A stretch of 64,000 nt of DNA from assembly GCF_029774155.1 (NCBI RefSeq), contig NZ_CP103833.1, forward strand, positions 558,001 to 622,000, given 5' to 3'. The translations under genes were made by a program, and so were the position numbers. Below, piece after piece: positions 1 to 64,000 of this stretch. The stretch is from Actinobacillus arthritidis. GTDB lineage: Bacteria > Pseudomonadota > Gammaproteobacteria > Enterobacterales > Pasteurellaceae. Position 1 is the first letter of the stretch; the number at the start of each line of letters is the position of its first letter. Below the pieces are notes generated by a model. The model did no database searches and was not told where the DNA came from. It saw only the letters and a list, made by a program, of their open reading frames with translations.

Positions 1-1
1 C

Positions 2-199
2 TGGAAAACGGCAAATGGTAAGCCGGTTAAAAATAAAGATTTGTGGATAATGCTAGATCAAGAGATTCAGCGTCACAAAATTGAGTGGGCTTGGGTAAAA
101 GGCCATTCGGGTCATCGTGAAAATGAAATTTGCGATGAGTTGGCTAAAGCCGGTGCAAATAACCCTACATTAGATGATGTAGGGTATAATGCGGATTAG
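2..199 (+). CDS. rnhA: Ribonuclease HI, C-terminal part (gene starts before window)
   Basis: Reading from base 2 gives 65 residues that match the C-terminal half of RNase HI, which cleaves the RNA strand of RNA-DNA hybrids. Visible are the helix with [12 protein letters not shown], whose second His corresponds to the catalytic loop histidine, and CDELAKAGA, whose Asp is the last metal ligand of the family. The ending NPTLDDVGY is typical of gammaproteobacterial RnhA. The first half, with the other catalytic residues, lies outside the window, so only the family assignment can be judged. Confidence 0.9.
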
Positions 200-213
200 C
201 CAAAGAGGCAATC

Positions 214-254
214 GGTCAAATTTTTCAAAATTTTTGCAAATTTGAACCGCTTGT
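214..254. terminator. Imperfect inverted repeat with a USS (terminator-like)
   Basis: GGTCAAATTT at 214-223 is imperfectly complementary to AAATTTGAACC, and the right arm carries ACCGCTTGT (246-254), the reverse complement of the uptake core ACAAGCGGT. Such paired USS hairpins at gene ends are common in Pasteurellaceae and probably help end rnhA transcription. Pairing is imperfect and the T-run weak. Confidence 0.45.
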
Positions 255-353
255 AAATTTTTTAGCATATATTATGCGTTTTTTATGAAGTTTGCTCTAC
301 GCAAACGTTTTCTTTTTTTGTAGAATATAGGTTCTTAGCCTTTAGAGGTTTTT

Positions 354-854
354 ATGGTTGACATTATTATCATCGGATTAATTGCATTTTCTATCTTGGT
401 CAGTCTTTGGCGAGGTTTTATAAGTGAAGTGCTTTCACTTGCCGGTTGGGTCGTAGCATTCTTTGTTGCTAGCGGTTTTTATCCTTATCTTAGTGGTTAC
501 TTAACACAGGTTAATTCGGTATATCTACAAAATTCGGAATATTTACGTAATGGGGTTGCCGCTGTTCTTTTCATTATTACGTTGATTATTTGTGGTGTAA
601 TTACGACACTTTTAAGCAAACTTGTTGATACAACAGGATTATCTGCAACGGATAGAGTATTGGGTGGTGCATTTGGTGCATTGCGTGGTATTTTGATTGT
701 TGCGGCAGTTTTATTCTTCTTAGATACTTTCTCATCTGCAAGCCAAACGGAATTATGGAAAGAGTCTCAACTCATTCCACACTTTGACTTTATTGTGAAA
801 TGGTTCTTTGAACAACTACAAGCTAATTCCAGCTTTTTAAATTCGACTAAATAG
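354..854 (+). CDS. cvpA: CvpA family membrane protein (colicin V production)
   Basis: This 166-residue inner-membrane protein has hydrophobic segments at about residues 3-23, 28-48, 64-86 and 104-122 and belongs to the CvpA family. In E. coli cvpA is needed for colicin V production and lies directly upstream of purF, as here with a 13-bp gap to the next gene. The [14 protein letters not shown] segment near residue 20 is typical of the family. The start follows an AGAGG ribosome site. Its molecular function is not established, but the cvpA-purF pairing makes the identity firm. Confidence 0.9.
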
Positions 855-867
855 AGAGGTTTTTGAT

Positions 868-2383
868 ATGTGCGGCATTGTCGGCATTATTGGGGGATCG
901 CCGGTTAACCAGGCGATTTATGATGGTCTAACATTACTTCAACATCGCGGGCAAGATGCCGCAGGTATCGTCACAATTGATGATGAAAACCGCTTCCGCT
1001 TACGTAAAGCTAATGGCTTAGTAAGTGACGTGTTTCGTCAAGAGCATATGCTTAGATTACAAGGTAATGCGGGTATTGGTCATGTTCGCTATCCGACAGC
1101 AGGTTCATCCAGTGTTTCAGAAGCACAACCTTTCTATGTAAACTCACCTTTTGGCTTAACTTTAGTTCACAATGGTAACTTAACCAATAATGCTGAATTA
1201 AAAGAACGCTTATTCAAAGAAGCTCGCCGCCACGTGAATACCAATTCGGATTCAGAATCACTATTGAATATTTTTGCACACTATTTAGATCAATATCCGA
1301 CCGCCCATTTAACGCCAGAAAATATCTTTGAAACGGTACGTAAAACCAATGAAGTGATTCGTGGTGCTTATGCGTGTATCGCCATGATTATCGGTCATGG
1401 AATGGTGGCATTCCGTGATCCGTTTGGTATTCGTCCATTAGTATTAGGTAAACGTGTTGTGGAAGGTAAAACAGAATACATGTTTGCTTCCGAAAGCGTT
1501 GCTTTAGATATTGTTGGTTTTGAATTTGTACGTGACGTAAACCCGGGTGAAGCGGTTTACATTACTTTTGAGGGTGAGTTACATTCGGCAATTTGTGCGG
1601 ATAATCCGAAATTAAACCCTTGTATTTTTGAATACGTTTATTTTGCTCGTCCAGATTCCGTAATTGATGGCGTATCTGTTTATGGTGCTCGCGTGCATAT
1701 GGGCGAGTTATTGGGTGAAAAAATTAAACGTGAATGGGGTAGAATGGTTGATGAAATTGATGTGGTTATTCCAATCCCTGAAACCTCAAATGATATTGCC
1801 GTACGTATTGCAAATGTCTTATATAAACCTTATCGTCAAGGCTTTGTGAAAAACCGTTATGTGGCACGCACCTTCATTATGCCGGGACAAGCACAACGTA
1901 AAAGCTCAGTACGCCGTAAATTAAATGCGATTGCAAGCGAGTTTAAGGGCAAAAATGTTTTATTAGTTGATGACTCTATTGTACGTGGTACGACATCTGA
2001 GCAGATTGTTGAAATGGCACGTCGCCGGTGCAAAAAAAGTTTACTTTGCGTCTGTCGCACCGGAAATTCGTTACCCGAACGTATATGGTATTGATATGCC
2101 AACTTGTGAAGAACTTGTGGCGTATGATCGCTCTGTTGAGGAAGTGGCGGAAATGATTGGCGTAGATAAGTTGATTTTCCAAGATCTTGAAGCACTTTAT
2201 AAAGCGGTGCAAACAGAGAATCCGGCAATTCATAATTTTGATGCTTCTGTATTTACCGGCGAATATATTACTGGTGATGTTGATAAATCTTATCTTGATG
2301 CCATTGCCTGCGCACGTAACGACAAAGCGAAAGCCAAAGCGGCAAAACAGGCAACCAATTTAGAAATTCATAACGAAAACTAA
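868..2383 (+). CDS. purF: Amidophosphoribosyltransferase (frameshifted in this sequence)
   Basis: PurF makes phosphoribosylamine from PRPP and glutamine, the first committed step of purine synthesis. The N-terminal nucleophile is seen as MCGIVGI, with Cys exposed after Met removal. The glutaminase domain follows, and the PRPP loop [14 protein letters not shown] lies at about residues 365-378. The frame breaks near 2025-2032: after VEMARR the sequence continues as [18 protein letters not shown] in the +1 frame. Loss of two bases (GC) or gain of one restores a 505-residue protein, the E. coli length. All motifs on both sides are intact, so a sequencing or assembly error is likelier than a real pseudogene. 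A strong terminator follows. Confidence 0.93.
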
Positions 2384-2401
2384 ATTCAAGCATAAAAATA
2401 C

Positions 2402-2435
2402 AGCCCTTGAATCTGAGAAGATTCAAGGGCTTTTT
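2402..2435 (+). terminator. Rho-independent terminator after purF
   Basis: A perfect 12-bp stem (AGCCCTTGAATC paired with GATTCAAGGGCT), a 6-base loop and a run of T end the cvpA-purF unit. Confidence 0.9.
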
Positions 2436-2448
2436 GTTGTATGATCGT

Positions 2449-2904
2449 TTACTTATATACTTGTGGTATTGAGGATTCAATCCGTTGTTTAATCTGAGCA
2501 TAGATTGGCTTGAAGTCTTCGCAACGAGATTTGTCAACATTAGCTTTTTGGTGATTGTATTTCTCATGCATTTGTTCGAAATAGTGGCGTGAGCCTTTGT
2601 CTTTTTCAATGAGTTGTGTATTTTGTTCGCCAATCAGGTCTTTTAATAAGTTTTGTTGAAAATAGAACATCGTCATATTTTCTGACACAGACCAATTATC
2701 GTAAATTTTCTGGTAATCAGATTTAGCTAATCCGGGAAATATACATTGTTCAATGTTATTTAACTGACGAATTAAGATTTTTACATCTGTTTCGGAAATT
2801 TTATATTTAGCTTGTTCTGGAGCGGCGGTCAAATTTTCAGTAGTATTTGCAAAAGCAGTATGACACAAAGTTGTACAGAGTAATGTAAATAAAATTTTTC
2901 GCAT
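2449..2904 (-). CDS. Hypothetical secreted protein
   Basis: The protein has 151 residues and a clear signal peptide: MRKILF, a hydrophobic core and a cleavage site after about HTAFA. The mature part is hydrophilic and mostly helical with two cysteines, one in EQCIFPGL and one in RCEDF, which could form a disulfide in the periplasm. The ATG at 2904 is preferred to an upstream in-frame start at 2961 because AGGAA lies just upstream and the signal peptide begins there. I do not recognise the family with certainty; it resembles small conserved periplasmic proteins of Pasteurellaceae. It is convergent with purF and downstream of gdhA on the same strand, with a terminator between it and gdhA. Confidence 0.65.
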   Translation of the reverse strand: MRKILFTLLCTTLCHTAFANTTENLTAAPEQAKYKISETDVKILIRQLNNIEQCIFPGLAKSDYQKIYDNWSVSENMTMFYFQQNLLKDLIGEQNTQLIEKDKGSRHYFEQMHEKYNHQKANVDKSRCEDFKPIYAQIKQRIESSIPQVYK

Positions 2905-2962
2905 AATGTTATTCCTATCTTTAATTGGAATAGCATAGCATAAATCTTTTATTTCGCACAAA

Positions 2963-2992
2963 AAATAAACCCTCCGAAGAGGGCTTATTTTA
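2963..2992 (-). terminator. Terminator after gdhA
   Basis: On the minus strand, a stem of AATAAGCCCTC against GAGGGTTTATT around a TTCG tetraloop is followed by T residues, 10 bp beyond the gdhA stop codon. Confidence 0.85.
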
Positions 2993-3002
2993 GTGGAAAT
3001 CG

Positions 3003-4629
<1,627 letters not shown>

Positions 4630-4653
4630 AAGAAAACCCACAAAAATGTGGGT
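4630..4653 (-). terminator. Terminator after bamE
   Basis: Minus-strand stem ACCCACA/TGTGGGT with a short loop, followed by TTTTCTTTT, immediately past the bamE stop. Confidence 0.8.
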
Positions 4654-4661
4654 CATTATAT

Positions 4662-5009
4662 TTATTCAGCTAAAGTTGTTTCAATCGGTTTATCCAATTT
4701 AATATCGCTGACTAAACCTTTAGAATTAAAATAAACGAATAGAGTATGTTGAATAGGATCGTTATAACCTTCACGCTTGATGTAAACATAACTCCAACGA
4801 TCTTGATTAAAGCTGTCTTTTAACATCGGCGTACCTAGCAAATATTGCACCTGAGCTTTGTTCATACCAACTTTAATTTGGTCAATCTTTTCTTGCTCTA
4901 GGTAGTTACCTTGTGGAACATCAATACGATATACAACTTTTTTCACTGTAGAACAAGAGGTTACGCCTACAGCAAGCAATGCGATAGCTAAAAGAGATTT
5001 CATTTTCAT
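4662..5009 (-). CDS. bamE: Outer membrane assembly lipoprotein BamE
   Basis: The 115-residue precursor has a lipoprotein signal ending at VGVTSC, so the acylated Cys is residue 19. BamE is the small subunit of the BAM complex that inserts beta-barrel proteins into the outer membrane. The SmpA/OmlA domain is clear: VVYRIDVPQGNYLEQEKI, then KVGMNKAQVQYLLGTP, matching the E. coli pattern of a conserved helix followed by LGTP. A second ATG two codons in (MKSLL) is also a possible start. It is monocistronic, with yejK upstream on the same strand. Confidence 0.92.
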   Translation of the reverse strand: MKMKSLLAIALLAVGVTSCSTVKKVVYRIDVPQGNYLEQEKIDQIKVGMNKAQVQYLLGTPMLKDSFNQDRWSYVYIKREGYNDPIQHTLFVYFNSKGLVSDIKLDKPIETTLAE

Positions 5010-5079
5010 AATGTTTATTGACCTTTAAATTGTTCAAAATGATTGGATAGATAATACCCAAACTGATAAAATTTTTCCA

Positions 5080-6080
5080 TTATTTATTGCGTTCTAATTG
5101 GTCACGCAAATTCGCTGGTAATCCTTTGATTGTCAAAGTATCGTTTAGTTCATCCCAAATTAAACGTTCGCCGAGTAATTCCGCATTAAAGCTAATTGTT
5201 ACTCCCTTTCCTGAGCCTGAATATTTGGTTAAGGTTTTCAAGGCATTACGAACCGGTGGAATATTTTCTTCGAGTCCGTATTCTTGTTCTTGAGTAAATT
5301 GTGCGAAATTAACCTCATTAAGTGTTGGCAGTGCTTCAGATAATTCACTTAAGGCGATTTCTTCACCGCTGTTAATTTGCCCTTTACAGTATTCAAATAC
5401 TTGCTTTTTGACTTCGCGTATTTGCGGGGCAGATAATTCCCCTTGATCACAATAGTCACTTACTGCTTGTAACAGTGTTTGATTCTGTAGTTGAGGGTTA
5501 AAACCCTCTTCCGCACTCAGGAAATCCATAAAGAAATCCGCAATTTTGCGTCCGACTCGTCCTTTAATAAAGGTGAGATAGCGGTTTGATTGTGCATTGA
5601 TTTTTAATTCTGTCAGATTGATACGGCAAGCGATATCATACTGAGTAATATCCAAATATTCGGTGCGTTTTATGTCTAATTGATCGTCCACTAACATTGA
5701 AGTACGGCTATCAATCAATGCGATAAATAAATAATCCGTTGCCAAAAAGTTATAACGACAAAGGATAAAGGTTCCACCTGATGCAAAAGGATATTTCGCT
5801 AATTCACTCGAGAGCATTTTGGCACTACTATGACTGAACGGCAGAAAATCGGTTTCTTGTTCTAATAAGCGATTAAGTTGCTGAGCAAAAATAGATTCAT
5901 TTTTAAATACGCCGTAAGCCTTTGCTTTACTTTGATAGGCTTGGTGAGCCGCAACATCATTTGTTCAACTTCGGGGCTAATGGCAAGCAGGTTATCGCGA
6001 AGCACCGTATTTAATTCTGGTGTTTCGCCTTCGGTTTGATGAATCTGATGAAGGACAATTTCAGTAACATTAATGCTCAT
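5080..6080 (-). CDS. yejK: Nucleoid-associated protein YejK/NdpA (frameshifted in this sequence)
   Basis: YejK is a nucleoid-associated protein of about 335 residues in E. coli. The N-terminal piece ([13 protein letters not shown]..., starting at 6080) and the C-terminal piece (to 5080) lie in different frames. The break is near 5945-5955: just after EVEQMMLRL the expected [14 protein letters not shown] continues in the other frame. One missing base restores about 333 residues. Supporting features are the [19 protein letters not shown] segment and the C-terminal [13 protein letters not shown], both typical of the family. It is probably intact in the organism and broken here by a sequence error. 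Confidence 0.88.
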
Positions 6081-6172
6081 ACTATTTCTCTTGAGATTAG
6101 GGGTAGAAATAAAAGGTGGGAGATATTATCATTAAACGTACTATTTTTCATTATCAAAAGAAGGAATACATT

Positions 6173-6563
6173 ATGACTAAAGTTATTCACACAGAAAAAG
6201 CACCTGCAAGCAATTGGTCCATACGTACAAGCGGTTGATTTAGGTAATCTTGTTTTAACCTCAGGACAAATTCCAGTTAATCCGCAAACAGGCGAGATTC
6301 CAACAGATATTACTCAGCAGGCACGTCAATCATTAGAAAATGTAAAAGCAATTGTTGAACAAGCCGGTTTAAGCGTAGCGGATATTGTTAAAACAACCGT
6401 TTTTGTAAAAGACTTGAATGATTTCGCAACTGTTAATGCTGAATATGAAGCGTTTTTCCGTGAAAATAATCATCCGGCATTTCCGGCTCGTTCTTGCGTT
6501 GAAGTTGCTCGTTTACCAAAAGATGTTGGTTTAGAGATTGAAGCGATTGCGGTACGCAAATAA
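6173..6563 (+). CDS. ridA: RidA enamine/imine deaminase (frameshifted in this sequence)
   Basis: RidA (YjgF/YER057c/UK114 family) hydrolyses reactive 2-aminoacrylate made by PLP enzymes. Reading from ATG 6173 gives MTKVIHTEKAPA, then the frame breaks. The frame one base over continues as IGPYVQAVDLGNLVLTSGQ and runs to the family ending RSCVEVARLPKDVGLEIEAI. An extra A near 6209 (CTGCAAGCAATT in place of CTGCAGCAATT) explains it, giving 129 residues, the family length. The conserved substrate-carboxylate Arg in PARSCVEV is present. An uptake core ACAAGCGGT lies in the coding sequence at 6227-6235. No full-length open frame exists as written, so the gene is easily missed. Confidence 0.88.
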
Positions 6564-6590
6564 GCGGTCATTTTTAGAGAAAATTTTGCA

Positions 6591-7328
6591 ATGAAGAACA
6601 TTACGCCAAATTGGTATGCGCCTGAGCATATTCGTGCCTTTACTACCGTCAGAACAGGCGGCGTCAGCCAAGTGCCTTTTGATAGTTTTAATTTAGGTGA
6701 TCATGTCGGCGATAATCCTAAGGATGTACAACAAAATCGCCAGTTATTGGTAGAGCAGTTCGGTTTACCGCATTTTCCACTCTTTTTAACGCAAACACAC
6801 AGCACTCGAGTGATTCGCCTACCGTATGACGGCGATAATTTGGAAGCAGATGCGGTTTATACCGATCAACTGAATCAGGTTTGCTTAGTGATGACGGCAG
6901 ATTGTTTGCCGGTACTTTTCTATAGTAAAGATGGAAAAGAAGTGGTCGCTACTCATGCCGGATGGCGTGGTTTATGCGATGGCGTATTAGAAAATACGGT
7001 TGCTGAATTTGCTTGTTCTCCAACGGAGATTTGTGCATGGTTAGGGCCTGCAATTGGTCCAACTAAATTCCAAGTCGGCAAAGAAGTGATTGAGCAGTTC
7101 TGTGCTTTTGATCCGCAAGCGGAACAGGCATTTATTGCGGACCCGACAACAAGCGGTAAATTTTTAGGAAATCTTTACCAAATTGCTCAACAGCGATTGA
7201 ATAAACTTGGTATTACCGAAATTTTCGGTGGAGAGCATTGTACTTTTACCGAACAAGAACGCTTTTTCTCTTACCGAAGAGATAAGCAGACCGGACGTAT
7301 GGCAAGTCTCATTTGGCGTGCGGAATAA
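6591..7328 (+). CDS. pgeF: PgeF/YfiH family (polyphenol oxidase, LACC1-type)
   Basis: This 245-residue protein has the domain once called multicopper laccase, now linked to purine nucleoside phosphorylase activity and, in E. coli, to editing of peptidoglycan precursors. The metal-site motifs are visible: LTQTHSTRV (His near residue 73), VMTADCLPVLF (Cys near 107) and THAGWRGLCDGV (His near 124). GGEHCTF and FFSYRRD near the C terminus are also typical. It starts 27 bp after ridA and is likely cotranscribed with it. The exact physiological substrate in this organism is inference. Confidence 0.88.
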   Translation: MKNITPNWYAPEHIRAFTTVRTGGVSQVPFDSFNLGDHVGDNPKDVQQNRQLLVEQFGLPHFPLFLTQTHSTRVIRLPYDGDNLEADAVYTDQLNQVCLVMTADCLPVLFYSKDGKEVVATHAGWRGLCDGVLENTVAEFACSPTEICAWLGPAIGPTKFQVGKEVIEQFCAFDPQAEQAFIADPTTSGKFLGNLYQIAQQRLNKLGITEIFGGEHCTFTEQERFFSYRRDKQTGRMASLIWRAE

Positions 7329-7378
7329 AGCGTAATTTATTACATAGTATGCTTTTTATGCAGGTGTTCGTCTAATGC

Positions 7379-7407
7379 TAGACGAATACCTAAAATTTAC
7401 CTATAAT
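7379..7407 (+). promoter_or_regulatory. Putative tRNA promoter
   Basis: A perfect TATAAT -10 at 7402-7407 lies 17 bp downstream of TAGACG (7379-7384, 4 of 6 matches to the -35 consensus). Transcription would start about 10 bp before the tRNA. The -35 overlaps the right arm of a small hairpin (TTCGTCTA/TAGACGAA, 7367-7386), which may belong to the end of pgeF. Confidence 0.6.
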
Positions 7408-7425
7408 CCAATCTCATTTCTTAAT

Positions 7426-7502
7426 CCCCCCTTAGCTCAGTCGGTTAGAGCAGGCGACTCATAATCGCTTGGTCACTGGTTCAAGTCCGGTAGGGGGGAC
7501 CA
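7426..7502 (+). tRNA. tRNA with CAT anticodon, probably tRNA-Ile2 (lysidine type)
   Basis: The cloverleaf is complete: acceptor CCCCCCT/AGGGGGG, D-arm TAGCTCAG...GAGC, anticodon loop CTCATAA with anticodon CAT at 7460-7462, T-arm with TTCAAGT, and encoded CCA at 7500-7502. The anticodon arm GGCGACTCATAATCGCT and the following GGTC are the same as in E. coli ileX/ileY and unlike elongator tRNA-Met. I therefore read it as the minor isoleucine tRNA whose C34 is changed to lysidine by TilS to decode ATA. Initiator tRNA is excluded because the first acceptor pair is matched. Confidence 0.88.
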
Positions 7503-7618
7503 GCTTAACTTTTCCACTCTTTCGTATTCTTACTCTTAAGCCTTGATTTTACTGACTTTTATTTCTTTTTCTACATTGTGTTTTTGTACGTGTAACTACA
7601 AAATTTAGTTATATTTCT

Positions 7619-7849
7619 TTATTGGCTTAATGTGACTGGTAGTATTAATGTATCAAGCACAAAACTTAGTGGCAAATCAATCACCGCCGGAATACTTAAG
7701 ATTCCTCCATTTTGGATCGCTTTAAAATCGGTGCTGACACCTACATACACGGAGTAATCGCCTTCGGTGAGGCTTATGATAGTGCCGCAAGCGGTCAAAT
7801 TTTGGCTAAAAATTACAATTGCGACAAATTTTAGAAAGCATGTCTTCAT
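7619..7849 (-). CDS. YceK/YidQ-type small lipoprotein
   Basis: A 76-residue precursor with a lipobox ending in NLTACG, predicted to be a lipid-anchored envelope protein. After the Cys come GTIISL, then EGDYSVYVGVSTDF and the hallmark IDLPLSFVLDTLILPVTL. This matches the DUF1375 family, represented in E. coli by YceK and YidQ, whose role is unknown. The ATG at 7849 is chosen over an upstream one at 7861 because GAGGA sits at ribosome-site distance before it. It is transcribed away from leuB and convergent with the tRNA. Confidence 0.75.
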   Translation of the reverse strand: MKTCFLKFVAIVIFSQNLTACGTIISLTEGDYSVYVGVSTDFKAIQNGGILSIPAVIDLPLSFVLDTLILPVTLSQ

Positions 7850-7939
7850 ATAGTTCCTCAAATTCTTGATTATTCTAGCCTAAATTTCACAAATTCCCAC
7901 CCGATAGGTTAAATTTTAAGGTAGAATATTTAACTTTGA

Positions 7940-9047
<1,108 letters not shown>

Positions 9048-9069
9048 AATAGCAGATTATTTTGCATAA

Positions 9070-9127
9070 ACAAGCGGTCGAAATGTGAAGAATTTTTGCA
9101 AATCTTTTTCAAATTTCGACCGCTTTT
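9070..9127. terminator. Inverted USS pair between leuB and msrB
   Basis: AAGCGGTCGAAAT and ATTTCGACCGCTT form a hairpin arm pair, the left one being a full ACAAGCGGT uptake core without its first A. It sits between two convergent genes and probably acts as a bidirectional terminator. Confidence 0.7.
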
Positions 9128-9171
9128 CTTTATGTTTAATGTATGAAATGATATTTAATTTATAAAATTAA

Positions 9172-9573
9172 TTAACCATCAATTTCTTCACCTGTTTCAT
9201 CCCATTTAAAGTTGAGAGCGATAGAGTTTAAGCAGAAACGTAAACCTGTCGGCGGAGGCCCATCATTAAATACGTGCCCCATATGCGAATCGCAGTTGCC
9301 ACAACGAATTTCGGTACGATGGCGACCTAAACTGTAATCATCTAAATAACGTAATGCATCGTCTGAAACGGCTTCATAGAAACTCGGCCACCCACAACCA
9401 GCATCAAATTTAGTATCAGAACGGAATAGTGCATTGTGGCAACGAGCACAACGGTAGGTTCCAATACGCTCCTCATGTAAGAATTTACCAGTAAATGGCA
9501 TTTCAGTCCCATGATTAATCAGAATCTCAACTTGTTCTTCCGTTAGTTCATCAATATCTTTAATCATATTCAC
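9172..9573 (-). CDS. msrB: Peptide methionine (R)-S-oxide reductase
   Basis: This 133-residue cytoplasmic enzyme reduces methionine-R-sulfoxide in proteins. The four zinc cysteines are in two CxxC pairs, CARCHNAL and CGNCDSHMGHVF. The catalytic Cys is in LRFCLNSIALNF near the C terminus, and the GWPSFYEAV motif binds substrate. Length equals E. coli MsrB within a few residues. It is a single gene with a ribosome site AGGAGTG before the ATG. Confidence 0.95.
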   Translation of the reverse strand: MNMIKDIDELTEEQVEILINHGTEMPFTGKFLHEERIGTYRCARCHNALFRSDTKFDAGCGWPSFYEAVSDDALRYLDDYSLGRHRTEIRCGNCDSHMGHVFNDGPPPTGLRFCLNSIALNFKWDETGEEIDG

Positions 9574-9641
9574 TCCTAAGATAGAAATTTTTCTCCAATT
9601 CTACCGTTTTTTTACCACTTTAGCGTTACAAATTTTAAAAT

Positions 9642-9657
9642 TTTGACATAGATCACA
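9642..9657. promoter_or_regulatory. CRP-like site upstream of gapA
   Basis: TTTGA-N6-TCACA matches the CRP half-site pattern TGTGA-N6-TCACA with one mismatch and is extended by AAAT/ATTT flanks into a larger near-palindrome. It lies about 130 bp before the gapA start and about 70 bp before msrB, between divergent genes. Confidence 0.45.
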
Positions 9658-9777
9658 AAAAATTTATCTGTTATATTTGTTTCGGTTCTTTTAGTTGTAA
9701 GTCATACTGGAGTATGTGTTATAATTCAGGCACTTCTTAAAGCATTAGAAGAACAATTTTGTTTAACTTTAATATAG

Positions 9778-10794
<1,017 letters not shown>

Positions 10795-10816
10795 TTTTTA
10801 AATAAGTTTTATCTTA

Positions 10817-10846
10817 AACGCCATTCATTTTGAATGGCGTTTTTTT
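10817..10846 (+). terminator. Terminator after gapA
   Basis: Ten-bp perfect stem ACGCCATTCA/TGAATGGCGT with a 3-base loop and a run of seven T. Confidence 0.93.
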
Positions 10847-10977
10847 GTTTTAAAATTTCTTAATATAAAAACCGCGATATTTTTTGTTTATTAAAATTAT
10901 TCATTGAAGTATAGGGGGCTTTTTTGTTATATTTAGCCGTAATTTTTTGCTCCGTGGTGAGCATTATTTTTTTATAG

Positions 10978-12064
<1,087 letters not shown>

Positions 12065-12172
12065 TTCTCCATTTTATTGATATAAATAATAATGGGTAAT
12101 GGCATACAATATGTCCATTATCCATTATTTTCTTATCGGTCCCCAGTCATTTACCTATCAAAATAGTAAACA

Positions 12173-13222
12173 ATGAAACCAATTTTTGCTAAAGCCCCAT
12201 CATTAGGTGTACGCCTATTTCTTGCTATTGTTATTTCTATCACACTCATTGCTTTTGATGGTAGAAGTTCTGCGATTATTCAATTCCGTAATATGCTTGA
12301 AACGGCGATTAGCGGTTTATATTACTTTGCAAATACTCCCCGTTCCGTCTTAGATGGCGTCAGTAACAATTTTATTGATAATAATAAATTACAACTGGAA
12401 AACCGTGTTTTAAAAGAGCAGTTACGTGAAAAAAATGCTGATTTATTGCTGTTAGATCAACTTAAAGTGGAAAATCAACGTTTACGATTATTATTGAGTT
12501 CTCCGTTGCGTCAAGATGAGTACAAAAAGATTGGTGAAGTTTTAACGGCAGAAATGGATGCATATCGTCAACAGGTAATTATCAATCGAGGTAAGAATGA
12601 CGGAGCTTTTGTCGGGCGACCGATTATTGATGAGCGAGGTGTGGTAGGGCAAGTTATCTCTGTAGGAGAAAACAGTAGCCGAGTATTATTGATTACCGAT
12701 GTTACGCATGCGGTGCCAATTCAAGTGCTTCGGAATGATGTTCGAGGTATCGCAAACGGAACAGGGCATAATGACGAAATTTTCATCGATAATTTACCTC
12801 GTTCGGTTGATGTGGTGAAAGGGGATGTTTTAGTGACTTCCGGTTTAGGTGGACGTTTTCCCGAAGGCTATCCGGTTGCTATTGTTGAGGCTGTAACAAA
12901 TGATACGCAAAGTCAATTTGCCAGAATTATTGCTCGTCCGTTAGCCTCATTTGATCGCTTAAGATATTTACTTCTATTATGGCCAACTTCGGAAGAGCTT
13001 CGTAAGGCACAGAGTTTGTCGCCTCAACAAGTTCGTGATGTGGTTGAAGAACGTCGTAATAGTTTGAATCCTCTTGATCGTTTAAAAGAGAAGAAAAAAG
13101 AAGAGGTTAAAGAAGATACTAAAGAAGAAATACTTGAGAATACGGATGAGCCGATTAATCCTGCAACTCAGCCGGAAACGGACAGTGATGAGCATCATCA
13201 TACAGAACAAGGAGCAGAGTAA
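12173..13222 (+). CDS. mreC: Rod-shape-determining protein MreC
   Basis: MreC is a bitopic membrane protein whose periplasmic part links MreB to wall synthases. This 349-residue protein has one N-terminal membrane segment (about residues 12-28), a coiled coil near 70-105 (KLQLENRVLKEQLREKNA) and a beta-rich core with GVVGQVISVGENSSRV and VTSGLGGRFPEGYPVA. The last 50 residues are a charged Lys/Glu-rich tail, longer than in E. coli and probably disordered. It overlaps mreD in a TAATG. Confidence 0.93.
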   Translation: MKPIFAKAPSLGVRLFLAIVISITLIAFDGRSSAIIQFRNMLETAISGLYYFANTPRSVLDGVSNNFIDNNKLQLENRVLKEQLREKNADLLLLDQLKVENQRLRLLLSSPLRQDEYKKIGEVLTAEMDAYRQQVIINRGKNDGAFVGRPIIDERGVVGQVISVGENSSRVLLITDVTHAVPIQVLRNDVRGIANGTGHNDEIFIDNLPRSVDVVKGDVLVTSGLGGRFPEGYPVAIVEAVTNDTQSQFARIIARPLASFDRLRYLLLLWPTSEELRKAQSLSPQQVRDVVEERRNSLNPLDRLKEKKKEEVKEDTKEEILENTDEPINPATQPETDSDEHHHTEQGAE

Positions 13223-13710
13223 TGCGAACAAATCCACTTTTTCAGATTTTGGTATTATTATTTATTTTTACCGTTGCATTTGTTTTGGAAATAATGCCTT
13301 GGCCGTTAGGGTTACAAGGGTTACGCCCAACTTGGGTTGTGTTGGTGTTGATTTATTGGGCATTGGCATTACCGAATAAAATCAGTGTTGGTACAGCATT
13401 CTTAGCTGGTATTGTGTGGGATCTTATTTTAGGTTCAATTTTAGGGATTCACGCATTAGTTTTATCCATTGCTATTTATTTTGTGGCAAAACATCATTTA
13501 ATTTTGCGTAATTTATCGCTCTGGTTACAAGCCATTTTAGTGATGTTGTATATTGTTGTAATCCGTCTCTTAATTTTCTTTGTTGAATTAGTCTTACATA
13601 GTGCTGAATTTAATTCGCAAGAAATTCTCGGTGCTATTATTAGCGGTATTCTATGGCCTTGGATTTTTTTATTGATGCGTCAAATTCGCCGTCAATTAAG
13701 ATTACGTTAA
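13222..13710 (+). CDS. mreD: Rod-shape-determining protein MreD
   Basis: A 162-residue, very hydrophobic inner-membrane protein with five or six predicted helices, the third partner of MreB and MreC in the elongasome. The segment LRPTWVVLVLIYWALALP followed by GILAGIVWDLILG-like sequence (TAFLAGIVWDLILGSILG) is characteristic. Its ATG overlaps the mreC stop, so translation is probably coupled. Confidence 0.92.
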   Translation: MRTNPLFQILVLLFIFTVAFVLEIMPWPLGLQGLRPTWVVLVLIYWALALPNKISVGTAFLAGIVWDLILGSILGIHALVLSIAIYFVAKHHLILRNLSLWLQAILVMLYIVVIRLLIFFVELVLHSAEFNSQEILGAIISGILWPWIFLLMRQIRRQLRLR

Positions 13711-13713
13711 ACT

Positions 13714-15054
13714 ATGAATAGCTTATCTTTTGATTTCTCGTCAGATTTCCAACCCTTACCTGCTAGAATGCGTCCTCGTACTCTAGCAGAGTATGTCGGT
13801 CAATCTCATCTGATTGGTGAAGGGAAACCGTTACGCAGAGCAATTGAAGCCGGACATTCTCATTCAATGATCTTTTGGGGACCGCCTGGAACAGGTAAAA
13901 CAACATTAGCTGAAATTGTTGCTTATCATTTTGATGCTGAAGTAGAACGTCTTTCGGCGGTAACAAGTGGTGTGAAAGAAATCCGTGAAGCGATTGAACG
14001 AGCAAAATTAAATCGTCAAACCGGTAGACGAACTTTACTCTTTGTGGATGAGGTTCATCGTTTTAATAAAAGTCAGCAAGACGCTTTTTTGCCTCATATT
14101 GAAGATGGCACGATAATTTTCATCGGTGCAACAACTGAAAACCCATCCTTTGAATTAAACAATGCGTTACTTTCCCGAACTAGAATCTATATTCTCAAAC
14201 CCTTGAAAGCGGTCGAAATTTGTCAAGTTTTAGCCAATGCCTTACAAGATAAAGAACGTGGTCTTGGGACAGAAAATTATCATATCGAAGATAATGTGAT
14301 TGAATTACTTGCTGATTATGTTAATGGCGATGCACGTTTTGCGTTGAATTGCTTAGAGCTGATGAGCGATATGGCAACGGATTCCGCACAAGGAAAATTA
14401 CTGAATAAAGATTTACTTGTTGAAGTTTTAGGGGAACGTCAAGCCCGTTTTGATAAAGGTGGTGATCGTTATTATGATCTGATTTCGGCATTACATAAGT
14501 CTGTTCGAGGTTCTTCTCCGGATGGTGCACTTTATTGGTATGCACGTATTTTAACAGCCGGTGGTGATCCGCTTTACGTTGCACGTCGATTATTAGCTAT
14601 AGCGTCGGAAGATATTGGCAACGCAGATCCTAGAGCGATGCAAATTGCATTAAACGCCTGGGATTGTTATACCCGTGTCGGAGCTTATGAAGGGGAGCGT
14701 GCGATAGCACAAGCGGTCATTTATTTGGCGGTTGCACCGAAAAGTAATGCGGTATATAACGCATTTAATCAAGCAAAACAGTTAGCCAAAGAAGCTAAAG
14801 ATTATGATGTTCCTGAACATTTACGCAATGCTCCGACCAAGTTAATGAAATCTTTGGGTTATGGTGAAGAATATCGTTATGCTCATCTTGAACCGAATGC
14901 TTACGCAACTGGCGAGAATTATTTTCCTCCAGAATTGAAGGATACAGTTTTTTATCAGCCGACCGAAAGAGGAATGGAAAAACAGATCAAAGAGAAAATG
15001 CAATGGCTGAAATCACAAGATGAAGCCAGTACAGTACAACGTTACAAGCGGTGA
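13714..15054 (+). CDS. rarA: Replication-associated recombination protein A (AAA+ ATPase)
   Basis: RarA (MgsA) is the bacterial homologue of Mgs1/WRNIP1, a clamp-loader-like AAA+ ATPase acting at stalled forks. The 446 residues equal the E. coli length within one. Visible are Walker [10 protein letters not shown] near residue 52, Walker [11 protein letters not shown] near 108, sensor [13 protein letters not shown] near 137 and the C-terminal tetramerisation domain with [13 protein letters not shown]. It begins 3 bp after mreD, so it probably shares that transcript. A full USS core lies in the coding sequence at 14709-14717. Confidence 0.95.
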
Positions 15055-15124
15055 TATTTTCGCGAATTTTGCAAAAAATAGCCCGCTTATATGAGAGAAA
15101 TATTGCGTTCGGAATCACAAAGAT

Positions 15125-15910
15125 ATGTTTGAAATTTTATTTCCGGCTTGGTTAGCCGGGTTATTACTGGTATTCATTACAGCACCGCTGGGTGCTTTTG
15201 TGGTATGGCGTAAAATGGCATATTTTGGCGATACCCTTTCACATTCTGCCTTACTCGGCGTCGCCTTAGGGATTTTTTTACAAATTGATCCTTATATTGC
15301 CGTGATTCTTATGACATTAATTTTGGCAATGCTTTTGGTTTGGTTGGAGCATAAAACCAGTTATTCACTGGATACTGTCTTAGGCATTATTGCTCATTGT
15401 AGCCTTTCGCTGGGTGTGATTACGATTAGTTTATTGGACAATGTAAGAGTAGATCTGATGTCCTATTTATTTGGTGATCTATTGGCGATTGATTTTAATG
15501 ATGTCGTATTTATTGGTATCGGCACATTATTTATTGGTAGCATACTGGCTTTTTTCTGGAAAAACTTACTTTCAATAACGATTAGTCCGGAATTAGCTCA
15601 AATTGAAGGATTAAATGTTGCACGTTTACGCTTATTACTGATGTTGTTAACTGCTTTAACAATCGCATTAAGTATGAAATTTGTCGGTGCTTTAATCATT
15701 ACGTCTTTGCTGATTATCCCTTCTGCAATAGCTCGTCGTTTTTCTCGAACGCCAGAAGCGATGGTTGGTTATGCTATTTTCTTTAGCATTTTGGCTGTAA
15801 GTGGTGGGTTATTATTTTCTGCTTGGAAAGATACGCCGGCAGGTCCTTCGGTGGTTGTATGTGCTGGTACTATTTTCTTATTTTCTCTCTGTAGAAAAGA
15901 AAGGGTATAG
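15125..15910 (+). CDS. znuB: Zinc ABC transporter permease ZnuB
   Basis: This 261-residue inner-membrane permease of the ABC-3 family has about eight helices and close similarity to E. coli ZnuB throughout (PLGAFVVWRKMAYFGDTLSH, LMSYLFGDLLAI, MKFVGALIITSLLIIP). ZnuB forms the channel for high-affinity zinc uptake with ATPase ZnuC and binding protein ZnuA. Neither partner is in this neighbourhood, so they must be encoded elsewhere. It lies 70 bp after rarA, with a USS-type sequence overlapping the end of rarA. Confidence 0.92.
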   Translation: MFEILFPAWLAGLLLVFITAPLGAFVVWRKMAYFGDTLSHSALLGVALGIFLQIDPYIAVILMTLILAMLLVWLEHKTSYSLDTVLGIIAHCSLSLGVITISLLDNVRVDLMSYLFGDLLAIDFNDVVFIGIGTLFIGSILAFFWKNLLSITISPELAQIEGLNVARLRLLLMLLTALTIALSMKFVGALIITSLLIIPSAIARRFSRTPEAMVGYAIFFSILAVSGGLLFSAWKDTPAGPSVVVCAGTIFLFSLCRKERV

Positions 15911-16080
15911 CGAATGCTGGTATCAATGGGAATATATAGACATAAATAATGACTATAAGCTATAAAATTTTTGATCTAGTTCTATTGAATTATTTATAAG
16001 ATTTGTGAAAATAGCTTTGGTGATAACCGAAAGGTTAATTTTTAATAATTTTCAACTTTATCTAACAAAGAATAAACTTT

Positions 16081-16878
16081 ATGTGTCAATTACTCGGAAT
16101 GAATTGCAATACCCCAACAGATATCACTTTTTCCTTTGAAGGATTTCGTCGCCGTGCCGGTTTAACCGACCATCATACCGATGGTTTTGGTATCGCCTTT
16201 TTTGAAGGTAAGGGCGTGAGGATTTTTCGAGATAATCGTCCGGGGGCTTCATCTCCTATGGCAGATTTAGTCAGCGAGTATCGTATTAAATCCTATAATG
16301 TTATTTCGCATATTCGTAAGGCAACCCGAGGAGATATCAATTTAGAAAATACCCATCCGTTTATTCGTGAATTATGGGGTGAAAACTGGGTGTTTGCTCA
16401 TAATGGTACGGTGGAAGGTGTCGGTGTTTGTGAAGAATGTCATTATCAACCGATTGGTTCAACCGATTCGGAAGCGACATTTTGTTGCTTGGTTTCTCAA
16501 TTAAGGGAACGCTTTTTGAAGAAACCGAGTGAGAAAGAGATTTTTGATGCGGTGGTTGAGATTACGTCCGAAATGGCCACTCACGGCGTATTCAATTTTA
16601 TTCTTTCTAATGGTCACTGGATGATTGCACGTTGTTCAACGAATTTATATTATGTGACGCGAAAAGCACCGTTTAGTACTGCTTTACGTGATGATGATGT
16701 CGAAATTGATTTTAGTAAATACACAACCCCTAATGATAAAGTCACGATTATTACCACTCAACCGCTTACGAAAAATGAACAGTGGATAAAAATGCAGAAT
16801 GGTGGTTATGTTTTTTTCAAAAACGGTGATTTAATTGAAGAAATTAAAGGAACTTTACCTGCACAAACCCACGTTTAG
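16081..16878 (+). CDS. Class II glutamine amidotransferase, YafJ family
   Basis: A 265-residue protein with an N-terminal-nucleophile glutaminase domain. The start MCQLLGMN places Cys2 as the catalytic nucleophile after Met removal. The segments RRAGLTDHHTDGFGIAFFEG, SHIRKATRGDINLENTHPF and VFAHNGTVEG are typical of class II amidotransferases. E. coli YafJ is the closest well-known relative; its acceptor substrate is unknown. The acceptor-processing domain seen in PurF or GlmS is absent, so either it works with a partner or the glutaminase acts alone. Confidence 0.85.
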   Translation: MCQLLGMNCNTPTDITFSFEGFRRRAGLTDHHTDGFGIAFFEGKGVRIFRDNRPGASSPMADLVSEYRIKSYNVISHIRKATRGDINLENTHPFIRELWGENWVFAHNGTVEGVGVCEECHYQPIGSTDSEATFCCLVSQLRERFLKKPSEKEIFDAVVEITSEMATHGVFNFILSNGHWMIARCSTNLYYVTRKAPFSTALRDDDVEIDFSKYTTPNDKVTIITTQPLTKNEQWIKMQNGGYVFFKNGDLIEEIKGTLPAQTHV

Positions 16879-16895
16879 TGTATGCTCGAAAAACT

Positions 16896-16932
16896 AGGCA
16901 TAGTTGATAGAATCAATCAACTATGCCTTTTG
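16896..16932. terminator. Terminator between yafJ-like gene and ycaO
   Basis: A 13-bp perfect stem (AGGCATAGTTGAT against ATCAACTATGCCT) with a 7-base loop and a short T-run lies between two convergent genes and can serve both. Confidence 0.85.
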
Positions 16933-16943
16933 CTTAGATATTT

Positions 16944-18707
16944 TTATCTTGTAATCGGATTTACTTTCGCTACCTGTAATTTACGGTAAGCATCAAGTAA
17001 TTTCTGATGTGCGGTCATATTTTCAAGCGATTCATCCGATGCGGTTAAACCGTGGAACGGGTTACCGCCTTGGATTGCGCCCCAAGCAGATTCAACCGCT
17101 TGTTTACCGTACATTTTCTCAAATACCATACGGTATTGTTCCGCATCACGTTCTTTGTCTAAGAATAATTCAATCGATTGAATTAAGCGACGGTAATAAT
17201 TATTACGTTCCGCTGAGAATACGCTCGCATTCATATTTGCTGTCCAGTTTGCCCAGTCTAACGCTTGCTCTAAGTTGCCTAACGCTAAATGCAGCATCGA
17301 TTTAAGCTCACCGATACGTAAAGTTTGCATTGCAGAACCTTTTTCTGCCACTAAACCGATAAACTCACGCACACGAGTTAAATCATCAATACCTTGTTCA
17401 TCTAATTCATCAAGAAGTTCTTGATAAGTTTCACGATCGTGATGGAAATGTGGCAGATCTAACAAGATTTCACGCCAATCCATACCCATATTGTTATTCG
17501 CATAAACTAAATCGTCACTTGGATAAATGTTCGACATACCCGGCGCAAGAATACGACAAGCGTACACACCCAAATGCTCATAATCCATAATATAAACAGG
17601 TTGCTCGTGTTTATTAAAGATTGCCATCATATTGGCAAACTCTTGCTCGGTTGTACCTGAGAAATCCCAATGAACGAAGTCATAATCTGCATCTTTCTTG
17701 AAAAGATCCCAAGAAATTAGACCGCTTGAATCAATAAAGTGCGTTTCAAGGTTAGCGTGATCCGCAACATCTTCATTATTAAATGAAGGCGGAGCAAACA
17801 CATCTAAATCTTTTAAGCTACGACCTTGTAATAACTCGGTTACTGTACGCTCGAATGCGACTTGGAAATTCGGGTGTGCACCGAATGAAGCGAAACAAGT
17901 CCCGTTATTCGGATTTAACAAAATCACACAAATAACTGGAAATTCACCGCCTAATGATGCGTCATAGCATAAAATCGGGAAGCCTTCTTGTTCGAGTTTT
18001 TCGATAGATGCTTTGATTGTCGGATAACCGTCAATCACGCTTTGTGGAATTTCTGGCAAGCTGATTGCTTCAGTGATAATACGGTTTTTCACAAAACGTT
18101 CGAATACTTCCGACAAACCCTGTACACGTGCTTCGTTTTTTGTATTACCGGCAGACATACCGTTTGAAACAAATAAGTTAGCGATAATACTTTGCGGAAT
18201 ATAGACAGTTTGGTTATCCGATTGGCGTACATAAGGTAAGGTTACAATCCCACGATCGTAATTTCCGGATTGAAGATCAACTAATAATTCCGGCGTAAGC
18301 TCACCATTCGGATCGAAATATTCCCATAAATAATCGTCCATCATATCCGCTGGCGGTAATACGTCATCTTCGATTGGGAACCATTTCTCAGTCGGATAAT
18401 GCACAAATTCACTATTCGCAATTTCTTGACCTAAATAAAAATCCGCCCAGAAATAGTTGGTTGATAAACGCTCGAAATACTCACCTAATGCAGAAGCAAG
18501 CGCCGCTTTTTTGCTTGCACCTTTACCATTCGAGAAGCATTGTGGGCAATCTGCATCACGAATATGCACTGACCACACATTCGGCACCGGGTTTAACCAA
18601 GACGCTTCTTCAATGTTAAAGCCTAAAGTTTTTAATTTATGTTGAAAGGTAGAAATGCTGTCCTCAAGCGCAAGATCTTTACCGGTAATAAAAGTTTGTT
18701 CTGACAT
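16944..18707 (-). CDS. ycaO: YcaO family protein (beta-methylthiolation helper type)
   Basis: The 587-residue protein matches E. coli YcaO in length (586). The YcaO core binds ATP and activates amide backbones; the E. coli protein is reported to potentiate RimO-dependent methylthiolation of ribosomal protein S12. Visible are NGKGASKKAALASALGEYFERLS, the ATP-site glutamates around QGLSEVFERFVKNRI, and a C-terminal tetratricopeptide-like region. I use ATG 18707 (MSEQTFITGKDLALED) because AAAGG lies upstream; a longer frame to 18794 would add 29 unlikely residues. Confidence 0.9.
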   Translation of the reverse strand: MSEQTFITGKDLALEDSISTFQHKLKTLGFNIEEASWLNPVPNVWSVHIRDADCPQCFSNGKGASKKAALASALGEYFERLSTNYFWADFYLGQEIANSEFVHYPTEKWFPIEDDVLPPADMMDDYLWEYFDPNGELTPELLVDLQSGNYDRGIVTLPYVRQSDNQTVYIPQSIIANLFVSNGMSAGNTKNEARVQGLSEVFERFVKNRIITEAISLPEIPQSVIDGYPTIKASIEKLEQEGFPILCYDASLGGEFPVICVILLNPNNGTCFASFGAHPNFQVAFERTVTELLQGRSLKDLDVFAPPSFNNEDVADHANLETHFIDSSGLISWDLFKKDADYDFVHWDFSGTTEQEFANMMAIFNKHEQPVYIMDYEHLGVYACRILAPGMSNIYPSDDLVYANNNMGMDWREILLDLPHFHHDRETYQELLDELDEQGIDDLTRVREFIGLVAEKGSAMQTLRIGELKSMLHLALGNLEQALDWANWTANMNASVFSAERNNYYRRLIQSIELFLDKERDAEQYRMVFEKMYGKQAVESAWGAIQGGNPFHGLTASDESLENMTAHQKLLDAYRKLQVAKVNPITR

Positions 18708-18873
18708 TGTAATACCTTTGACTTGTCGTAAAAAATCGCAACATTCTAGCAAAAATCCCCACAGATAAGTAAATTTTTTGTGAAATTTCTGCATAAAGAC
18801 CAGTATTCATAACTCGGAAACAGTGATTACAAGCGGTCGAATTTTCTTTGAATTTTGCAAGTAAAATTTATGT

Positions 18874-18898
18874 TTGATTTAAGCTAAGAAAATATAAT
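18874..18898 (+). promoter_or_regulatory. Possible promoter of the cas operon
   Basis: TATAAT at 18893-18898 is a consensus -10. A TTGATT at 18874 is only 13 bp upstream, too close for a good -35, so activation by a regulator or a different -35 is possible. It lies 72 bp before cas3 and just after a USS (ACAAGCGGT near 18829). Confidence 0.3.
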
Positions 18899-18970
18899 CT
18901 AGGATGTATACAAGTAAACTGGTTGGAAGTAGTATTACTTATATTAGGAAAGAAATATTGAAGGTATAAA

Positions 18971-21259
18971 ATGGAAGACTATACTGTTCACCCTTTTTAC
19001 GCCCATTCGGGGTTACTTGAGGATTATTCAGATTGGCAAACCTTACTCAGTCACGCCAATAATGTCGGGCTACTTGTCGCTGAATTTGTCGCACCGTTCG
19101 CTTCACAAGAAATTGCTCGCCGCACGGGGCTATTGCACGATTTGGGCAAATATAGTGCACGCTATCAAAAGCGTTTACATGGCGGAGAGCGGGTAAATCA
19201 TTCCACTGCTGGTGCCAAAATTGCAGTGGAGCGTTGGGGACCTTTGGGCAAAATGATGGCGTTTTGTATTGCCGGTCACCATGCAGGTTTGGCTAATGGT
19301 TCTGGAGAAGGGAAAAATCGTTCTACACTCACACAACGTCTGCAAGAACAATTTGGTCATGGTCATAAAGATCTTCCGTTGCTTGATCCTATTTGGCGCG
19401 AAGAACTTAATTTGCCGGACAAATTGTCTCCTCCTCCTTTGAAATCCTCTAAATACGATCCCTTCTTTTCTTACGCCTTTTTTATTCGAATGCTTTATTC
19501 TTGCCTTGTGGATGCCGACTTTCTTGATACGGAAGCCTTTTATGCTAATCTCGAAAAAAGACCGCTTGAACGAGGAAATTACCCAAATTTAACCACACTT
19601 CATCAGCAATTTAATCAATTTATTGCACAGTTTAGAGAGCAGATAGCCTCTCAAACGCCTAATACACAGGAAGCACAACGCAAAGCGGAAGTAAACCGCT
19701 TGCGGAGCGAAATTCTGGATTATGCAGTTACCCAAGCAAAACAAGAAACAGGCTTGTTTTCTTTAACTGTGCCGACTGGTGGTGGTAAAACTTTTACCTC
19801 TATGGCATTCGCCCTTGAACACGCCAAACAGCACGGTTTACGCCGTATTATCTATGTTATTCCATTTACCAGCATTATTGAGCAAAATGTTGCGGAATTT
19901 CGTAAAGCTTTTGGCGAATTGGGAACAGAAGCGGTATTGGAACATCACAGCACTTTTGATCACGATAACCTGTCTGATAAATCAAGCCGAGATAAGCTGA
20001 AACGAGCATCGGAAAATTGGGATGCACCGATTGTCGTCACCACAGCAGTGCAATTCTTTGAAAGTTTATTTGCCGACCGATCTTCACGCTGTCGCAAGTT
20101 GCATAACATCGCCGGTAGCGTGATTATTTTGGATGAGGCCCAAATGCTACCGCTGAATTTATTACGTCCAATTATGGCGGCGATTGATGAATTGGCTCGC
20201 AATTATCAATGCTCTGTTGTGTTATGTACCGCTACACAACCGGCAATTCACCAAGCAAATGGTTTCTATAAAGGGTTTGAGAATGTGCGAGAAATTGCAC
20301 CAAATCCAACCGCACTTTTTGAAAAGTTAAAACGTACTACGGTAAAGCATATCGGTATTCAAACAGATGCGGAGCCGCAAACCAAACTCGCAGATAACCC
20401 ACAAATGCTGATAATCGTTAATAACCGCCGCCATGCCCGAGCCTTGTATGATTCAACGAAACATTTAGATGGGACTTATCATCTCACTACATTAATGTGC
20501 GCTAAACATCGCTCACAAGCGCTGGCTGAAATTCGTCTTCGTTTAAAACAAAATCTACCTTGCAGAGTGATTGCGACTTCTTTAATTGAGGCTGGTGTCG
20601 ATGTGGATTTTCCACTGGTTATGCGAGCGGAGGCAGGACTAGATTCAGTGGCTCAAGCGGCGGGGCGTTGCAACCGAGAGGGAAAACGCTTGGCGGAGGA
20701 AAGTAATGTTTGGGTTTTCCAACCTGAAGAACAATGGAAAGCACCACTAGAGTTAGGCTTACTTTCTGCCTGTATGCGTTCAACGGTTTATGCTCACGCA
20801 GAAGATCTACTTACTCCACAAGCAATCAATCATTATTTCCAAGCGGTGTATGATGCTAAGGGAGAAGAACTGGATAAAAAAGGGATTTTAGATGCTTGCT
20901 ATAAAGCAGGGCAAAGCCTTAATTTCCCATTCCAAAAAATAGCAGATGATTTCCAAATGATCACAAGCCACTTAATTCCGGTGATTATCCCTTTCGACCA
21001 AGAAGCCGAAAACCTTATTGACCGTTTACGCTATGCGGATCAAGTAGGTGGTATTTTAAGAAAACTCCAACCTTACACTGTGCAAGTGCCAGAGAAAGCA
21101 TTAGCCGAACTTTATCAGGCAGGCAGAGTTGAAGCGATTAATGAAACCAACTTCGGCAAACAGTTTTACTGCTTAATTGGAATGGATTTGTATGATGAAG
21201 TAGCGGGGTTAAGTTGGGAGAATGTGGAGTTTTTGAAAGCTGAGAATAGCATATTCTGA
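18971..21259 (+). CDS. cas3: CRISPR-associated helicase-nuclease Cas3 (type I-C)
   Basis: Cas3 unwinds and degrades DNA marked by the Cascade complex. This 762-residue protein fuses an N-terminal HD nuclease (H28, H56-D57 in LLHDLGKY, H77 in NHSTAG, H103-H104 in GHHAGL) to a superfamily 2 helicase. The helicase has Walker A VPTGGGKT at 267-274, DEAQ at 388-391, CTATQPA near 413, and motif VI QAAGRCNREG. It opens the I-C operon, but its usual neighbour cas5c is displaced 1.6 kb downstream by a SIR2-like gene. A Haemophilus-type uptake core (ACCGCACTT, 20309-20317) lies inside it, unlike most core genes here. Confidence 0.96.
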   Translation: MEDYTVHPFYAHSGLLEDYSDWQTLLSHANNVGLLVAEFVAPFASQEIARRTGLLHDLGKYSARYQKRLHGGERVNHSTAGAKIAVERWGPLGKMMAFCIAGHHAGLANGSGEGKNRSTLTQRLQEQFGHGHKDLPLLDPIWREELNLPDKLSPPPLKSSKYDPFFSYAFFIRMLYSCLVDADFLDTEAFYANLEKRPLERGNYPNLTTLHQQFNQFIAQFREQIASQTPNTQEAQRKAEVNRLRSEILDYAVTQAKQETGLFSLTVPTGGGKTFTSMAFALEHAKQHGLRRIIYVIPFTSIIEQNVAEFRKAFGELGTEAVLEHHSTFDHDNLSDKSSRDKLKRASENWDAPIVVTTAVQFFESLFADRSSRCRKLHNIAGSVIILDEAQMLPLNLLRPIMAAIDELARNYQCSVVLCTATQPAIHQANGFYKGFENVREIAPNPTALFEKLKRTTVKHIGIQTDAEPQTKLADNPQMLIIVNNRRHARALYDSTKHLDGTYHLTTLMCAKHRSQALAEIRLRLKQNLPCRVIATSLIEAGVDVDFPLVMRAEAGLDSVAQAAGRCNREGKRLAEESNVWVFQPEEQWKAPLELGLLSACMRSTVYAHAEDLLTPQAINHYFQAVYDAKGEELDKKGILDACYKAGQSLNFPFQKIADDFQMITSHLIPVIIPFDQEAENLIDRLRYADQVGGILRKLQPYTVQVPEKALAELYQAGRVEAINETNFGKQFYCLIGMDLYDEVAGLSWENVEFLKAENSIF
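20309..20317 (-). repeat. H. influenzae-type uptake sequence in cas3
   Basis: ACCGCACTT is the exact reverse complement of AAGTGCGGT, the H. influenzae USS core, followed by a T-run as in the extended signal. The surrounding chromosome mainly carries the ACAAGCGGT dialect. Confidence 0.7.
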
Positions 21260-21395
21260 AAGTTACAATAATAGAACTTAAATTTCATACTAAATTGAAA
21301 TTAAACATTGCAAAGCATAAAAAGCCTTGATAAGTTATAGGCTACTTATATTTTATATCCAAATTACAATAACAGCTTTTAAATTGAGGTATCCT

Positions 21396-22726
21396 ATGAC
21401 AAATAAAATTACTGTTCTAGTTACAGGTGCAGGTGTTGATAAGACATCAGGAATCAATTTCCCATTAGCCGCAGAGCTCTTACCTGCAATTAGTTACTAT
21501 CTTAATAATACAGAGGAGGGGCGCGTATAGATGCTCTGTTGCGTGATAAAATTAGCGGGCTAAGATTTCGCTTTGATCGTCTAATTAACAGTGCTATTAC
21601 AGATATAACCCAAAGAGATCCTATACAACTTCGAGGAGTTATTCAGCGTATTCAAGAGACGATTGTTAAGCTTCCTGATGATGAAGAAATGCGTATTCAA
21701 AAAAAGCAAGGTGAGCTTATTGTTAGACTTTTTGATCAATTACAAAAAATTGCTTCTGCAAATGTTATAGATGATAAGACACGTGAATTAATAGATGAAG
21801 TTTTTGGAGAGAATGCAAAGGATTTTGATTTGGATGATTCTATCGTTGATATTCGAAGCCTTAATGTCTCAGATACATTCAAATCTATTTTACGTTATAC
21901 CTTGCGACAAGGCCTAGACTCTACTCCAAACCGTATAGCTAGTATTCTTGTAGGTGATCTCCTTGATATAGAAAAGCTTTTGATAGAAAAATTTCTTGGA
22001 TTTTATAACAATAAACTTCCTGATATTAAAAATTATATCTATATTGCTTGGTGTTTTTGGGCATTTTTGCTTTATAAAGATAAAGGGGTTAGAGCTACTC
22101 AAGAAAATATCCCTTTTTATGAAAATATACCGAAAAATTGGAAAGGAATTACCCTGAACTATACTTCATTTTTAGAATATTATCTCGGTGAGAAAAATAC
22201 TATCTATTTTCATGGGGGGCTTTCTACCTATGTGCGAATGGATAATCGTGAGCTTTTGACATTTGATGATTTTGAAAGCAAGTCTCCATTAGAGCTTTTA
22301 GAATCACATATTTGTGATAATTGGTCATTTGATGAAGATGATCCTGCTAATTCTTGTTGTTTAATTCCATCACTAGTTCCACCATTACGATTAAAACCTA
22401 TTCTTTCTAAAAAATATATTGACCTTTGGTTTCAGAGTGGTCAATGGCTAAAAGATGCTGATCATATTATTATCATTGGTTATTCACTTAACACTGCAGA
22501 TGAACATTTTAATGATTTACTAAGAGCACTGAGTGGAAAGAAAATTACAGTAATTGGTCCGAATGTTTTGAGTGAGGCGTATATGAAACGAATAGAATCT
22601 GTTTGGGGAATTAGCCCACAGCAGTTTACTCACAAAAAATCACAAAATAAAAAATCAGCTCAGTGTAGAGAAATAACTCTAATTGAAGCTTATGCAAATG
22701 ATATAAACCTAAGTGAATTATCCTGA
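21396..22726 (+). CDS. SIR2-like protein inside the cas operon (frameshifted in this sequence)
   Basis: The predicted protein has about 443 residues once one G is added to the G-run at 21518-21521. SIR2 domains bind NAD+, and many bacterial SIR2 defence proteins are NADases that kill or arrest infected cells. Visible are VTGAGVDKTSGINFP near the start (the GAGxxxxxG loop), LNYTSFLEYY with the Asn usually needed for catalysis (22157-22159), YFHGG with the putative catalytic His (22211-22213), and IIIGYSLNTADEHF near the end, typical of SIR2_2-type domains. No membrane segment is seen. A long helical insert separates the loop from the Asn/His core. It starts 136 bp after cas3 with GAGGT upstream. 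The gene is visibly more AT-rich than cas3, consistent with separate acquisition. Activity and target are inference. Confidence 0.72.
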
Positions 22727-22820
22727 ATTTATATAAAGTGAGCAGTTTATATAACTGCCAGTGCTAGTAATTAAAGCTCTGTGTATTGAAACAATTTAGT
22801 ATGAAAATACTGTAAAAATT

Positions 22821-22848
22821 CGCCCACTCGTAAAATAAAGAGTGGGCG
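22821..22848. promoter_or_regulatory. Perfect hairpin between SIR2-like gene and cas5c
   Basis: CGCCCACTC and GAGTGGGCG form a perfect 9-bp stem around a 10-base loop, 27 bp before cas5c. The T-run is on the minus-strand side, so it is not a canonical terminator for rightward transcription. It might protect or attenuate the cas5c message. Confidence 0.5.
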
Positions 22849-22875
22849 TGTATTAAATAACTAAAGGGAGCATAT

Positions 22876-23553
22876 ATGCCAAACAAAATCAAACTCCATA
22901 TTTGGGGTGATTATGCTTGTTTTTCCCGTCCTGAAATGAAGGTGGAGCGGGTGTCTTATGATGTGATTACGCCGTCTGCGGCACGGGGGATTTTGGCGGC
23001 GGTGCATTGGAAGCCGGCAATTCGCTGGGTGATTGATAAAATTTATGTCTTAAAACCGATTCAGTTTGAGTCAGTTCGCCGTAATGAGTTGGGCAGTAAA
23101 ATTTCCGCTAGTAAAATCAGTGGGGCGATGAAGCGTAAAACAGCGGCGGATTTATATACCGTGATTGAGGATGACCGCCAACAGCGTCTTGCCACTGTGC
23201 TGAAAAATGTCGGTTATGTGATCGAAGCTCACGCTGTGTTAACCAAAATGGCAGGCGAAGCAGAAACTGTTACCAAGCATATTGAAATGTTTAAACGCCG
23301 TGCGAAAAAGGGGCAATGTTTCCAACAGCCTTGTATGGGCGTGCGTGAATTTGCCGCAAATTTTGCCTTAATTGATGATGACGATCCGTTGCCTGAATGT
23401 TTTTTGGCAGAAAATGAGCGAGATCGTGATTTAGGTTGGATGTTGCACGATATTGATTTTGAACACGGTAATCAGCCTCGCTTTTTCCGTGCAGAAATGA
23501 AAAATAGTGTAATTGATGTGCCACCATTTTATGCCGAGGAGGTCAAATCATGA
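22876..23553 (+). CDS. cas5c: Cas5c (Cas5d), crRNA-processing Cascade subunit
   Basis: In type I-C systems Cas5c replaces Cas6: it cuts the pre-crRNA at the repeat and stays bound to the 5' handle in Cascade. The 225-residue protein has the RAMP start KLHIWGDYACFSRPEMKVERVSYDVITPSAARGI split across residues 5-38 and the GHR-like segment RRRAKKGQCFQQPCMGVREF. It overlaps the cas8c start ATG at 23550 by 4 bp, the usual coupled arrangement. AGGGAG precedes its ATG. Confidence 0.95.
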   Translation: MPNKIKLHIWGDYACFSRPEMKVERVSYDVITPSAARGILAAVHWKPAIRWVIDKIYVLKPIQFESVRRNELGSKISASKISGAMKRKTAADLYTVIEDDRQQRLATVLKNVGYVIEAHAVLTKMAGEAETVTKHIEMFKRRAKKGQCFQQPCMGVREFAANFALIDDDDPLPECFLAENERDRDLGWMLHDIDFEHGNQPRFFRAEMKNSVIDVPPFYAEEVKS

Positions 23554-25329
23554 TTCTCTCCGCTTTAACCCGCTATTATTACCGTCTTGCAAACACAAGA
23601 AGATCGTTCAACAGGCGAAGCCAAAGTACCTTCCTATGGTTTTAGTGAAGAAAAAATCGGTTGGGTACTAGAATTGGATTCAAAGGGAAATTTGGTCAAT
23701 GTCATTCCCAATTTAACCGCTGACAAGAAACCGAAATTGATGAGAGTGCCTCGCCCTGAAAAACGCACATCAGGCATTAAACCTAATTTTTTATGGGATA
23801 AAACTGCTTATGTGCTAGGCGTGGAAAGCAATCAAGACAAAGCCACCGCCAAAGATCAGCCCATCAAATTCGCCGAGAAAACCTTTGAGGCATTTAAACA
23901 GTACCATTTAGATTTGCTTGCGGATTCTAGCGATGAAGGCTTAGTGGCGATAAAAAATTTCTTGCAACAATGGCAACCTGCACACTTTGCTGAATCAATC
24001 TGCCCAACCGAAATGCTTGACGCAAATGTCGTGTTCAAATTAGTCGGCACAAGCAGTTATATTCATCAGCGAGAAGTCGCACAAACTCTTTGGACAAGTT
24101 TGTTGATAAATCAAAGTGATAATGCTGAAAAAGGTTTATGCTTAATTTCAGGCAAATTATCGCCAATTCAACAAACTCATCCTCTTATTAAAGGAGTATT
24201 TGGTGGGCAAAGTTCTGGTGGTTCAATTATTTCTTTTAATAACAAATCTTTCACCTCATTTGGCAAGGAAAAAGGCAGTAATGCCCCTGTTTCTGAGCAA
24301 GTCGCCTTTGCTTACACCACTGCTTTAAATTATTTACTACGTACAGAGGATCATCGTTTAACGATTGGTGATGCCAGTACTGTCTTTTGGGCGGAAGCAG
24401 ACAATAATGCACAAGCCGAAGCCGCCGAAGGCTTTTTCTCCGCCTTAATGACTCCACCTGATGATGAGCAGGAAAACGATAAAATCTTTAAAAAATTGCA
24501 AGAAGTTAGCAAAGGACGACCGCTTGCAGAAATTTCCCCCGAATTATCTGAAAATACCCGTTTTTATGTGTTGGGGCTTGCCCCGAATGCGGCTCGCATT
24601 TCGGTGCGTTTTTGGCTAGATACTACCTTTGGGCAACTGGCGAAAAATCTCAGCGAACATTGGCAAGATCTTGCTCTTGATCCTTGCCCATGGAAAACCC
24701 CGCCTTCAATTTGGAGACTGTTATTACAAACCGCTTCATTAGGCAAAAGTGAGAATATTTCTCCTGTCTTGGCGGGTGAAATGGCTCGGGCGGTTATTAG
24801 CGGTCGTTTATATCCAATGAGTTTGCTTTCTCAGTTGGTCACTCGAATCCGAGCAGATGGCGATATTAACGGCTTGCGAGTAGCGTTAATGAAAGCGGTT
24901 TTACAACGAAAATTTAGAAAAGGTCTTATTAAACAAGGAGTTCCTATGAGCTTGAATAAAGAAAGCGATAACTACGCTTACTTGCTTGGCAGGTTATTTG
25001 CGGTATTAGAAAGAATCCAAACCCAAGCGTTAGGCGAATTAAATGCTGGCATTGCCGACCGCTATTATGGTTCTGCGTCTGCCGTGCCGTTTTCGGTATT
25101 CCCTCGCTTATTAAGCGGTGCAAAACATCATTTATCTCGCTTGAGAAAAGATAAGAGCGGTATGGCGGTCAATCTGGATAAGGATTTAGGCGAGATTATT
25201 GCCAACTTGCCAGAAAATTTCCCTCGCCATTTAAGTATTGATGAGCAAGGACGTTTTGCGATTGGCTATTACCACCAAAAACAAAGTTATTTTGCAAAAA
25301 AAGAAACCACTGAATCTATTGAGAACTAA
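23550..25329 (+). CDS. cas8c: Cas8c (Csd1), large Cascade subunit (frameshift near start)
   Basis: Cas8c recognises the PAM and recruits Cas3. The natural start is ATG 23550, giving MILSALTRYYYRLANT, the usual Csd1 opening. The frame then breaks near 23590-23600 and continues one base over as QEDRSTGEAKVPSYGF to the stop at 25329. Gain of one base or loss of two in the ACACAAGAAG stretch explains it. Corrected length is about 592 residues, as expected. The only in-frame start after the break is a TTG at 23587 without a ribosome site, so as written translation would be poor. The C-terminal third also carries the internal start expected for a small Cas11-like subunit in I-C systems (AAGGAG before ATG 24945), a notable fit. 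Confidence 0.9.
24945..25329 (+). CDS. Possible internal Cas11c start within cas8c
   Basis: In type I-C systems a separate small subunit (Cas11c) is translated from inside cas8c. Here AAGGAG at 24933-24938 lies at good ribosome-site spacing before an in-frame ATG at 24945, opening MSLNKESDNYAYLLGRLFA. The product would be about 127 residues, mainly helical, like known Cas11c. The match of position, frame and ribosome site is seen in the sequence; translation is inference from characterised I-C systems. Confidence 0.6.
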
Positions 25330-25338
25330 GGAAACACT

Positions 25339-26202
25339 ATGTCTATTCAAAATCGCTATGAATTTGTCTTTTTCTTTGATGTAACCAACGGCAACCCAAA
25401 CGGTGACCCTGACGCGGGTAATATGCCACGCCTTGATCCAGATAGTAGTAAAGGCTTAGTAACCGATGTTTGTCTAAAACGCAAAATTCGTAATTTTATT
25501 GAAATGAGTTATGAAAACGAGGCGGGTTACGAAATCTATGTTAAAGAAAAAAGTGTTCTGAACTTACAAAACAAACGTGCTTATGAAGCATTAGGGATTG
25601 AATCGGAAGCGAAAAAATTACCAAAAGATGAAGCTAAAGCCCGAGAAATTACCGCTTGGATGTGTAAAAACTTCTTTGATATTCGCACCTTTGGGGCGGT
25701 AATGACTACCGAAGTAAACAGCGGACAGGTGCGAGGCCCTGTACAACTAGCATTTGCCCAGTCTATCGATCCGATTATTCCGCTAGAAGTGTCGATTACT
25801 CGAATGGCAGTAACCAACGAAAAAGATCTTGAAAAAGAACGCACTATGGGGCGTAAATATATTGTACCTTATGCACTTTATCGTGTTCACGGCTTTATCT
25901 CAGCTAAACTCGCTGAAAAAACGGGCTTTTCTGATGAAGACGTACAAAAACTTTGGCAAGCATTACAACTTATGTTTGAACACGATCGTTCCGCGACTCG
26001 TGGCGAAATGGCGGCTCGCAAACTGATCGTATTTAAACACGACAGCGAATTAGGTAATCAACCTGCTCATAAACTGTTTGAAACGGTAAAAGTTGAACGT
26101 ATCAATGGTGAAAAAGACACACCAGCGAAAGGCTATGATGACTACCGTATCACCGTGCAAGCTGAAGGTTTAAACGGCGTAACCGTTGAAGAATTATTGT
26201 AA
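25339..26202 (+). CDS. cas7c: Cas7c (Csd2), backbone subunit of Cascade
   Basis: Multiple copies of this RAMP protein coat the spacer part of crRNA. The 287 residues begin with the family pattern [20 protein letters not shown], broken here as [16 protein letters not shown] near residue 13. Other matches are [19 protein letters not shown] near 120, [17 protein letters not shown] and the C-terminal region. It begins 9 bp after cas8c and overlaps cas4 as TAATG. No frameshift is present. Confidence 0.95.
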
Positions 26203-26879
26203 TGGGCGATTTGCAACATTCTGCCGAAATATCACCGCTTGTTCCGACCGCACTTGGCGATGACAAGCGGTTGATTTCACTTTCTGCGTTGCAACATTAC
26301 GCTTTTTGTCCTCGTCAATGTGCGTTGATTCACAACGAACAAGCGTGGGCGGAGAATTTTCTTACCGCACAAGGCAAGGCATTGCACGAGCGAGTGGATT
26401 CAAGCGAGCCAGAAGTTCGCAAAGGGATTCGCTTTGAGCGAACAGTTCACGTCGCGACAGAAAAATTAGGCATAAGTGGCATTTTGGATTTGGTCGAGCG
26501 AGATCTGAAAACAGGCGAGCTAAAACCCGTGGAATATAAGCGTGGCAAGCCCAAACTTGAACCGATTGATGAAATCCAACTTTGTGCCCAAGCCTTATGT
26601 TTGGAAGAAATGACCGAGCAAACCATTAACGAGGGAGCATTGTGGTATATGCAACCCCGCCACCGTTTGCCGATCATTTTTTCCACCGAACTACGCACCA
26701 AAACGCTCGCCACCATTGCCGAAGTGCGGTCACTTTTAAACAGCGGAACAACCCCGCTCCCCGAATACAGCAAACGCCGCAAAGCCTGCTCGCTCATCGA
26801 CCTCTGCCAACCACAGTTGTTGGAAAAGGATAGATCTAAGGGGTATGTGGTAGGGTTGTTTGCGAATAATGAAATTTAA
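26202..26879 (+). CDS. cas4: Cas4 exonuclease of the adaptation module
   Basis: Cas4 trims prespacers and selects those with a PAM together with Cas1-Cas2. The 225-residue protein shows the first cluster cysteines in YAFCPRQCALIH (C36, C40), the RecB-nuclease core with ILDLVER (D96) and PVEYKRGK (E111, K113), and further cysteines in the C-terminal RRKACSLIDLCQP for the Fe-S cluster. Its ATG overlaps the cas7c stop. It carries both uptake dialects: ACAAGCGGT at 26263-26271 and H. influenzae-type cores at 26247-26255 and 26722-26730, unusual for one gene. Confidence 0.94.
   Translation: MGDLQHSAEISPLVPTALGDDKRLISLSALQHYAFCPRQCALIHNEQAWAENFLTAQGKALHERVDSSEPEVRKGIRFERTVHVATEKLGISGILDLVERDLKTGELKPVEYKRGKPKLEPIDEIQLCAQALCLEEMTEQTINEGALWYMQPRHRLPIIFSTELRTKTLATIAEVRSLLNSGTTPLPEYSKRRKACSLIDLCQPQLLEKDRSKGYVVGLFANNEI
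26722..26730 (+). repeat. H. influenzae-type uptake sequence in cas4
   Basis: Exact AAGTGCGGT followed by CACTTTTAAA, close to the extended H. influenzae signal. A second, inverted copy is at 26247-26255, and an Actinobacillus-type core is only 8 bp from that one. Confidence 0.75.
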
Positions 26880-26891
26880 TGGAGTTAAAAG

Positions 26892-27646
26892 ATGAAGTTA
26901 TTACCAATAGTAAATGTATTTGAAAAATCGTATGAATTTTGGGAATACAGAGATGCTACTCAAGAGGAAAGATTGAAAAATTATCAGGAATATGGATTTT
27001 TTAATATGCACGTTCCTGATAATTTGGTAAGGATAATTTCAAATGCATATGACGCACTGTCCACATAGCTTTGACTCGGACAGATAACGCTTTAGAAAGG
27101 CATATTGATAATGCATTAGATGTAAATGAGAGTTTTCATGCTTGGAGGAAATTTATGCCTAGTAAAACTCCTGCTCAGTTAACTAATTATCAGAGAAGAC
27201 ACATTTTAGATAATAGTGTTTCACAAGTAATAAATGAAATAGGATGTGTTTTAACTGAAGGCCAGTTTTTGTTTCATGGCGGTAGTTGGTGGGGAAATAA
27301 TGAAATTGGATCTGAATGTATAACAACACGACCATTCTCCACATCGTTTAGCCCGCAAATTGCTTTGCTTAATGCAGAGTGGACTGGTAAGGCTTATGAC
27401 GCAGGAATAATTGATTTGCTGGTGTTAAAGGTAGTTCAGCCATACACTAAAGTTTTTTCTTATAAGATAAAAGGAACAGATAAAGGACATGAGAAAGAAG
27501 TTTTGTTTGCTAGTGGGGCAAAATTGCGATTAGTTAAAACAGAACTGATCAGATCTGACTATAAAGTTTATAAAGCTATTCCCAATAGCATAGAGTGTAT
27601 TGATAAGGAAGTTTGTTTTAATGTGAGGTTGGTAGAAATATCTTAG
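26892..27646 (+). CDS. ADP-ribosyltransferase-like protein between cas4 and cas1 (frameshifted in this sequence)
   Basis: From ATG 26892 (GGAG upstream, 12 bp after cas4) the frame reads MKLLPIVNVFEKSYEFW to a stop at 27066. The next frame continues without a gap as VHIALTRTDNALE to 27646. Adding one base near 27058 gives 251 residues. The C-terminal half has the layout of the mono-ADP-ribosyltransferase fold: FLFHGGSWWGNN (strand 1, with His where many have Arg), RPFSTSFSP (the S-T-S motif, from 27338) and GHEKEVLFASGAKLRLV (the E-x-E motif, Glu codons at 27491 and 27497). These enzymes transfer ADP-ribose from NAD+ to proteins or nucleic acids. The N-terminal 100 residues are helical and unrecognised. 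There is no signal peptide. The assignment is from motif order only, and the His substitution leaves activity open. No antitoxin-like neighbour is visible. Confidence 0.62.
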
Positions 27647-27767
27647 CATACATAGACTATCTGCTTTTTATTTTTATCCTAGAACATCTGAAAGTACGAT
27701 TTTTAGACGGACTAACAACAAGCCGTTCTAAAACAAAACTGCGGTCAAATCCAAAGGAATTTTCCAA

Positions 27768-28781
27768 ATGCGCAAACTCCAAAACACTCTCTACATCACC
27801 ACCCAAGGTAGCTATTTGCATAAAGAGCGAGAAACCTTGGTGGTGGAGCAAGATCGGAAGAAAGTGGTACAGTTGCCGATTCATTCCATTGGGCATATTT
27901 TTTGTTTTGGGAATGTTTTGGTGTCGCCGTTTTTAATGGGATTTTGCGGTGAAAATAACGTAAATTTGGCATTTTTTACCGAAAATGGGCGTTATCTTGG
28001 GCGGTTACAAGGGCGACAAAGTGGTAATGTATTGTTACGCCGAGCCCAGTATAAAAAGTCGGAGACCAACCCTGTTCCTGTGGCTCGCAACATCATTGCG
28101 GCCAAAATTCAAGCATCTAAGCGGGTGTTACAACGGCAAATTCGTAATCACGGCGAAAATGCTGACCTTCAATCGGCAATTACCGCATTAAATTACAGCC
28201 TGCAACAGTTGAAAACTGCGGATAATTTGGATTTGATTCGAGGTATTGAGGGTGATGCGACTTCCCGTTATTTTGGAGTGTTTTCTCATCTTCTTAAAGA
28301 AAATAGTGGTTTCCACTTTGACGGACGTAATCGCCGCCCACCTCGTGACGGTGTGAATGCGTTGCTTTCATTTCTTTATAGCATTGTAGGGAAAGATATT
28401 AGCGGGGCATTGCAAGGCGTTGGGCTTGATCCGCAGATTGGCTTTCTGCACGCAGATCGGCCGGGGCGAGATAGCTTAGCTCAAGATATTTTGGAGGAAT
28501 TTCGTGCGTGGTGGGTGGATAGAATGGTGCTGTCGCTGATCAATCGAGGGCAGATTAAGCCTGATGATTTTATAACAGAGGCTAGCGGTGCGGTAACACT
28601 CAAGCCTGAAGCAAGAAAATTACTATTTCAAACGTTGCAAGCGAAAAAACAAGAAAAAATCATCCACCCATTTTTAGAGGAAGAAGTAGAAATCGGTTTG
28701 TTACCTTATATCCAAGCGATGTTATTGGCTCGTCATTTGCGAGGCGATTTGGCAGAATATCCACCATTTTTAATACGTTAA
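27768..28781 (+). CDS. cas1: Cas1 integrase (type I-C)
   Basis: Cas1 inserts new spacers as a complex with Cas2. The 337-residue protein carries the metal-binding active-site residues E161 (GIEGDATSRYF), H228 (FLHADRPGRDS) and the acidic helix D240/E243 (LAQDILEEFR). The N-terminal beta domain begins LQNTLYITTQGSYLH. A 121-bp gap with a USS-like stretch separates it from the ADP-ribosyltransferase-like gene. No frameshift. Confidence 0.96.
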   Translation: MRKLQNTLYITTQGSYLHKERETLVVEQDRKKVVQLPIHSIGHIFCFGNVLVSPFLMGFCGENNVNLAFFTENGRYLGRLQGRQSGNVLLRRAQYKKSETNPVPVARNIIAAKIQASKRVLQRQIRNHGENADLQSAITALNYSLQQLKTADNLDLIRGIEGDATSRYFGVFSHLLKENSGFHFDGRNRRPPRDGVNALLSFLYSIVGKDISGALQGVGLDPQIGFLHADRPGRDSLAQDILEEFRAWWVDRMVLSLINRGQIKPDDFITEASGAVTLKPEARKLLFQTLQAKKQEKIIHPFLEEEVEIGLLPYIQAMLLARHLRGDLAEYPPFLIR

Positions 28782-28847
28782 AATCTGCAAAAATTTGTTG
28801 AAATCTGACCGCTTGTTTCTGTTTTATTTATTGAGGAATTGGCAACT

Positions 28848-29141
28848 ATGCTGATGTTGATTACCTACGACATTTCATTTGATGACCCAGAAGGGCAGGT
28901 TCGCCTACGCCGTATTGCTAAGCATTGTTTGGATTATGGTGTACGGGCTCAGTATTCTGTGTTTGAGTGTGATGTTACACCCGACCAGTGGGTCGCACTC
29001 AAAAATAAATTATTGGCAACTTACAACCCTGATTGTGATAGTTTGCGTTTTTACCATTTAGGCAGTAAATGGCGTAATAAGGTCGAACATCACGGTGCAA
29101 AACCTGCAGTGGATATTTTTAAAGATACGTTAATTTTATAG
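28848..29141 (+). CDS. cas2: Cas2 (type I-C)
   Basis: Ninety-seven residues with the ferredoxin-like fold of Cas2: MLITYDIS (the conserved Asp of the first strand), RLRRIAKHCLDYGVRAQYSVFE interrupted by few changes, and SLRFYHLGSKW. It is the structural core of the Cas1-Cas2 integrase. ATG 28848 is preferred over a TTG at 28839 because GAGG then sits at normal spacing and the protein starts as in relatives. A USS (28808-28816) lies between cas1 and cas2. Confidence 0.93.
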   Translation: MLMLITYDISFDDPEGQVRLRRIAKHCLDYGVRAQYSVFECDVTPDQWVALKNKLLATYNPDCDSLRFYHLGSKWRNKVEHHGAKPAVDIFKDTLIL

Positions 29142-29332
29142 ATCGCTAACCGGTAGTTCTCATGAAAATGCTAGGAGGTTAGCGAATCTACATTGTTCTT
29201 TAATAATCAAGGAATTAGAAAAAATAAGGTACAGTATATTGGCGATATGCTATACTTTTTCCCACTCTCTACAAAGCGTTAGCGAATAAAGGGCTAAAAA
29301 GCCTGATGTTTCAATGCGTTATCTTGTAGGGA
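29142..29332 (+). promoter_or_regulatory. CRISPR leader
   Basis: The 191 bp between cas2 and the first repeat should hold the array promoter and the integration signals used by Cas1-Cas2. An inverted repeat CGCTAACC (29144-29151) / GGTTAGCG (29177-29184) lies just after cas2. TATGCTATACT near 29249-29259 could supply a -10. GTTTCAAT at 29308-29315 is complementary to the last eight bases of the repeat and could pair with it in the transcript. Confidence 0.7.
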
Positions 29333-30888
29333 GCGACCACCTACGCGTGGCTGTGAATTGAAACATTATTGAAAAGTTACGCTACGCGACTGATGCTAGC
29401 GACCACCTACGCGTGGCTGTGAATTGAAACGAATTGAGAAAAATGCAAGACTTTAACTACAACACGCGACCACCTACGCGTGGCTGTGAATTGAAACAAG
29501 AGTAGATGCTAGTGGTTTATCTCAAAAAGTTGCGACCACCTACGCGTGGCTGTGAATTGAAACTCGTTTACCGTCCGCAGGTTCGGCTGATAATCAGGCG
29601 ACCACCTACGCGTGGCTGTGAATTGAAACACGATGAAGTCATCACTTGTTGTGATGAAGATATGCGACCACCTACGCGTGGCTGTGAATTGAAACAAGAT
29701 CGTCCAATAAGGCTAGGCGACCTGTGATGGCGACCACCTACGCGTGGCTGTGAATTGAAACAAATTGAGAAAAATGCAAGACTTTAACTACAACAGCGAC
29801 CACCTACGCGTGGCTGTGAATTGAAACAACTAAATATAATTAAATCCCCCACTCATTGAAGCGACCACCTACGCGTGGCTGTGAATTGAAACAATGATGA
29901 CACACGAGAAGAAACAGGTGCGAACGCTGGCGACCACCTACGCGTGGCTGTGAATTGAAACACTCGTTGAAAGTCGTGCGGTCGCCCACATATTCGCGAC
30001 CACCTACGCGTGGCTGTGAATTGAAACAACATTACCAATTTTGCCTAGAGATGAAAAAAAGCGACCACCTACGCGTGGCTGTGAATTGAAACCAGTATAT
30101 CGAGCTTCAAGGAAAAGCGTTCTACAAGCGACCACCTACGCGTGGCTGTGAATTGAAACTTCTTAGTGCAACAAAAAAAGAACCGTGAATTTTTGGCGAC
30201 CACCTACGCGTGGCTGTGAATTGAAACAAGTAAAACTTTTTGATTTGCCAAACGAGCTTCCGGCGACCACCTACGCGTGGCTGTGAATTGAAACATTGCA
30301 GGTCAAGCTACTGTTGTGTTAACCGGTGCGCGACCACCTACGCGTGGCTGTGAATTGAAACGCTAGCTACAAGGCAGTTGTAGATCTATTAGTAGAAGCG
30401 ACCACCTACGCGTGGCTGTGAATTGAAACAACAACAGGGGGCGAAACAGCCCCTTAAATTAGGGGCGACCACCTACGCGTGGCTGTGAATTGAAACATCG
30501 TTATGAATTTGAGCGTGAAGTAAATTATTTGCGACCACCTACGCGTGGCTGTGAATTGAAACAAAAGAAACAGCGAAAATTAATGGTAAATATGATTTGC
30601 GACCACCTACGCGTGGCTGTGAATTGAAACAATTACGTCATACGGCAAGTGCATTAAGCCCTCTTGCGACCACCTACGCGTGGCTGTGAATTGAAACCAC
30701 GCCTCGAATAACAAAGACCTCTTCGTCATACTTGCGACCACCTACGCGTGGCTGTGAATTGAAACAAGTAGCATTGTGGGTTACGGGCTATGAAACTTGG
30801 GGCGACCACCTACGCGTGGCTGTGAATTGAAACCTGAATAAGAGAGCGTCTCAATACTTTCCGTTGGCGACCACCTACGCGTGGCTGT
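29333..30888 (+). CRISPR. Type I-C CRISPR array, 24 repeats and 23 spacers
   Basis: The repeat is 32 bp, begins GCGACCACCTACGCG and ends GTGAATTGAAAC, the I-C 3' handle type. Repeats start at 29333, 29399, 29466, 29532, 29598, 29664, 29730, 29796, 29861, 29930, 29996, 30061, 30128, 30196, 30263, 30330, 30398, 30465, 30531, 30599, 30666, 30734, 30802 and 30867. All are identical as read except the last, which keeps only 22 bases. Spacers are 33-37 bp, mostly 34-36. Spacers 2 and 7 are near-identical. The orientation follows the cas operon, with the leader on the cas2 side, so spacer 1 should be the newest. Confidence 0.99.
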
Positions 30889-30896
30889 TTTTTAAT
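30867..30896 (+). terminator. Truncated last repeat running into a T-run
   Basis: The final repeat matches for 22 bases and then changes to TTTTTTAATAATC. The repeat's own CCAC...GTGG stem followed by six T could act as a terminator for the pre-crRNA, a simple economy seen in some arrays. Confidence 0.45.
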
Positions 30897-31033
30897 AATC
30901 AGTATTGCTGATTTTGTAATCGGTAACCTTTTGTCGCTAAAATTCTCCACTTATTTGATCTCGATTTTTGTTTTCTTAGTTCGTCAATGTTAAACTTTAG
31001 TGAATATTATTTAACGACTTAGAGAAAGAGAAA

Positions 31034-32509
31034 ATGAGCGGTGCAGAATTATTAGTAAATGTCACACCGAGTGAAACTCGGGTGGCGTTAGTTGAGAATG
31101 GATTATTAAAAGAGCTTCATATTGAGCGTGAGGCGAAGCGAGGGATTGTCGGTAATATTTATAAAGGGCGTGTGACACGAGTGTTGCCGGGAATGCAGTC
31201 GGCATTTGTCGATATCGGTTTGGAAAAAGCGGCATTTTTGCACGCTTCCGATATTGTTTCGCACACGGAATGTGTCGATGAAAACGAGAAGAAACAGTTT
31301 GTTGTAAAAGATATTGCAGAACTGGTACGTGAAGGGCAGGATATTATCGTACAAGTAGTAAAAGATCCAATTAGTACCAAAGGTGCACGTTTAACCACCG
31401 ATATTACTTTGCCTTCTCGCTATTTGGTATTTATGCCGGAAAATAGCCATGTGGGCGTTTCGCAACGTATCGAAAGTGAGGAAGAACGTAATCGCTTAAA
31501 GGCATTGGTTGAGCCTTACTGTGATGAACTCGGCGGCTTTATTGTACGCACGGCGGCGGAAGAAGTTTCGGAAGAAAGTTTGCAACAAGATACGATTTTC
31601 TTAAAACGTTTGTGGCGTAAAATTTTAGAACGCAAGGCAAAATATCCGGTTAAATCAATGTTATATGGCGAACTGGCTTTAGCACAGCGTGTTTTACGTG
31701 ATTTTGTCGGCACGCATATCAGTTCGATTCGCATTGACTCGAAAATGACCTATGAACAGGTTAAAGAGTTTTTAGCCGAGTTTATGCCGGAATTGACTGA
31801 AAACGTGAGTTTATATAGCGGTAGCCAAACGTTATTTGATGCTTACGGTGTGGAAGAAGCGATTCAAAAAGCGTTGGATAAACGAGTGGATTTAAAATCG
31901 GGCGGTTATTTAATTATCGAACAGACAGAAGCGATGACCACGATTGATATTAATACCGGTGCGTTTGTCGGTCATCGTAATTTAGCGCATACGATTTTTA
32001 ATACTAATATTGAAGCAACACAAGCGATTGCACATCAGTTACAACTGCGTAATTTAGGTGGCATTATCATTATTGATTTTATTGATATGCAAGAAGAAGA
32101 GCATCGTGAGCGTGTGTTGCAGTCATTACAAGAAGCGTTGAAAGGCGACCGAGTGAAGACCAATGTGAACGGCTTTACCCAACTTGGCTTAGTCGAAATG
32201 ACCCGTAAACGTACTCGTGAAAGTTTAGAGCGAGTGCTTTGTCGCGATTGTCCAGCGTGTAAAGGGCGAGGCACAATTAAAACGGTTGAAACCGTGTGTT
32301 ATGAAATTCTGCGTGAGATTGTGCGTGTTCATCACCTGTTTAAAACCGAAAAAGTGCGAGTCTATGCCTCAAAAGATGTGGCGGAATATTTAATTAACGA
32401 AGAAACACACGCTTCGATTGCTGAATTAGAAGCCTTTATCGGTAAAACCATCGAAATCAAATTAGAACCTTACTATCATCAAGATCAATTTGATGTTGTT
32501 GTTATGTAA
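31034..32509 (+). CDS. rng: Ribonuclease G
   Basis: RNase G, the shorter paralogue of RNase E, matures the 5' end of 16S rRNA and degrades mRNAs. The 491 residues equal the family length. Seen are the S1 RNA-binding domain with GNIYKGRVTRVLPGMQSAFVD broken by the family insert, catalytic-site TTIDINTGAFVG and IIIDFIDMQ with the two Mg-binding Asp residues, and the zinc-link CRDCPACKGRG. The stop is followed by an inverted USS pair. It is separated from the CRISPR array by 145 bp. Confidence 0.95.
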   Translation: MSGAELLVNVTPSETRVALVENGLLKELHIEREAKRGIVGNIYKGRVTRVLPGMQSAFVDIGLEKAAFLHASDIVSHTECVDENEKKQFVVKDIAELVREGQDIIVQVVKDPISTKGARLTTDITLPSRYLVFMPENSHVGVSQRIESEEERNRLKALVEPYCDELGGFIVRTAAEEVSEESLQQDTIFLKRLWRKILERKAKYPVKSMLYGELALAQRVLRDFVGTHISSIRIDSKMTYEQVKEFLAEFMPELTENVSLYSGSQTLFDAYGVEEAIQKALDKRVDLKSGGYLIIEQTEAMTTIDINTGAFVGHRNLAHTIFNTNIEATQAIAHQLQLRNLGGIIIIDFIDMQEEEHRERVLQSLQEALKGDRVKTNVNGFTQLGLVEMTRKRTRESLERVLCRDCPACKGRGTIKTVETVCYEILREIVRVHHLFKTEKVRVYASKDVAEYLINEETHASIAELEAFIGKTIEIKLEPYYHQDQFDVVVM

Positions 32510-32514
32510 TGGGT

Positions 32515-32568
32515 AAGCGGTCGAATTCTACGAAAGTTTTGTCACTTTTTGCGAAAATCCGACCGCTT
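32515..32568. terminator. Inverted USS pair after rng
   Basis: AAGCGGTCG (32515-32523) and CGACCGCTT (32560-32568) are exact inverted copies separated by about 36 bases. The left arm overlaps a GAATTC at 32523. Probably a weak terminator in addition to being uptake signals. Confidence 0.6.
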
Positions 32569-32643
32569 GCTTCCTACCCAAAATCTGCAAAATCGCTTAT
32601 AATTACTTTTATTTCTCGAATTTATCAAGCAAAAGGTTAAAAA

Positions 32644-34145
<1,502 letters not shown>

Positions 34146-34179
34146 GTTAAATTGAGACGAAGAAAGCACACTTTTGATC

Positions 34180-34842
34180 TGACCCCCAAAAGTTAGACGG
34201 TTTAATTTAAGGACTGAGTTCTGTATTGTACAGGGCTGAGTCCTTTTAATTTCACTTGAATACGTTCATTGTTGTAATAATGAATGTACGCATGAATCAC
34301 TTTCTCAAGCTGTTCGAACGTCTCAAATCGCTTACCAAAGTAACATTCCGTTTTCAATCGTCCAAAGAAACTTTCCATTGCCCCATTATCCAAGCAATTC
34401 CCTTTTCTCGACATACTTTGTCTAATATGATGTTTTCTCAGCATTACTTGATAGCCTGCCATCTGATATTGCCAGCCTTGGTCGGAATGTAAAATCGGTT
34501 TAGCGTCCTGAGGCAGTTTTGCGACCGCTTGCTTTAGCATCCGCATCACTTGCTCAAAATTCGGACTTCTTGATAAATCATGGGCAATAATTTCACCATT
34601 AAACAAGTCCTTAAGCGATATTTCTTCTGCTTAATCACTGCATTTTTATCGATTTTAAGCGGTAAGTGATAAAAGAAAGTACTGCGTTTTAAGCCAGTCA
34701 AAGGGAGGAGAATTTCTAAGGGGAAATCCACTCGCAACGTTTTTACGATGGTCGCTTTTGCCACATTTTTTGTTTGTTATATTTGGTCATAAAAAATCTG
34801 CACCTTAATCTGTTGGTTGTTTAGTCCAACTTTTGGGGTGCA
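34180..34842 (-). mobile_element. IS3-family remnant with intact ends, 663 bp
   Basis: Terminal inverted repeats are readable: TGACCCCCAAAAGTTAGAC at 34180-34198 and, inverted, TGCACCCCAAAAGTTGGAC at 34824-34842 (16 of 19 match). Both ends are flanked by GATC (34176-34179 and 34843-34846), a likely 4-bp target duplication. The inside holds only parts of an IS150-group transposase. Most of orfA and the middle of orfB are deleted, so it cannot move on its own but could be mobilised by a full-length relative. Confidence 0.85.
34202..34790 (-). pseudogene. Degenerate IS150-group transposase
   Basis: Reading leftward, a start MTKYNKQK (an orfA-like N terminus) runs within a few codons into the orfB segment KATIVKTLRVDFPLEILL. 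After VIKQKKYRL about 110 residues, including the first catalytic Asp region, are missing. The reading resumes as LFNGEIIAHDLSRSP and ends with the conserved HSDQGWQYQ (second Asp) and NGAMESFFGRLKTE (Glu) of the rve integrase core. The two internal deletions make it non-functional. Confidence 0.85.
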
Positions 34843-34869
34843 GATCACGAATGCCCTTTAATTTTTTAA

Positions 34870-35469
<600 letters not shown>

Positions 35470-35659
35470 TCATTGTAAAAATAACGTATTCCGACCGCTT
35501 ACTGCTTGCGGAAGTTCGCCAAAGTTTAGGGGATTGTGAGCGTAAAGTAAACTATGAAAAGTGGAATTTTTATAGAATACTTGTAAACAAAAGTTTCCAA
35601 AATGATTTTTTCAGAGTATGATTAAATGACTATTTTTCTACACAAATTGAGGTAAAAAT

Positions 35660-36814
35660 ATGATGAAGTTACGGATTGAATGTTCAGACAAACTTACCGT
35701 TGCAGAGAAGTGCCTACACCTTTTGGCAATGCAAAAACAATCTATTCTTCAAATTGAATTTACCGAATTTGGTGTACATATCGAATTTTCTTCACTGACA
35801 GCAGAGCTACAGACGCAAATATTAGCTCAAATTAGACCGCTTGAAGGCGTATTACAGGCAGAATTTATGGAAGCTGAATATCATGGGTTTGAGAATATGA
35901 TTGCACAAAGCCCAAAAATGCAGGCTGTCATTGAGCAAGCAAAGAAATTTGCAATGCTTAAAGCACCACTATTGATTCAAGGAGAAACCGGTACGGGGAA
36001 AGATGTATTTGCTAAGGCTTGTCATGAATTAAGCTCACGTAGAGCTCATAAATTTATTGCAGTAAATTGTGCCGGTTTGCCTGCCGATGAAGCGGAAACA
36101 GAGATGTTCGGTCATCGAGGCAATGGTAAAGAAAACATCGGTTTTTTTGAATATGCTAATGGCGGTACGGTCTTATTAGATTCTATTGCTGAATTATCAC
36201 TTGAGATGCAGGCAAAATTATTACGTTTTTTAAATGACGGATGTTTTCGTCGTGTGGGTGAAGATCAAGAAATTCAAGTGGATGTCAGAGTGATTTGTAC
36301 GTCGCAAAAACCATTAAATCTTTTAGTAGAAGAAGGTAAAGTTAGAGAAGATCTCTATCATCGACTTAATGTGTTAACGTTAGATTTACCGCCGTTGCGA
36401 GATCGCCAAGAGGATTTGCCGTTATTAGCGGATCACTTTATTGCTCAAATCAGCCAACAGCTTGGTATAAGTAAATTAGAGTATGATAATGATTTTGTTA
36501 CAGCACTACAGAGCTATCGTTGGCCGGGTAATTTGCGAGAATTATATAATGCTATTTATCGTGCCTGTACGCTTTCACACAGTTATCGTCTAGCGGTAAA
36601 AGATCTCAATTTACCGCATCAGCAACATAAAGTTGATACATTACCAGTGTTAGATGAAGGGGCTACATTAGAAGAATTAGTTAATAATTTTGAGGTCGCA
36701 TTATTACGTAAATTCTATGCAGAATTTCCAAGTACCCGAAAATTAGCTCAACGTTTAGGCATTTCTCATACCGCAGTTGCGAATAAATTACGTGCATACG
36801 GCATCGGTAAATAA
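35660..36814 (+). CDS. tyrR: TyrR-family transcriptional regulator
   Basis: A 384-residue AAA+ regulator of the sigma54-activator fold. Walker A is LIQGETGTGKD near residue 115 and Walker B GGTVLLDSIAEL near 170. The C-terminal Fis-type helix-turn-helix is TRKLAQRLGISHTAVANKLR. The GAFTGA loop needed to contact sigma54 is absent (the region reads MFGHRGNGKENIGFF), as in TyrR, which regulates sigma70 promoters of aromatic amino acid genes. It is shorter than E. coli TyrR (513) because most of the N-terminal ACT-PAS part is missing, as in Haemophilus TyrR. Confidence 0.87.
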   Translation: MMKLRIECSDKLTVAEKCLHLLAMQKQSILQIEFTEFGVHIEFSSLTAELQTQILAQIRPLEGVLQAEFMEAEYHGFENMIAQSPKMQAVIEQAKKFAMLKAPLLIQGETGTGKDVFAKACHELSSRRAHKFIAVNCAGLPADEAETEMFGHRGNGKENIGFFEYANGGTVLLDSIAELSLEMQAKLLRFLNDGCFRRVGEDQEIQVDVRVICTSQKPLNLLVEEGKVREDLYHRLNVLTLDLPPLRDRQEDLPLLADHFIAQISQQLGISKLEYDNDFVTALQSYRWPGNLRELYNAIYRACTLSHSYRLAVKDLNLPHQQHKVDTLPVLDEGATLEELVNNFEVALLRKFYAEFPSTRKLAQRLGISHTAVANKLRAYGIGK

Positions 36815-36822
36815 GGATAACA

Positions 36823-38520
36823 ATGTTTTCATTTATTCAGCAAGCGGTTAAATTTTCCCTATTTCTTGCAAGTTTCGGCATAAATATGACCGCTTATGCC
36901 GCACCTAGTATCCCCAAAGAACTACTAGATAACAGTTTAATTTACTGTACGAGTGTTTCCGGATTCAGTTTTAATCCGCAAAAAGCGGATGTGGGAACGA
37001 ATATGAACGTGGTTACGGAGCAAATTTACGATAAATTATTTGAATTTGATGCAAAAACCAACTCGCTCAAGCCTGCATTAGTAGAAAAATATAGTGTTAG
37101 TAATGACGGTAAAACGATTACTTTGTATTTACGTCATAAAGTATCTTTTCATACAACCGCATGGTTTACGCCAACACGTCCGTTTAATGCGGAAGATGTT
37201 GTGTTTTCACTTAATCGTATGATTGGAAATGTCGAGGAATTACCCGCTTTAGATTTTAGCGAAGATGCAAATAAAGCACTTTTCCAGCAAAATCAATATT
37301 ATGCTTATCAATTTAAAGCGAATTTAGCACATTATCCTTATTTCGAAAGTGTGGCATTAAAAAATAAAATTGAAAAAATTTCTGCATTAAATGATTATAC
37401 CGTCCAAATCCATTTAGTTTCGCCAGACAGTTCTATTTTGGCTCATTTAGCCAGTCAATATGCGGTGATTTTATCGAAAGAATACGCCTTACAATTAAAT
37501 GCGGATGAAAATTTAGCTCAGTTAGATTTATTGCCGATCGGAACCGGGGTATATCAATTAAACGATTATGTACAAAACGAATATGTTCGCTTAAAACCAC
37601 ATCCGAAATATTGGGGTAAAAAAGCACAAATTGAAAACGTTGTGGTGGATGTGTCCAGTAACGATACGGGGAGAATGGCAAAATATTTGAATCACGAATG
37701 TGATGTTGTTGCTTTTCCTGAGCCGAGCCAAAGAAGTATTATTCATCCGAGTGAAGTAATTGAAAGTTCAGGGGCTAATTTAGCTTTTCTCGCGTTCAAT
37801 ATGAATAAACCGCAGATGCAAGATCTTGCATTTCGTCATCGCATTGCTCGTGCGATTAACCGCCAACGGATTGCCAAAGCATTATTTTACGGTTCAGCAG
37901 ATGTTGCAGACAATGTTTTACCGACTGTATTGTTTACACGACCGAATCTGCGTAGTTATCCTTATGAAATAGCGGTTGAAAATGGCAGACAAATTACAAA
38001 AACAGACCGTTTGAAGTTTTGGGTACTTGATGAAAAAAGGGTCTATAATTTACATCCGTTGAAAATGGCAGAGTTGATCCGTATCGATTTGGAAAAAATT
38101 GGCATTGAAGTGGATATTAGAACGGTCAGTCGGAATGATGTAGTACAAATGACGGAAAAAGGTCAAGCAGATTATGATTTGATTTTAACCGGTTGGTTGG
38201 CGAATAATCTTGACCCGAATGCATTTTTATCGCCAATCTTATCTTGCCGTTCCCGTTATGAAGTAACGAATTTAGCTAATTGGTGTAACCAAGAATTTGA
38301 TCATTGGTTAGAATTAGCAAAATTAGCCGAACAACCTTATACAAAAATAATGATATATAAGTTGTTACAAAACTTATTGGAACAAGAATTGCCGATTTTA
38401 CCATTAGTTAATGCTAATCGAGTGCTACTAGCTCATTCCAAAATTGAAAATGTCCAAGTTAGCCCGTTTGGTCAAGTTCGTTTATCAGAACTGAAATTAA
38501 AACATAAAGAGAAAAAATAA
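36823..38520 (+). CDS. sapA: SapA periplasmic binding protein
   Basis: SapA is the solute-binding protein of the Sap ABC importer, linked in Haemophilus and Actinobacillus to resistance to antimicrobial peptides and to haem uptake. The 565-residue precursor has a signal peptide ending near TAYAAP. The family 5 binding-protein features are MNVVTEQIYDKLFEFD, a GTGVYQLNDY segment and the C-terminal ILPLVNANR. The gene begins 8 bp after tyrR and overlaps sapB (TAATG), so tyrR and sap may be one transcript. Confidence 0.92.
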   Translation: MFSFIQQAVKFSLFLASFGINMTAYAAPSIPKELLDNSLIYCTSVSGFSFNPQKADVGTNMNVVTEQIYDKLFEFDAKTNSLKPALVEKYSVSNDGKTITLYLRHKVSFHTTAWFTPTRPFNAEDVVFSLNRMIGNVEELPALDFSEDANKALFQQNQYYAYQFKANLAHYPYFESVALKNKIEKISALNDYTVQIHLVSPDSSILAHLASQYAVILSKEYALQLNADENLAQLDLLPIGTGVYQLNDYVQNEYVRLKPHPKYWGKKAQIENVVVDVSSNDTGRMAKYLNHECDVVAFPEPSQRSIIHPSEVIESSGANLAFLAFNMNKPQMQDLAFRHRIARAINRQRIAKALFYGSADVADNVLPTVLFTRPNLRSYPYEIAVENGRQITKTDRLKFWVLDEKRVYNLHPLKMAELIRIDLEKIGIEVDIRTVSRNDVVQMTEKGQADYDLILTGWLANNLDPNAFLSPILSCRSRYEVTNLANWCNQEFDHWLELAKLAEQPYTKIMIYKLLQNLLEQELPILPLVNANRVLLAHSKIENVQVSPFGQVRLSELKLKHKEKK

Positions 38521-39482
38521 TGTTATTCGCTTTTATTCGCAAATTATTGTTGATGGTCATTACACTATTTGCCTTAACATTGATTAGCTATAACATTTTG
38601 TTGCGTGATGCTTTAAATCGTTTTGTTGATTTAAAAGGCGTAGATGCCTATTTAAGTTATGTGCAAGGGCTTATGCAAGGGGATTTTGGTATTAGTTATA
38701 CCAATGGTGAGCCGTTAGCTAATCAAATCTTGAACGTTTTTCCTGCAACGATTTCTTTATGTTTAGCCGCATTGTTACTTTCCCTGATTATCGGTTTGCC
38801 ATTAGGTTTTATTTCGGCAACATTTCGAGAGAATATGTTGGGTAAAACATTAGCAATTCTTGGTTCATTCAGTTTAGCAATCCCTGTATTTTGGCTGGCA
38901 ATTGTTGTTTTGTATTATGCTTCTGTAAGTGGTTGGGCCATTTCTGCCGTTGGAGAATTACATCCTATTTATGAAATTTCTTCAGTGACTGGCTTCCGTT
39001 TATTAGATATTTTTTTAGCAGATTCTCCATATAAATTAAAAATGATGCAGAGTGTATTACATCATTTAGTATTGCCAACGTTGATCCTTTCTGTACCGGC
39101 AACACTTGAAGTCATTCGATTTACTCGTCAACGGGCGGAATATGTTATGACACAAAATTACATTCGAGTTGCACAAACGAGAGGTTGGAGTCCTTATAAA
39201 ATTTGGACGCGTCATATTTTACATAATACGTTACCTGCATTATTGCCTATGATTGCACGCAACCTTACCTTAATCTTTGCCTTTTCAATGTTGGTCGAAA
39301 ATGTATTTAACTGGGGGGGAATCGGTTTGTGGCTGATTAATGCGTTATCTGTGCAGGACTATAACGCTATTTCTGCTGGTGTAGTAGCTATCGGTTTATT
39401 TGTTTTGCTCATTGATTTATTTGTCAGTTTAATCACAACATTGTTAGATCCGTATCAGAAAAAGGATTGGTATGTTAAGTAG
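38520..39482 (+). CDS. sapB: SapB permease
   Basis: A 320-residue inner-membrane ABC permease with about six helices and the binding-protein-dependent transport signature around RVAQTRGWSPYKIWTRHILHN, cut here as VAQTRGWSPYKIWTRH. It pairs with SapC to form the channel. Its ATG overlaps the sapA stop and its end overlaps sapC by 11 bp. Confidence 0.93.
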   Translation: MLFAFIRKLLLMVITLFALTLISYNILLRDALNRFVDLKGVDAYLSYVQGLMQGDFGISYTNGEPLANQILNVFPATISLCLAALLLSLIIGLPLGFISATFRENMLGKTLAILGSFSLAIPVFWLAIVVLYYASVSGWAISAVGELHPIYEISSVTGFRLLDIFLADSPYKLKMMQSVLHHLVLPTLILSVPATLEVIRFTRQRAEYVMTQNYIRVAQTRGWSPYKIWTRHILHNTLPALLPMIARNLTLIFAFSMLVENVFNWGGIGLWLINALSVQDYNAISAGVVAIGLFVLLIDLFVSLITTLLDPYQKKDWYVK

Positions 39483-40359
39483 AGAAGAACCGGAACAATT
39501 CAGAGAATCCGATTATGTTAAACAATTTTTCCGCCAGTTACGTCAAGATAAAGTAACGCTAGCTAGTTTATACCTATTTATACTTTTATTATTATTAGTG
39601 TTTTTAGGTGATGTTATTGCACCTTATCAAGCTGACACACAATTTATTGGCAAAGAGTTAATGCCTCCTTCTTGGGATGATAAAGGACAAATTGGTTTTT
39701 TCTTTGGTACGGATGACTTAGGACGAGATATTTTAAGTCGGATACTGTCTGGTTTTTATTATACGGTCGGTTCAGCTCTATGTATTAGTATAGCAATAGC
39801 TGTTATCGGAAGTATTATAGGTATCATAGCTGGCACGAGTCGAAAATCTTTTTCATTTTTAGGACATCTATTTGATACATTTTTATTTATCCCGATTTTA
39901 ATTATTGCCATTATCATTGCGACTTTAATGGAAGCGAGTTTGATCAATGCCATGTTGGCGATATTTCTCGCAATGTTACCGCATTTTATTCATAAAATTT
40001 ACCAAGCAACCCAACAGGAATTAAAACGAGAATATGTTGTGACATTAAGGTTAGATGGTGCATCACGCTGGGATCTCATTAAAGAAGTTGTTTTACCAAA
40101 TCTTGCTCCTGTGGCGACCAAAGAATTGGCTCATATTTTTATTATTGCCGTATTGGATATTAATGCCTTAAGTTTTATTGAATTAGGTGCTAAAAGTCCA
40201 ACCCCAGAATGGGGAACAATGATAAAAGATTCCGTTGAATTAATTTATATCGCTCCATGGACTGTGATTTTACCGGGAATGGCAACGATTTTTGTGATTC
40301 TGTTGAGCAGTATGTTAGGCAACGGTATTAGCCGAGTATTAGAAAAATATCGTTATTAA
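39472..40359 (+). CDS. sapC: SapC permease
   Basis: The second Sap permease, 295 residues, with six predicted helices. The start LSREEPEQFRESDYVK and the EAA-loop LRLDGASRWDLIKEVVLPN, seen near residue 195, match SapC. GTDDLGRDILSRIL after the first helix is typical of DppC-type permeases. Confidence 0.93.
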   Translation: MLSREEPEQFRESDYVKQFFRQLRQDKVTLASLYLFILLLLLVFLGDVIAPYQADTQFIGKELMPPSWDDKGQIGFFFGTDDLGRDILSRILSGFYYTVGSALCISIAIAVIGSIIGIIAGTSRKSFSFLGHLFDTFLFIPILIIAIIIATLMEASLINAMLAIFLAMLPHFIHKIYQATQQELKREYVVTLRLDGASRWDLIKEVVLPNLAPVATKELAHIFIIAVLDINALSFIELGAKSPTPEWGTMIKDSVELIYIAPWTVILPGMATIFVILLSSMLGNGISRVLEKYRY

Positions 40360-40372
40360 GATGGAATAAGTT

Positions 40373-41410
40373 ATGGCTCTATTAGATATTCGCCATTTGA
40401 GTATTGAAATTGATACGCCGAATGGCAGAATTAAAATGGTAGATAATATTGATTTGACCCTCGATGAGGGGGAAATTTGTGGACTTGTCGGCGAATCCGG
40501 TTCAGGAAAGAGTTTGATTGCTAAAGTAATTTGCGGTTTGACTAAAGATGAATGGATTATTACCGCAGATCGTTTTCGTTTTAATGATATTGAATTACTT
40601 AAGTTATCGCCTGCTCAACGAAGAAAATTAGTCGGCGAACAAATCTCGATGATTTTCCAAAATCCGCTTTCTAGCCTAGATCCCAGTAAAACGATTGGTA
40701 AGCGACTTATGCAAACGATTAATTTTAAAGGGAAATGGTGGCAATGGTTCGGCTGGAAAAGGAAAAAAGCGATTGAGCTATTACATCGTGTAGGGATTCG
40801 TGATCATAAAACAATGATGCAAAGTTATCCTTTTGATATTACCGAAGGCGAAGCACAAAAAGTCATTATTGCTATGGCGGTTGCTAATCAACCTCGCTTA
40901 CTGGTCGCAGATGAACCGACTTACACATTAGAAGCAACAACGCAATTACAGATTTATCGTTTGTTATCGAGTATGAATAAAAACTTGGGGACATCTATCT
41001 TATTAGTCGCAAATGATATTCGCAGTATTCATAAATGGGTGGATTCGTTTAATGTATTGTATTGTGGGCAAACGGTAGAAATTGCGAGTAAAGAAACCAT
41101 TATGGAGGAGCCTTTCCATCCCTACACTTCGGTTTTATTAAATAGTATTCCCGATTTCTCACAGCCATTAGCCTTTAAAAGTCGTTTAAATACCTTAAAA
41201 GGATCGGTACCAATGTTACAAAATATGCCGATTGGTTGTCGTTTAGGGCCTCGTTGCCCATTTGCACAGAAAAAATGCGTACAAAAACCGCCTTTGCGTA
41301 AATTTAAACAGCACGAATTTGCTTGTCATTATCCGATTAACTTTAGAGAGAAAAACTTCCTTAAACGTGCCGATTTTGAACCGGTTGTAGTTACGGATAA
41401 ATCGGAATAA
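40373..41410 (+). CDS. sapD: SapD ATPase
   Basis: A 345-residue ABC ATPase of the Opp/Dpp type: Walker A GESGSGKSLIAK near 38, Walker B LLVADEPTYTLE near 178, and the C-terminal oligopeptide-transporter domain with PIGCRLGPRCPFAQKKC. The signature is degenerate (ITEGEAQKVIIA), as in other SapD proteins. SapD normally works with a second ATPase, SapF, which is not found downstream here. Confidence 0.93.
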   Translation: MALLDIRHLSIEIDTPNGRIKMVDNIDLTLDEGEICGLVGESGSGKSLIAKVICGLTKDEWIITADRFRFNDIELLKLSPAQRRKLVGEQISMIFQNPLSSLDPSKTIGKRLMQTINFKGKWWQWFGWKRKKAIELLHRVGIRDHKTMMQSYPFDITEGEAQKVIIAMAVANQPRLLVADEPTYTLEATTQLQIYRLLSSMNKNLGTSILLVANDIRSIHKWVDSFNVLYCGQTVEIASKETIMEEPFHPYTSVLLNSIPDFSQPLAFKSRLNTLKGSVPMLQNMPIGCRLGPRCPFAQKKCVQKPPLRKFKQHEFACHYPINFREKNFLKRADFEPVVVTDKSE

Positions 41411-41494
41411 TTTGCTCAGGTGGTCATATTTTTTCGTTTTTTTGCAAATATCGGAGAAAATAGACCGCTAATTGATGATAGAGGGGGCAGAAAA

Positions 41495-42262
41495 GTGAAG
41501 CATAAAATCATAGATCTTCGAGAAGATCTTTTATTATATGTATTGCAACAATATGGCACGGAACCTGAATATTTATGGAAATCTTATCCGGATTATGCCA
41601 TTTTAAGGCAGGTGGATAATCGCAAATGGTATGCAGTTTTGATGCAAGTACCATATGCGACACTAGGGCTTTCAGGAAATGGCAAAGTGAGTGTAATGAA
41701 TGTGAAATGTTCTCCGGAAATGATTAGCTTGTTTCAACCACAAAAAGGCTTTTTACCCGCTTATCATATGAATAAAACCCATTGGATAACGATTTTGCTT
41801 GATGGGAGCGTAGATAAAGAAACCGTTGTATTCCTACTTAACCAAAGTTTTGATCTTACTGCCACTCGCTTACGTAAACAAAAATTAGGTTTAACAAGTC
41901 ATACGGAATGGATTGTACCGGCAAATCCTAAATATTATGACGTAGAAAGTGAGTTGAAAGAAGGTAAGGAAATTCTGTGGAAGCAAAGCAATAATATTGC
42001 GGTTGGTGATATTGTTTATCTTTATGTTACAGAACCGACTGCGGAGATTCGTTATCAATGCGAAGCATTAGAAGTAAATATACCTTATCAAACAAAATAC
42101 GCAGATTTACGTATAGATAAAGTGATGCGAATAAAATGTTTAAAAGAATTTGATAAAAAATTGCTTTCCCGAGAAAAACTTCGAGAGTTTGGTGTAACAG
42201 CCGTGAGAGGTCCCCGAAAAATGCCATTGGCATTGAGTGAAGAAGTTAAATTGATGCGTTAA
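41495..42262 (+). CDS. MmcQ/YjbR-domain protein (sapZ-position gene)
   Basis: The protein is 255 residues from a GTG start at 41495, chosen because GAGGGGGC is directly upstream. The longer frame from 41420 crosses a USS-like intergenic stretch. The N-terminal half resembles the MmcQ/YjbR (DUF419) fold: YGTEPEYLWKSYPDYAIL, then a NRKWYAVLM strand and NKTHWITILLDG. The C-terminal half (TEWIVPANPKYYDV to the end) includes a WKQSNNIAVGDIVYLYV strand pair like an EVE/PUA-type domain. A gene of this kind follows the sap cluster in Haemophilus. Its function is unknown. Confidence 0.7.
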   Translation: MKHKIIDLREDLLLYVLQQYGTEPEYLWKSYPDYAILRQVDNRKWYAVLMQVPYATLGLSGNGKVSVMNVKCSPEMISLFQPQKGFLPAYHMNKTHWITILLDGSVDKETVVFLLNQSFDLTATRLRKQKLGLTSHTEWIVPANPKYYDVESELKEGKEILWKQSNNIAVGDIVYLYVTEPTAEIRYQCEALEVNIPYQTKYADLRIDKVMRIKCLKEFDKKLLSREKLREFGVTAVRGPRKMPLALSEEVKLMR

Positions 42263-42270
42263 TATGTAGA

Positions 42271-42298
42271 AAAACCTAGCCGAGAAGCTAGGTTTTTT
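42271..42298 (+). terminator. Terminator of the sap operon
   Basis: Ten-bp stem AAAACCTAGC/GCTAGGTTTT, 6-base loop and six T, directly after the MmcQ-like gene. Confidence 0.9.
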
Positions 42299-42318
42299 GT
42301 TATTAGATGTCAGTTCAT

Positions 42319-43293
42319 TTACACAAAATCCTGCATCAAATCTTCCACCACGTCTTTGACAGAACGGATCGATTTAATATAAGTAATACCGTTACCTACC
42401 GAAATATAACCTTTCTCAAAATCGCCAAGTAACATACCTTGACGCATTCCGTAGCCACCTGTTTGCGCTTCGGCGAGTTCATCTCGCGTTGCACCGTCTT
42501 CATCCATTTTCACCAATTTATGTGCTAATTGAGTGGGTAGCGAGCGGTAATACGCTGGTTGGGTTCGGAATAATAATAAATCTTGAGCTGTGCTATCGAC
42601 AACGAGTTGCTTAACGCTTTCATGCATACGATTTTCTTCGGTTACTAACAACACAGAACCGACAAATACGCCTTCTGCACCGAGTGCAAAACTTGCTCGT
42701 ACGCCTCGTACATCAGCAATACCACCAGCCGCCATCACAGGAATACTTACCGCATCGACCATTTGAGGCACGATAGAGAAGGTTCCGATCACTTGACTTG
42801 GCACTGTACCACCTTCATCAAAACCAGTTGCTACCAAAATATCCGCCCCGATTTCTTCCGCATAGCGTGCGTTTTCTACTGTCGGCGTATGCGGACGGAA
42901 AATGGTTTTTGTGCCTGCCGCTTTAAATTTTTTCATCATCGGCTTGTAATCATAGCCATCAATACCGTTGATTAACGCCACCGGCACTTGTTCTTCAATT
43001 AATAAATCCACTAACAAATCAATGGTGCTGAAATCATACGACAAAATCACCGGTGCACCGAACGGCTTATCGGTTAATGCTTTGGTTTTACGGATTTCTT
43101 CACGGAAAGTGCGGAGCAAATCTTCCGTCGTTTTCGGTGCTTTCTGCAAGCCGGCATTCGGGCCTAAGATCCCTAAACCTCCGGCATTGCTTACAGCGGC
43201 AACAAATTTTGCGTCCGTCAGCCAGCTCATCGGGCCTTGCACAAGGGGAAATTTAATACCTAAGATGTCAGTAATACGGTTACAAGCGGTCAT
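42319..43293 (-). CDS. Nitronate monooxygenase family protein
   Basis: A 324-residue TIM-barrel FMN enzyme of the 2-nitropropane dioxygenase family. Seen are FPLVQGPMSWLTDAKFVAAVSNAGGLGILG split as QGPMSWLTD and SNAGGLGIL, the FMN-phosphate loops VMAAGGIADVRGVRASFALG and ATGFDEGG. Such enzymes oxidise alkyl nitronates, but many close relatives reduce quinones or enoyl substrates, so the substrate is not certain. It is divergent from a LysR gene 105 bp away that probably regulates it. A USS overlaps its start. Confidence 0.85.
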   Translation of the reverse strand: MTACNRITDILGIKFPLVQGPMSWLTDAKFVAAVSNAGGLGILGPNAGLQKAPKTTEDLLRTFREEIRKTKALTDKPFGAPVILSYDFSTIDLLVDLLIEEQVPVALINGIDGYDYKPMMKKFKAAGTKTIFRPHTPTVENARYAEEIGADILVATGFDEGGTVPSQVIGTFSIVPQMVDAVSIPVMAAGGIADVRGVRASFALGAEGVFVGSVLLVTEENRMHESVKQLVVDSTAQDLLLFRTQPAYYRSLPTQLAHKLVKMDEDGATRDELAEAQTGGYGMRQGMLLGDFEKGYISVGNGITYIKSIRSVKDVVEDLMQDFV

Positions 43294-43398
43294 TTTTTTA
43301 TCCTTTTTTGCAAATTGAATAGTAACTATTATATTTTTTCAAATTTGGTTTTGAAGATGTTAAACTAAGAATAAGATTTTCAAAAATGAGAAGATAAA

Positions 43399-44286
43399 AT
43401 GGATTTAAACAATCTAAGACTGTTTGTGGCCGTTTATCAAGCAGAGAGTTTTTCTAAAGCGGCGGAACAACTTGCAATACCGGTTGCGACGGTTAGTCGC
43501 CGTATTGCAGAATTTGAAAAATCGCTTTCCACCCAACTTTTCGACCGCTACAAAACTGGGGTGAAACCGACCGCACTTGGTTTGCAATTGTATGAAAAGG
43601 TTTATTTGAGCTTAGACAATTTAACGCAAGCAACACAAGATTTTATTGGTGAACAGCAGGAGTTGAGCGGTTATCTGCGTATTTCCACCGTTTCCGCCTG
43701 TGAGCCGATTTGGGCGGCAATTGCTGAATTTCAGGCGGAATATCCGCAGGTGAAAGTGCATTGTCAGGCGACCGATCGCGTATTGGATTTGGTGGAAGAC
43801 GGCATTGATATCGCGTTTCGAATGGGGGATTTACATACGGAAAACGTAATTGCTCGCAAAATGATGGATTTAAACGCTGTGCTGGCGGCTCATCCTGATT
43901 TTCTTGCTCGACACGGCACGCCGAAAACACCGCAAGATTTGACCGCACTACCATTTGCTTGCTGGGCAAGAACAGGGCAGAAAAGCGTAACATTACAACT
44001 GGGCGAACAAGCGGTCAAAATTGAACCGATTTTTACCTCTAATGACGTGTATGCCATCGCCCACCAAGCCAAAAATGCGCATGCCATCTGCCAATTACCG
44101 GACTATATGGCTCAAGAACTCACCGAGAAATTCGGCTTAGTCGAACTGATGTCCGACTATCCGACACCAATTTATCCTATCCATGCTATCTATCCAGCCC
44201 ACCGCCACCCCTCAGCAATCATGAAAACCTTTTTGGGGTTTTGTGAGAAGTTTTTAACAGAAAGAGAGAAATGCTGTAAAGATTAA
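43399..44286 (+). CDS. LysR-family transcriptional regulator
   Basis: A 295-residue LTTR with N-terminal winged helix MDLNNLRLFVAVYQAESFSKAAEQL cut at residues 1-25 and VSRRIAEFEKSLSTQLFDR, then a two-lobed effector domain. Divergent arrangement suggests it controls the nitronate monooxygenase gene. It carries one H. influenzae-type core (43570-43578) and an ACAAGCGGT core near 44008. Confidence 0.88.
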   Translation: MDLNNLRLFVAVYQAESFSKAAEQLAIPVATVSRRIAEFEKSLSTQLFDRYKTGVKPTALGLQLYEKVYLSLDNLTQATQDFIGEQQELSGYLRISTVSACEPIWAAIAEFQAEYPQVKVHCQATDRVLDLVEDGIDIAFRMGDLHTENVIARKMMDLNAVLAAHPDFLARHGTPKTPQDLTALPFACWARTGQKSVTLQLGEQAVKIEPIFTSNDVYAIAHQAKNAHAICQLPDYMAQELTEKFGLVELMSDYPTPIYPIHAIYPAHRHPSAIMKTFLGFCEKFLTEREKCCKD

Positions 44287-44581
44287 CTATTTCACGTTTA
44301 CGGGAAACAGATAACAGAAGGATTGTTCCAGAATCCATAGGAAGAGGGGAGAGATATTCTCCTTTCTATATGTACTTGCTCTTTCAAAAGCAAATGGCAA
44401 ACGTAAATTTCTGATTTATCTGGTGCATTAGATTTTTAATATTTTCAATTTTTCCTTTGAAAAAGTGTGATCAAGTAACATTTTTTCATTGGAAAAAATG
44501 TGTTTTTATTGCGAATTTTCCTTTGAAAAAATGTTGAATTGTCCTTAGAATAGTTTCCAAAGAATAGAAAATGAGCAAATT
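44287..44581. other. Intergenic region upstream of AAA ATPase
   Basis: 295 bp without an open frame. The second half is AT-rich and holds the three TTTTC-N4-GAAAA palindromes listed separately. A weaker copy of the motif may lie around 44553-44566. Otherwise I see nothing. Confidence 0.6.
44449..44529. promoter_or_regulatory. Three TTTTC-N4-GAAAA palindromes at 33-bp spacing
   Basis: Boxes at 44449-44464 (TTTTTCCTTTGAAAAA), 44481-44498 (core TTTTCATTGGAAAA) and 44516-44529 (TTTTCCTTTGAAAA) have centres at 44456.5, 44489.5 and 44522.5, exactly 33 bp apart. The sequence between boxes is not conserved, so this is not a tandem repeat but looks like a row of operator sites, 53 bp before the ATPase start. 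Confidence 0.55.
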
Positions 44582-45877
44582 ATGCAAAGAAAAATAATTC
44601 AATCCTTAGAAAAATGGAAACAGAAACCTAACCGCAAGCCTTTAATTATTCAAGGGGCAAGACAAGTGGGTAAAACGTGGGCGATGAAGCGTTTTGGTAA
44701 GCAATCTTTTGAAAAGGTGGCGTACATTAACTTCGATAATAATCCACGAATGAAAACGCTATTTTCGGGAGATTATGATATTAACCGCTTGATTCTTGGT
44801 TTAAAAATTGAAAGTGGTGTAGATATTCAAGCTGAAAATACACTGATTATTTTTGATGAAGTACAAGAAGTACCACAGGCACTCTCTTCGCTCAAATATT
44901 TTTATGAAAATGCACCGCAATTTTATATTGTAGCGGCAGGATCATTACTTGGTGTGTCATTGCATCATCAGATTTCTTTTCCTGTGGGCAAAGTGGATTT
45001 TCTACCGCTTTACCCGATGGATTTTCACGAGTTTTTGATCGCACTTGGCAAGCAAGATTTAGTGCAGTTACTGGAACTCAAAGATTGGTCGCTTATTTCT
45101 GCGATGAAAACAAGTTATATTGATTTGCTACGCCAATATTATTTTGTGGGTGGAATGCCTGAAGCCGTGAAAGTCTTTGTAGAAACACAAAACTTTGATG
45201 AAGTCCGCCAAGTGCAACGTAATTTATTGATGGCGTACGAACAGGATTTTTCTAAGCATATTCGAGATGGACAGACAGTACAAAAAGTGCGGTCAATTTG
45301 GGCTTCAATTCCTGAACAACTTGCCAAAGAAAACAAAAAGTTCATCTACTCACACCTGCAAAAAGGGGCGAGAAGTAAAGATTACGAAATCGCATTGCAA
45401 TGGCTGAAAGACAGCGGTTTAGCGCATTCCGTGCCACGTGTGAAAAAGCCTCATTTACCACTTTCTGCCTATCAAGACGGCGCATTTAAACTTTATGCAT
45501 TGGATGTGGGATTGCTTGCCGCTCAAAGCCATTTAGATGTTAGCGTTCTGCTTGAAGGTAGCCGTATTTTTACCGAATTTAAAGGCGCTTTAACCGAGCA
45601 ATATGTGCTACAACAGCTTATTGCTACCCAAGAAAATCCTGTGTTCTACTGGGCAACCGAAAAAGGCACAGCGGAAGTAGATTTTGTCTTACAACGCAAA
45701 CAAGCCGTGATTCCGATTGAAGTGAAAGCGGAAGAAAATCTCAAAGCTAAAAGTTTAAAAGTATATGTGGAACAGTTCCAACCTGAACAAGCAGTTAGGT
45801 TTTCAATAGCGGATTTTAGGGAACAGGATTGGCTGGTGAATGTGCCGTTGTATGGGGTTACTATTCGATTTAAATAG
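44582..45877 (+). CDS. AAA ATPase with DUF4143 domain
   Basis: A 431-residue ATP-binding protein. Walker A is QGARQVGKTWAMK near residue 24 and Walker B TLIIFDEVQEV near residue 95. The C-terminal DUF4143 region includes FKGALTEQYVLQQL and a nuclease-like strand pair TAEVDFVLQRKQAVIPIEVKAEE, whose D...E-K spacing recalls PD-(D/E)XK enzymes. These proteins are frequent, patchily distributed accessory genes of unknown role. It contains an H. influenzae-type USS (45285-45293) and ends next to a Neisseria-type uptake hairpin. Confidence 0.8.
   Translation: MQRKIIQSLEKWKQKPNRKPLIIQGARQVGKTWAMKRFGKQSFEKVAYINFDNNPRMKTLFSGDYDINRLILGLKIESGVDIQAENTLIIFDEVQEVPQALSSLKYFYENAPQFYIVAAGSLLGVSLHHQISFPVGKVDFLPLYPMDFHEFLIALGKQDLVQLLELKDWSLISAMKTSYIDLLRQYYFVGGMPEAVKVFVETQNFDEVRQVQRNLLMAYEQDFSKHIRDGQTVQKVRSIWASIPEQLAKENKKFIYSHLQKGARSKDYEIALQWLKDSGLAHSVPRVKKPHLPLSAYQDGAFKLYALDVGLLAAQSHLDVSVLLEGSRIFTEFKGALTEQYVLQQLIATQENPVFYWATEKGTAEVDFVLQRKQAVIPIEVKAEENLKAKSLKVYVEQFQPEQAVRFSIADFREQDWLVNVPLYGVTIRFK
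45285..45293 (+). repeat. H. influenzae-type uptake sequence in the AAA gene
   Basis: Exact AAGTGCGGT followed by CAATTT in coding sequence, matching the extended H. influenzae signal. Confidence 0.7.
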
Positions 45878-45884
45878 AAAAATA

Positions 45885-45913
45885 CCATCTGAAATTTAGA
45901 TTTCAGACGGCAT
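45885..45913. repeat. Neisseria-type DNA uptake sequence in an inverted pair
   Basis: The right arm reads TTCAGACGGCAT (45902-45913), the reverse complement of the 12-mer neisserial DUS ATGCCGTCTGAA. The left arm CCATCTGAAAT pairs with ATTTCAGACGG over 11 bp with one mismatch. It lies between the convergent AAA gene and methyltransferase and probably terminates both, as DUS hairpins do in Neisseria. Confidence 0.88.
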
Positions 45914-45917
45914 TGTT

Positions 45918-46892
45918 TTATCTTGGATTTTTATGTTTAATCAAAATTCTAAAATAGGGTGTCTTACCATTAATAGATAAATCCTTACCATCATCACCTT
46001 TTCTAAATTTAATAATCTCAAATTGCTCAGGATTAAATTTATGTAAAAAAGTAATAGGAACTCCTATTGCACCCTCATAATCTATCGGAATATCTTTGGT
46101 TTTATTAACATTTATTCCATTGTAATTGTCATATCTAGGATAATATGATTCATTTCCAATATACGTTTTCGTAAGCGGTATATCTTCATGGCGTTTTTCA
46201 TTATCTAAATTCGTTAACCAAAGACAATTGTTAGGAGACACTATTCTATTACCCAAGTGATCAATTTTTGTTTCGGTACCATATAATGCATAATGTTCAG
46301 GAACTAAAAAACCTGAAATCCCACGCCCCAAATTAATACCTAACCAAGCACTATTATTTTGAATTAAATCGAAAATTTCTTTATAAGTAATAGCATTTAT
46401 ATTACCAATAATAAGGAATTGTTTATTATATTTTACTAATTGAGCAACAAATTCTCTAAATAATGAAAATGGTGGGTTTGTTACCACAATATCTGATTGT
46501 TTAAGTAATTCAATGCTTTCTGTACTTCTAAAATCACCATCTCCTTTGAAAAAATGAACATCATCTAAAGTTGGAGTTAATGATTCTTTACCTGTATATT
46601 CATAATAAAAAGCTTGCTTATTTTTTTCATCATCTATAAAAAGGTCATTACTTACTGGTTTATAACATGCTGTTATTACTTTTTTTATTCCTAATGTTTC
46701 AAAATTAGTTGCAAAATAAGTATAAAATTGACTAAGGGTTACATCATCACAATTACAGAAAATTGTTTTTCCTTTAAAGTGCTTAGTGTAATGTTGTAAT
46801 TCTCTTTCAATATCAGATAGTTGAGTATAAAACTCGTCATTCTTATTTAATTTTGCTTTTCTTAATAAAGAATGTTGTACTTCTCTAGCCAT
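45918..46892 (-). CDS. EcoRI-like adenine-N6 DNA methyltransferase
   Basis: A 324-residue enzyme matching M.EcoRI from end to end: KLNKNDEFYTQLSDIE, IFCNCDDVTLSQFYTYF, KKVITACYK and the catalytic motif DIVVTNPPFSLF near residue 138. M.EcoRI methylates the inner adenine of GAATTC and protects the host from the partner endonuclease. The start is 3 bp after the restriction gene's stop, the same order as in the classical EcoRI plasmid operon. GAATTC occurs in this window (for example 32523), so the host needs this protection. High AT content compared with core genes suggests transfer. Confidence 0.9.
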   Translation of the reverse strand: MAREVQHSLLRKAKLNKNDEFYTQLSDIERELQHYTKHFKGKTIFCNCDDVTLSQFYTYFATNFETLGIKKVITACYKPVSNDLFIDDEKNKQAFYYEYTGKESLTPTLDDVHFFKGDGDFRSTESIELLKQSDIVVTNPPFSLFREFVAQLVKYNKQFLIIGNINAITYKEIFDLIQNNSAWLGINLGRGISGFLVPEHYALYGTETKIDHLGNRIVSPNNCLWLTNLDNEKRHEDIPLTKTYIGNESYYPRYDNYNGINVNKTKDIPIDYEGAIGVPITFLHKFNPEQFEIIKFRKGDDGKDLSINGKTPYFRILIKHKNPR

Positions 46893-46895
46893 AAT

Positions 46896-47733
46896 TTAAT
46901 TATTTTTAGTAAGTTGATTAAATAAATCGCTACCCAATACTTTTAATGATGTACGAGCAGTATCAAGCATGACTGAAAACATATTATCTATATCCCAATG
47001 TTGGCCATTGCCCTGTGTATAAATAGAAGTCGCTTGTAACATTATTGTTTTATCATTATGTTTAATAAATCTATTCTGACACAGATTGGTGTTGATCGGC
47101 ATTCCATAATTAGCGGCAGTTAGCCTATCTAATCTATTTAGCATTCCTGAATTATATTCTAGAACAACTATTCTGCCATCTGGTCTTGTTATTGAAAGTG
47201 TTTCAGTTAGAAAATTAGACCCTTCTAAGAATAAAACATAAGGAAAATGTGATTCTCGCAACATAAAATTAGCAATTTCCGCAATGTTTTTATGAGAACG
47301 CTCAATAGCATTACCTGTCGCCATTAAATCCTGATCACTATTTTTTCCAACTAATTTTCCTTGCTTAATGTTTTCAATATCCTTACCTTGATGCTTGGCT
47401 TCGGAAACTAAGATTACTCTCCATTCACCATTATCATCTAATACTTCAATAATACCGCCATCAGGCTTAATGCTAGAATTTGAAACGAAGAGTGTTTGTC
47501 CTAATTCGCTATCAAGCTTTTTCAAAGACTGATTAATTTCTTCTTTACTAACACTGGTACGATAACGAAAAGATAGCTTTGGAAACTCTGTCTTAAGATA
47601 AACTTGAACCTGTTTGGAAACATTAGAAACAACATTATCGTGAGATTTAGCTTCCTCTCCAAAAATACCAATAACACCTTTAGCATCTTTATGCTTGCGA
47701 TGTTAAACGAGTTGATTGATTTTTCTTTGCCAT
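46896..47733 (-). CDS. EcoRI-like restriction endonuclease (frameshift near start)
   Basis: From codon about 14 onward this is a close homologue of EcoRI, a homodimer cutting GAATTC. Conserved are the catalytic D and E-x-K in SSIKPDGGI and VSEAKHQGKD (D91, E111, K113 in EcoRI), the recognition helix GNAIERSHKNIAEIANFM, and YVLFLEGSNFL. The start is ATG 47733 (GGAA upstream): it reads MAKKNQSTRLTSQ and then hits a stop. Removing one G near 47697 continues as HKDAKGVIGIFGEEAKSH. Corrected length is 278 residues against 277 in EcoRI. If the indel were real the enzyme would be inactive while the methylase stays, a common decay route, but error is likelier given the other indels. Confidence 0.9.
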
Positions 47734-47820
47734 TAGCAATTCCTACCTTATATTTACATATATCATTACTTATTATAACAGATTTATCTACGATCATTAC
47801 TTTAATGAAGCAATTAAAAA

Positions 47821-47846
47821 CGCCGTCTGAAACTTTCCAGACAGCA
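47821..47846. repeat. Neisseria-type DNA uptake sequence, second hairpin
   Basis: GCCGTCTGAA at 47822-47831 is the exact 10-mer neisserial DUS. CAGACAGC at 47838-47845 pairs with it with one mismatch. Together with the hairpin at 45885 it brackets the restriction-modification genes. Confidence 0.88.
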
Positions 47847-47990
47847 TACTTTCTTAAAACCTCACCAAAATCTTCCCAATTTGCTGATTGCTAAGCCGCC
47901 AAATATAAATTTTTTCGCTTATGCGAGTTTTTCTTGGAATAGTTAGGCTAATATAACTGATATAAACTTTATAAGATAAAAGGAAGATTT

Positions 47991-48809
47991 ATGGTTACCC
48001 ATACCGTTATTATTAGTGATCGAGCAAAAGACAATATCACGGTTTATACAAAAGAACCTGTGTTTTTAGCGATTGCGGATCGTGAAGATTTAAAAGCATT
48101 AAAACATTTAGAAGAAGCGAATAGAGCAGGAATTTATATTTTATTAGGTGAGAATCAGCGTTATGTTGGGCAGGCGAGCGGAAAAATTTATGATCGCCTA
48201 ATTACGCATAATGACAATAAAGAGTGGTGGAGTAAGATTATTTTCTTTGGGCGTGAAGATGGGCATTTAGATAAATCACAAACTGATTATCTTGAGAAGA
48301 AATTAATTGAGGCTTTTCAGAAAACCGATTTAACGTTAGATAATGCTACTTCGGGTAATACGTCTTTTATTGAAAAAACAAGTAAGATCAAGGCAGATAA
48401 TGTTTGGAATATCGCTCAAGAAATCTTAGATGAAGTTGCGCATATTAATATATTTGAAAGCTATGCGACAGAGGAAGAAGAAAACCAAATTGCTCAGATC
48501 TATATTGAACTGGATAAACATAAAATCTCAGGCAAAAGTTACCGAGACAATCAGAAAAATTTCTTTTTATTTTTATTGAAACAGCCTAAATATCGTTCTT
48601 TAGTGGAAGATTTTTGTTTAAATGGAAAGCCAACAGCTTCCTATTGTATTGGAAGCGAACCGAGTCTTAGACCAAATGGGATGAAATATACTACTCAGCT
48701 TGAAGAGGATATTTATCTTTATTCACATTTATCTACCAAAGAACGCCGACGAGCGATTCAAAATTTTACAGACGCAACAGGTTTAAAAGTGGTGTTTCAT
48801 TGGGATTAA
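47991..48809 (+). CDS. GIY-YIG domain protein
   Basis: A 272-residue protein whose first third has the GIY-YIG nuclease core: AGIYILLGENQRYVGQAS, with G-I-Y and Y-V-G at the usual spacing, near residues 45-62, and an Arg two turns on (YDRLITHN). The Glu expected later in the fold may be in DYLEKKLIEAF. The C-terminal part resembles a DUF4357-type domain (GKPTASYCIGSEPSL). This architecture is common in accessory loci, with unknown targets. It lies 145 bp from the neisserial DUS hairpin next to the EcoRI-like genes. Confidence 0.75.
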   Translation: MVTHTVIISDRAKDNITVYTKEPVFLAIADREDLKALKHLEEANRAGIYILLGENQRYVGQASGKIYDRLITHNDNKEWWSKIIFFGREDGHLDKSQTDYLEKKLIEAFQKTDLTLDNATSGNTSFIEKTSKIKADNVWNIAQEILDEVAHINIFESYATEEEENQIAQIYIELDKHKISGKSYRDNQKNFFLFLLKQPKYRSLVEDFCLNGKPTASYCIGSEPSLRPNGMKYTTQLEEDIYLYSHLSTKERRRAIQNFTDATGLKVVFHWD

Positions 48810-48841
48810 AAAAAGTCTGAGGAATATCCTCAGACTTTTTT
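48809..48841. terminator. Bidirectional terminator
   Basis: Nine-bp stem GTCTGAGGA/TCCTCAGAC with a 3-base loop, A-run before and T-run after, between two convergent genes. Confidence 0.9.
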
Positions 48842-49736
48842 ATGGCTTCGTAAACATTTTTCGGCAAATGTCTGTGAGTAAATCAAATACTTTTAGCACG
48901 CGTGCTGGGGTTATGGTTTGATAAGGGCGATAGAGATAGAGTCGCCAGTGGTCAATGGAAATATCAGGGAAAAGCTGGACTAATTGACCATTTGCCAGAT
49001 AAGGCTTTGCCATAAAATCGCTAATCAGTCCAGCACATTGCCCCATTAAAATAGCTTGTAAGGCACTGTAATTGTCTACGGAATAAAAGGCAATATTGCG
49101 AGGTACAAGCGTAATTTTTTCGTTGAGCGGTAAATTCCACGAACGCCCCGTACTAGCGTTGATAGGTTGGTAAATCGGGAAATGGCGTTGAAAATCGTCA
49201 AAATCTTTAGGGGTCCCATACTTGGCGAGTAATTCGGGAGAGCAGACTAACATATCGCCCACTGTTGCAATTTTACGTACGATAAAATTAGGATCAGGCT
49301 CTAATCCAATACGTAGACCAATATCAATACGGTCTTCAATCATATCCAGCTTACCCATATCTTCTCGCCAATCAATAATAATGCCGGGGTAGGGTAAAAG
49401 TGCGGTCAATAACTCACGAATTATGACATCGTTTTCCCGCCACGCAGGCACAGTGATTCGCACAATTCCTTGCATTTCATCCGCTTGTTCTTTGCCCATT
49501 TTCAATAAGGCTTCGCTATCGGTAAGTAGTCGCTGTGCTTTAGGGAGAAATTTTTCGCCAAAGCTGGTTAGCTTGACATTACGCGTGCTACGTTTAAATA
49601 GCGGTTCTCCCAATTCAGCTTCCAGTTCATTGATAACACGGGTCACGACCGATGGGGAAATATTCAAGCGATTGGCGGTTTCTCTGAAATTTAAGGTTTC
49701 AGCGACAAGGCAAAAATGTTTGAGTTTAGTGAGCAT
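48840..49736 (-). CDS. LysR-family transcriptional regulator
   Basis: A 298-residue LTTR with helix-turn-helix at residues 15-40 (NFRETANRLNISPSVVTRV) and EAELGEPLFKRSTRNVKLT. The effector domain has the CrgA-like group pattern (RIDIGLRIGLEPDPNFI). It is divergent from the hydrolase-transporter cassette, separated by 110 bp, and probably controls it. It carries an H. influenzae-type USS core at 49398-49406. Confidence 0.87.
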   Translation of the reverse strand: MLTKLKHFCLVAETLNFRETANRLNISPSVVTRVINELEAELGEPLFKRSTRNVKLTSFGEKFLPKAQRLLTDSEALLKMGKEQADEMQGIVRITVPAWRENDVIIRELLTALLPYPGIIIDWREDMGKLDMIEDRIDIGLRIGLEPDPNFIVRKIATVGDMLVCSPELLAKYGTPKDFDDFQRHFPIYQPINASTGRSWNLPLNEKITLVPRNIAFYSVDNYSALQAILMGQCAGLISDFMAKPYLANGQLVQLFPDISIDHWRLYLYRPYQTITPARVLKVFDLLTDICRKMFTKP

Positions 49737-49846
49737 ATTGTTCTCTTTTTAAGAATATTTTGTTCTTATTTTATTGATATTTTTCTCACAATTCCAGCTC
49801 TATAATATGCTCATCAAAACGAAACGTATATTTAAAAGGAAACACA

Positions 49847-50986
49847 ATGAAATTCAAACTCAAAACCTTAACTTCAGCATTGGTTTTAGGTACATCATTC
49901 TTAGGAGCATCAGCAATGGCAAGCATTACCCCAAAACGCAACGGCAGTTGAAGTACCTGCACAACACATTCAATTAACCCAAGAATGGGATAAAACTTTC
50001 CCGAAATCAGACAAAGTAGAACATCGCAAAGTGACCTTCAAAAACCGTTACGGCATTACCTTGGTCGGTGATTTATATGTGCCAAAAGGTGCAACAGGCA
50101 AATTAGCGGCGATTGCGGTAAGCGGTCCGTTTGGAGCTGTGAAAGAGCAATCATCGGGCTTATACGCACAACATATGGCGGAACGTGGTTTTGTCACACT
50201 GGCGTTTGACGGTTCATATACAGGCGAAAGCTCAGGTTTGCCACGCAACACCGCTTCGCCTGAAATTAACACTGACGACTTTATTTCTGCCGTAGATTTT
50301 TTAGGCTCGTTAGATAATGTGGATCGTGAAAAAATCGGGATTTTAGGTATTTGCGGTTGGGGTGGTTTTGCTTTGAATGCGCTGTGAGCGACCCTCGCAT
50401 TAAAGCGGTTGCCGTCAGTACAATGTATGATATGACACGAGTGATGGCAGAAGGTTATGCAATCAAGATGGATCCTGCGCCGAAAGGACAATATGAACGT
50501 GTGCCAGCGATGACAACGGAAGTACGTTATAAAATGAAACAAGATTTAGCCAATGCACGTTGGGAAGTCGCTGTCAATGGTTATGCGTTAAATGGCAAAG
50601 CAGAAGACCACCTAATACCGCAAGATAAAATCACTGCTGAAACGCCGAGATTTGTGCGTGAATATTCAAACTATTATAAAACGCCACGTGGCTTCCACCC
50701 ACGCAGTGTAAACTCAACCGCAGGTTGGAACACTGCGATGGCGACATCATTTGTCAATATGCCGATTTTACAACGTGCAAATGAGCTAAAAGCCCCTGCT
50801 TTAGTGGTTCATGGTGAAATCGCTCACTCACGTTACTTTGGTGAAGATGCGTTTAAATCCTTGGGTAGCAAAGATAAAGAATTAGTCATCGTGCCAAACG
50901 CAACCCACACCGATTTATACGACGATGTGGCGAACAAAATCCCCTACGATAAATTTGAAGCGTTTTTTAAAGCGAACTTGAAATAA
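49847..50986 (+). CDS. Secreted alpha/beta hydrolase (two frameshifts in this sequence)
   Basis: ATG 49847 (AAAGGA upstream) opens a signal peptide, MKFKLKTLTSALVLGTSF and a cleavage site near ASAMA. The frame breaks at the CCCC run near 49930 and continues one base over as QNATAVEVPAQHIQL. A second break near 50384 (a G missing in AATGCG(G)CTG) moves it back, giving a 379-residue protein. The alpha/beta-hydrolase features are VSGPFGAVKEQSSGLYAQ, LAFDGSYTGESSG, the nucleophile elbow region GILGICGWGGFALNA (Cys as nucleophile, as in dienelactone hydrolases) and the C-terminal His in NATHTDLYDDV. It belongs to the YcjY-like group of exported hydrolases. First gene of the cassette. Confidence 0.82.
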
Positions 50987-51050
50987 TCTTAAAAAAGGAC
51001 AGGAGATGGAAGTTTCCTGTCTTTTGTCTTCAATAAACGAGAGAAAACGG

Positions 51051-52217
51051 ATGCAAAACAATAAATTCCTGATTGCCATTCTTGCCTTAGGGGTTTTTGG
51101 TATTTTAAATACGGAAATGGGGATCGTCGGCATTATTCCGATTATTGCCGAACATTTCCAAATCAGTGTGCCGGATGCGGGTTGGCTGGTCAGCCTGTTT
51201 GCCCTTGTGGTCGCCTTTTCCGCTCCTGTTACACCGATATTGTTTTCTAAAATGAACCGTAAAAGTGTGATGGTTTTAGCCTTGTGTGTGTTTGTGGTAA
51301 GCAATGTGATTGCCGCTGTTTCCGACAGCTATAGCGTACAACTGATTGCCCGTGCCGTACCTGCCTTTTTCCACCCAGTGTATGTGACTATCGCTTTCAC
51401 GGCGGCATTGTCAGTGCCGAAAGAGGAGTCCCCGAAAGCTGTGGCAAAAGTCTTTGTGGGGGTATCGGCTGGTATGGTGCTTGGCGTGCCGATCACGAGT
51501 TTTATTGCCGATAATCTGAATTATCAGGTCGCGATGATTTTCTTTGGTGTCGTTAATTTAATTGTGCTACTGGCAACTATTAAATTTGTGCCATCTATGC
51601 CTGTACGTGAAACGCTCAGTTATGGCGAACAGCTTAGCGTCTTAAGAAAGCCTGTTTTGTGGTTTTCCATTGGTGCAGGGATTTTAATGAATGCGGTTTT
51701 GTTCGGTTTTTACAGTTATCTTTCCGATTATCTGCAATCTGTTACGCAAATTTCATTTAAAATCATCAGTTTGTTACTCTTTGTTTATGGTATGGCAAAT
51801 ATTATCGGCAACGTGTTGGCAGGTAAATTCTTGGCAAAATCGCCATTCACGACCTTGCAAACTATGCCGCTCATTCTGTTGGCTTTATACAGTTTATTGT
51901 TTGCGACCGGAGAAACGCTTTGGGCAGTAACGGGCATTTTGTTATTGCTCGGTATTTCGGTTGGACTCGCCAACAACGGTATTCAATATATGGTCAGCAC
52001 TGCCGCCCCCGAGGCACCTGAATTTGCCAATGGTTTATTTTTGACCGTCGCTAATCTCGGCACAACACTCGGCACCTTTGTGTGTGGCTTATTTATTTCA
52101 GGCTGGGGGCCGAGAGCTTCCGTATTGGGGGCAATATTATTCGTTATATTAGGCTTTATAGGTATTCTCTTTCGTAACCGAGTGTATCGGAACACTGCTA
52201 AAATTACCGTATTGTAA
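51051..52217 (+). CDS. MFS transporter of the arabinose-efflux type
   Basis: A 388-residue, 12-helix transporter of the DHA1 family. The N-terminal NTEMGIVGIIPIIAEHF and the loop between helices 2 and 3 (APVTPILFSKMNRKSVM) match AraJ/YdhP-type efflux proteins, which export sugars or drugs. ATG 51051 (MQNNKFLI) is preferred over 51006, which would add 15 polar residues. Substrate unknown. It lies in the LysR-controlled cassette. Confidence 0.83.
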   Translation: MQNNKFLIAILALGVFGILNTEMGIVGIIPIIAEHFQISVPDAGWLVSLFALVVAFSAPVTPILFSKMNRKSVMVLALCVFVVSNVIAAVSDSYSVQLIARAVPAFFHPVYVTIAFTAALSVPKEESPKAVAKVFVGVSAGMVLGVPITSFIADNLNYQVAMIFFGVVNLIVLLATIKFVPSMPVRETLSYGEQLSVLRKPVLWFSIGAGILMNAVLFGFYSYLSDYLQSVTQISFKIISLLLFVYGMANIIGNVLAGKFLAKSPFTTLQTMPLILLALYSLLFATGETLWAVTGILLLLGISVGLANNGIQYMVSTAAPEAPEFANGLFLTVANLGTTLGTFVCGLFISGWGPRASVLGAILFVILGFIGILFRNRVYRNTAKITVL

Positions 52218-52293
52218 TCATCACAAGCGGCTAAATTTTTCTTGCTTTTTGCAAAAGTAGGATAAAATTCAACCGCATAGATTTGGAAAAAAT

Positions 52294-52722
52294 ATGAAAA
52301 AAACACTCTTATTTTTAACCGCACTTTTCACCACAATGAACGTTTTAGGACAGCCTATGCAGATCGAAATTCAACTTGCAAATTCTCAGGAAAAAATTAC
52401 CGCTTCCCTTGCTGATAACCAAACGGCACGTGATTTTTATGCCCAATTACCGCTTACCATGAAACTGGAAGATTATGCCAGTAGCGAAAAAATCGGTAGT
52501 GATATTCCCAAAAGCCTTGCCATCGCAGACAGCCCGAAAGGTTATGCAGGCAAGCAAGGCGATTTAACCTACTATGCACCGTGGGGTAATCTTGCGATTT
52601 TCTATACTGATTCCCACGTCGGCTACGCTAACGGCTTGGTTTATTTCGGCAAGCTGACTTCAGGACTGGATGTATTGCGTAAGATTGATGGCGAGGTGGT
52701 CACGATAAAAAAAGTGGAATAG
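52294..52722 (+). CDS. Cyclophilin-like fold protein, secreted
   Basis: A 142-residue precursor with a signal peptide (KKTLLFLTALFTTMNVLG). The mature part (MQIEIQLANSQEKI to the end) matches the cyclophilin-like family: TARDFYAQLPLTMKLEDY, then GDLTYYAPWGNLAIFY and GLVYFGKLTSGLDVL. Members share the cyclophilin barrel but usually lack isomerase residues, and their role is unclear. An H. influenzae-type USS core spans the signal-peptide codons (52318-52326). Confidence 0.8.
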   Translation: MKKTLLFLTALFTTMNVLGQPMQIEIQLANSQEKITASLADNQTARDFYAQLPLTMKLEDYASSEKIGSDIPKSLAIADSPKGYAGKQGDLTYYAPWGNLAIFYTDSHVGYANGLVYFGKLTSGLDVLRKIDGEVVTIKKVE

Positions 52723-52767
52723 ACTAAATAATCTTATTTTATTTCACAATTTCACAGGAGAAATTTA

Positions 52768-53802
52768 ATGAAACTCAAACACTTAGTCGCGACTTTTACG
52801 TTGGCGTTATCATTTACCGTAACGGCTACCGAACAGCATCGCACTGTGCATTTACTTGCTCCTGAATATCAGGATTTAAGCACTCTTTCCGCAGTCAAAA
52901 TCGATCCGCAAATGATGCGAAGCAAAGAAGGTTTGGCACAAATTAACGCAATCTTTTTGAAAAATGCCAATGAAGATAAAGTTCAGCCCGATGCCAAATT
53001 CACCGCCCCAGCACAAGGCAATCAGCCTGCAGTGGATTTATATGTTTATCGCCCCGACAACGGCAAAAATGCTAAACTGCCAGTAGTCTATTTTATTCAC
53101 GGTGGCGGTTATTTAATCGGCAATGCCCGTCAAAACAATGCCTCTTTATTTGAACTGGCGAATTTGAATAATGTGGCGGTAGTAAGCGTAGAATACCGTT
53201 TAGCCACGCAAGCTGTGTTCCCTGCGGATATTAATGACGTTTATCACGGCTTGGCTTATGTGCTGAATAATGCAGATAAATTTAATATTGATCCAAGTAA
53301 AGCGATCATAATGGGTGAAAGTGCCGGTGGTGGTTTAGCGGCTCGTTTAGGTTTGAAAGTACGGGATCAAGGCGAGTTCAAACTCAAAGGACAGGTATTG
53401 ATTTACCCGATGTTAGATTATCGCACTGGTTCGGAAAGTTCCTTATATCACAGCCCGAATACCGGTGAATTTGTTTGGACAGCTGAGTTCAACCGTATTG
53501 GTTGGCAAACCTTAAAAGGTACGCAAAAGATCAGTGAACAACAGTCGCCATATTATTCTGCCGCCACTGCTAAAAATTTGGCAGGTTTACCACATACTTA
53601 TATGATGGTCGGCGATATGGATTTATTTGTGAATGAAGATCTCGATTATGCGAATCGTCTTGTACAAGCTGGCGTAAAAACCGATTTGCAAGTGATTTCT
53701 GGTGTATATCACGCATTTGAATTGTTCAATCCAGCTAGCCCACAAACTAAGGCTTATAAAGCTGGACGAACCGAAGCGATTAGCAGAATGTTGAGAGAGT
53801 AA
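52768..53802 (+). CDS. Secreted alpha/beta esterase (HSL family)
   Basis: A 344-residue precursor with a signal peptide ending near VTATE. Hormone-sensitive-lipase-type motifs are clear: the oxyanion HGGG in VVYFIHGGGYLIGNA, the nucleophile GESAG in IIMGESAGGGLAARL, a catalytic Asp in VGDMDLFVNED and a His in VYHAFELF. It probably hydrolyses short-chain acyl esters in the periplasm. It is the last gene of the LysR-linked cassette, 45 bp after the cyclophilin-like gene. Confidence 0.87.
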   Translation: MKLKHLVATFTLALSFTVTATEQHRTVHLLAPEYQDLSTLSAVKIDPQMMRSKEGLAQINAIFLKNANEDKVQPDAKFTAPAQGNQPAVDLYVYRPDNGKNAKLPVVYFIHGGGYLIGNARQNNASLFELANLNNVAVVSVEYRLATQAVFPADINDVYHGLAYVLNNADKFNIDPSKAIIMGESAGGGLAARLGLKVRDQGEFKLKGQVLIYPMLDYRTGSESSLYHSPNTGEFVWTAEFNRIGWQTLKGTQKISEQQSPYYSAATAKNLAGLPHTYMMVGDMDLFVNEDLDYANRLVQAGVKTDLQVISGVYHAFELFNPASPQTKAYKAGRTEAISRMLRE

Positions 53803-53861
53803 TATGCCGAAAAATTTGAAATTTACTCTATCGGGCAAATTGATCTTGATTGGTATTATAA

Positions 53862-53890
53862 TAAAAAGGCGAACGGATTGTTCGCCTAAA
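53862..53890 (-). terminator. Terminator of ilvIH
   Basis: Minus-strand stem AGGCGAAC/GTTCGCCT with a 5-base loop and TTTTTAT tail, 10 bp beyond the ilvH stop. It also lies downstream of the convergent esterase gene. Confidence 0.85.
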
Positions 53891-53899
53891 TAGGGTGAA

Positions 53900-54391
53900 T
53901 TATAAACAGTTTTTATCGCCACGAGAGAGGCTGATTACTCCAGAGCGGACGATTTCCACAATAGTGGTTTCTTGTTTGACCGCTTCAATAAACGCATTGA
54001 GTTTTTCGCTCGTACCGGATAACTGAACCGTATACAGTTTTGGCGTAATATCGACAATCTGTCCACGGAAAATATCAACCATACGCTTTAACTCGTCACG
54101 AGTTGAACCGGTTGCTCTTACTTTGAGTAATAGCACTTCACGTTCAATATGCTCGGTCGGACTTAGATTCGATACTTTAAAAACATCAATCAATTTATGT
54201 AACTGTTTTTCGATTTGTTCTAAAACGTTTTCATCGCCCTTTGCTACAATCGTCATACGTGAAAGCGTTGCATCGTCAGTCGGAGCAACGGTTAAACTTT
54301 CGATATTGAAACCACGTTGGGAGAAAAGACCAACCACACGAGATAATGCACCCGATTCATTTTCGAGTAATACTGATAATGTTCTACGCAT
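53900..54391 (-). CDS. ilvH: Acetolactate synthase regulatory subunit
   Basis: This 163-residue small subunit gives acetolactate synthase its valine sensitivity and full activity. The ACT domain is clear: [20 protein letters not shown], then [12 protein letters not shown], and the C-terminal extension [15 protein letters not shown]. Its start overlaps the end of ilvI by 8 bp, so the two are cotranscribed. Confidence 0.94.
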
Positions 54392-56106
54392 CTGTTCTCT
54401 CCGTTTTACTTAACATCATTTCATTCATTGCACCGCCACGAATTTGCATTGGATAGACGTGTTCGGTTTCATCTACTTTTACATCAACAAAGACTAATTT
54501 GTTCTTAATAGCAAATGCTTGTGTAAGTTTTTCTTCTAATTCACTTGGGTGATCAATCGTGATACCGATATGGCCGTAAGCCTCAGCTAATTTAGCAAAG
54601 TCAGGTAGTGAATTCATATATACCTGAGAATGGCGACCGGAATAGATGAGATCCTGCCATTGTTTTACCATCCCTAAGAAACGGTTGTTTAAGCTAACGA
54701 TTACGATTGGCGTGTCATATTGCTTCACGGTAGATAGTTCTTGAATATTCATTTGAATCGAGCCGTCACCGGTAACGCATACTACCGTTGCTTCCGGATG
54801 AGCGAATTTTACGCCAATAGGCGCTGGCAAGCCGTATCCCATTGTTCCTGCACCGCCTGAATTGATCCAACGACGAGGTTTTTCAAACGGGTAGTGGAGA
54901 GCGGCAAACATTTGATGCTGACCAACATCTGAAGCAACATAGGCATCACCTTTAGTAATTTTATGAATGAGTTGAATAACTTGTCGCGGTTTAATTACTT
55001 CTTTGCTTGCTTCAAATTTTAAACATTGACGAGCTTTCCATTCATCAATCTGTTTCCACCAAGCGGTTAAATCCGCCTGACTTTTTGCAAGATTTTCTTC
55101 TTCTAATAAACTGAGAAACTCGTCTAATACATTGCTAGCACTACCTACAATTGGAATATATGCCGGTACAGTTTTTGAGATAGACGCTGGATCGATATCA
55201 ACGTGAATTACTTTTGCATTCGGGCAATATTTCGCGAGATTATTGGTGGTACGGTCATCAAAACGCACACCGATACCGAGAATAAGGTCACTTTCGTGCA
55301 TTGCATTATTCGCTTCATAAGTGCCGTGCATACCGAGCATACCTAAGAATTGTTTATTTGAAGCTGGGAAGCCACCTAAGCCCATTAATGAGCTAGTTAC
55401 TGGTAGATTTAACTTGATAGCGAAATCAGTCAGTTGTGTTGCACATTCAGCAGAAATTATACCGCCACCGATATATAACACCGGTTTTTTCGCCACTAAT
55501 AACGCTTTTAATGCTTTTTTAATTTGACCTTTATGACCTTGTACGGTCGGGTTATATGAGCGTAATGAAACCTCTTTCGGGTATTCATAGGTAAATTTAT
55601 TTGCCGGATTAACCATATCTTTTGGAATATCAATTAATACCGGACCCGGTACCAGTTGACGCAATATAAAAGGCTTTTTTGATCGTTGAGGGAATGTCTT
55701 CCGGATTTTTGATCATGAAGCTGTGCTTAACAACCGGGCGAGAAATACCCAGCATATCGCATTCTTGGAACGCATCCGTACCGATTAAAGCGGAAGGTAC
55801 CTGACCGGTTAAGATAACAAGTGGAACAGAGTCTGCGTAAGCGGTAGCAATACCGGTAATTGCATTGGTTGCTCCGGGGCCGGAAGTGACTAACACACAA
55901 CCGACTTTACCGGTTGAGCGAGCGTAACCATCTGCCATATGTACCGCGACTTGCTCATGGCGTACAAGCACGTGATTGATATTATCAAGCGTATGAATTG
56001 CATCATAAATATCTAATACCGAGCCACCCGGATAGCCGAAAACGTATTCTACGCCTTCATCTTTCAAGGATTGAACAACCATTTCTGCACCAGAAAGTTT
56101 TTTCAT
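54384..56106 (-). CDS. ilvI: Acetolactate synthase large subunit (frameshifted in this sequence)
   Basis: A thiamine-diphosphate enzyme that condenses pyruvate (or pyruvate and 2-oxobutyrate) in branched-chain amino acid synthesis. The start is ATG 56106 (GGAGGA upstream; [11 protein letters not shown]); an upstream in-frame start at 56118 is less likely. Catalytic-Glu motif [14 protein letters not shown] is near residue 47, and the ThDP/Mg motif [12 protein letters not shown] near 440. The frame breaks near 55650: after IASTG two bases (CG of [12 protein letters not shown]) seem missing. Corrected length is 574 residues, exactly E. coli IlvI. The break is probably a sequence error. Confidence 0.93.
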
Positions 56107-56118
56107 TGAATCCTCCAA

Positions 56119-56420
56119 CGATTTGAATGAATATTGTGTTTACTTTATATGTGCAGTTGATTCTGCTAAAAAATAAAATATTTGTCTAGTACGAAAAAAT
56201 AGTTGTGGTAATGTTTTTGTGATATTAAATGCTGTTTATTTTATTAAAATGGATTTTTATAAAATGAAATGAGCTATTTTTCTGTTTTAAAATATTTTTG
56301 ACCAAATTTTATAAATTAAGAAGCATTTAATCTTTTTTGTGAAAAAAAGTAAAATACATGGAAATAGGTAGGAATAAGGGCAGAATAGTGTGAGGTTTAT
56401 CACACTATTTTTACATAGCA
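56119..56420. other. AT-rich region between can and ilvI
   Basis: About 300 bp, strongly AT-rich, without a supported gene. It should hold the ilvIH promoter and, given the composition, possible Lrp-type binding, but no site is distinctive enough to name. A hairpin AATAGTGTGA/TCACACTATT at 56384-56409 lies at the can end and may terminate transcription. Confidence 0.5.
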
Positions 56421-57137
56421 TTAATCAATATTAGCAGTATCTTTGGAAAATGGTGTTTCAGGCGATTTATTTGCGATCAGGTCTTCCACTTCGGTTGCGA
56501 GTTTAGCAATGGCCTTTCGGTAAGTAATTTCTAACGTTTCGGTACTGGTTGCAATTACACCTTGATCAATTAAGAAACCGTCATTCACGTCATAAACCCA
56601 ACCGTGAATAGAGAGCTTTTTGCCTCGTTTCCATGCGGCTGTCACAATAGAGCTACGTCCTAAGTTATAAACCTGTTCTGCAACATTTAAACGAGTCAGC
56701 ATATTGGCACGCTGTTCAGAAGGGAGATTGCCCAGTAAATAACTATGTTTAAACCAAAGATCACGAATATGTAATAACCAGTTACTGATAAGACCATTAT
56801 CTTCTACTGTTCCTATCGCGACCTGAATACCACCACAGTTAGTATGTCCACAGATAATAATATGTTCTATCTCTAATACATCTACTGCATATTGCACGAC
56901 AGAAAGACAATTTAGATCAGTATGAATAACTAAATTTGCTACATTTCGATGAACAAACAGTTCTCCGGGACCTAGTCCGGTTAATTTTTCAGCAGGTACA
57001 CGGCTGTCTGAACAACCAATCCACAAATAAGTCGGTTTCTGATGCTCAGCAAGTTGTTTAAAGTAATCCGATTGCTCGTCTTTCATACGTGTTGCCCAAG
57101 CATGATTGTTGGCAAACAATCTTTCTATCTGTTTCAT
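56421..57137 (-). CDS. can: Beta-class carbonic anhydrase
   Basis: A 238-residue zinc enzyme interconverting CO2 and bicarbonate, needed at low CO2. The zinc ligands are in [11 protein letters not shown] (Cys, Asp) near residue 42 and ICGHTNCGG (His, Cys) near residue 98. Bicarbonate-inhibited beta enzymes such as Haemophilus HICA share this pattern. It is monocistronic; an inverted USS hairpin separates it from cspD. Confidence 0.95.
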
Positions 57138-57197
57138 CTATCTAACCTTGTTAAAATTTTGTTAATAAAATTGGTTGTATTCTAGCATAAAATAGAA

Positions 57198-57239
57198 AAG
57201 CGGTCGAATTTGCTAATATTTTCACAAATTCGACCGCTT
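57198..57239. terminator. Perfect inverted USS hairpin between cspD and can
   Basis: AAGCGGTCGAATTTG and CAAATTCGACCGCTT form a perfect 15-bp stem with a 12-base loop, the clearest USS-pair terminator in the window. It is downstream of cspD and upstream of can on the minus strand. Confidence 0.85.
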
Positions 57240-57268
57240 AAATAACTTTATCTATGAATAGCTATAAA

Positions 57269-57475
57269 TTATTCAACTAACGAAATTTTCGTTGCTGATG
57301 CACCGCGTTCTCCGTTAACAAGTTCAAATTGTACTTTTTGTCCGACTTTGAGGGAACGATAACCCTCACTTTGAATTTCAGAAAAATGGGCAAAAATATC
57401 GCCTTCAACAGCTTCACAGGTAATAAAACCGAAACCTTTTACATTATTGAACCATTTCACGGTGCCAATTTCCAT
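57269..57475 (-). CDS. cspD: Cold-shock domain protein, CspD-like
   Basis: This 68-residue nucleic-acid-binding protein is a single cold-shock domain. RNP1 is KGFGFI near residue 14 and RNP2 is DIFAHFS near residue 29. GTVKWFNNVKGFGF is the standard opening. CspD in E. coli is induced in stationary phase and inhibits replication initiation and elongation. The start is taken at ATG 57475; in-frame ATG 57481 and GTG 57484 are also possible because the ribosome site GGAG is close to them. Assignment to CspD rather than another Csp rests on length and the GYRSLKVGQ segment. Confidence 0.88.
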   Translation of the reverse strand: MEIGTVKWFNNVKGFGFITCEAVEGDIFAHFSEIQSEGYRSLKVGQKVQFELVNGERGASATKISLVE

Positions 57476-57587
57476 AATCATCACTCTCCTACATAGTAAC
57501 TATTTATATTACATGATGGATTTTAGTCATAAATAGAATAAGAACAATCGGAAATATTTAAAAATTGGAGCAAGATCACAAAATTTT

Positions 57588-58160
57588 TTAGAAAACGGAA
57601 GTTTCTAAACGCAGTTCGCCTTTTTCTACCACAATGGCTTTACCAAATTTTTTTACTAATGCTTCTTTCGCTTTATTCTCATCTAAAGTATAGACTGGGG
57701 TATGGTTGAGCAGATTAGTTAAACCATCCATTAAAACGGGTAAGAACACCTGTAATTCATCTTGATATTTAGCTGGTGTTGCAGTGTAACTTAATAAACG
57801 AATGTCTTTCAGATATAACGTACCTTTTTCTGCATCATAATAGGGCATTGTATCCATATTAAGTGCAATTCTAGCATCATATTTTTTGCCTTTTGCTTGC
57901 AATATACCTTCAATTACGCCGGAAACTGCGACTTTTTTCTTATCAGTTTGCCCAATTTCAGTAGAGAGATTATAGAGGTGATAATCTAGCTGAAATAGAC
58001 CTGGAATACCGACTTTATCTTTTAATGGAATTTTTTCTGCTAAACGTGTTTCAAGATATTGGTTAATTTCTTGTTGGCTAATACTAAATGCGTGTACGTT
58101 AGTAATAAGTGAGCAGAGTAGGATTGCACCACTGATAAGAAATCTAAACACAGTTTTCAT
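57588..58160 (-). CDS. YceB-like DUF1439 envelope protein
   Basis: A 190-residue precursor with an N-terminal signal (LISGAILLCSLITNVHA). The mature part matches DUF1439/YceB: SISQQEINQYLETRL, GIPGLFQLDYHLYNL, a YDAEKGTLYLKDI strand and the proline-rich LNHTPVYTLDE near the end. E. coli YceB is a lipoprotein; here the cysteine in the signal core is not at a lipobox, so this one may be free in the periplasm. Function unknown. Confidence 0.75.
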   Translation of the reverse strand: MKTVFRFLISGAILLCSLITNVHAFSISQQEINQYLETRLAEKIPLKDKVGIPGLFQLDYHLYNLSTEIGQTDKKKVAVSGVIEGILQAKGKKYDARIALNMDTMPYYDAEKGTLYLKDIRLLSYTATPAKYQDELQVFLPVLMDGLTNLLNHTPVYTLDENKAKEALVKKFGKAIVVEKGELRLETSVF

Positions 58161-58272
58161 AATATCCTCATATTATTAGCTTATTCTAGTTTTATGGCTC
58201 TAAAAAGAGTAGAATACTCTCCTTTTAATTTTATTCGGGACTATATCAATTCCGTTTAACGAAGGAAACAAA

Positions 58273-58407
58273 ATGATTAAAAAATTTATCATTTGCCTCG
58301 GTGTTTTGGCTCTTGCCGGTTGTACTTTTGGCGGTAGTGCAAGTGTTGGCGGTGGCTCAAATGGTGTAGGTGCGGGATTTGGCTTAGGGACCGGAATCCG
58401 CTTTTAA
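58273..58407 (+). CDS. Small glycine-rich lipoprotein, 44 residues
   Basis: ATG 58273, with GAAGGA 10 bp upstream, opens a 44-codon frame. The product is MIKKFIICLGVLALAGC followed by a short Gly/Ser-rich tail with repeated G-x-G. LAGC is a perfect lipobox, so the mature lipopeptide would have about 28 residues. Comparable tiny lipoproteins of unknown function are common in Pasteurellaceae. It is divergent from the YceB-like gene and 72 bp before tgt. Confidence 0.7.
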   Translation: MIKKFIICLGVLALAGCTFGGSASVGGGSNGVGAGFGLGTGIRF

Positions 58408-58479
58408 TTTGCAGAAAATAAGTGAAATTTGATCGCTTATTGATGTGTTTATAGACTGTTTATCTATAAGGAATTTTGA

Positions 58480-59628
<1,149 letters not shown>

Positions 59629-59698
59629 TTTAATTTTATCATGGCACAAGTACAGGCTTGTGCCTTTTTCTAATCATTTATTGCATAGAGAGGTTTTT

Positions 59699-60214
59699 AT
59701 GCAACAACTTGAACCACAACAATTCGCCAGTTGGGCAGAGCCAATTGATATGTTGTACGCTTGCCACAGTAAGGTAAAACGTTTTTGTAAACAGTTACAA
59801 ATATTGCCTGACTATCTGGCTAAAAATGGCGTTAACCAAGCGGTTAAAAATGATGTGCAACAAATTCTTAATTACTTTAACCTTTCCGCTCCGTTACACC
59901 ATGAAGATGAAGAATGTGATTTCTTTCCTGCATTAATTCAAGTTCAGCCTCAGGCTCAGGCGGATATAGACGAATTAGAAAGCCAACACGAAGTGCTACA
60001 CCAAAATTGGGCATTACTTGCCGAACAATTAGAAGCATTAGTGGCGGGCGAACGTAATGACATAGATCCGGAACTGATTGCACGCTTTGTGGCGGGATAT
60101 GATGTACACATTGCGATTGAAGAACCGTTGTTTGAGCTTGGTCGAAAACATCTGGCACAATCAGAATTGGACAGTATGGGGAAAATTATGGCGAATCGCC
60201 GTAAAGCCGCATAA
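59699..60214 (+). CDS. Hemerythrin-like HHE domain protein
   Basis: A 171-residue four-helix protein with the histidines and acids of a di-iron site: CHSKVKRFCKQL, LHHEDEECDFFPALI, ESQHEVLHQNW and HIAIEEPLFEL. HHE proteins bind oxygen, nitric oxide or iron, and some repair Fe-S clusters. ATG 59699 has AGAGG upstream; an earlier in-frame ATG at 59660 is rejected because it overlaps terminator-like sequence after tgt. It is followed closely by a TusA-like gene. Confidence 0.82.
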   Translation: MQQLEPQQFASWAEPIDMLYACHSKVKRFCKQLQILPDYLAKNGVNQAVKNDVQQILNYFNLSAPLHHEDEECDFFPALIQVQPQAQADIDELESQHEVLHQNWALLAEQLEALVAGERNDIDPELIARFVAGYDVHIAIEEPLFELGRKHLAQSELDSMGKIMANRRKAA

Positions 60215-60232
60215 GTATGATTGATAGACATA

Positions 60233-60460
60233 ATGCCTAAAAGTTATCAATTAGATTTACGTCAATACCGCTGTCCGCTACCGCTATTGATGACAAAAAA
60301 AGCATTGAATCAATTAGCACTAAACGAACAGCTGGTTCTATTGCTTGATTTGACGAGCAGTGTACAAGATTTTGAATTGTTCTGTGAGGAATGTGGTTAT
60401 GATTTGGTCGTAGATGATCTGCATAGCCAATATCATTCGCTAACTATTCTCAAAAAGTAA
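60233..60460 (+). CDS. TusA/SirA-like sulfur carrier family protein
   Basis: A 75-residue protein with the family signature YRCPLPLLMTKKAL, where the Cys accepts persulfide sulfur in TusA. It then has the beta-alpha-beta fold. It differs from E. coli TusA in the second half and may be a paralogue rather than the tRNA-thiolation protein. It starts 19 bp after the hemerythrin gene, so the two are probably cotranscribed. Confidence 0.78.
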   Translation: MPKSYQLDLRQYRCPLPLLMTKKALNQLALNEQLVLLLDLTSSVQDFELFCEECGYDLVVDDLHSQYHSLTILKK

Positions 60461-60521
60461 GCGGTCAAATTTGTCGATACTTTTGTAAAAGTTATCTCAA
60501 AAATGGCCGCTTATTTATGAC

Positions 60522-62075
60522 TTATTTCATCGGAATCACAATTGCCGGATCGGCTTTTGCTGGAATCTTTTCAATTACTTGCTTCAAGCCGTAATCATCT
60601 TTGTCGCTTTGATTACTAAATAAATCCGCTTGCGGATTAAGTTTTTCATTAGTAATGCCTATCCATTTTCCAATGCCGTCCGTAAAGTTTAAACCGGATT
60701 TAAACACTTTATAAACATGGCGTTCGGTATCATCGCTTGAAATTTTAAATAACGGCACGTCAAAGTGTAGTTTGCCTTGTGCGGTATTTAAAATATGAAT
60801 CCCTTTTTCGTCTTCACTATGAATTAAACCATGATCCGAAAAATAAACCATGGAAAAACTTCTGCCGGTTTTCGCTTTATTTTGGTTTAACTCGTTATAC
60901 AATTTTTCCAGTAATTCATCGGTTTTCTTCATCGAAGAAAGATAACAGTTCACGTTATGATATTTTTGTGCAATTTTGGTATCGTCAAAGATTTTCGGGT
61001 AATCGGTTAGGCGATCACAGGTAATCGGATGTGAGCCATATAAGTGTACCGCAATAAAACGCTTACCTTGTGCCGCTTGTGAAATGATCTGGCTGAATTT
61101 CGGCAGTAATGCGAAGTCACTGATATTTTGGCTAAATGAATCGCCTGACTTGAGGAAGATCTTCTCATCGCTTTTGTTTGCCAATGAAGAAATCGGCGTA
61201 TCAAAACGCCCTAAATAGCCTTGGTTGGAAATCCAGTAAGTTTTAATGCCGGCAGATTTCACCAATTCAACTAAATTTAAGCGGTAATTACCTTCCCAAG
61301 TTTGTGTATTCGGTTTAGTGAGTAGCAATTTAAGTGAAGCGATAGTATTTGTCCCACCAGCAGTAAATCCGTCAATTAGCGTACCTTTTGCCTTACTCAT
61401 AAACGGTGTATTTTCAACCGGATAGCCGTAAGCGTGATGATAATCTTTACGGGCACTTTCACCGATAACTAACACGTAATCATCATATTTTGAATCGCTA
61501 GAAAGTATGGATCTGCCCCATTCGGAAGGAATGGCAGTACTGTTATTTAGCGCTTCTAATTCCTGTTTCACCTTCATACTTTCACTAAAAAATTCGTGAA
61601 AGAATTTGAAGGGTGCAAGGCTAAATAGTGAAACCACTAATGAGCTAATAATAAATGCACGATTGTTCAAGAAATTAATCTGATGCTGTTTGGTAATTTT
61701 TCTGAAAAAAATGACCGCAAGTAAGATTCCGATAGCAATCAAATAATTGCTAATCGGTAACTGAGTGAGAAATTCTCGTCCTTCTAATAAATCGGTTGCA
61801 AATAAGGAAGCAATATACTGATAAGACGGCGCACCGAAAGATAAGCCGATTGGCGTATATAGCATATAGCCGATAGTAATCGGTAATAAGAGGGCATAGT
61901 ACGAGAGCTTAGAACTACCAAGTGCGATAATTAGAATCACGGCGCATAGTATTTCAATAAGATTAGGTGTAGGGAAGAAACCGGAACCTTTTAACATAAA
62001 GTAGCCGGCAAAGGTCGCTAGGCACAGCGAAATAAAAGTATAAATGACTTGTTGTTTTGTTAATTTATGTGTCAT
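60522..62075 (-). CDS. Phosphoethanolamine transferase (EptA/sulfatase family)
   Basis: A 517-residue inner-membrane enzyme with about five N-terminal helices (residues 7-160) and a periplasmic alkaline-phosphatase-like domain. Motifs are [14 protein letters not shown] (metal-binding Glu), [10 protein letters not shown] with the Thr that carries phosphoethanolamine, [12 protein letters not shown] and [13 protein letters not shown] (Asp-His metal site). Such enzymes modify lipid A or the lipooligosaccharide core and affect cationic peptide resistance. Which sugar or lipid is modified here cannot be told. ATG 62075 is used; a TTG 12 bp upstream is unlikely. Confidence 0.85.
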
Positions 62076-62183
62076 TGGAGATTCCAAACGTAATTATAAG
62101 AATGACTATTTCTTGTTTAAATAGGATAGTCTATAATAGCGTAATTTTGTTTTTAGTCCATACAGCATTAAGAGGCAATTAAA

Positions 62184-62897
62184 ATGAGCAATCCTATCTA
62201 TAAACGTATTTTATTAAAATTAAGTGGCGAAGCATTACAAGGTGATGAAGGCTTCGGTATTGATCCGTCAATTTTGGATCGTATGGCATTAGAAATTAAA
62301 GAATTAATTGAAATGGGTGTAGAAGTTGGTGTTGTACTTGGTGGTGGTAACTTGTTCCGTGGTGCAAAATTAGCGAAAGCGGGTATGAACCGTGTTGTGG
62401 GCGACCATATGGGTATGCTTGCAACGGTAATGAACGGTTTAGCAATGCGTGATGCGTTACACCGTGCGGATGTAAATGCAAAACTTATGTCAGCATTCCA
62501 ATTAAACGGGATTTGCGATACGTATAACTGGTCTGAAGCGATCAAAATGTTACGTGAAAAACGTGTGGTGATTTTCTCTGCCGGTACAGGTAGCCCGTTC
62601 TTTACCACAGATTCAGCAGCGTGTTTACGTGGTATCGAAATTGAAGCGGATGTAGTATTAAAAGCAACGAAAGTTGACGGTGTATACGATAAAGATCCAG
62701 CTAAATTTGCTGATGCGAAACTTTATAACCAATTAAGCTATGCGGAAGTTATCGACCAAGAGTTGCAAGTAATGGATTTAGCCGCATTTACATTGGCTCG
62801 TGACCACGGTATGCCGATTCGTGTATTTAATATGGTTAAACCGGGTGCATTAAAACAAGTAGTCACCGGTACAACTGAAGGTACGCTGATTTCTTAA
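62184..62897 (+). CDS. pyrH: Uridylate kinase
   Basis: PyrH phosphorylates UMP to UDP and is allosterically regulated by GTP and UTP. The 237 residues show the amino-acid-kinase fold: [32 protein letters not shown], and [19 protein letters not shown]. It is typically an essential hexameric cytoplasmic enzyme. In many gammaproteobacteria it lies between tsf and frr; here frr follows after a terminator-like hairpin. Confidence 0.97.
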
Positions 62898-62918
62898 TCA
62901 TGTTTTAATCATGGTAAG

Positions 62919-62970
62919 CGGTCTGTTTTCTTTAAGGATTTACAAATTAAAGAAAACAGGCCGTTTTTTT
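62919..62970 (+). terminator. Terminator after pyrH
   Basis: A 17-bp stem (CGGTCTGTTTTCTTTAA against its complement at 62947-62963, one G-T pair) is followed by seven T. The left arm begins with a degenerate USS (TAAGCGGTC). Confidence 0.9.
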
Positions 62971-63084
62971 ATTGTTTTTTAATTAATGAGTAAGACGATA
63001 AATTTAAGGTTAGGACTATGAAAATGAAAGGGATTTAGGTAGAATTGACTAGTTTATTGACTCAAATATTGAAAGGAACAACAA

Positions 63085-63642
63085 ATGATCAACGAAATTA
63101 AAAAAGATACGCAAGATCGTATGGAGAAGAGCTTAGAAGCGTTAAAAAGCCATATTTCTAAAATTCGTACCGGTCGTGCGCAACCAAGCCTTTTAGACGG
63201 TATCCAAGTAGAATATTACGGTTCTGCGACACCACTCCGTCAAGTAGCTAACGTGGTTGCGGAAGATGCACGTACATTAGCGGTAAACGTGTTTGACCGT
63301 TCTTTAATTAGTGCAGTAGAAAAAGCAATTTTAACCTCTGATTTAGGTTTAAACCCTTCATCAGCCGGTGCAACAATCCGTGTTCCACTTCCACCATTAA
63401 CAGAAGAACGTCGTCGTGATTTAATTAAAATCGTAAAAGGCGAAGGCGAACAAGGTAAAATTGCAATCCGTAACGTACGTCGTGATGCAAATGACCAAAT
63501 CAAAGCGTTATTAAAAGACAAAGAAATCAGTGAAGACGAAGAGCGTAAAGCACAAGATGAAATCCAAAAAATCACTGATGGCTATGTGAAAAAAGTCGAT
63601 GAAGTATTAGCGGCAAAAGAAAAAGAATTATTAGATTTCTAA
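63085..63642 (+). CDS. frr: Ribosome recycling factor
   Basis: RRF releases ribosomes from mRNA after termination with EF-G and IF3. The 185 residues equal E. coli Frr. Conserved parts include [35 protein letters not shown], and [20 protein letters not shown], cut as [20 protein letters not shown] precedes the ATG. Confidence 0.97.
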
Positions 63643-63660
63643 TCTTTGTTGAATGAAGCA

Positions 63661-63690
63661 AAAGGCACGTGTTGACGTGCCTTTATTTTT
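63661..63690 (+). terminator. Terminator after frr
   Basis: Stem AAAGGCACGT/ACGTGCCTTT with a 3-base loop, then TATTTTT, 18 bp after frr. A USS (63712-63720) follows. Confidence 0.85.
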
Positions 63691-63719
63691 GCAAAAAAAT
63701 CGTCAAATTTGACCGCTTG

Positions 63720-64000
63720 TTAGCGAGCAATATCCCAACAATGCAACAACTTATCCAATCCTTTCCGAAGCTGTTCTTCCGACAAATGCCCGAAACCTAA
63801 ACTAAATAATCTGCGTTGCTGGTGATGAATCGGATAAACCTTAATTTTTTGTGCTTTTGCCAGTTCAACTAATTGATCTAATGATTTTGTTTCATCTAAT
63901 AATTCGATCAGCAAATAGAAGCCGGAATGTTCGCCATAATATTTAACTTGTTTGGTATAAGGTGAGAGTAGTTCACACAATAATTCCATTTTGTGCCGGT
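63720..64000 (-). CDS. C-terminal part of a MocR/PdxR-type regulator (gene continues past window)
   Basis: Ninety-three residues of an aminotransferase class I domain are visible: RHKMELLCELLSPYTK, YYGEHSGFYLLIELLDE, and HHQQRRLFSLGFGHLSEEQL. This matches the end of GntR-family regulators that have a PLP-binding aminotransferase domain, such as PdxR. The frame stays open to the window edge, so the ATG at 63989 is not a start. A plain aminotransferase is the alternative. Confidence 0.72.
   Translation of the reverse strand, partial: RHKMELLCELLSPYTKQVKYYGEHSGFYLLIELLDETKSLDQLVELAKAQKIKVYPIHHQQRRLFSLGFGHLSEEQLRKGLDKLLHCWDIAR

What the first reader, a model, noticed from the sequence alone, without database searches (positions are those of the whole stretch)
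18971..29141. Type I-C cas operon carries two predicted NAD+-using genes at its module boundaries
Seen: the usual I-C order cas3-cas5c-cas8c-cas7c-cas4-cas1-cas2 is interrupted twice, by a SIR2-like gene between cas3 and the Cascade genes and by an ADP-ribosyltransferase-like gene between cas4 and cas1. Both are co-oriented with the operon and the second starts 12 bp after cas4. Known: SIR2 and ADP-ribosyltransferase folds both use NAD+, and SIR2 NADases cause abortive infection in other defence systems. Inference: they could form a back-up killing or dormancy layer tied to CRISPR interference or adaptation, or protect the operon from loss. I know of no described I-C locus with this pair.
Basis: partly seen in the sequence, partly recalled or inferred. 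Interest (0 to 1): 0.88.

Follow-up and report, generated by a model that had tools for sequence, protein, structure and literature searches.

The report
CRISPR-guarded SIR2 gene in cas operon
A bacterium seems to use its CRISPR complex, guided by a tiny built-in RNA, to keep a neighbouring defence gene switched off, so that a virus that disables CRISPR would switch the back-up on.

Summary
The type I-C cas operon and the two extra genes are really there, in an Actinobacillus genome (genus inferred). Between the SIR2-like gene and cas5c lies a mini-CRISPR (22758-22862). Its first 14 spacer bases match, next to a TTC PAM, a site just after cas3, upstream of the SIR2-like gene; apart from the guide this site is unique in the genome. 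The layout recurs: 25 of 38 motif-bearing loci have a PAM-flanked match after cas3, against a mean of 0.08 for shuffled guides and 1.57 for swapped ones, and mismatches pile up at bases 6 and 12. An intact orthologue with its own co-varying guide and target sits in the same place in Cardiobacterium valvarum. Relatives place Kiwa, PD-T4-4, SIR2-HerA or type III RM there. Best reading: a Cascade-repressed back-up defence, the kind a 2024 preprint (not held here) calls CRISIS. The ART-like gene sits in a second cargo slot, has no guide found, and is not a recurrent partner. Both genes are frameshifted here, but so are five housekeeping genes, so assembly error is likely. Structure prediction could not be run.

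The parts
18971..21259 (+). cas3 (I-C)
   Evidence: PADLOC Cas3c 4e-227
21263..21296 (-). target site (protospacer) of the mini-CRISPR guide; exact 14-nt seed at 21283-21296, 20 of 34 positions match in all; upstream of the SIR2-like gene
   Evidence: unique in the genome apart from the guide
21297..21299 (-). PAM 5'-TTC-3' next to the target
   Evidence: read from sequence; TTC and TTT are the I-C PAM consensus in N. lactamica (passages of PMC10865793)
21308..21336 (+). inferred promoter of the SIR2-like gene (TTGCAA 21308-21313, TAAGTT 21331-21336)
   Evidence: by-eye similarity to the Cardiobacterium locus; the consensus scan of the window is at chance level
21396..22726 (+). SIR2-like gene, in two reading frames (21396-21530 and 21539-22726) in this assembly; probable Cascade-repressed effector
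   Evidence: pieces 81% and 72% identical to the intact 443-aa orthologue L090:4442-5773
22758..22792 (+). psiR1: degenerate CRISPR repeat (last 14 nt: 13 of 14 as in the array repeat), weak stem
   Evidence: fold -5.5 kcal/mol, z -1.5, 11 of 200 shuffles as good; only copy outside the array at no mismatch to the 14-nt pattern
22793..22821 (+). psiS: guide (spacer-like)
22822..22862 (+). psiR2: second repeat-like element, 8-bp stem
   Evidence: fold -16.3 kcal/mol, z -5.9; position and form as in relatives by eye
22876..23553 (+). cas5c
23587..25329 (+). cas8c
25339..26202 (+). cas7c
26202..26879 (+). cas4
26892..27646 (+). ADP-ribosyltransferase-like gene, in two reading frames in this assembly; second cargo slot, no guide found
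27768..28781 (+). cas1
28839..29141 (+). cas2
29333..30898 (+). CRISPR array, about 24 repeats of 32 nt (end approximate)

Best explanation
The cas3-cas5c slot holds a CRISPR-supervised defence module. A mini-CRISPR just upstream of cas5c makes a crRNA-like RNA that loads onto the I-C Cascade (inferred). Its first 14 bases pair, next to a TTC PAM, with the region just upstream of the SIR2-like gene's promoter (the match is shown in sequence; the promoter is inferred). Because continuous pairing stops there, Cascade should sit and block transcription without Cas3 cutting (inferred from described CreTA and CreR systems). If an anti-CRISPR, a mutation or an insertion disables Cascade, the SIR2-like protein is made and, like other SIR2 defence enzymes, probably depletes NAD+ and stops the infected cell (inferred). 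The slot is exchangeable: relatives place other defence systems under the same kind of guide. The ART-like gene is separate cargo in a second slot, probably read together with cas4, with no sign of Cascade control.
For: Guide and target: exact 14-nt match with a TTC PAM, 37 bp after the cas3 stop; PAM plus 14 nt occur once in the 2.27-Mb genome apart from the guide itself. The ectopic repeat is the only copy outside the array at no mismatch to the 14-nt pattern; one further place has one mismatch. Recurrence: of 97 distinct loci with cas3 and cas5c, 59 have a gap of at least 200 bp, 38 of these a creA-like motif, and 25 of 38 a target with TTC and at least 12 of 15 scored positions within -20 to +100 of the cas3 stop on the - strand; shuffled guides give a mean of 0.08 (max 1 in 200 rounds), guides swapped between loci 1.57 (max 5 in 100 rounds). 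Bases 6 and 12 match in only 4 and 5 of 25, the other positions from 1 to 14 in 20 to 25 of 25, although 6 and 12 were left out of the scoring; this skip register gives 19 loci at 13 of 15 or better, the eight other registers 2 to 8. Co-variation: guide and target both begin AATTTAGTATG in the window and AATTTAGTGTA in Cardiobacterium. Intact orthologue in the same slot. Known systems in the slot under guides: PD-T4-4, SIR2-HerA, Kiwa, type III RM (one member of each scanned, others by clustering). 17 of 25 psiR1 keep a hairpin before the handle, counted by eye. I-C Cascade has been used as a promoter repressor with TTC PAMs (passages of PMC10865793).
Against: No expression, repression or toxicity was measured. 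The SIR2-like frame is interrupted in this assembly. The promoter scan of the window is at chance level; pooled over 25 loci the signal is modest (mean best 8.0 against 7.45 of 12 for shuffles). The window's psiR1 stem is weak, and 8 of 25 psiR1 fold otherwise. SIR2 assignment rests on motifs and a profile bridge; no fold could be run. 13 of 38 motif-bearing loci have no TTC target by the rule used: L035, L036, L040, L041, L047, L054, L066, L086, L087, L109, L112, L116, L141; of these L040 and L047 have a post-cas3 target with TTA, L036 a weak one (11 of 15, TTA), L041 and L054 a target elsewhere, and L109 and L112 a + strand match. 11 of 24 Pasteurellaceae loci with cargo in this slot show no guide by the stricter criteria, including Thoeris, OLD-like and one DSR2-like system.
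Confidence: 0.8

Rival explanations
1. CreR-like autoregulation: the guide mainly limits Cascade itself, because transcripts from the post-cas3 promoter read through the SIR2-like gene into creA-cas5c-cas8c-cas7c; the SIR2-like gene is a passenger.
For: All genes are on one strand with short gaps; in L041 the guide matches a site directly upstream of creA-cas5c instead of after cas3.
Against: In 25 of 38 motif-bearing loci the target is right after cas3, at the head of the gap and away from cas5c; an RNA hairpin (psiR2) lies before cas5c.
Confidence: 0.12
2. Relic: a decayed repeat left from array rearrangement; the guide-target match is chance or shared ancestry.
For: One locus alone is only moderately unlikely: for the window 2 of 200 shuffled guides reach 13 of 15 somewhere in the gap.
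Against: Recurrence with a fixed position, strand, PAM and 6-nt mismatch period; guide and target change together; own pairs beat swapped ones.
Confidence: 0.04
3. SIR2 and ART form one NAD-based killing pair tied to CRISPR.
For: Both genes sit in one operon; SIR2 and ART folds use NAD+ (established knowledge).
Against: The pair was seen in the window only; relatives of each gene lie elsewhere without the other in the neighbourhoods viewed; only the SIR2 slot has a guide.
Confidence: 0.04
4. Two independent passenger defence genes at insertion hotspots with no functional tie to CRISPR.
For: Both slots carry varied cargo in relatives; 11 of 24 cargo loci lack a guide. This remains my reading for the ART-like gene.
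Against: For SIR2, the guide-target evidence.
Confidence: 0.08

Closest known systems
CRISIS, CRISPR-Suppressed Immune Systems (Shu et al. 2024, bioRxiv 2024.12.27.630466; seen only as described in passages of PMC12409349)
   Different: I could not read the preprint, so I cannot say whether I-C, Pasteurellaceae or this SIR2-like family are in it.
CrePA (Shu et al. 2025, not held; seen only through passages of the review PMC12737573)
   Same: Protein toxin, crRNA-like antitoxin, Cascade represses the promoter.
   Different: CreP is described as typically a KilA-N protein acting on FtsZ; the protein here has no KilA-N hit and is SIR2-like.
CreTA (type VIII toxin-antitoxin; part 1 of 5 of PMC9458426; passages of PMC12055562)
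   Same: psiR1-psiS-psiR2 layout, partial match at the toxin promoter next to a PAM; in Citrobacter rodentium (I-E) the module also lies after cas3 and the target overlaps the UP element.
   Different: CreT of the first CreTA systems is an RNA; here a conserved 443-aa protein fills the slot.
CreR (Liu et al. 2023, not held; recalled and via passages of PMC13131331 and PMC12948488)
   Same: Mini-CRISPR RNA that turns Cascade into a repressor.
   Different: CreR targets the cas promoter; here the target heads the cargo gene. L041 looks like the CreR form.
Nezha / SIR2-HerA (PADLOC SIR2 and HerA models)
   Same: SIR2-type effector; in L047 (scanned) and L036 (same clusters) this system sits in the same slot with a guide.
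   Different: The window gene has no HerA partner and only a weak profile match to those SIR2 proteins (hhalign probability 35).

Membership tests
Type I-C CRISPR-Cas | cas3c, cas5c, cas8c, cas7c, cas4, cas1, cas2 and an array | tested here: met
CRISIS (CRISPR-repressed embedded defence) | non-cas defence-like gene between cas genes | tested here: met
CRISIS (CRISPR-repressed embedded defence) | CRISPR guide aimed upstream of that gene next to a PAM | tested here: met
   that CRISIS uses such a guide is my inference from CreTA/CrePA
CRISIS (CRISPR-repressed embedded defence) | repression by Cascade and release by anti-CRISPR | not testable with these tools
   needs reporter or RNA-seq
CRISIS (CRISPR-repressed embedded defence) | embedded gene protects against phage | not testable with these tools
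   needs phage challenge
CreTA (type VIII TA) | crRNA-like antitoxin with degenerate repeats, partial match upstream of the toxin | tested here: met
CreTA (type VIII TA) | toxin is an RNA | tested here: not met
   long conserved protein frame, 72% identity over 394 residues to the orthologue; an RNA toxin inside it was not looked for
CrePA | toxin carries a KilA-N domain | tested here: not met
   no such Pfam hit for the window pieces or relatives
SIR2 superfamily | match to a SIR2 family model above its cut-off | tested here: not met
   no such hit; PADLOC only weakly PDC-S21 and AbiH
SIR2 superfamily | profile relation to accepted SIR2_2 proteins, and GAG, N and H motifs | tested here: inconclusive
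   profile A2 hits L159 (3.7e-7), which passes SIR2_2 (24.7 against 24.5 bits); hhalign 93.8% over 94 columns; ThsA/DSR2 set: no match; motifs by eye
SIR2 superfamily | Rossmann-like SIR2 fold | not tested
   structure machine busy at each of 18 tries with L090
ADP-ribosyltransferase | match to an ART family model | tested here: not met
   no hit for the pieces in Pfam and NCBIfam or, main piece only, PADLOC; relatives: no Pfam hit over cut-off (L155, L156), no PADLOC hit (L155)
ADP-ribosyltransferase | conserved FHGG, (S/T)-(T/S)-F and ExE-like motifs | tested here: inconclusive
   seen by eye in a three-sequence alignment; motif meaning recalled

The most novel reading that the evidence does not exclude
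The I-C operons of Pasteurellaceae and Neisseriaceae are a two-port defence platform. Port 1 (cas3-cas5c) takes an exchangeable effector kept off by Cascade through a drifting mini-CRISPR guide; port 2 (cas4-cas1) takes an exchangeable effector read together with cas4. The cell thus pairs one arm that is off while CRISPR works with one that is on while CRISPR works, and the window fills port 1 with a SIR2-like family that passes none of the family models searched.
Probability: 0.4. Interest if true: 0.72.

Novelty: new member of a known kind. Interest (0 to 1): 0.56.

Why it matters
The general idea (CRISPR-suppressed immune systems) was already named in a 2024 preprint, so this is not a new principle. 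What it adds is a strong sequence case in type I-C: guides, targets, PAM and the 6-nt mismatch rhythm show by evolution alone that Cascade reads these sites, and the same slot carries named defence systems as well as a SIR2-like family without a model. It gives a simple rule (look between cas3 and cas5c for a guide starting about 70-120 bp before cas5c) for finding back-up defences that anti-CRISPR phages would trigger, and it makes the open question put in the review PMC12737573 (other CRISPR types, other cellular targets; passage) directly testable.

Tried and rejected
Tried without result: SIR2 main piece against genome contigs (41 stretches matched a pattern, none a relative) and profile A2 against viral contigs (none); SIR2 orthologue against phages (none) and PDB sequences (none); ART piece and profile against PDB (nothing convincing); PF09344 in the own genome (none; a poor choice of family for I-C); promoter scan (chance level); array spacers of 28 loci against their own cas region (one weak hit, in L059); hhalign of the SIR2-like profile against a ThsA/DSR2 set (nothing).

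Rejected: SIR2-ART as a recurrent pair; 'decayed pseudogenes' as first reading of the frameshifts, because five housekeeping genes in the same window are broken too; guide control of the cas4-cas1 slot: repeat-like motifs of 11-12 of 14 were listed there in L043, L048, L061 and L066, none with a PAM-flanked target among the three best listed.

Against my reading: one search stopped with an error after 13 loci. In it the number of 200 shuffled guides that did as well anywhere in the gap was 2 (window), 20, 134, 0, 34, 2, 5, 10, 1, 0, 6, 2, 22, so most loci are weak one by one; L036's best hit was away from cas3 and L043's looks like chance. The looser scan also listed hits that look like chance (L076, L077, L080, L131). 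In the matrix, L041 and L054 have no target in their own post-cas3 window (11 and 8 of 15). The loci are related, so counts are not independent events, and the Fisher p is not corrected for descent.

Rows dropped: of 59 Cas5c places, the window's own and 38 others were used; 20 were not fetched (a second piece of the L061 gene and 19 short matches of 41-46% identity). Of 119 loci (window, 38, 80), five without a recognised cas3 (L052, L068, L069, L082, L083) were left out; 114 were reduced to 97 by dropping identical cas5c surroundings; 38 with a gap under 200 bp and then 21 without motif were dropped.
Full report
What is there. The window holds a complete type I-C cas set in the order cas3, cas5c, cas8c, cas7c, cas4, cas1, cas2, all on the + strand, followed by an array of about 24 repeats. 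A SIR2-like gene lies between cas3 and cas5c and an ART-like gene between cas4 and cas1; the latter starts 12 bp after the cas4 stop. Two same-genus genomes match in contig length the records of Actinobacillus capsulatus and Actinobacillus genomosp. 2, so I call the organism an Actinobacillus.

Both genes are interrupted. SIR2 reads 21396-21530 and then continues in another frame, 21539-22726; ART reads 26892-27068 and then 27071-27646. I would not call them pseudogenes: purF, leuB, mreB, lysS and ilvI in the same 64 kb are cut or split as well, and the genome is scored 96.0% complete with 4.3% contamination. Indel errors in the assembly are the simpler explanation. All searches used the pieces apart.

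The missed element. Upstream of cas5c stands a solitary degenerate CRISPR repeat; its last 14 bases differ from the array repeat at one. At no mismatch to CTGTGNATTGAAAC it is the only copy outside the array in the genome; one further place has one mismatch. It is followed by a spacer-like stretch and a second repeat-like hairpin (22822-22847, -16.3 kcal/mol, z -5.9). The stem of the first repeat is weak (-5.5 kcal/mol, z -1.5). The first 14 spacer bases occur once more in the window, on the - strand at 21283-21296, 37 bp after cas3 and about 100 bp before the SIR2-like start codon, with TTC at the PAM position. PAM plus 14 bases occur once in the whole genome, apart from the guide. TTC is an I-C PAM, and I-C Cascade can repress promoters (passages of PMC10865793).

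Is it more than chance? I fetched 38 further loci from 140 Pasteurellaceae genomes (54 of 140 have a Cas5c match; 20 weaker places were not fetched) and 80 loci from named genomes (322 relatives found, the best 80 kept). Of 97 distinct loci with cas3 and cas5c, 59 have a gap of at least 200 bp, 38 of those a repeat end near cas5c, and 25 of the 38 a target with TTC within -20 to +100 of the cas3 stop, on the - strand, matching at 12 or more of 15 scored positions. Shuffled guides give a mean of 0.08 loci, guides swapped among loci 1.57. The scored positions are 1-17 without 6 and 12; at those two the pairs match in 4 and 5 of 25, at the other positions from 1 to 14 in 20 to 25 of 25. Eight other skip registers give 2 to 8 loci at 13 of 15 or better; this one gives 19. 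That Cascade flips out every sixth base is recalled knowledge; the period itself is shown here. In a guide-by-target matrix of 13 loci, own pairs average 12.3 of 15 and other pairs 10.3; 0 of 20000 permutations reach the observed sum, and 13 of 20000 for nine representatives. The 13 motif-bearing loci without a TTC target are named under evidence against.

The SIR2-like gene occurs in this slot twice. Cardiobacterium valvarum (L090) has an intact 443-aa orthologue (81% and 72% identity to the two window pieces) between cas3 and cas5c, with its own guide. Guide and target have changed together: AATTTAGTATG in the window, AATTTAGTGTA in Cardiobacterium. Downstream of both targets I see by eye TTGCAA followed by GATAA(A/G)TTAT, a plausible promoter; a consensus scan of the window does not stand out. 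Elsewhere the family is found on a Methylococcus plasmid right after type I RM genes (46% identity) and in one genome of the same order with no cas gene that I recognise among the ORFs nearby. It is rare: 1 of 140 family genomes had a full match, 1 of 369 class genomes a match, each time the window's own; with the profile 8 of 398 phylum genomes matched, of which the window's own and one other in full and six in part and weakly.

Is it SIR2? No family model passes its cut-off; PADLOC gives only weak matches to PDC-S21 and AbiH. The N-terminal GAGVDKTPGI, the LNYTSFL and YFHGGL motifs and the GYS(L/F)N stretch resemble SIR2-like defence proteins (by eye). The profile reaches 359- and 358-aa proteins (3.7e-7 and 1.7e-5); one passes Pfam SIR2_2 (24.7 against 24.5 bits) and one falls just short (23.4); hhalign gives 93.8% over 94 columns. 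The link to the SIR2 of SIR2-HerA is weak (35%), and a ThsA/DSR2 set gives none. I call it SIR2-like, likely an NAD-consuming enzyme; the activity is inference.

The slot is exchangeable. Among 24 Pasteurellaceae loci with a Cas5c of at least 70% identity and a gap of at least 600 bp, counting the window, 13 show the mini-CRISPR: the window, L034, L036, L040, L041, L042, L045-L049, L051, L054. Under it sit PD-T4-4 (L034), SIR2-HerA (L036, L047), Kiwa (L042, L049), type III RM (L051) and a three-gene set beginning with an NA37 protein (L040, L045, L048) (families scanned in one member, the rest by the clusters). Eleven loci have cargo without a guide by these criteria, among them Thoeris (L044), a DSR2-like protein (L035, which passes only the looser motif and has no target) and OLD-like proteins (L038 scanned; L039, L053, L061, L067 by clustering); some of these keep only the second hairpin (by eye). 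L040, L047 and, weakly, L036 have TTA at the PAM position. In L041 the guide points to the promoter-like region just upstream of itself and cas5c, which looks like CreR autoregulation. In more distant Proteobacteria the gap is often only about 330-550 bp with the same guide-target layout, as expected for small CreT-type toxins.

The ART-like gene. The second slot, cas4-cas1, also holds varied cargo: DarT with a macro-domain protein, PIN, reverse transcriptase, HNH, GmrSD_N, Nmad2 and others (ten proteins scanned). Loci with cargo in one slot tend to have it in the other (of 83 loci, 22 both, 6 only cas3-cas5c of at least 600 bp, 7 only cas4-cas1 of at least 250 bp, 48 neither; Fisher p 4e-9, not corrected for descent). 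No guide with a PAM-flanked target was seen in this slot. The ART-like protein has relatives of 31-40% identity in the 20 listed of 23 plasmid records, one of them near an 'abortive infection family protein'. It is probably defence cargo read with cas4; I see no sign that it works with the SIR2-like gene.

Comparison. CreTA, CrePA and CreR are described (passages; part 1 of 5 of PMC9458426), and defence systems between cas genes that are repressed by the CRISPR complex have been named CRISIS (passages of PMC12409349, citing a 2024 preprint not held here). The listings showed no paper on a SIR2-like protein under such control in type I-C, but the library lacks the preprint and most subscription papers. 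I therefore file it as a new member of a known kind.

Limits. Nothing about expression, repression, toxicity or NAD+ was measured.

Noticed in passing
window 868-2383, 8220-9047, 11165-12064, 32644-34026, 54384-56118: purF, leuB, mreB, lysS and ilvI are truncated or split between frames, which points to indel errors in this assembly.
   Followed up: partly
cas4-cas1 gap in L035-L050, L061-L066, L070, L080-L090 (not all filled): Second cargo hotspot of I-C operons with varied defence-like genes (DarTG, PIN, reverse transcriptase, HNH, GmrSD and others); no guide with target seen.
   Followed up: partly
L041 7846 and 7915 (oriented coordinates): Guide matches a site directly upstream of its own gene and cas5c (TTC PAM, 14 nt), a CreR-like variant beside a DSR2-like protein.
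   Followed up: partly
L054 7373-8001 (oriented): Guide-target pair (mismatches include bases 6 and 12; 11 of 15) heads a 75-aa ORF that looks like a DUF2188 protein (name recalled); its target seed equals the window's guide seed.
   Followed up: partly
L154 (Methylococcus sp. EFPC2 plasmid) 3070-7323: SIR2-like homologue directly follows type I restriction-modification genes, as if guarding them instead of CRISPR.
   Followed up: no
L084, L085, L088, L089, L096, L100, L103, L115, L125, L126, L128, L138, L139, L142, L145, L146: Short cas3-cas5c gaps (334-546 bp) with guide-target pairs in Neisseria, Azoarcus, Thauera, Vibrio and others: probable small CreTA-type modules in I-C.
   Followed up: partly
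L079 (CABDVE010000001.1): Record titled Pseudomonas stutzeri NCTC11607 is 1.93 Mb and has the contig length of the Pasteurellaceae genome G128; probably mislabelled.
   Followed up: no
window 29333-30898: The array repeat (GCGACCACC...) differs from several relatives (GCAGCCACC...) in the left arm of the stem, probably weakening it.
   Followed up: no
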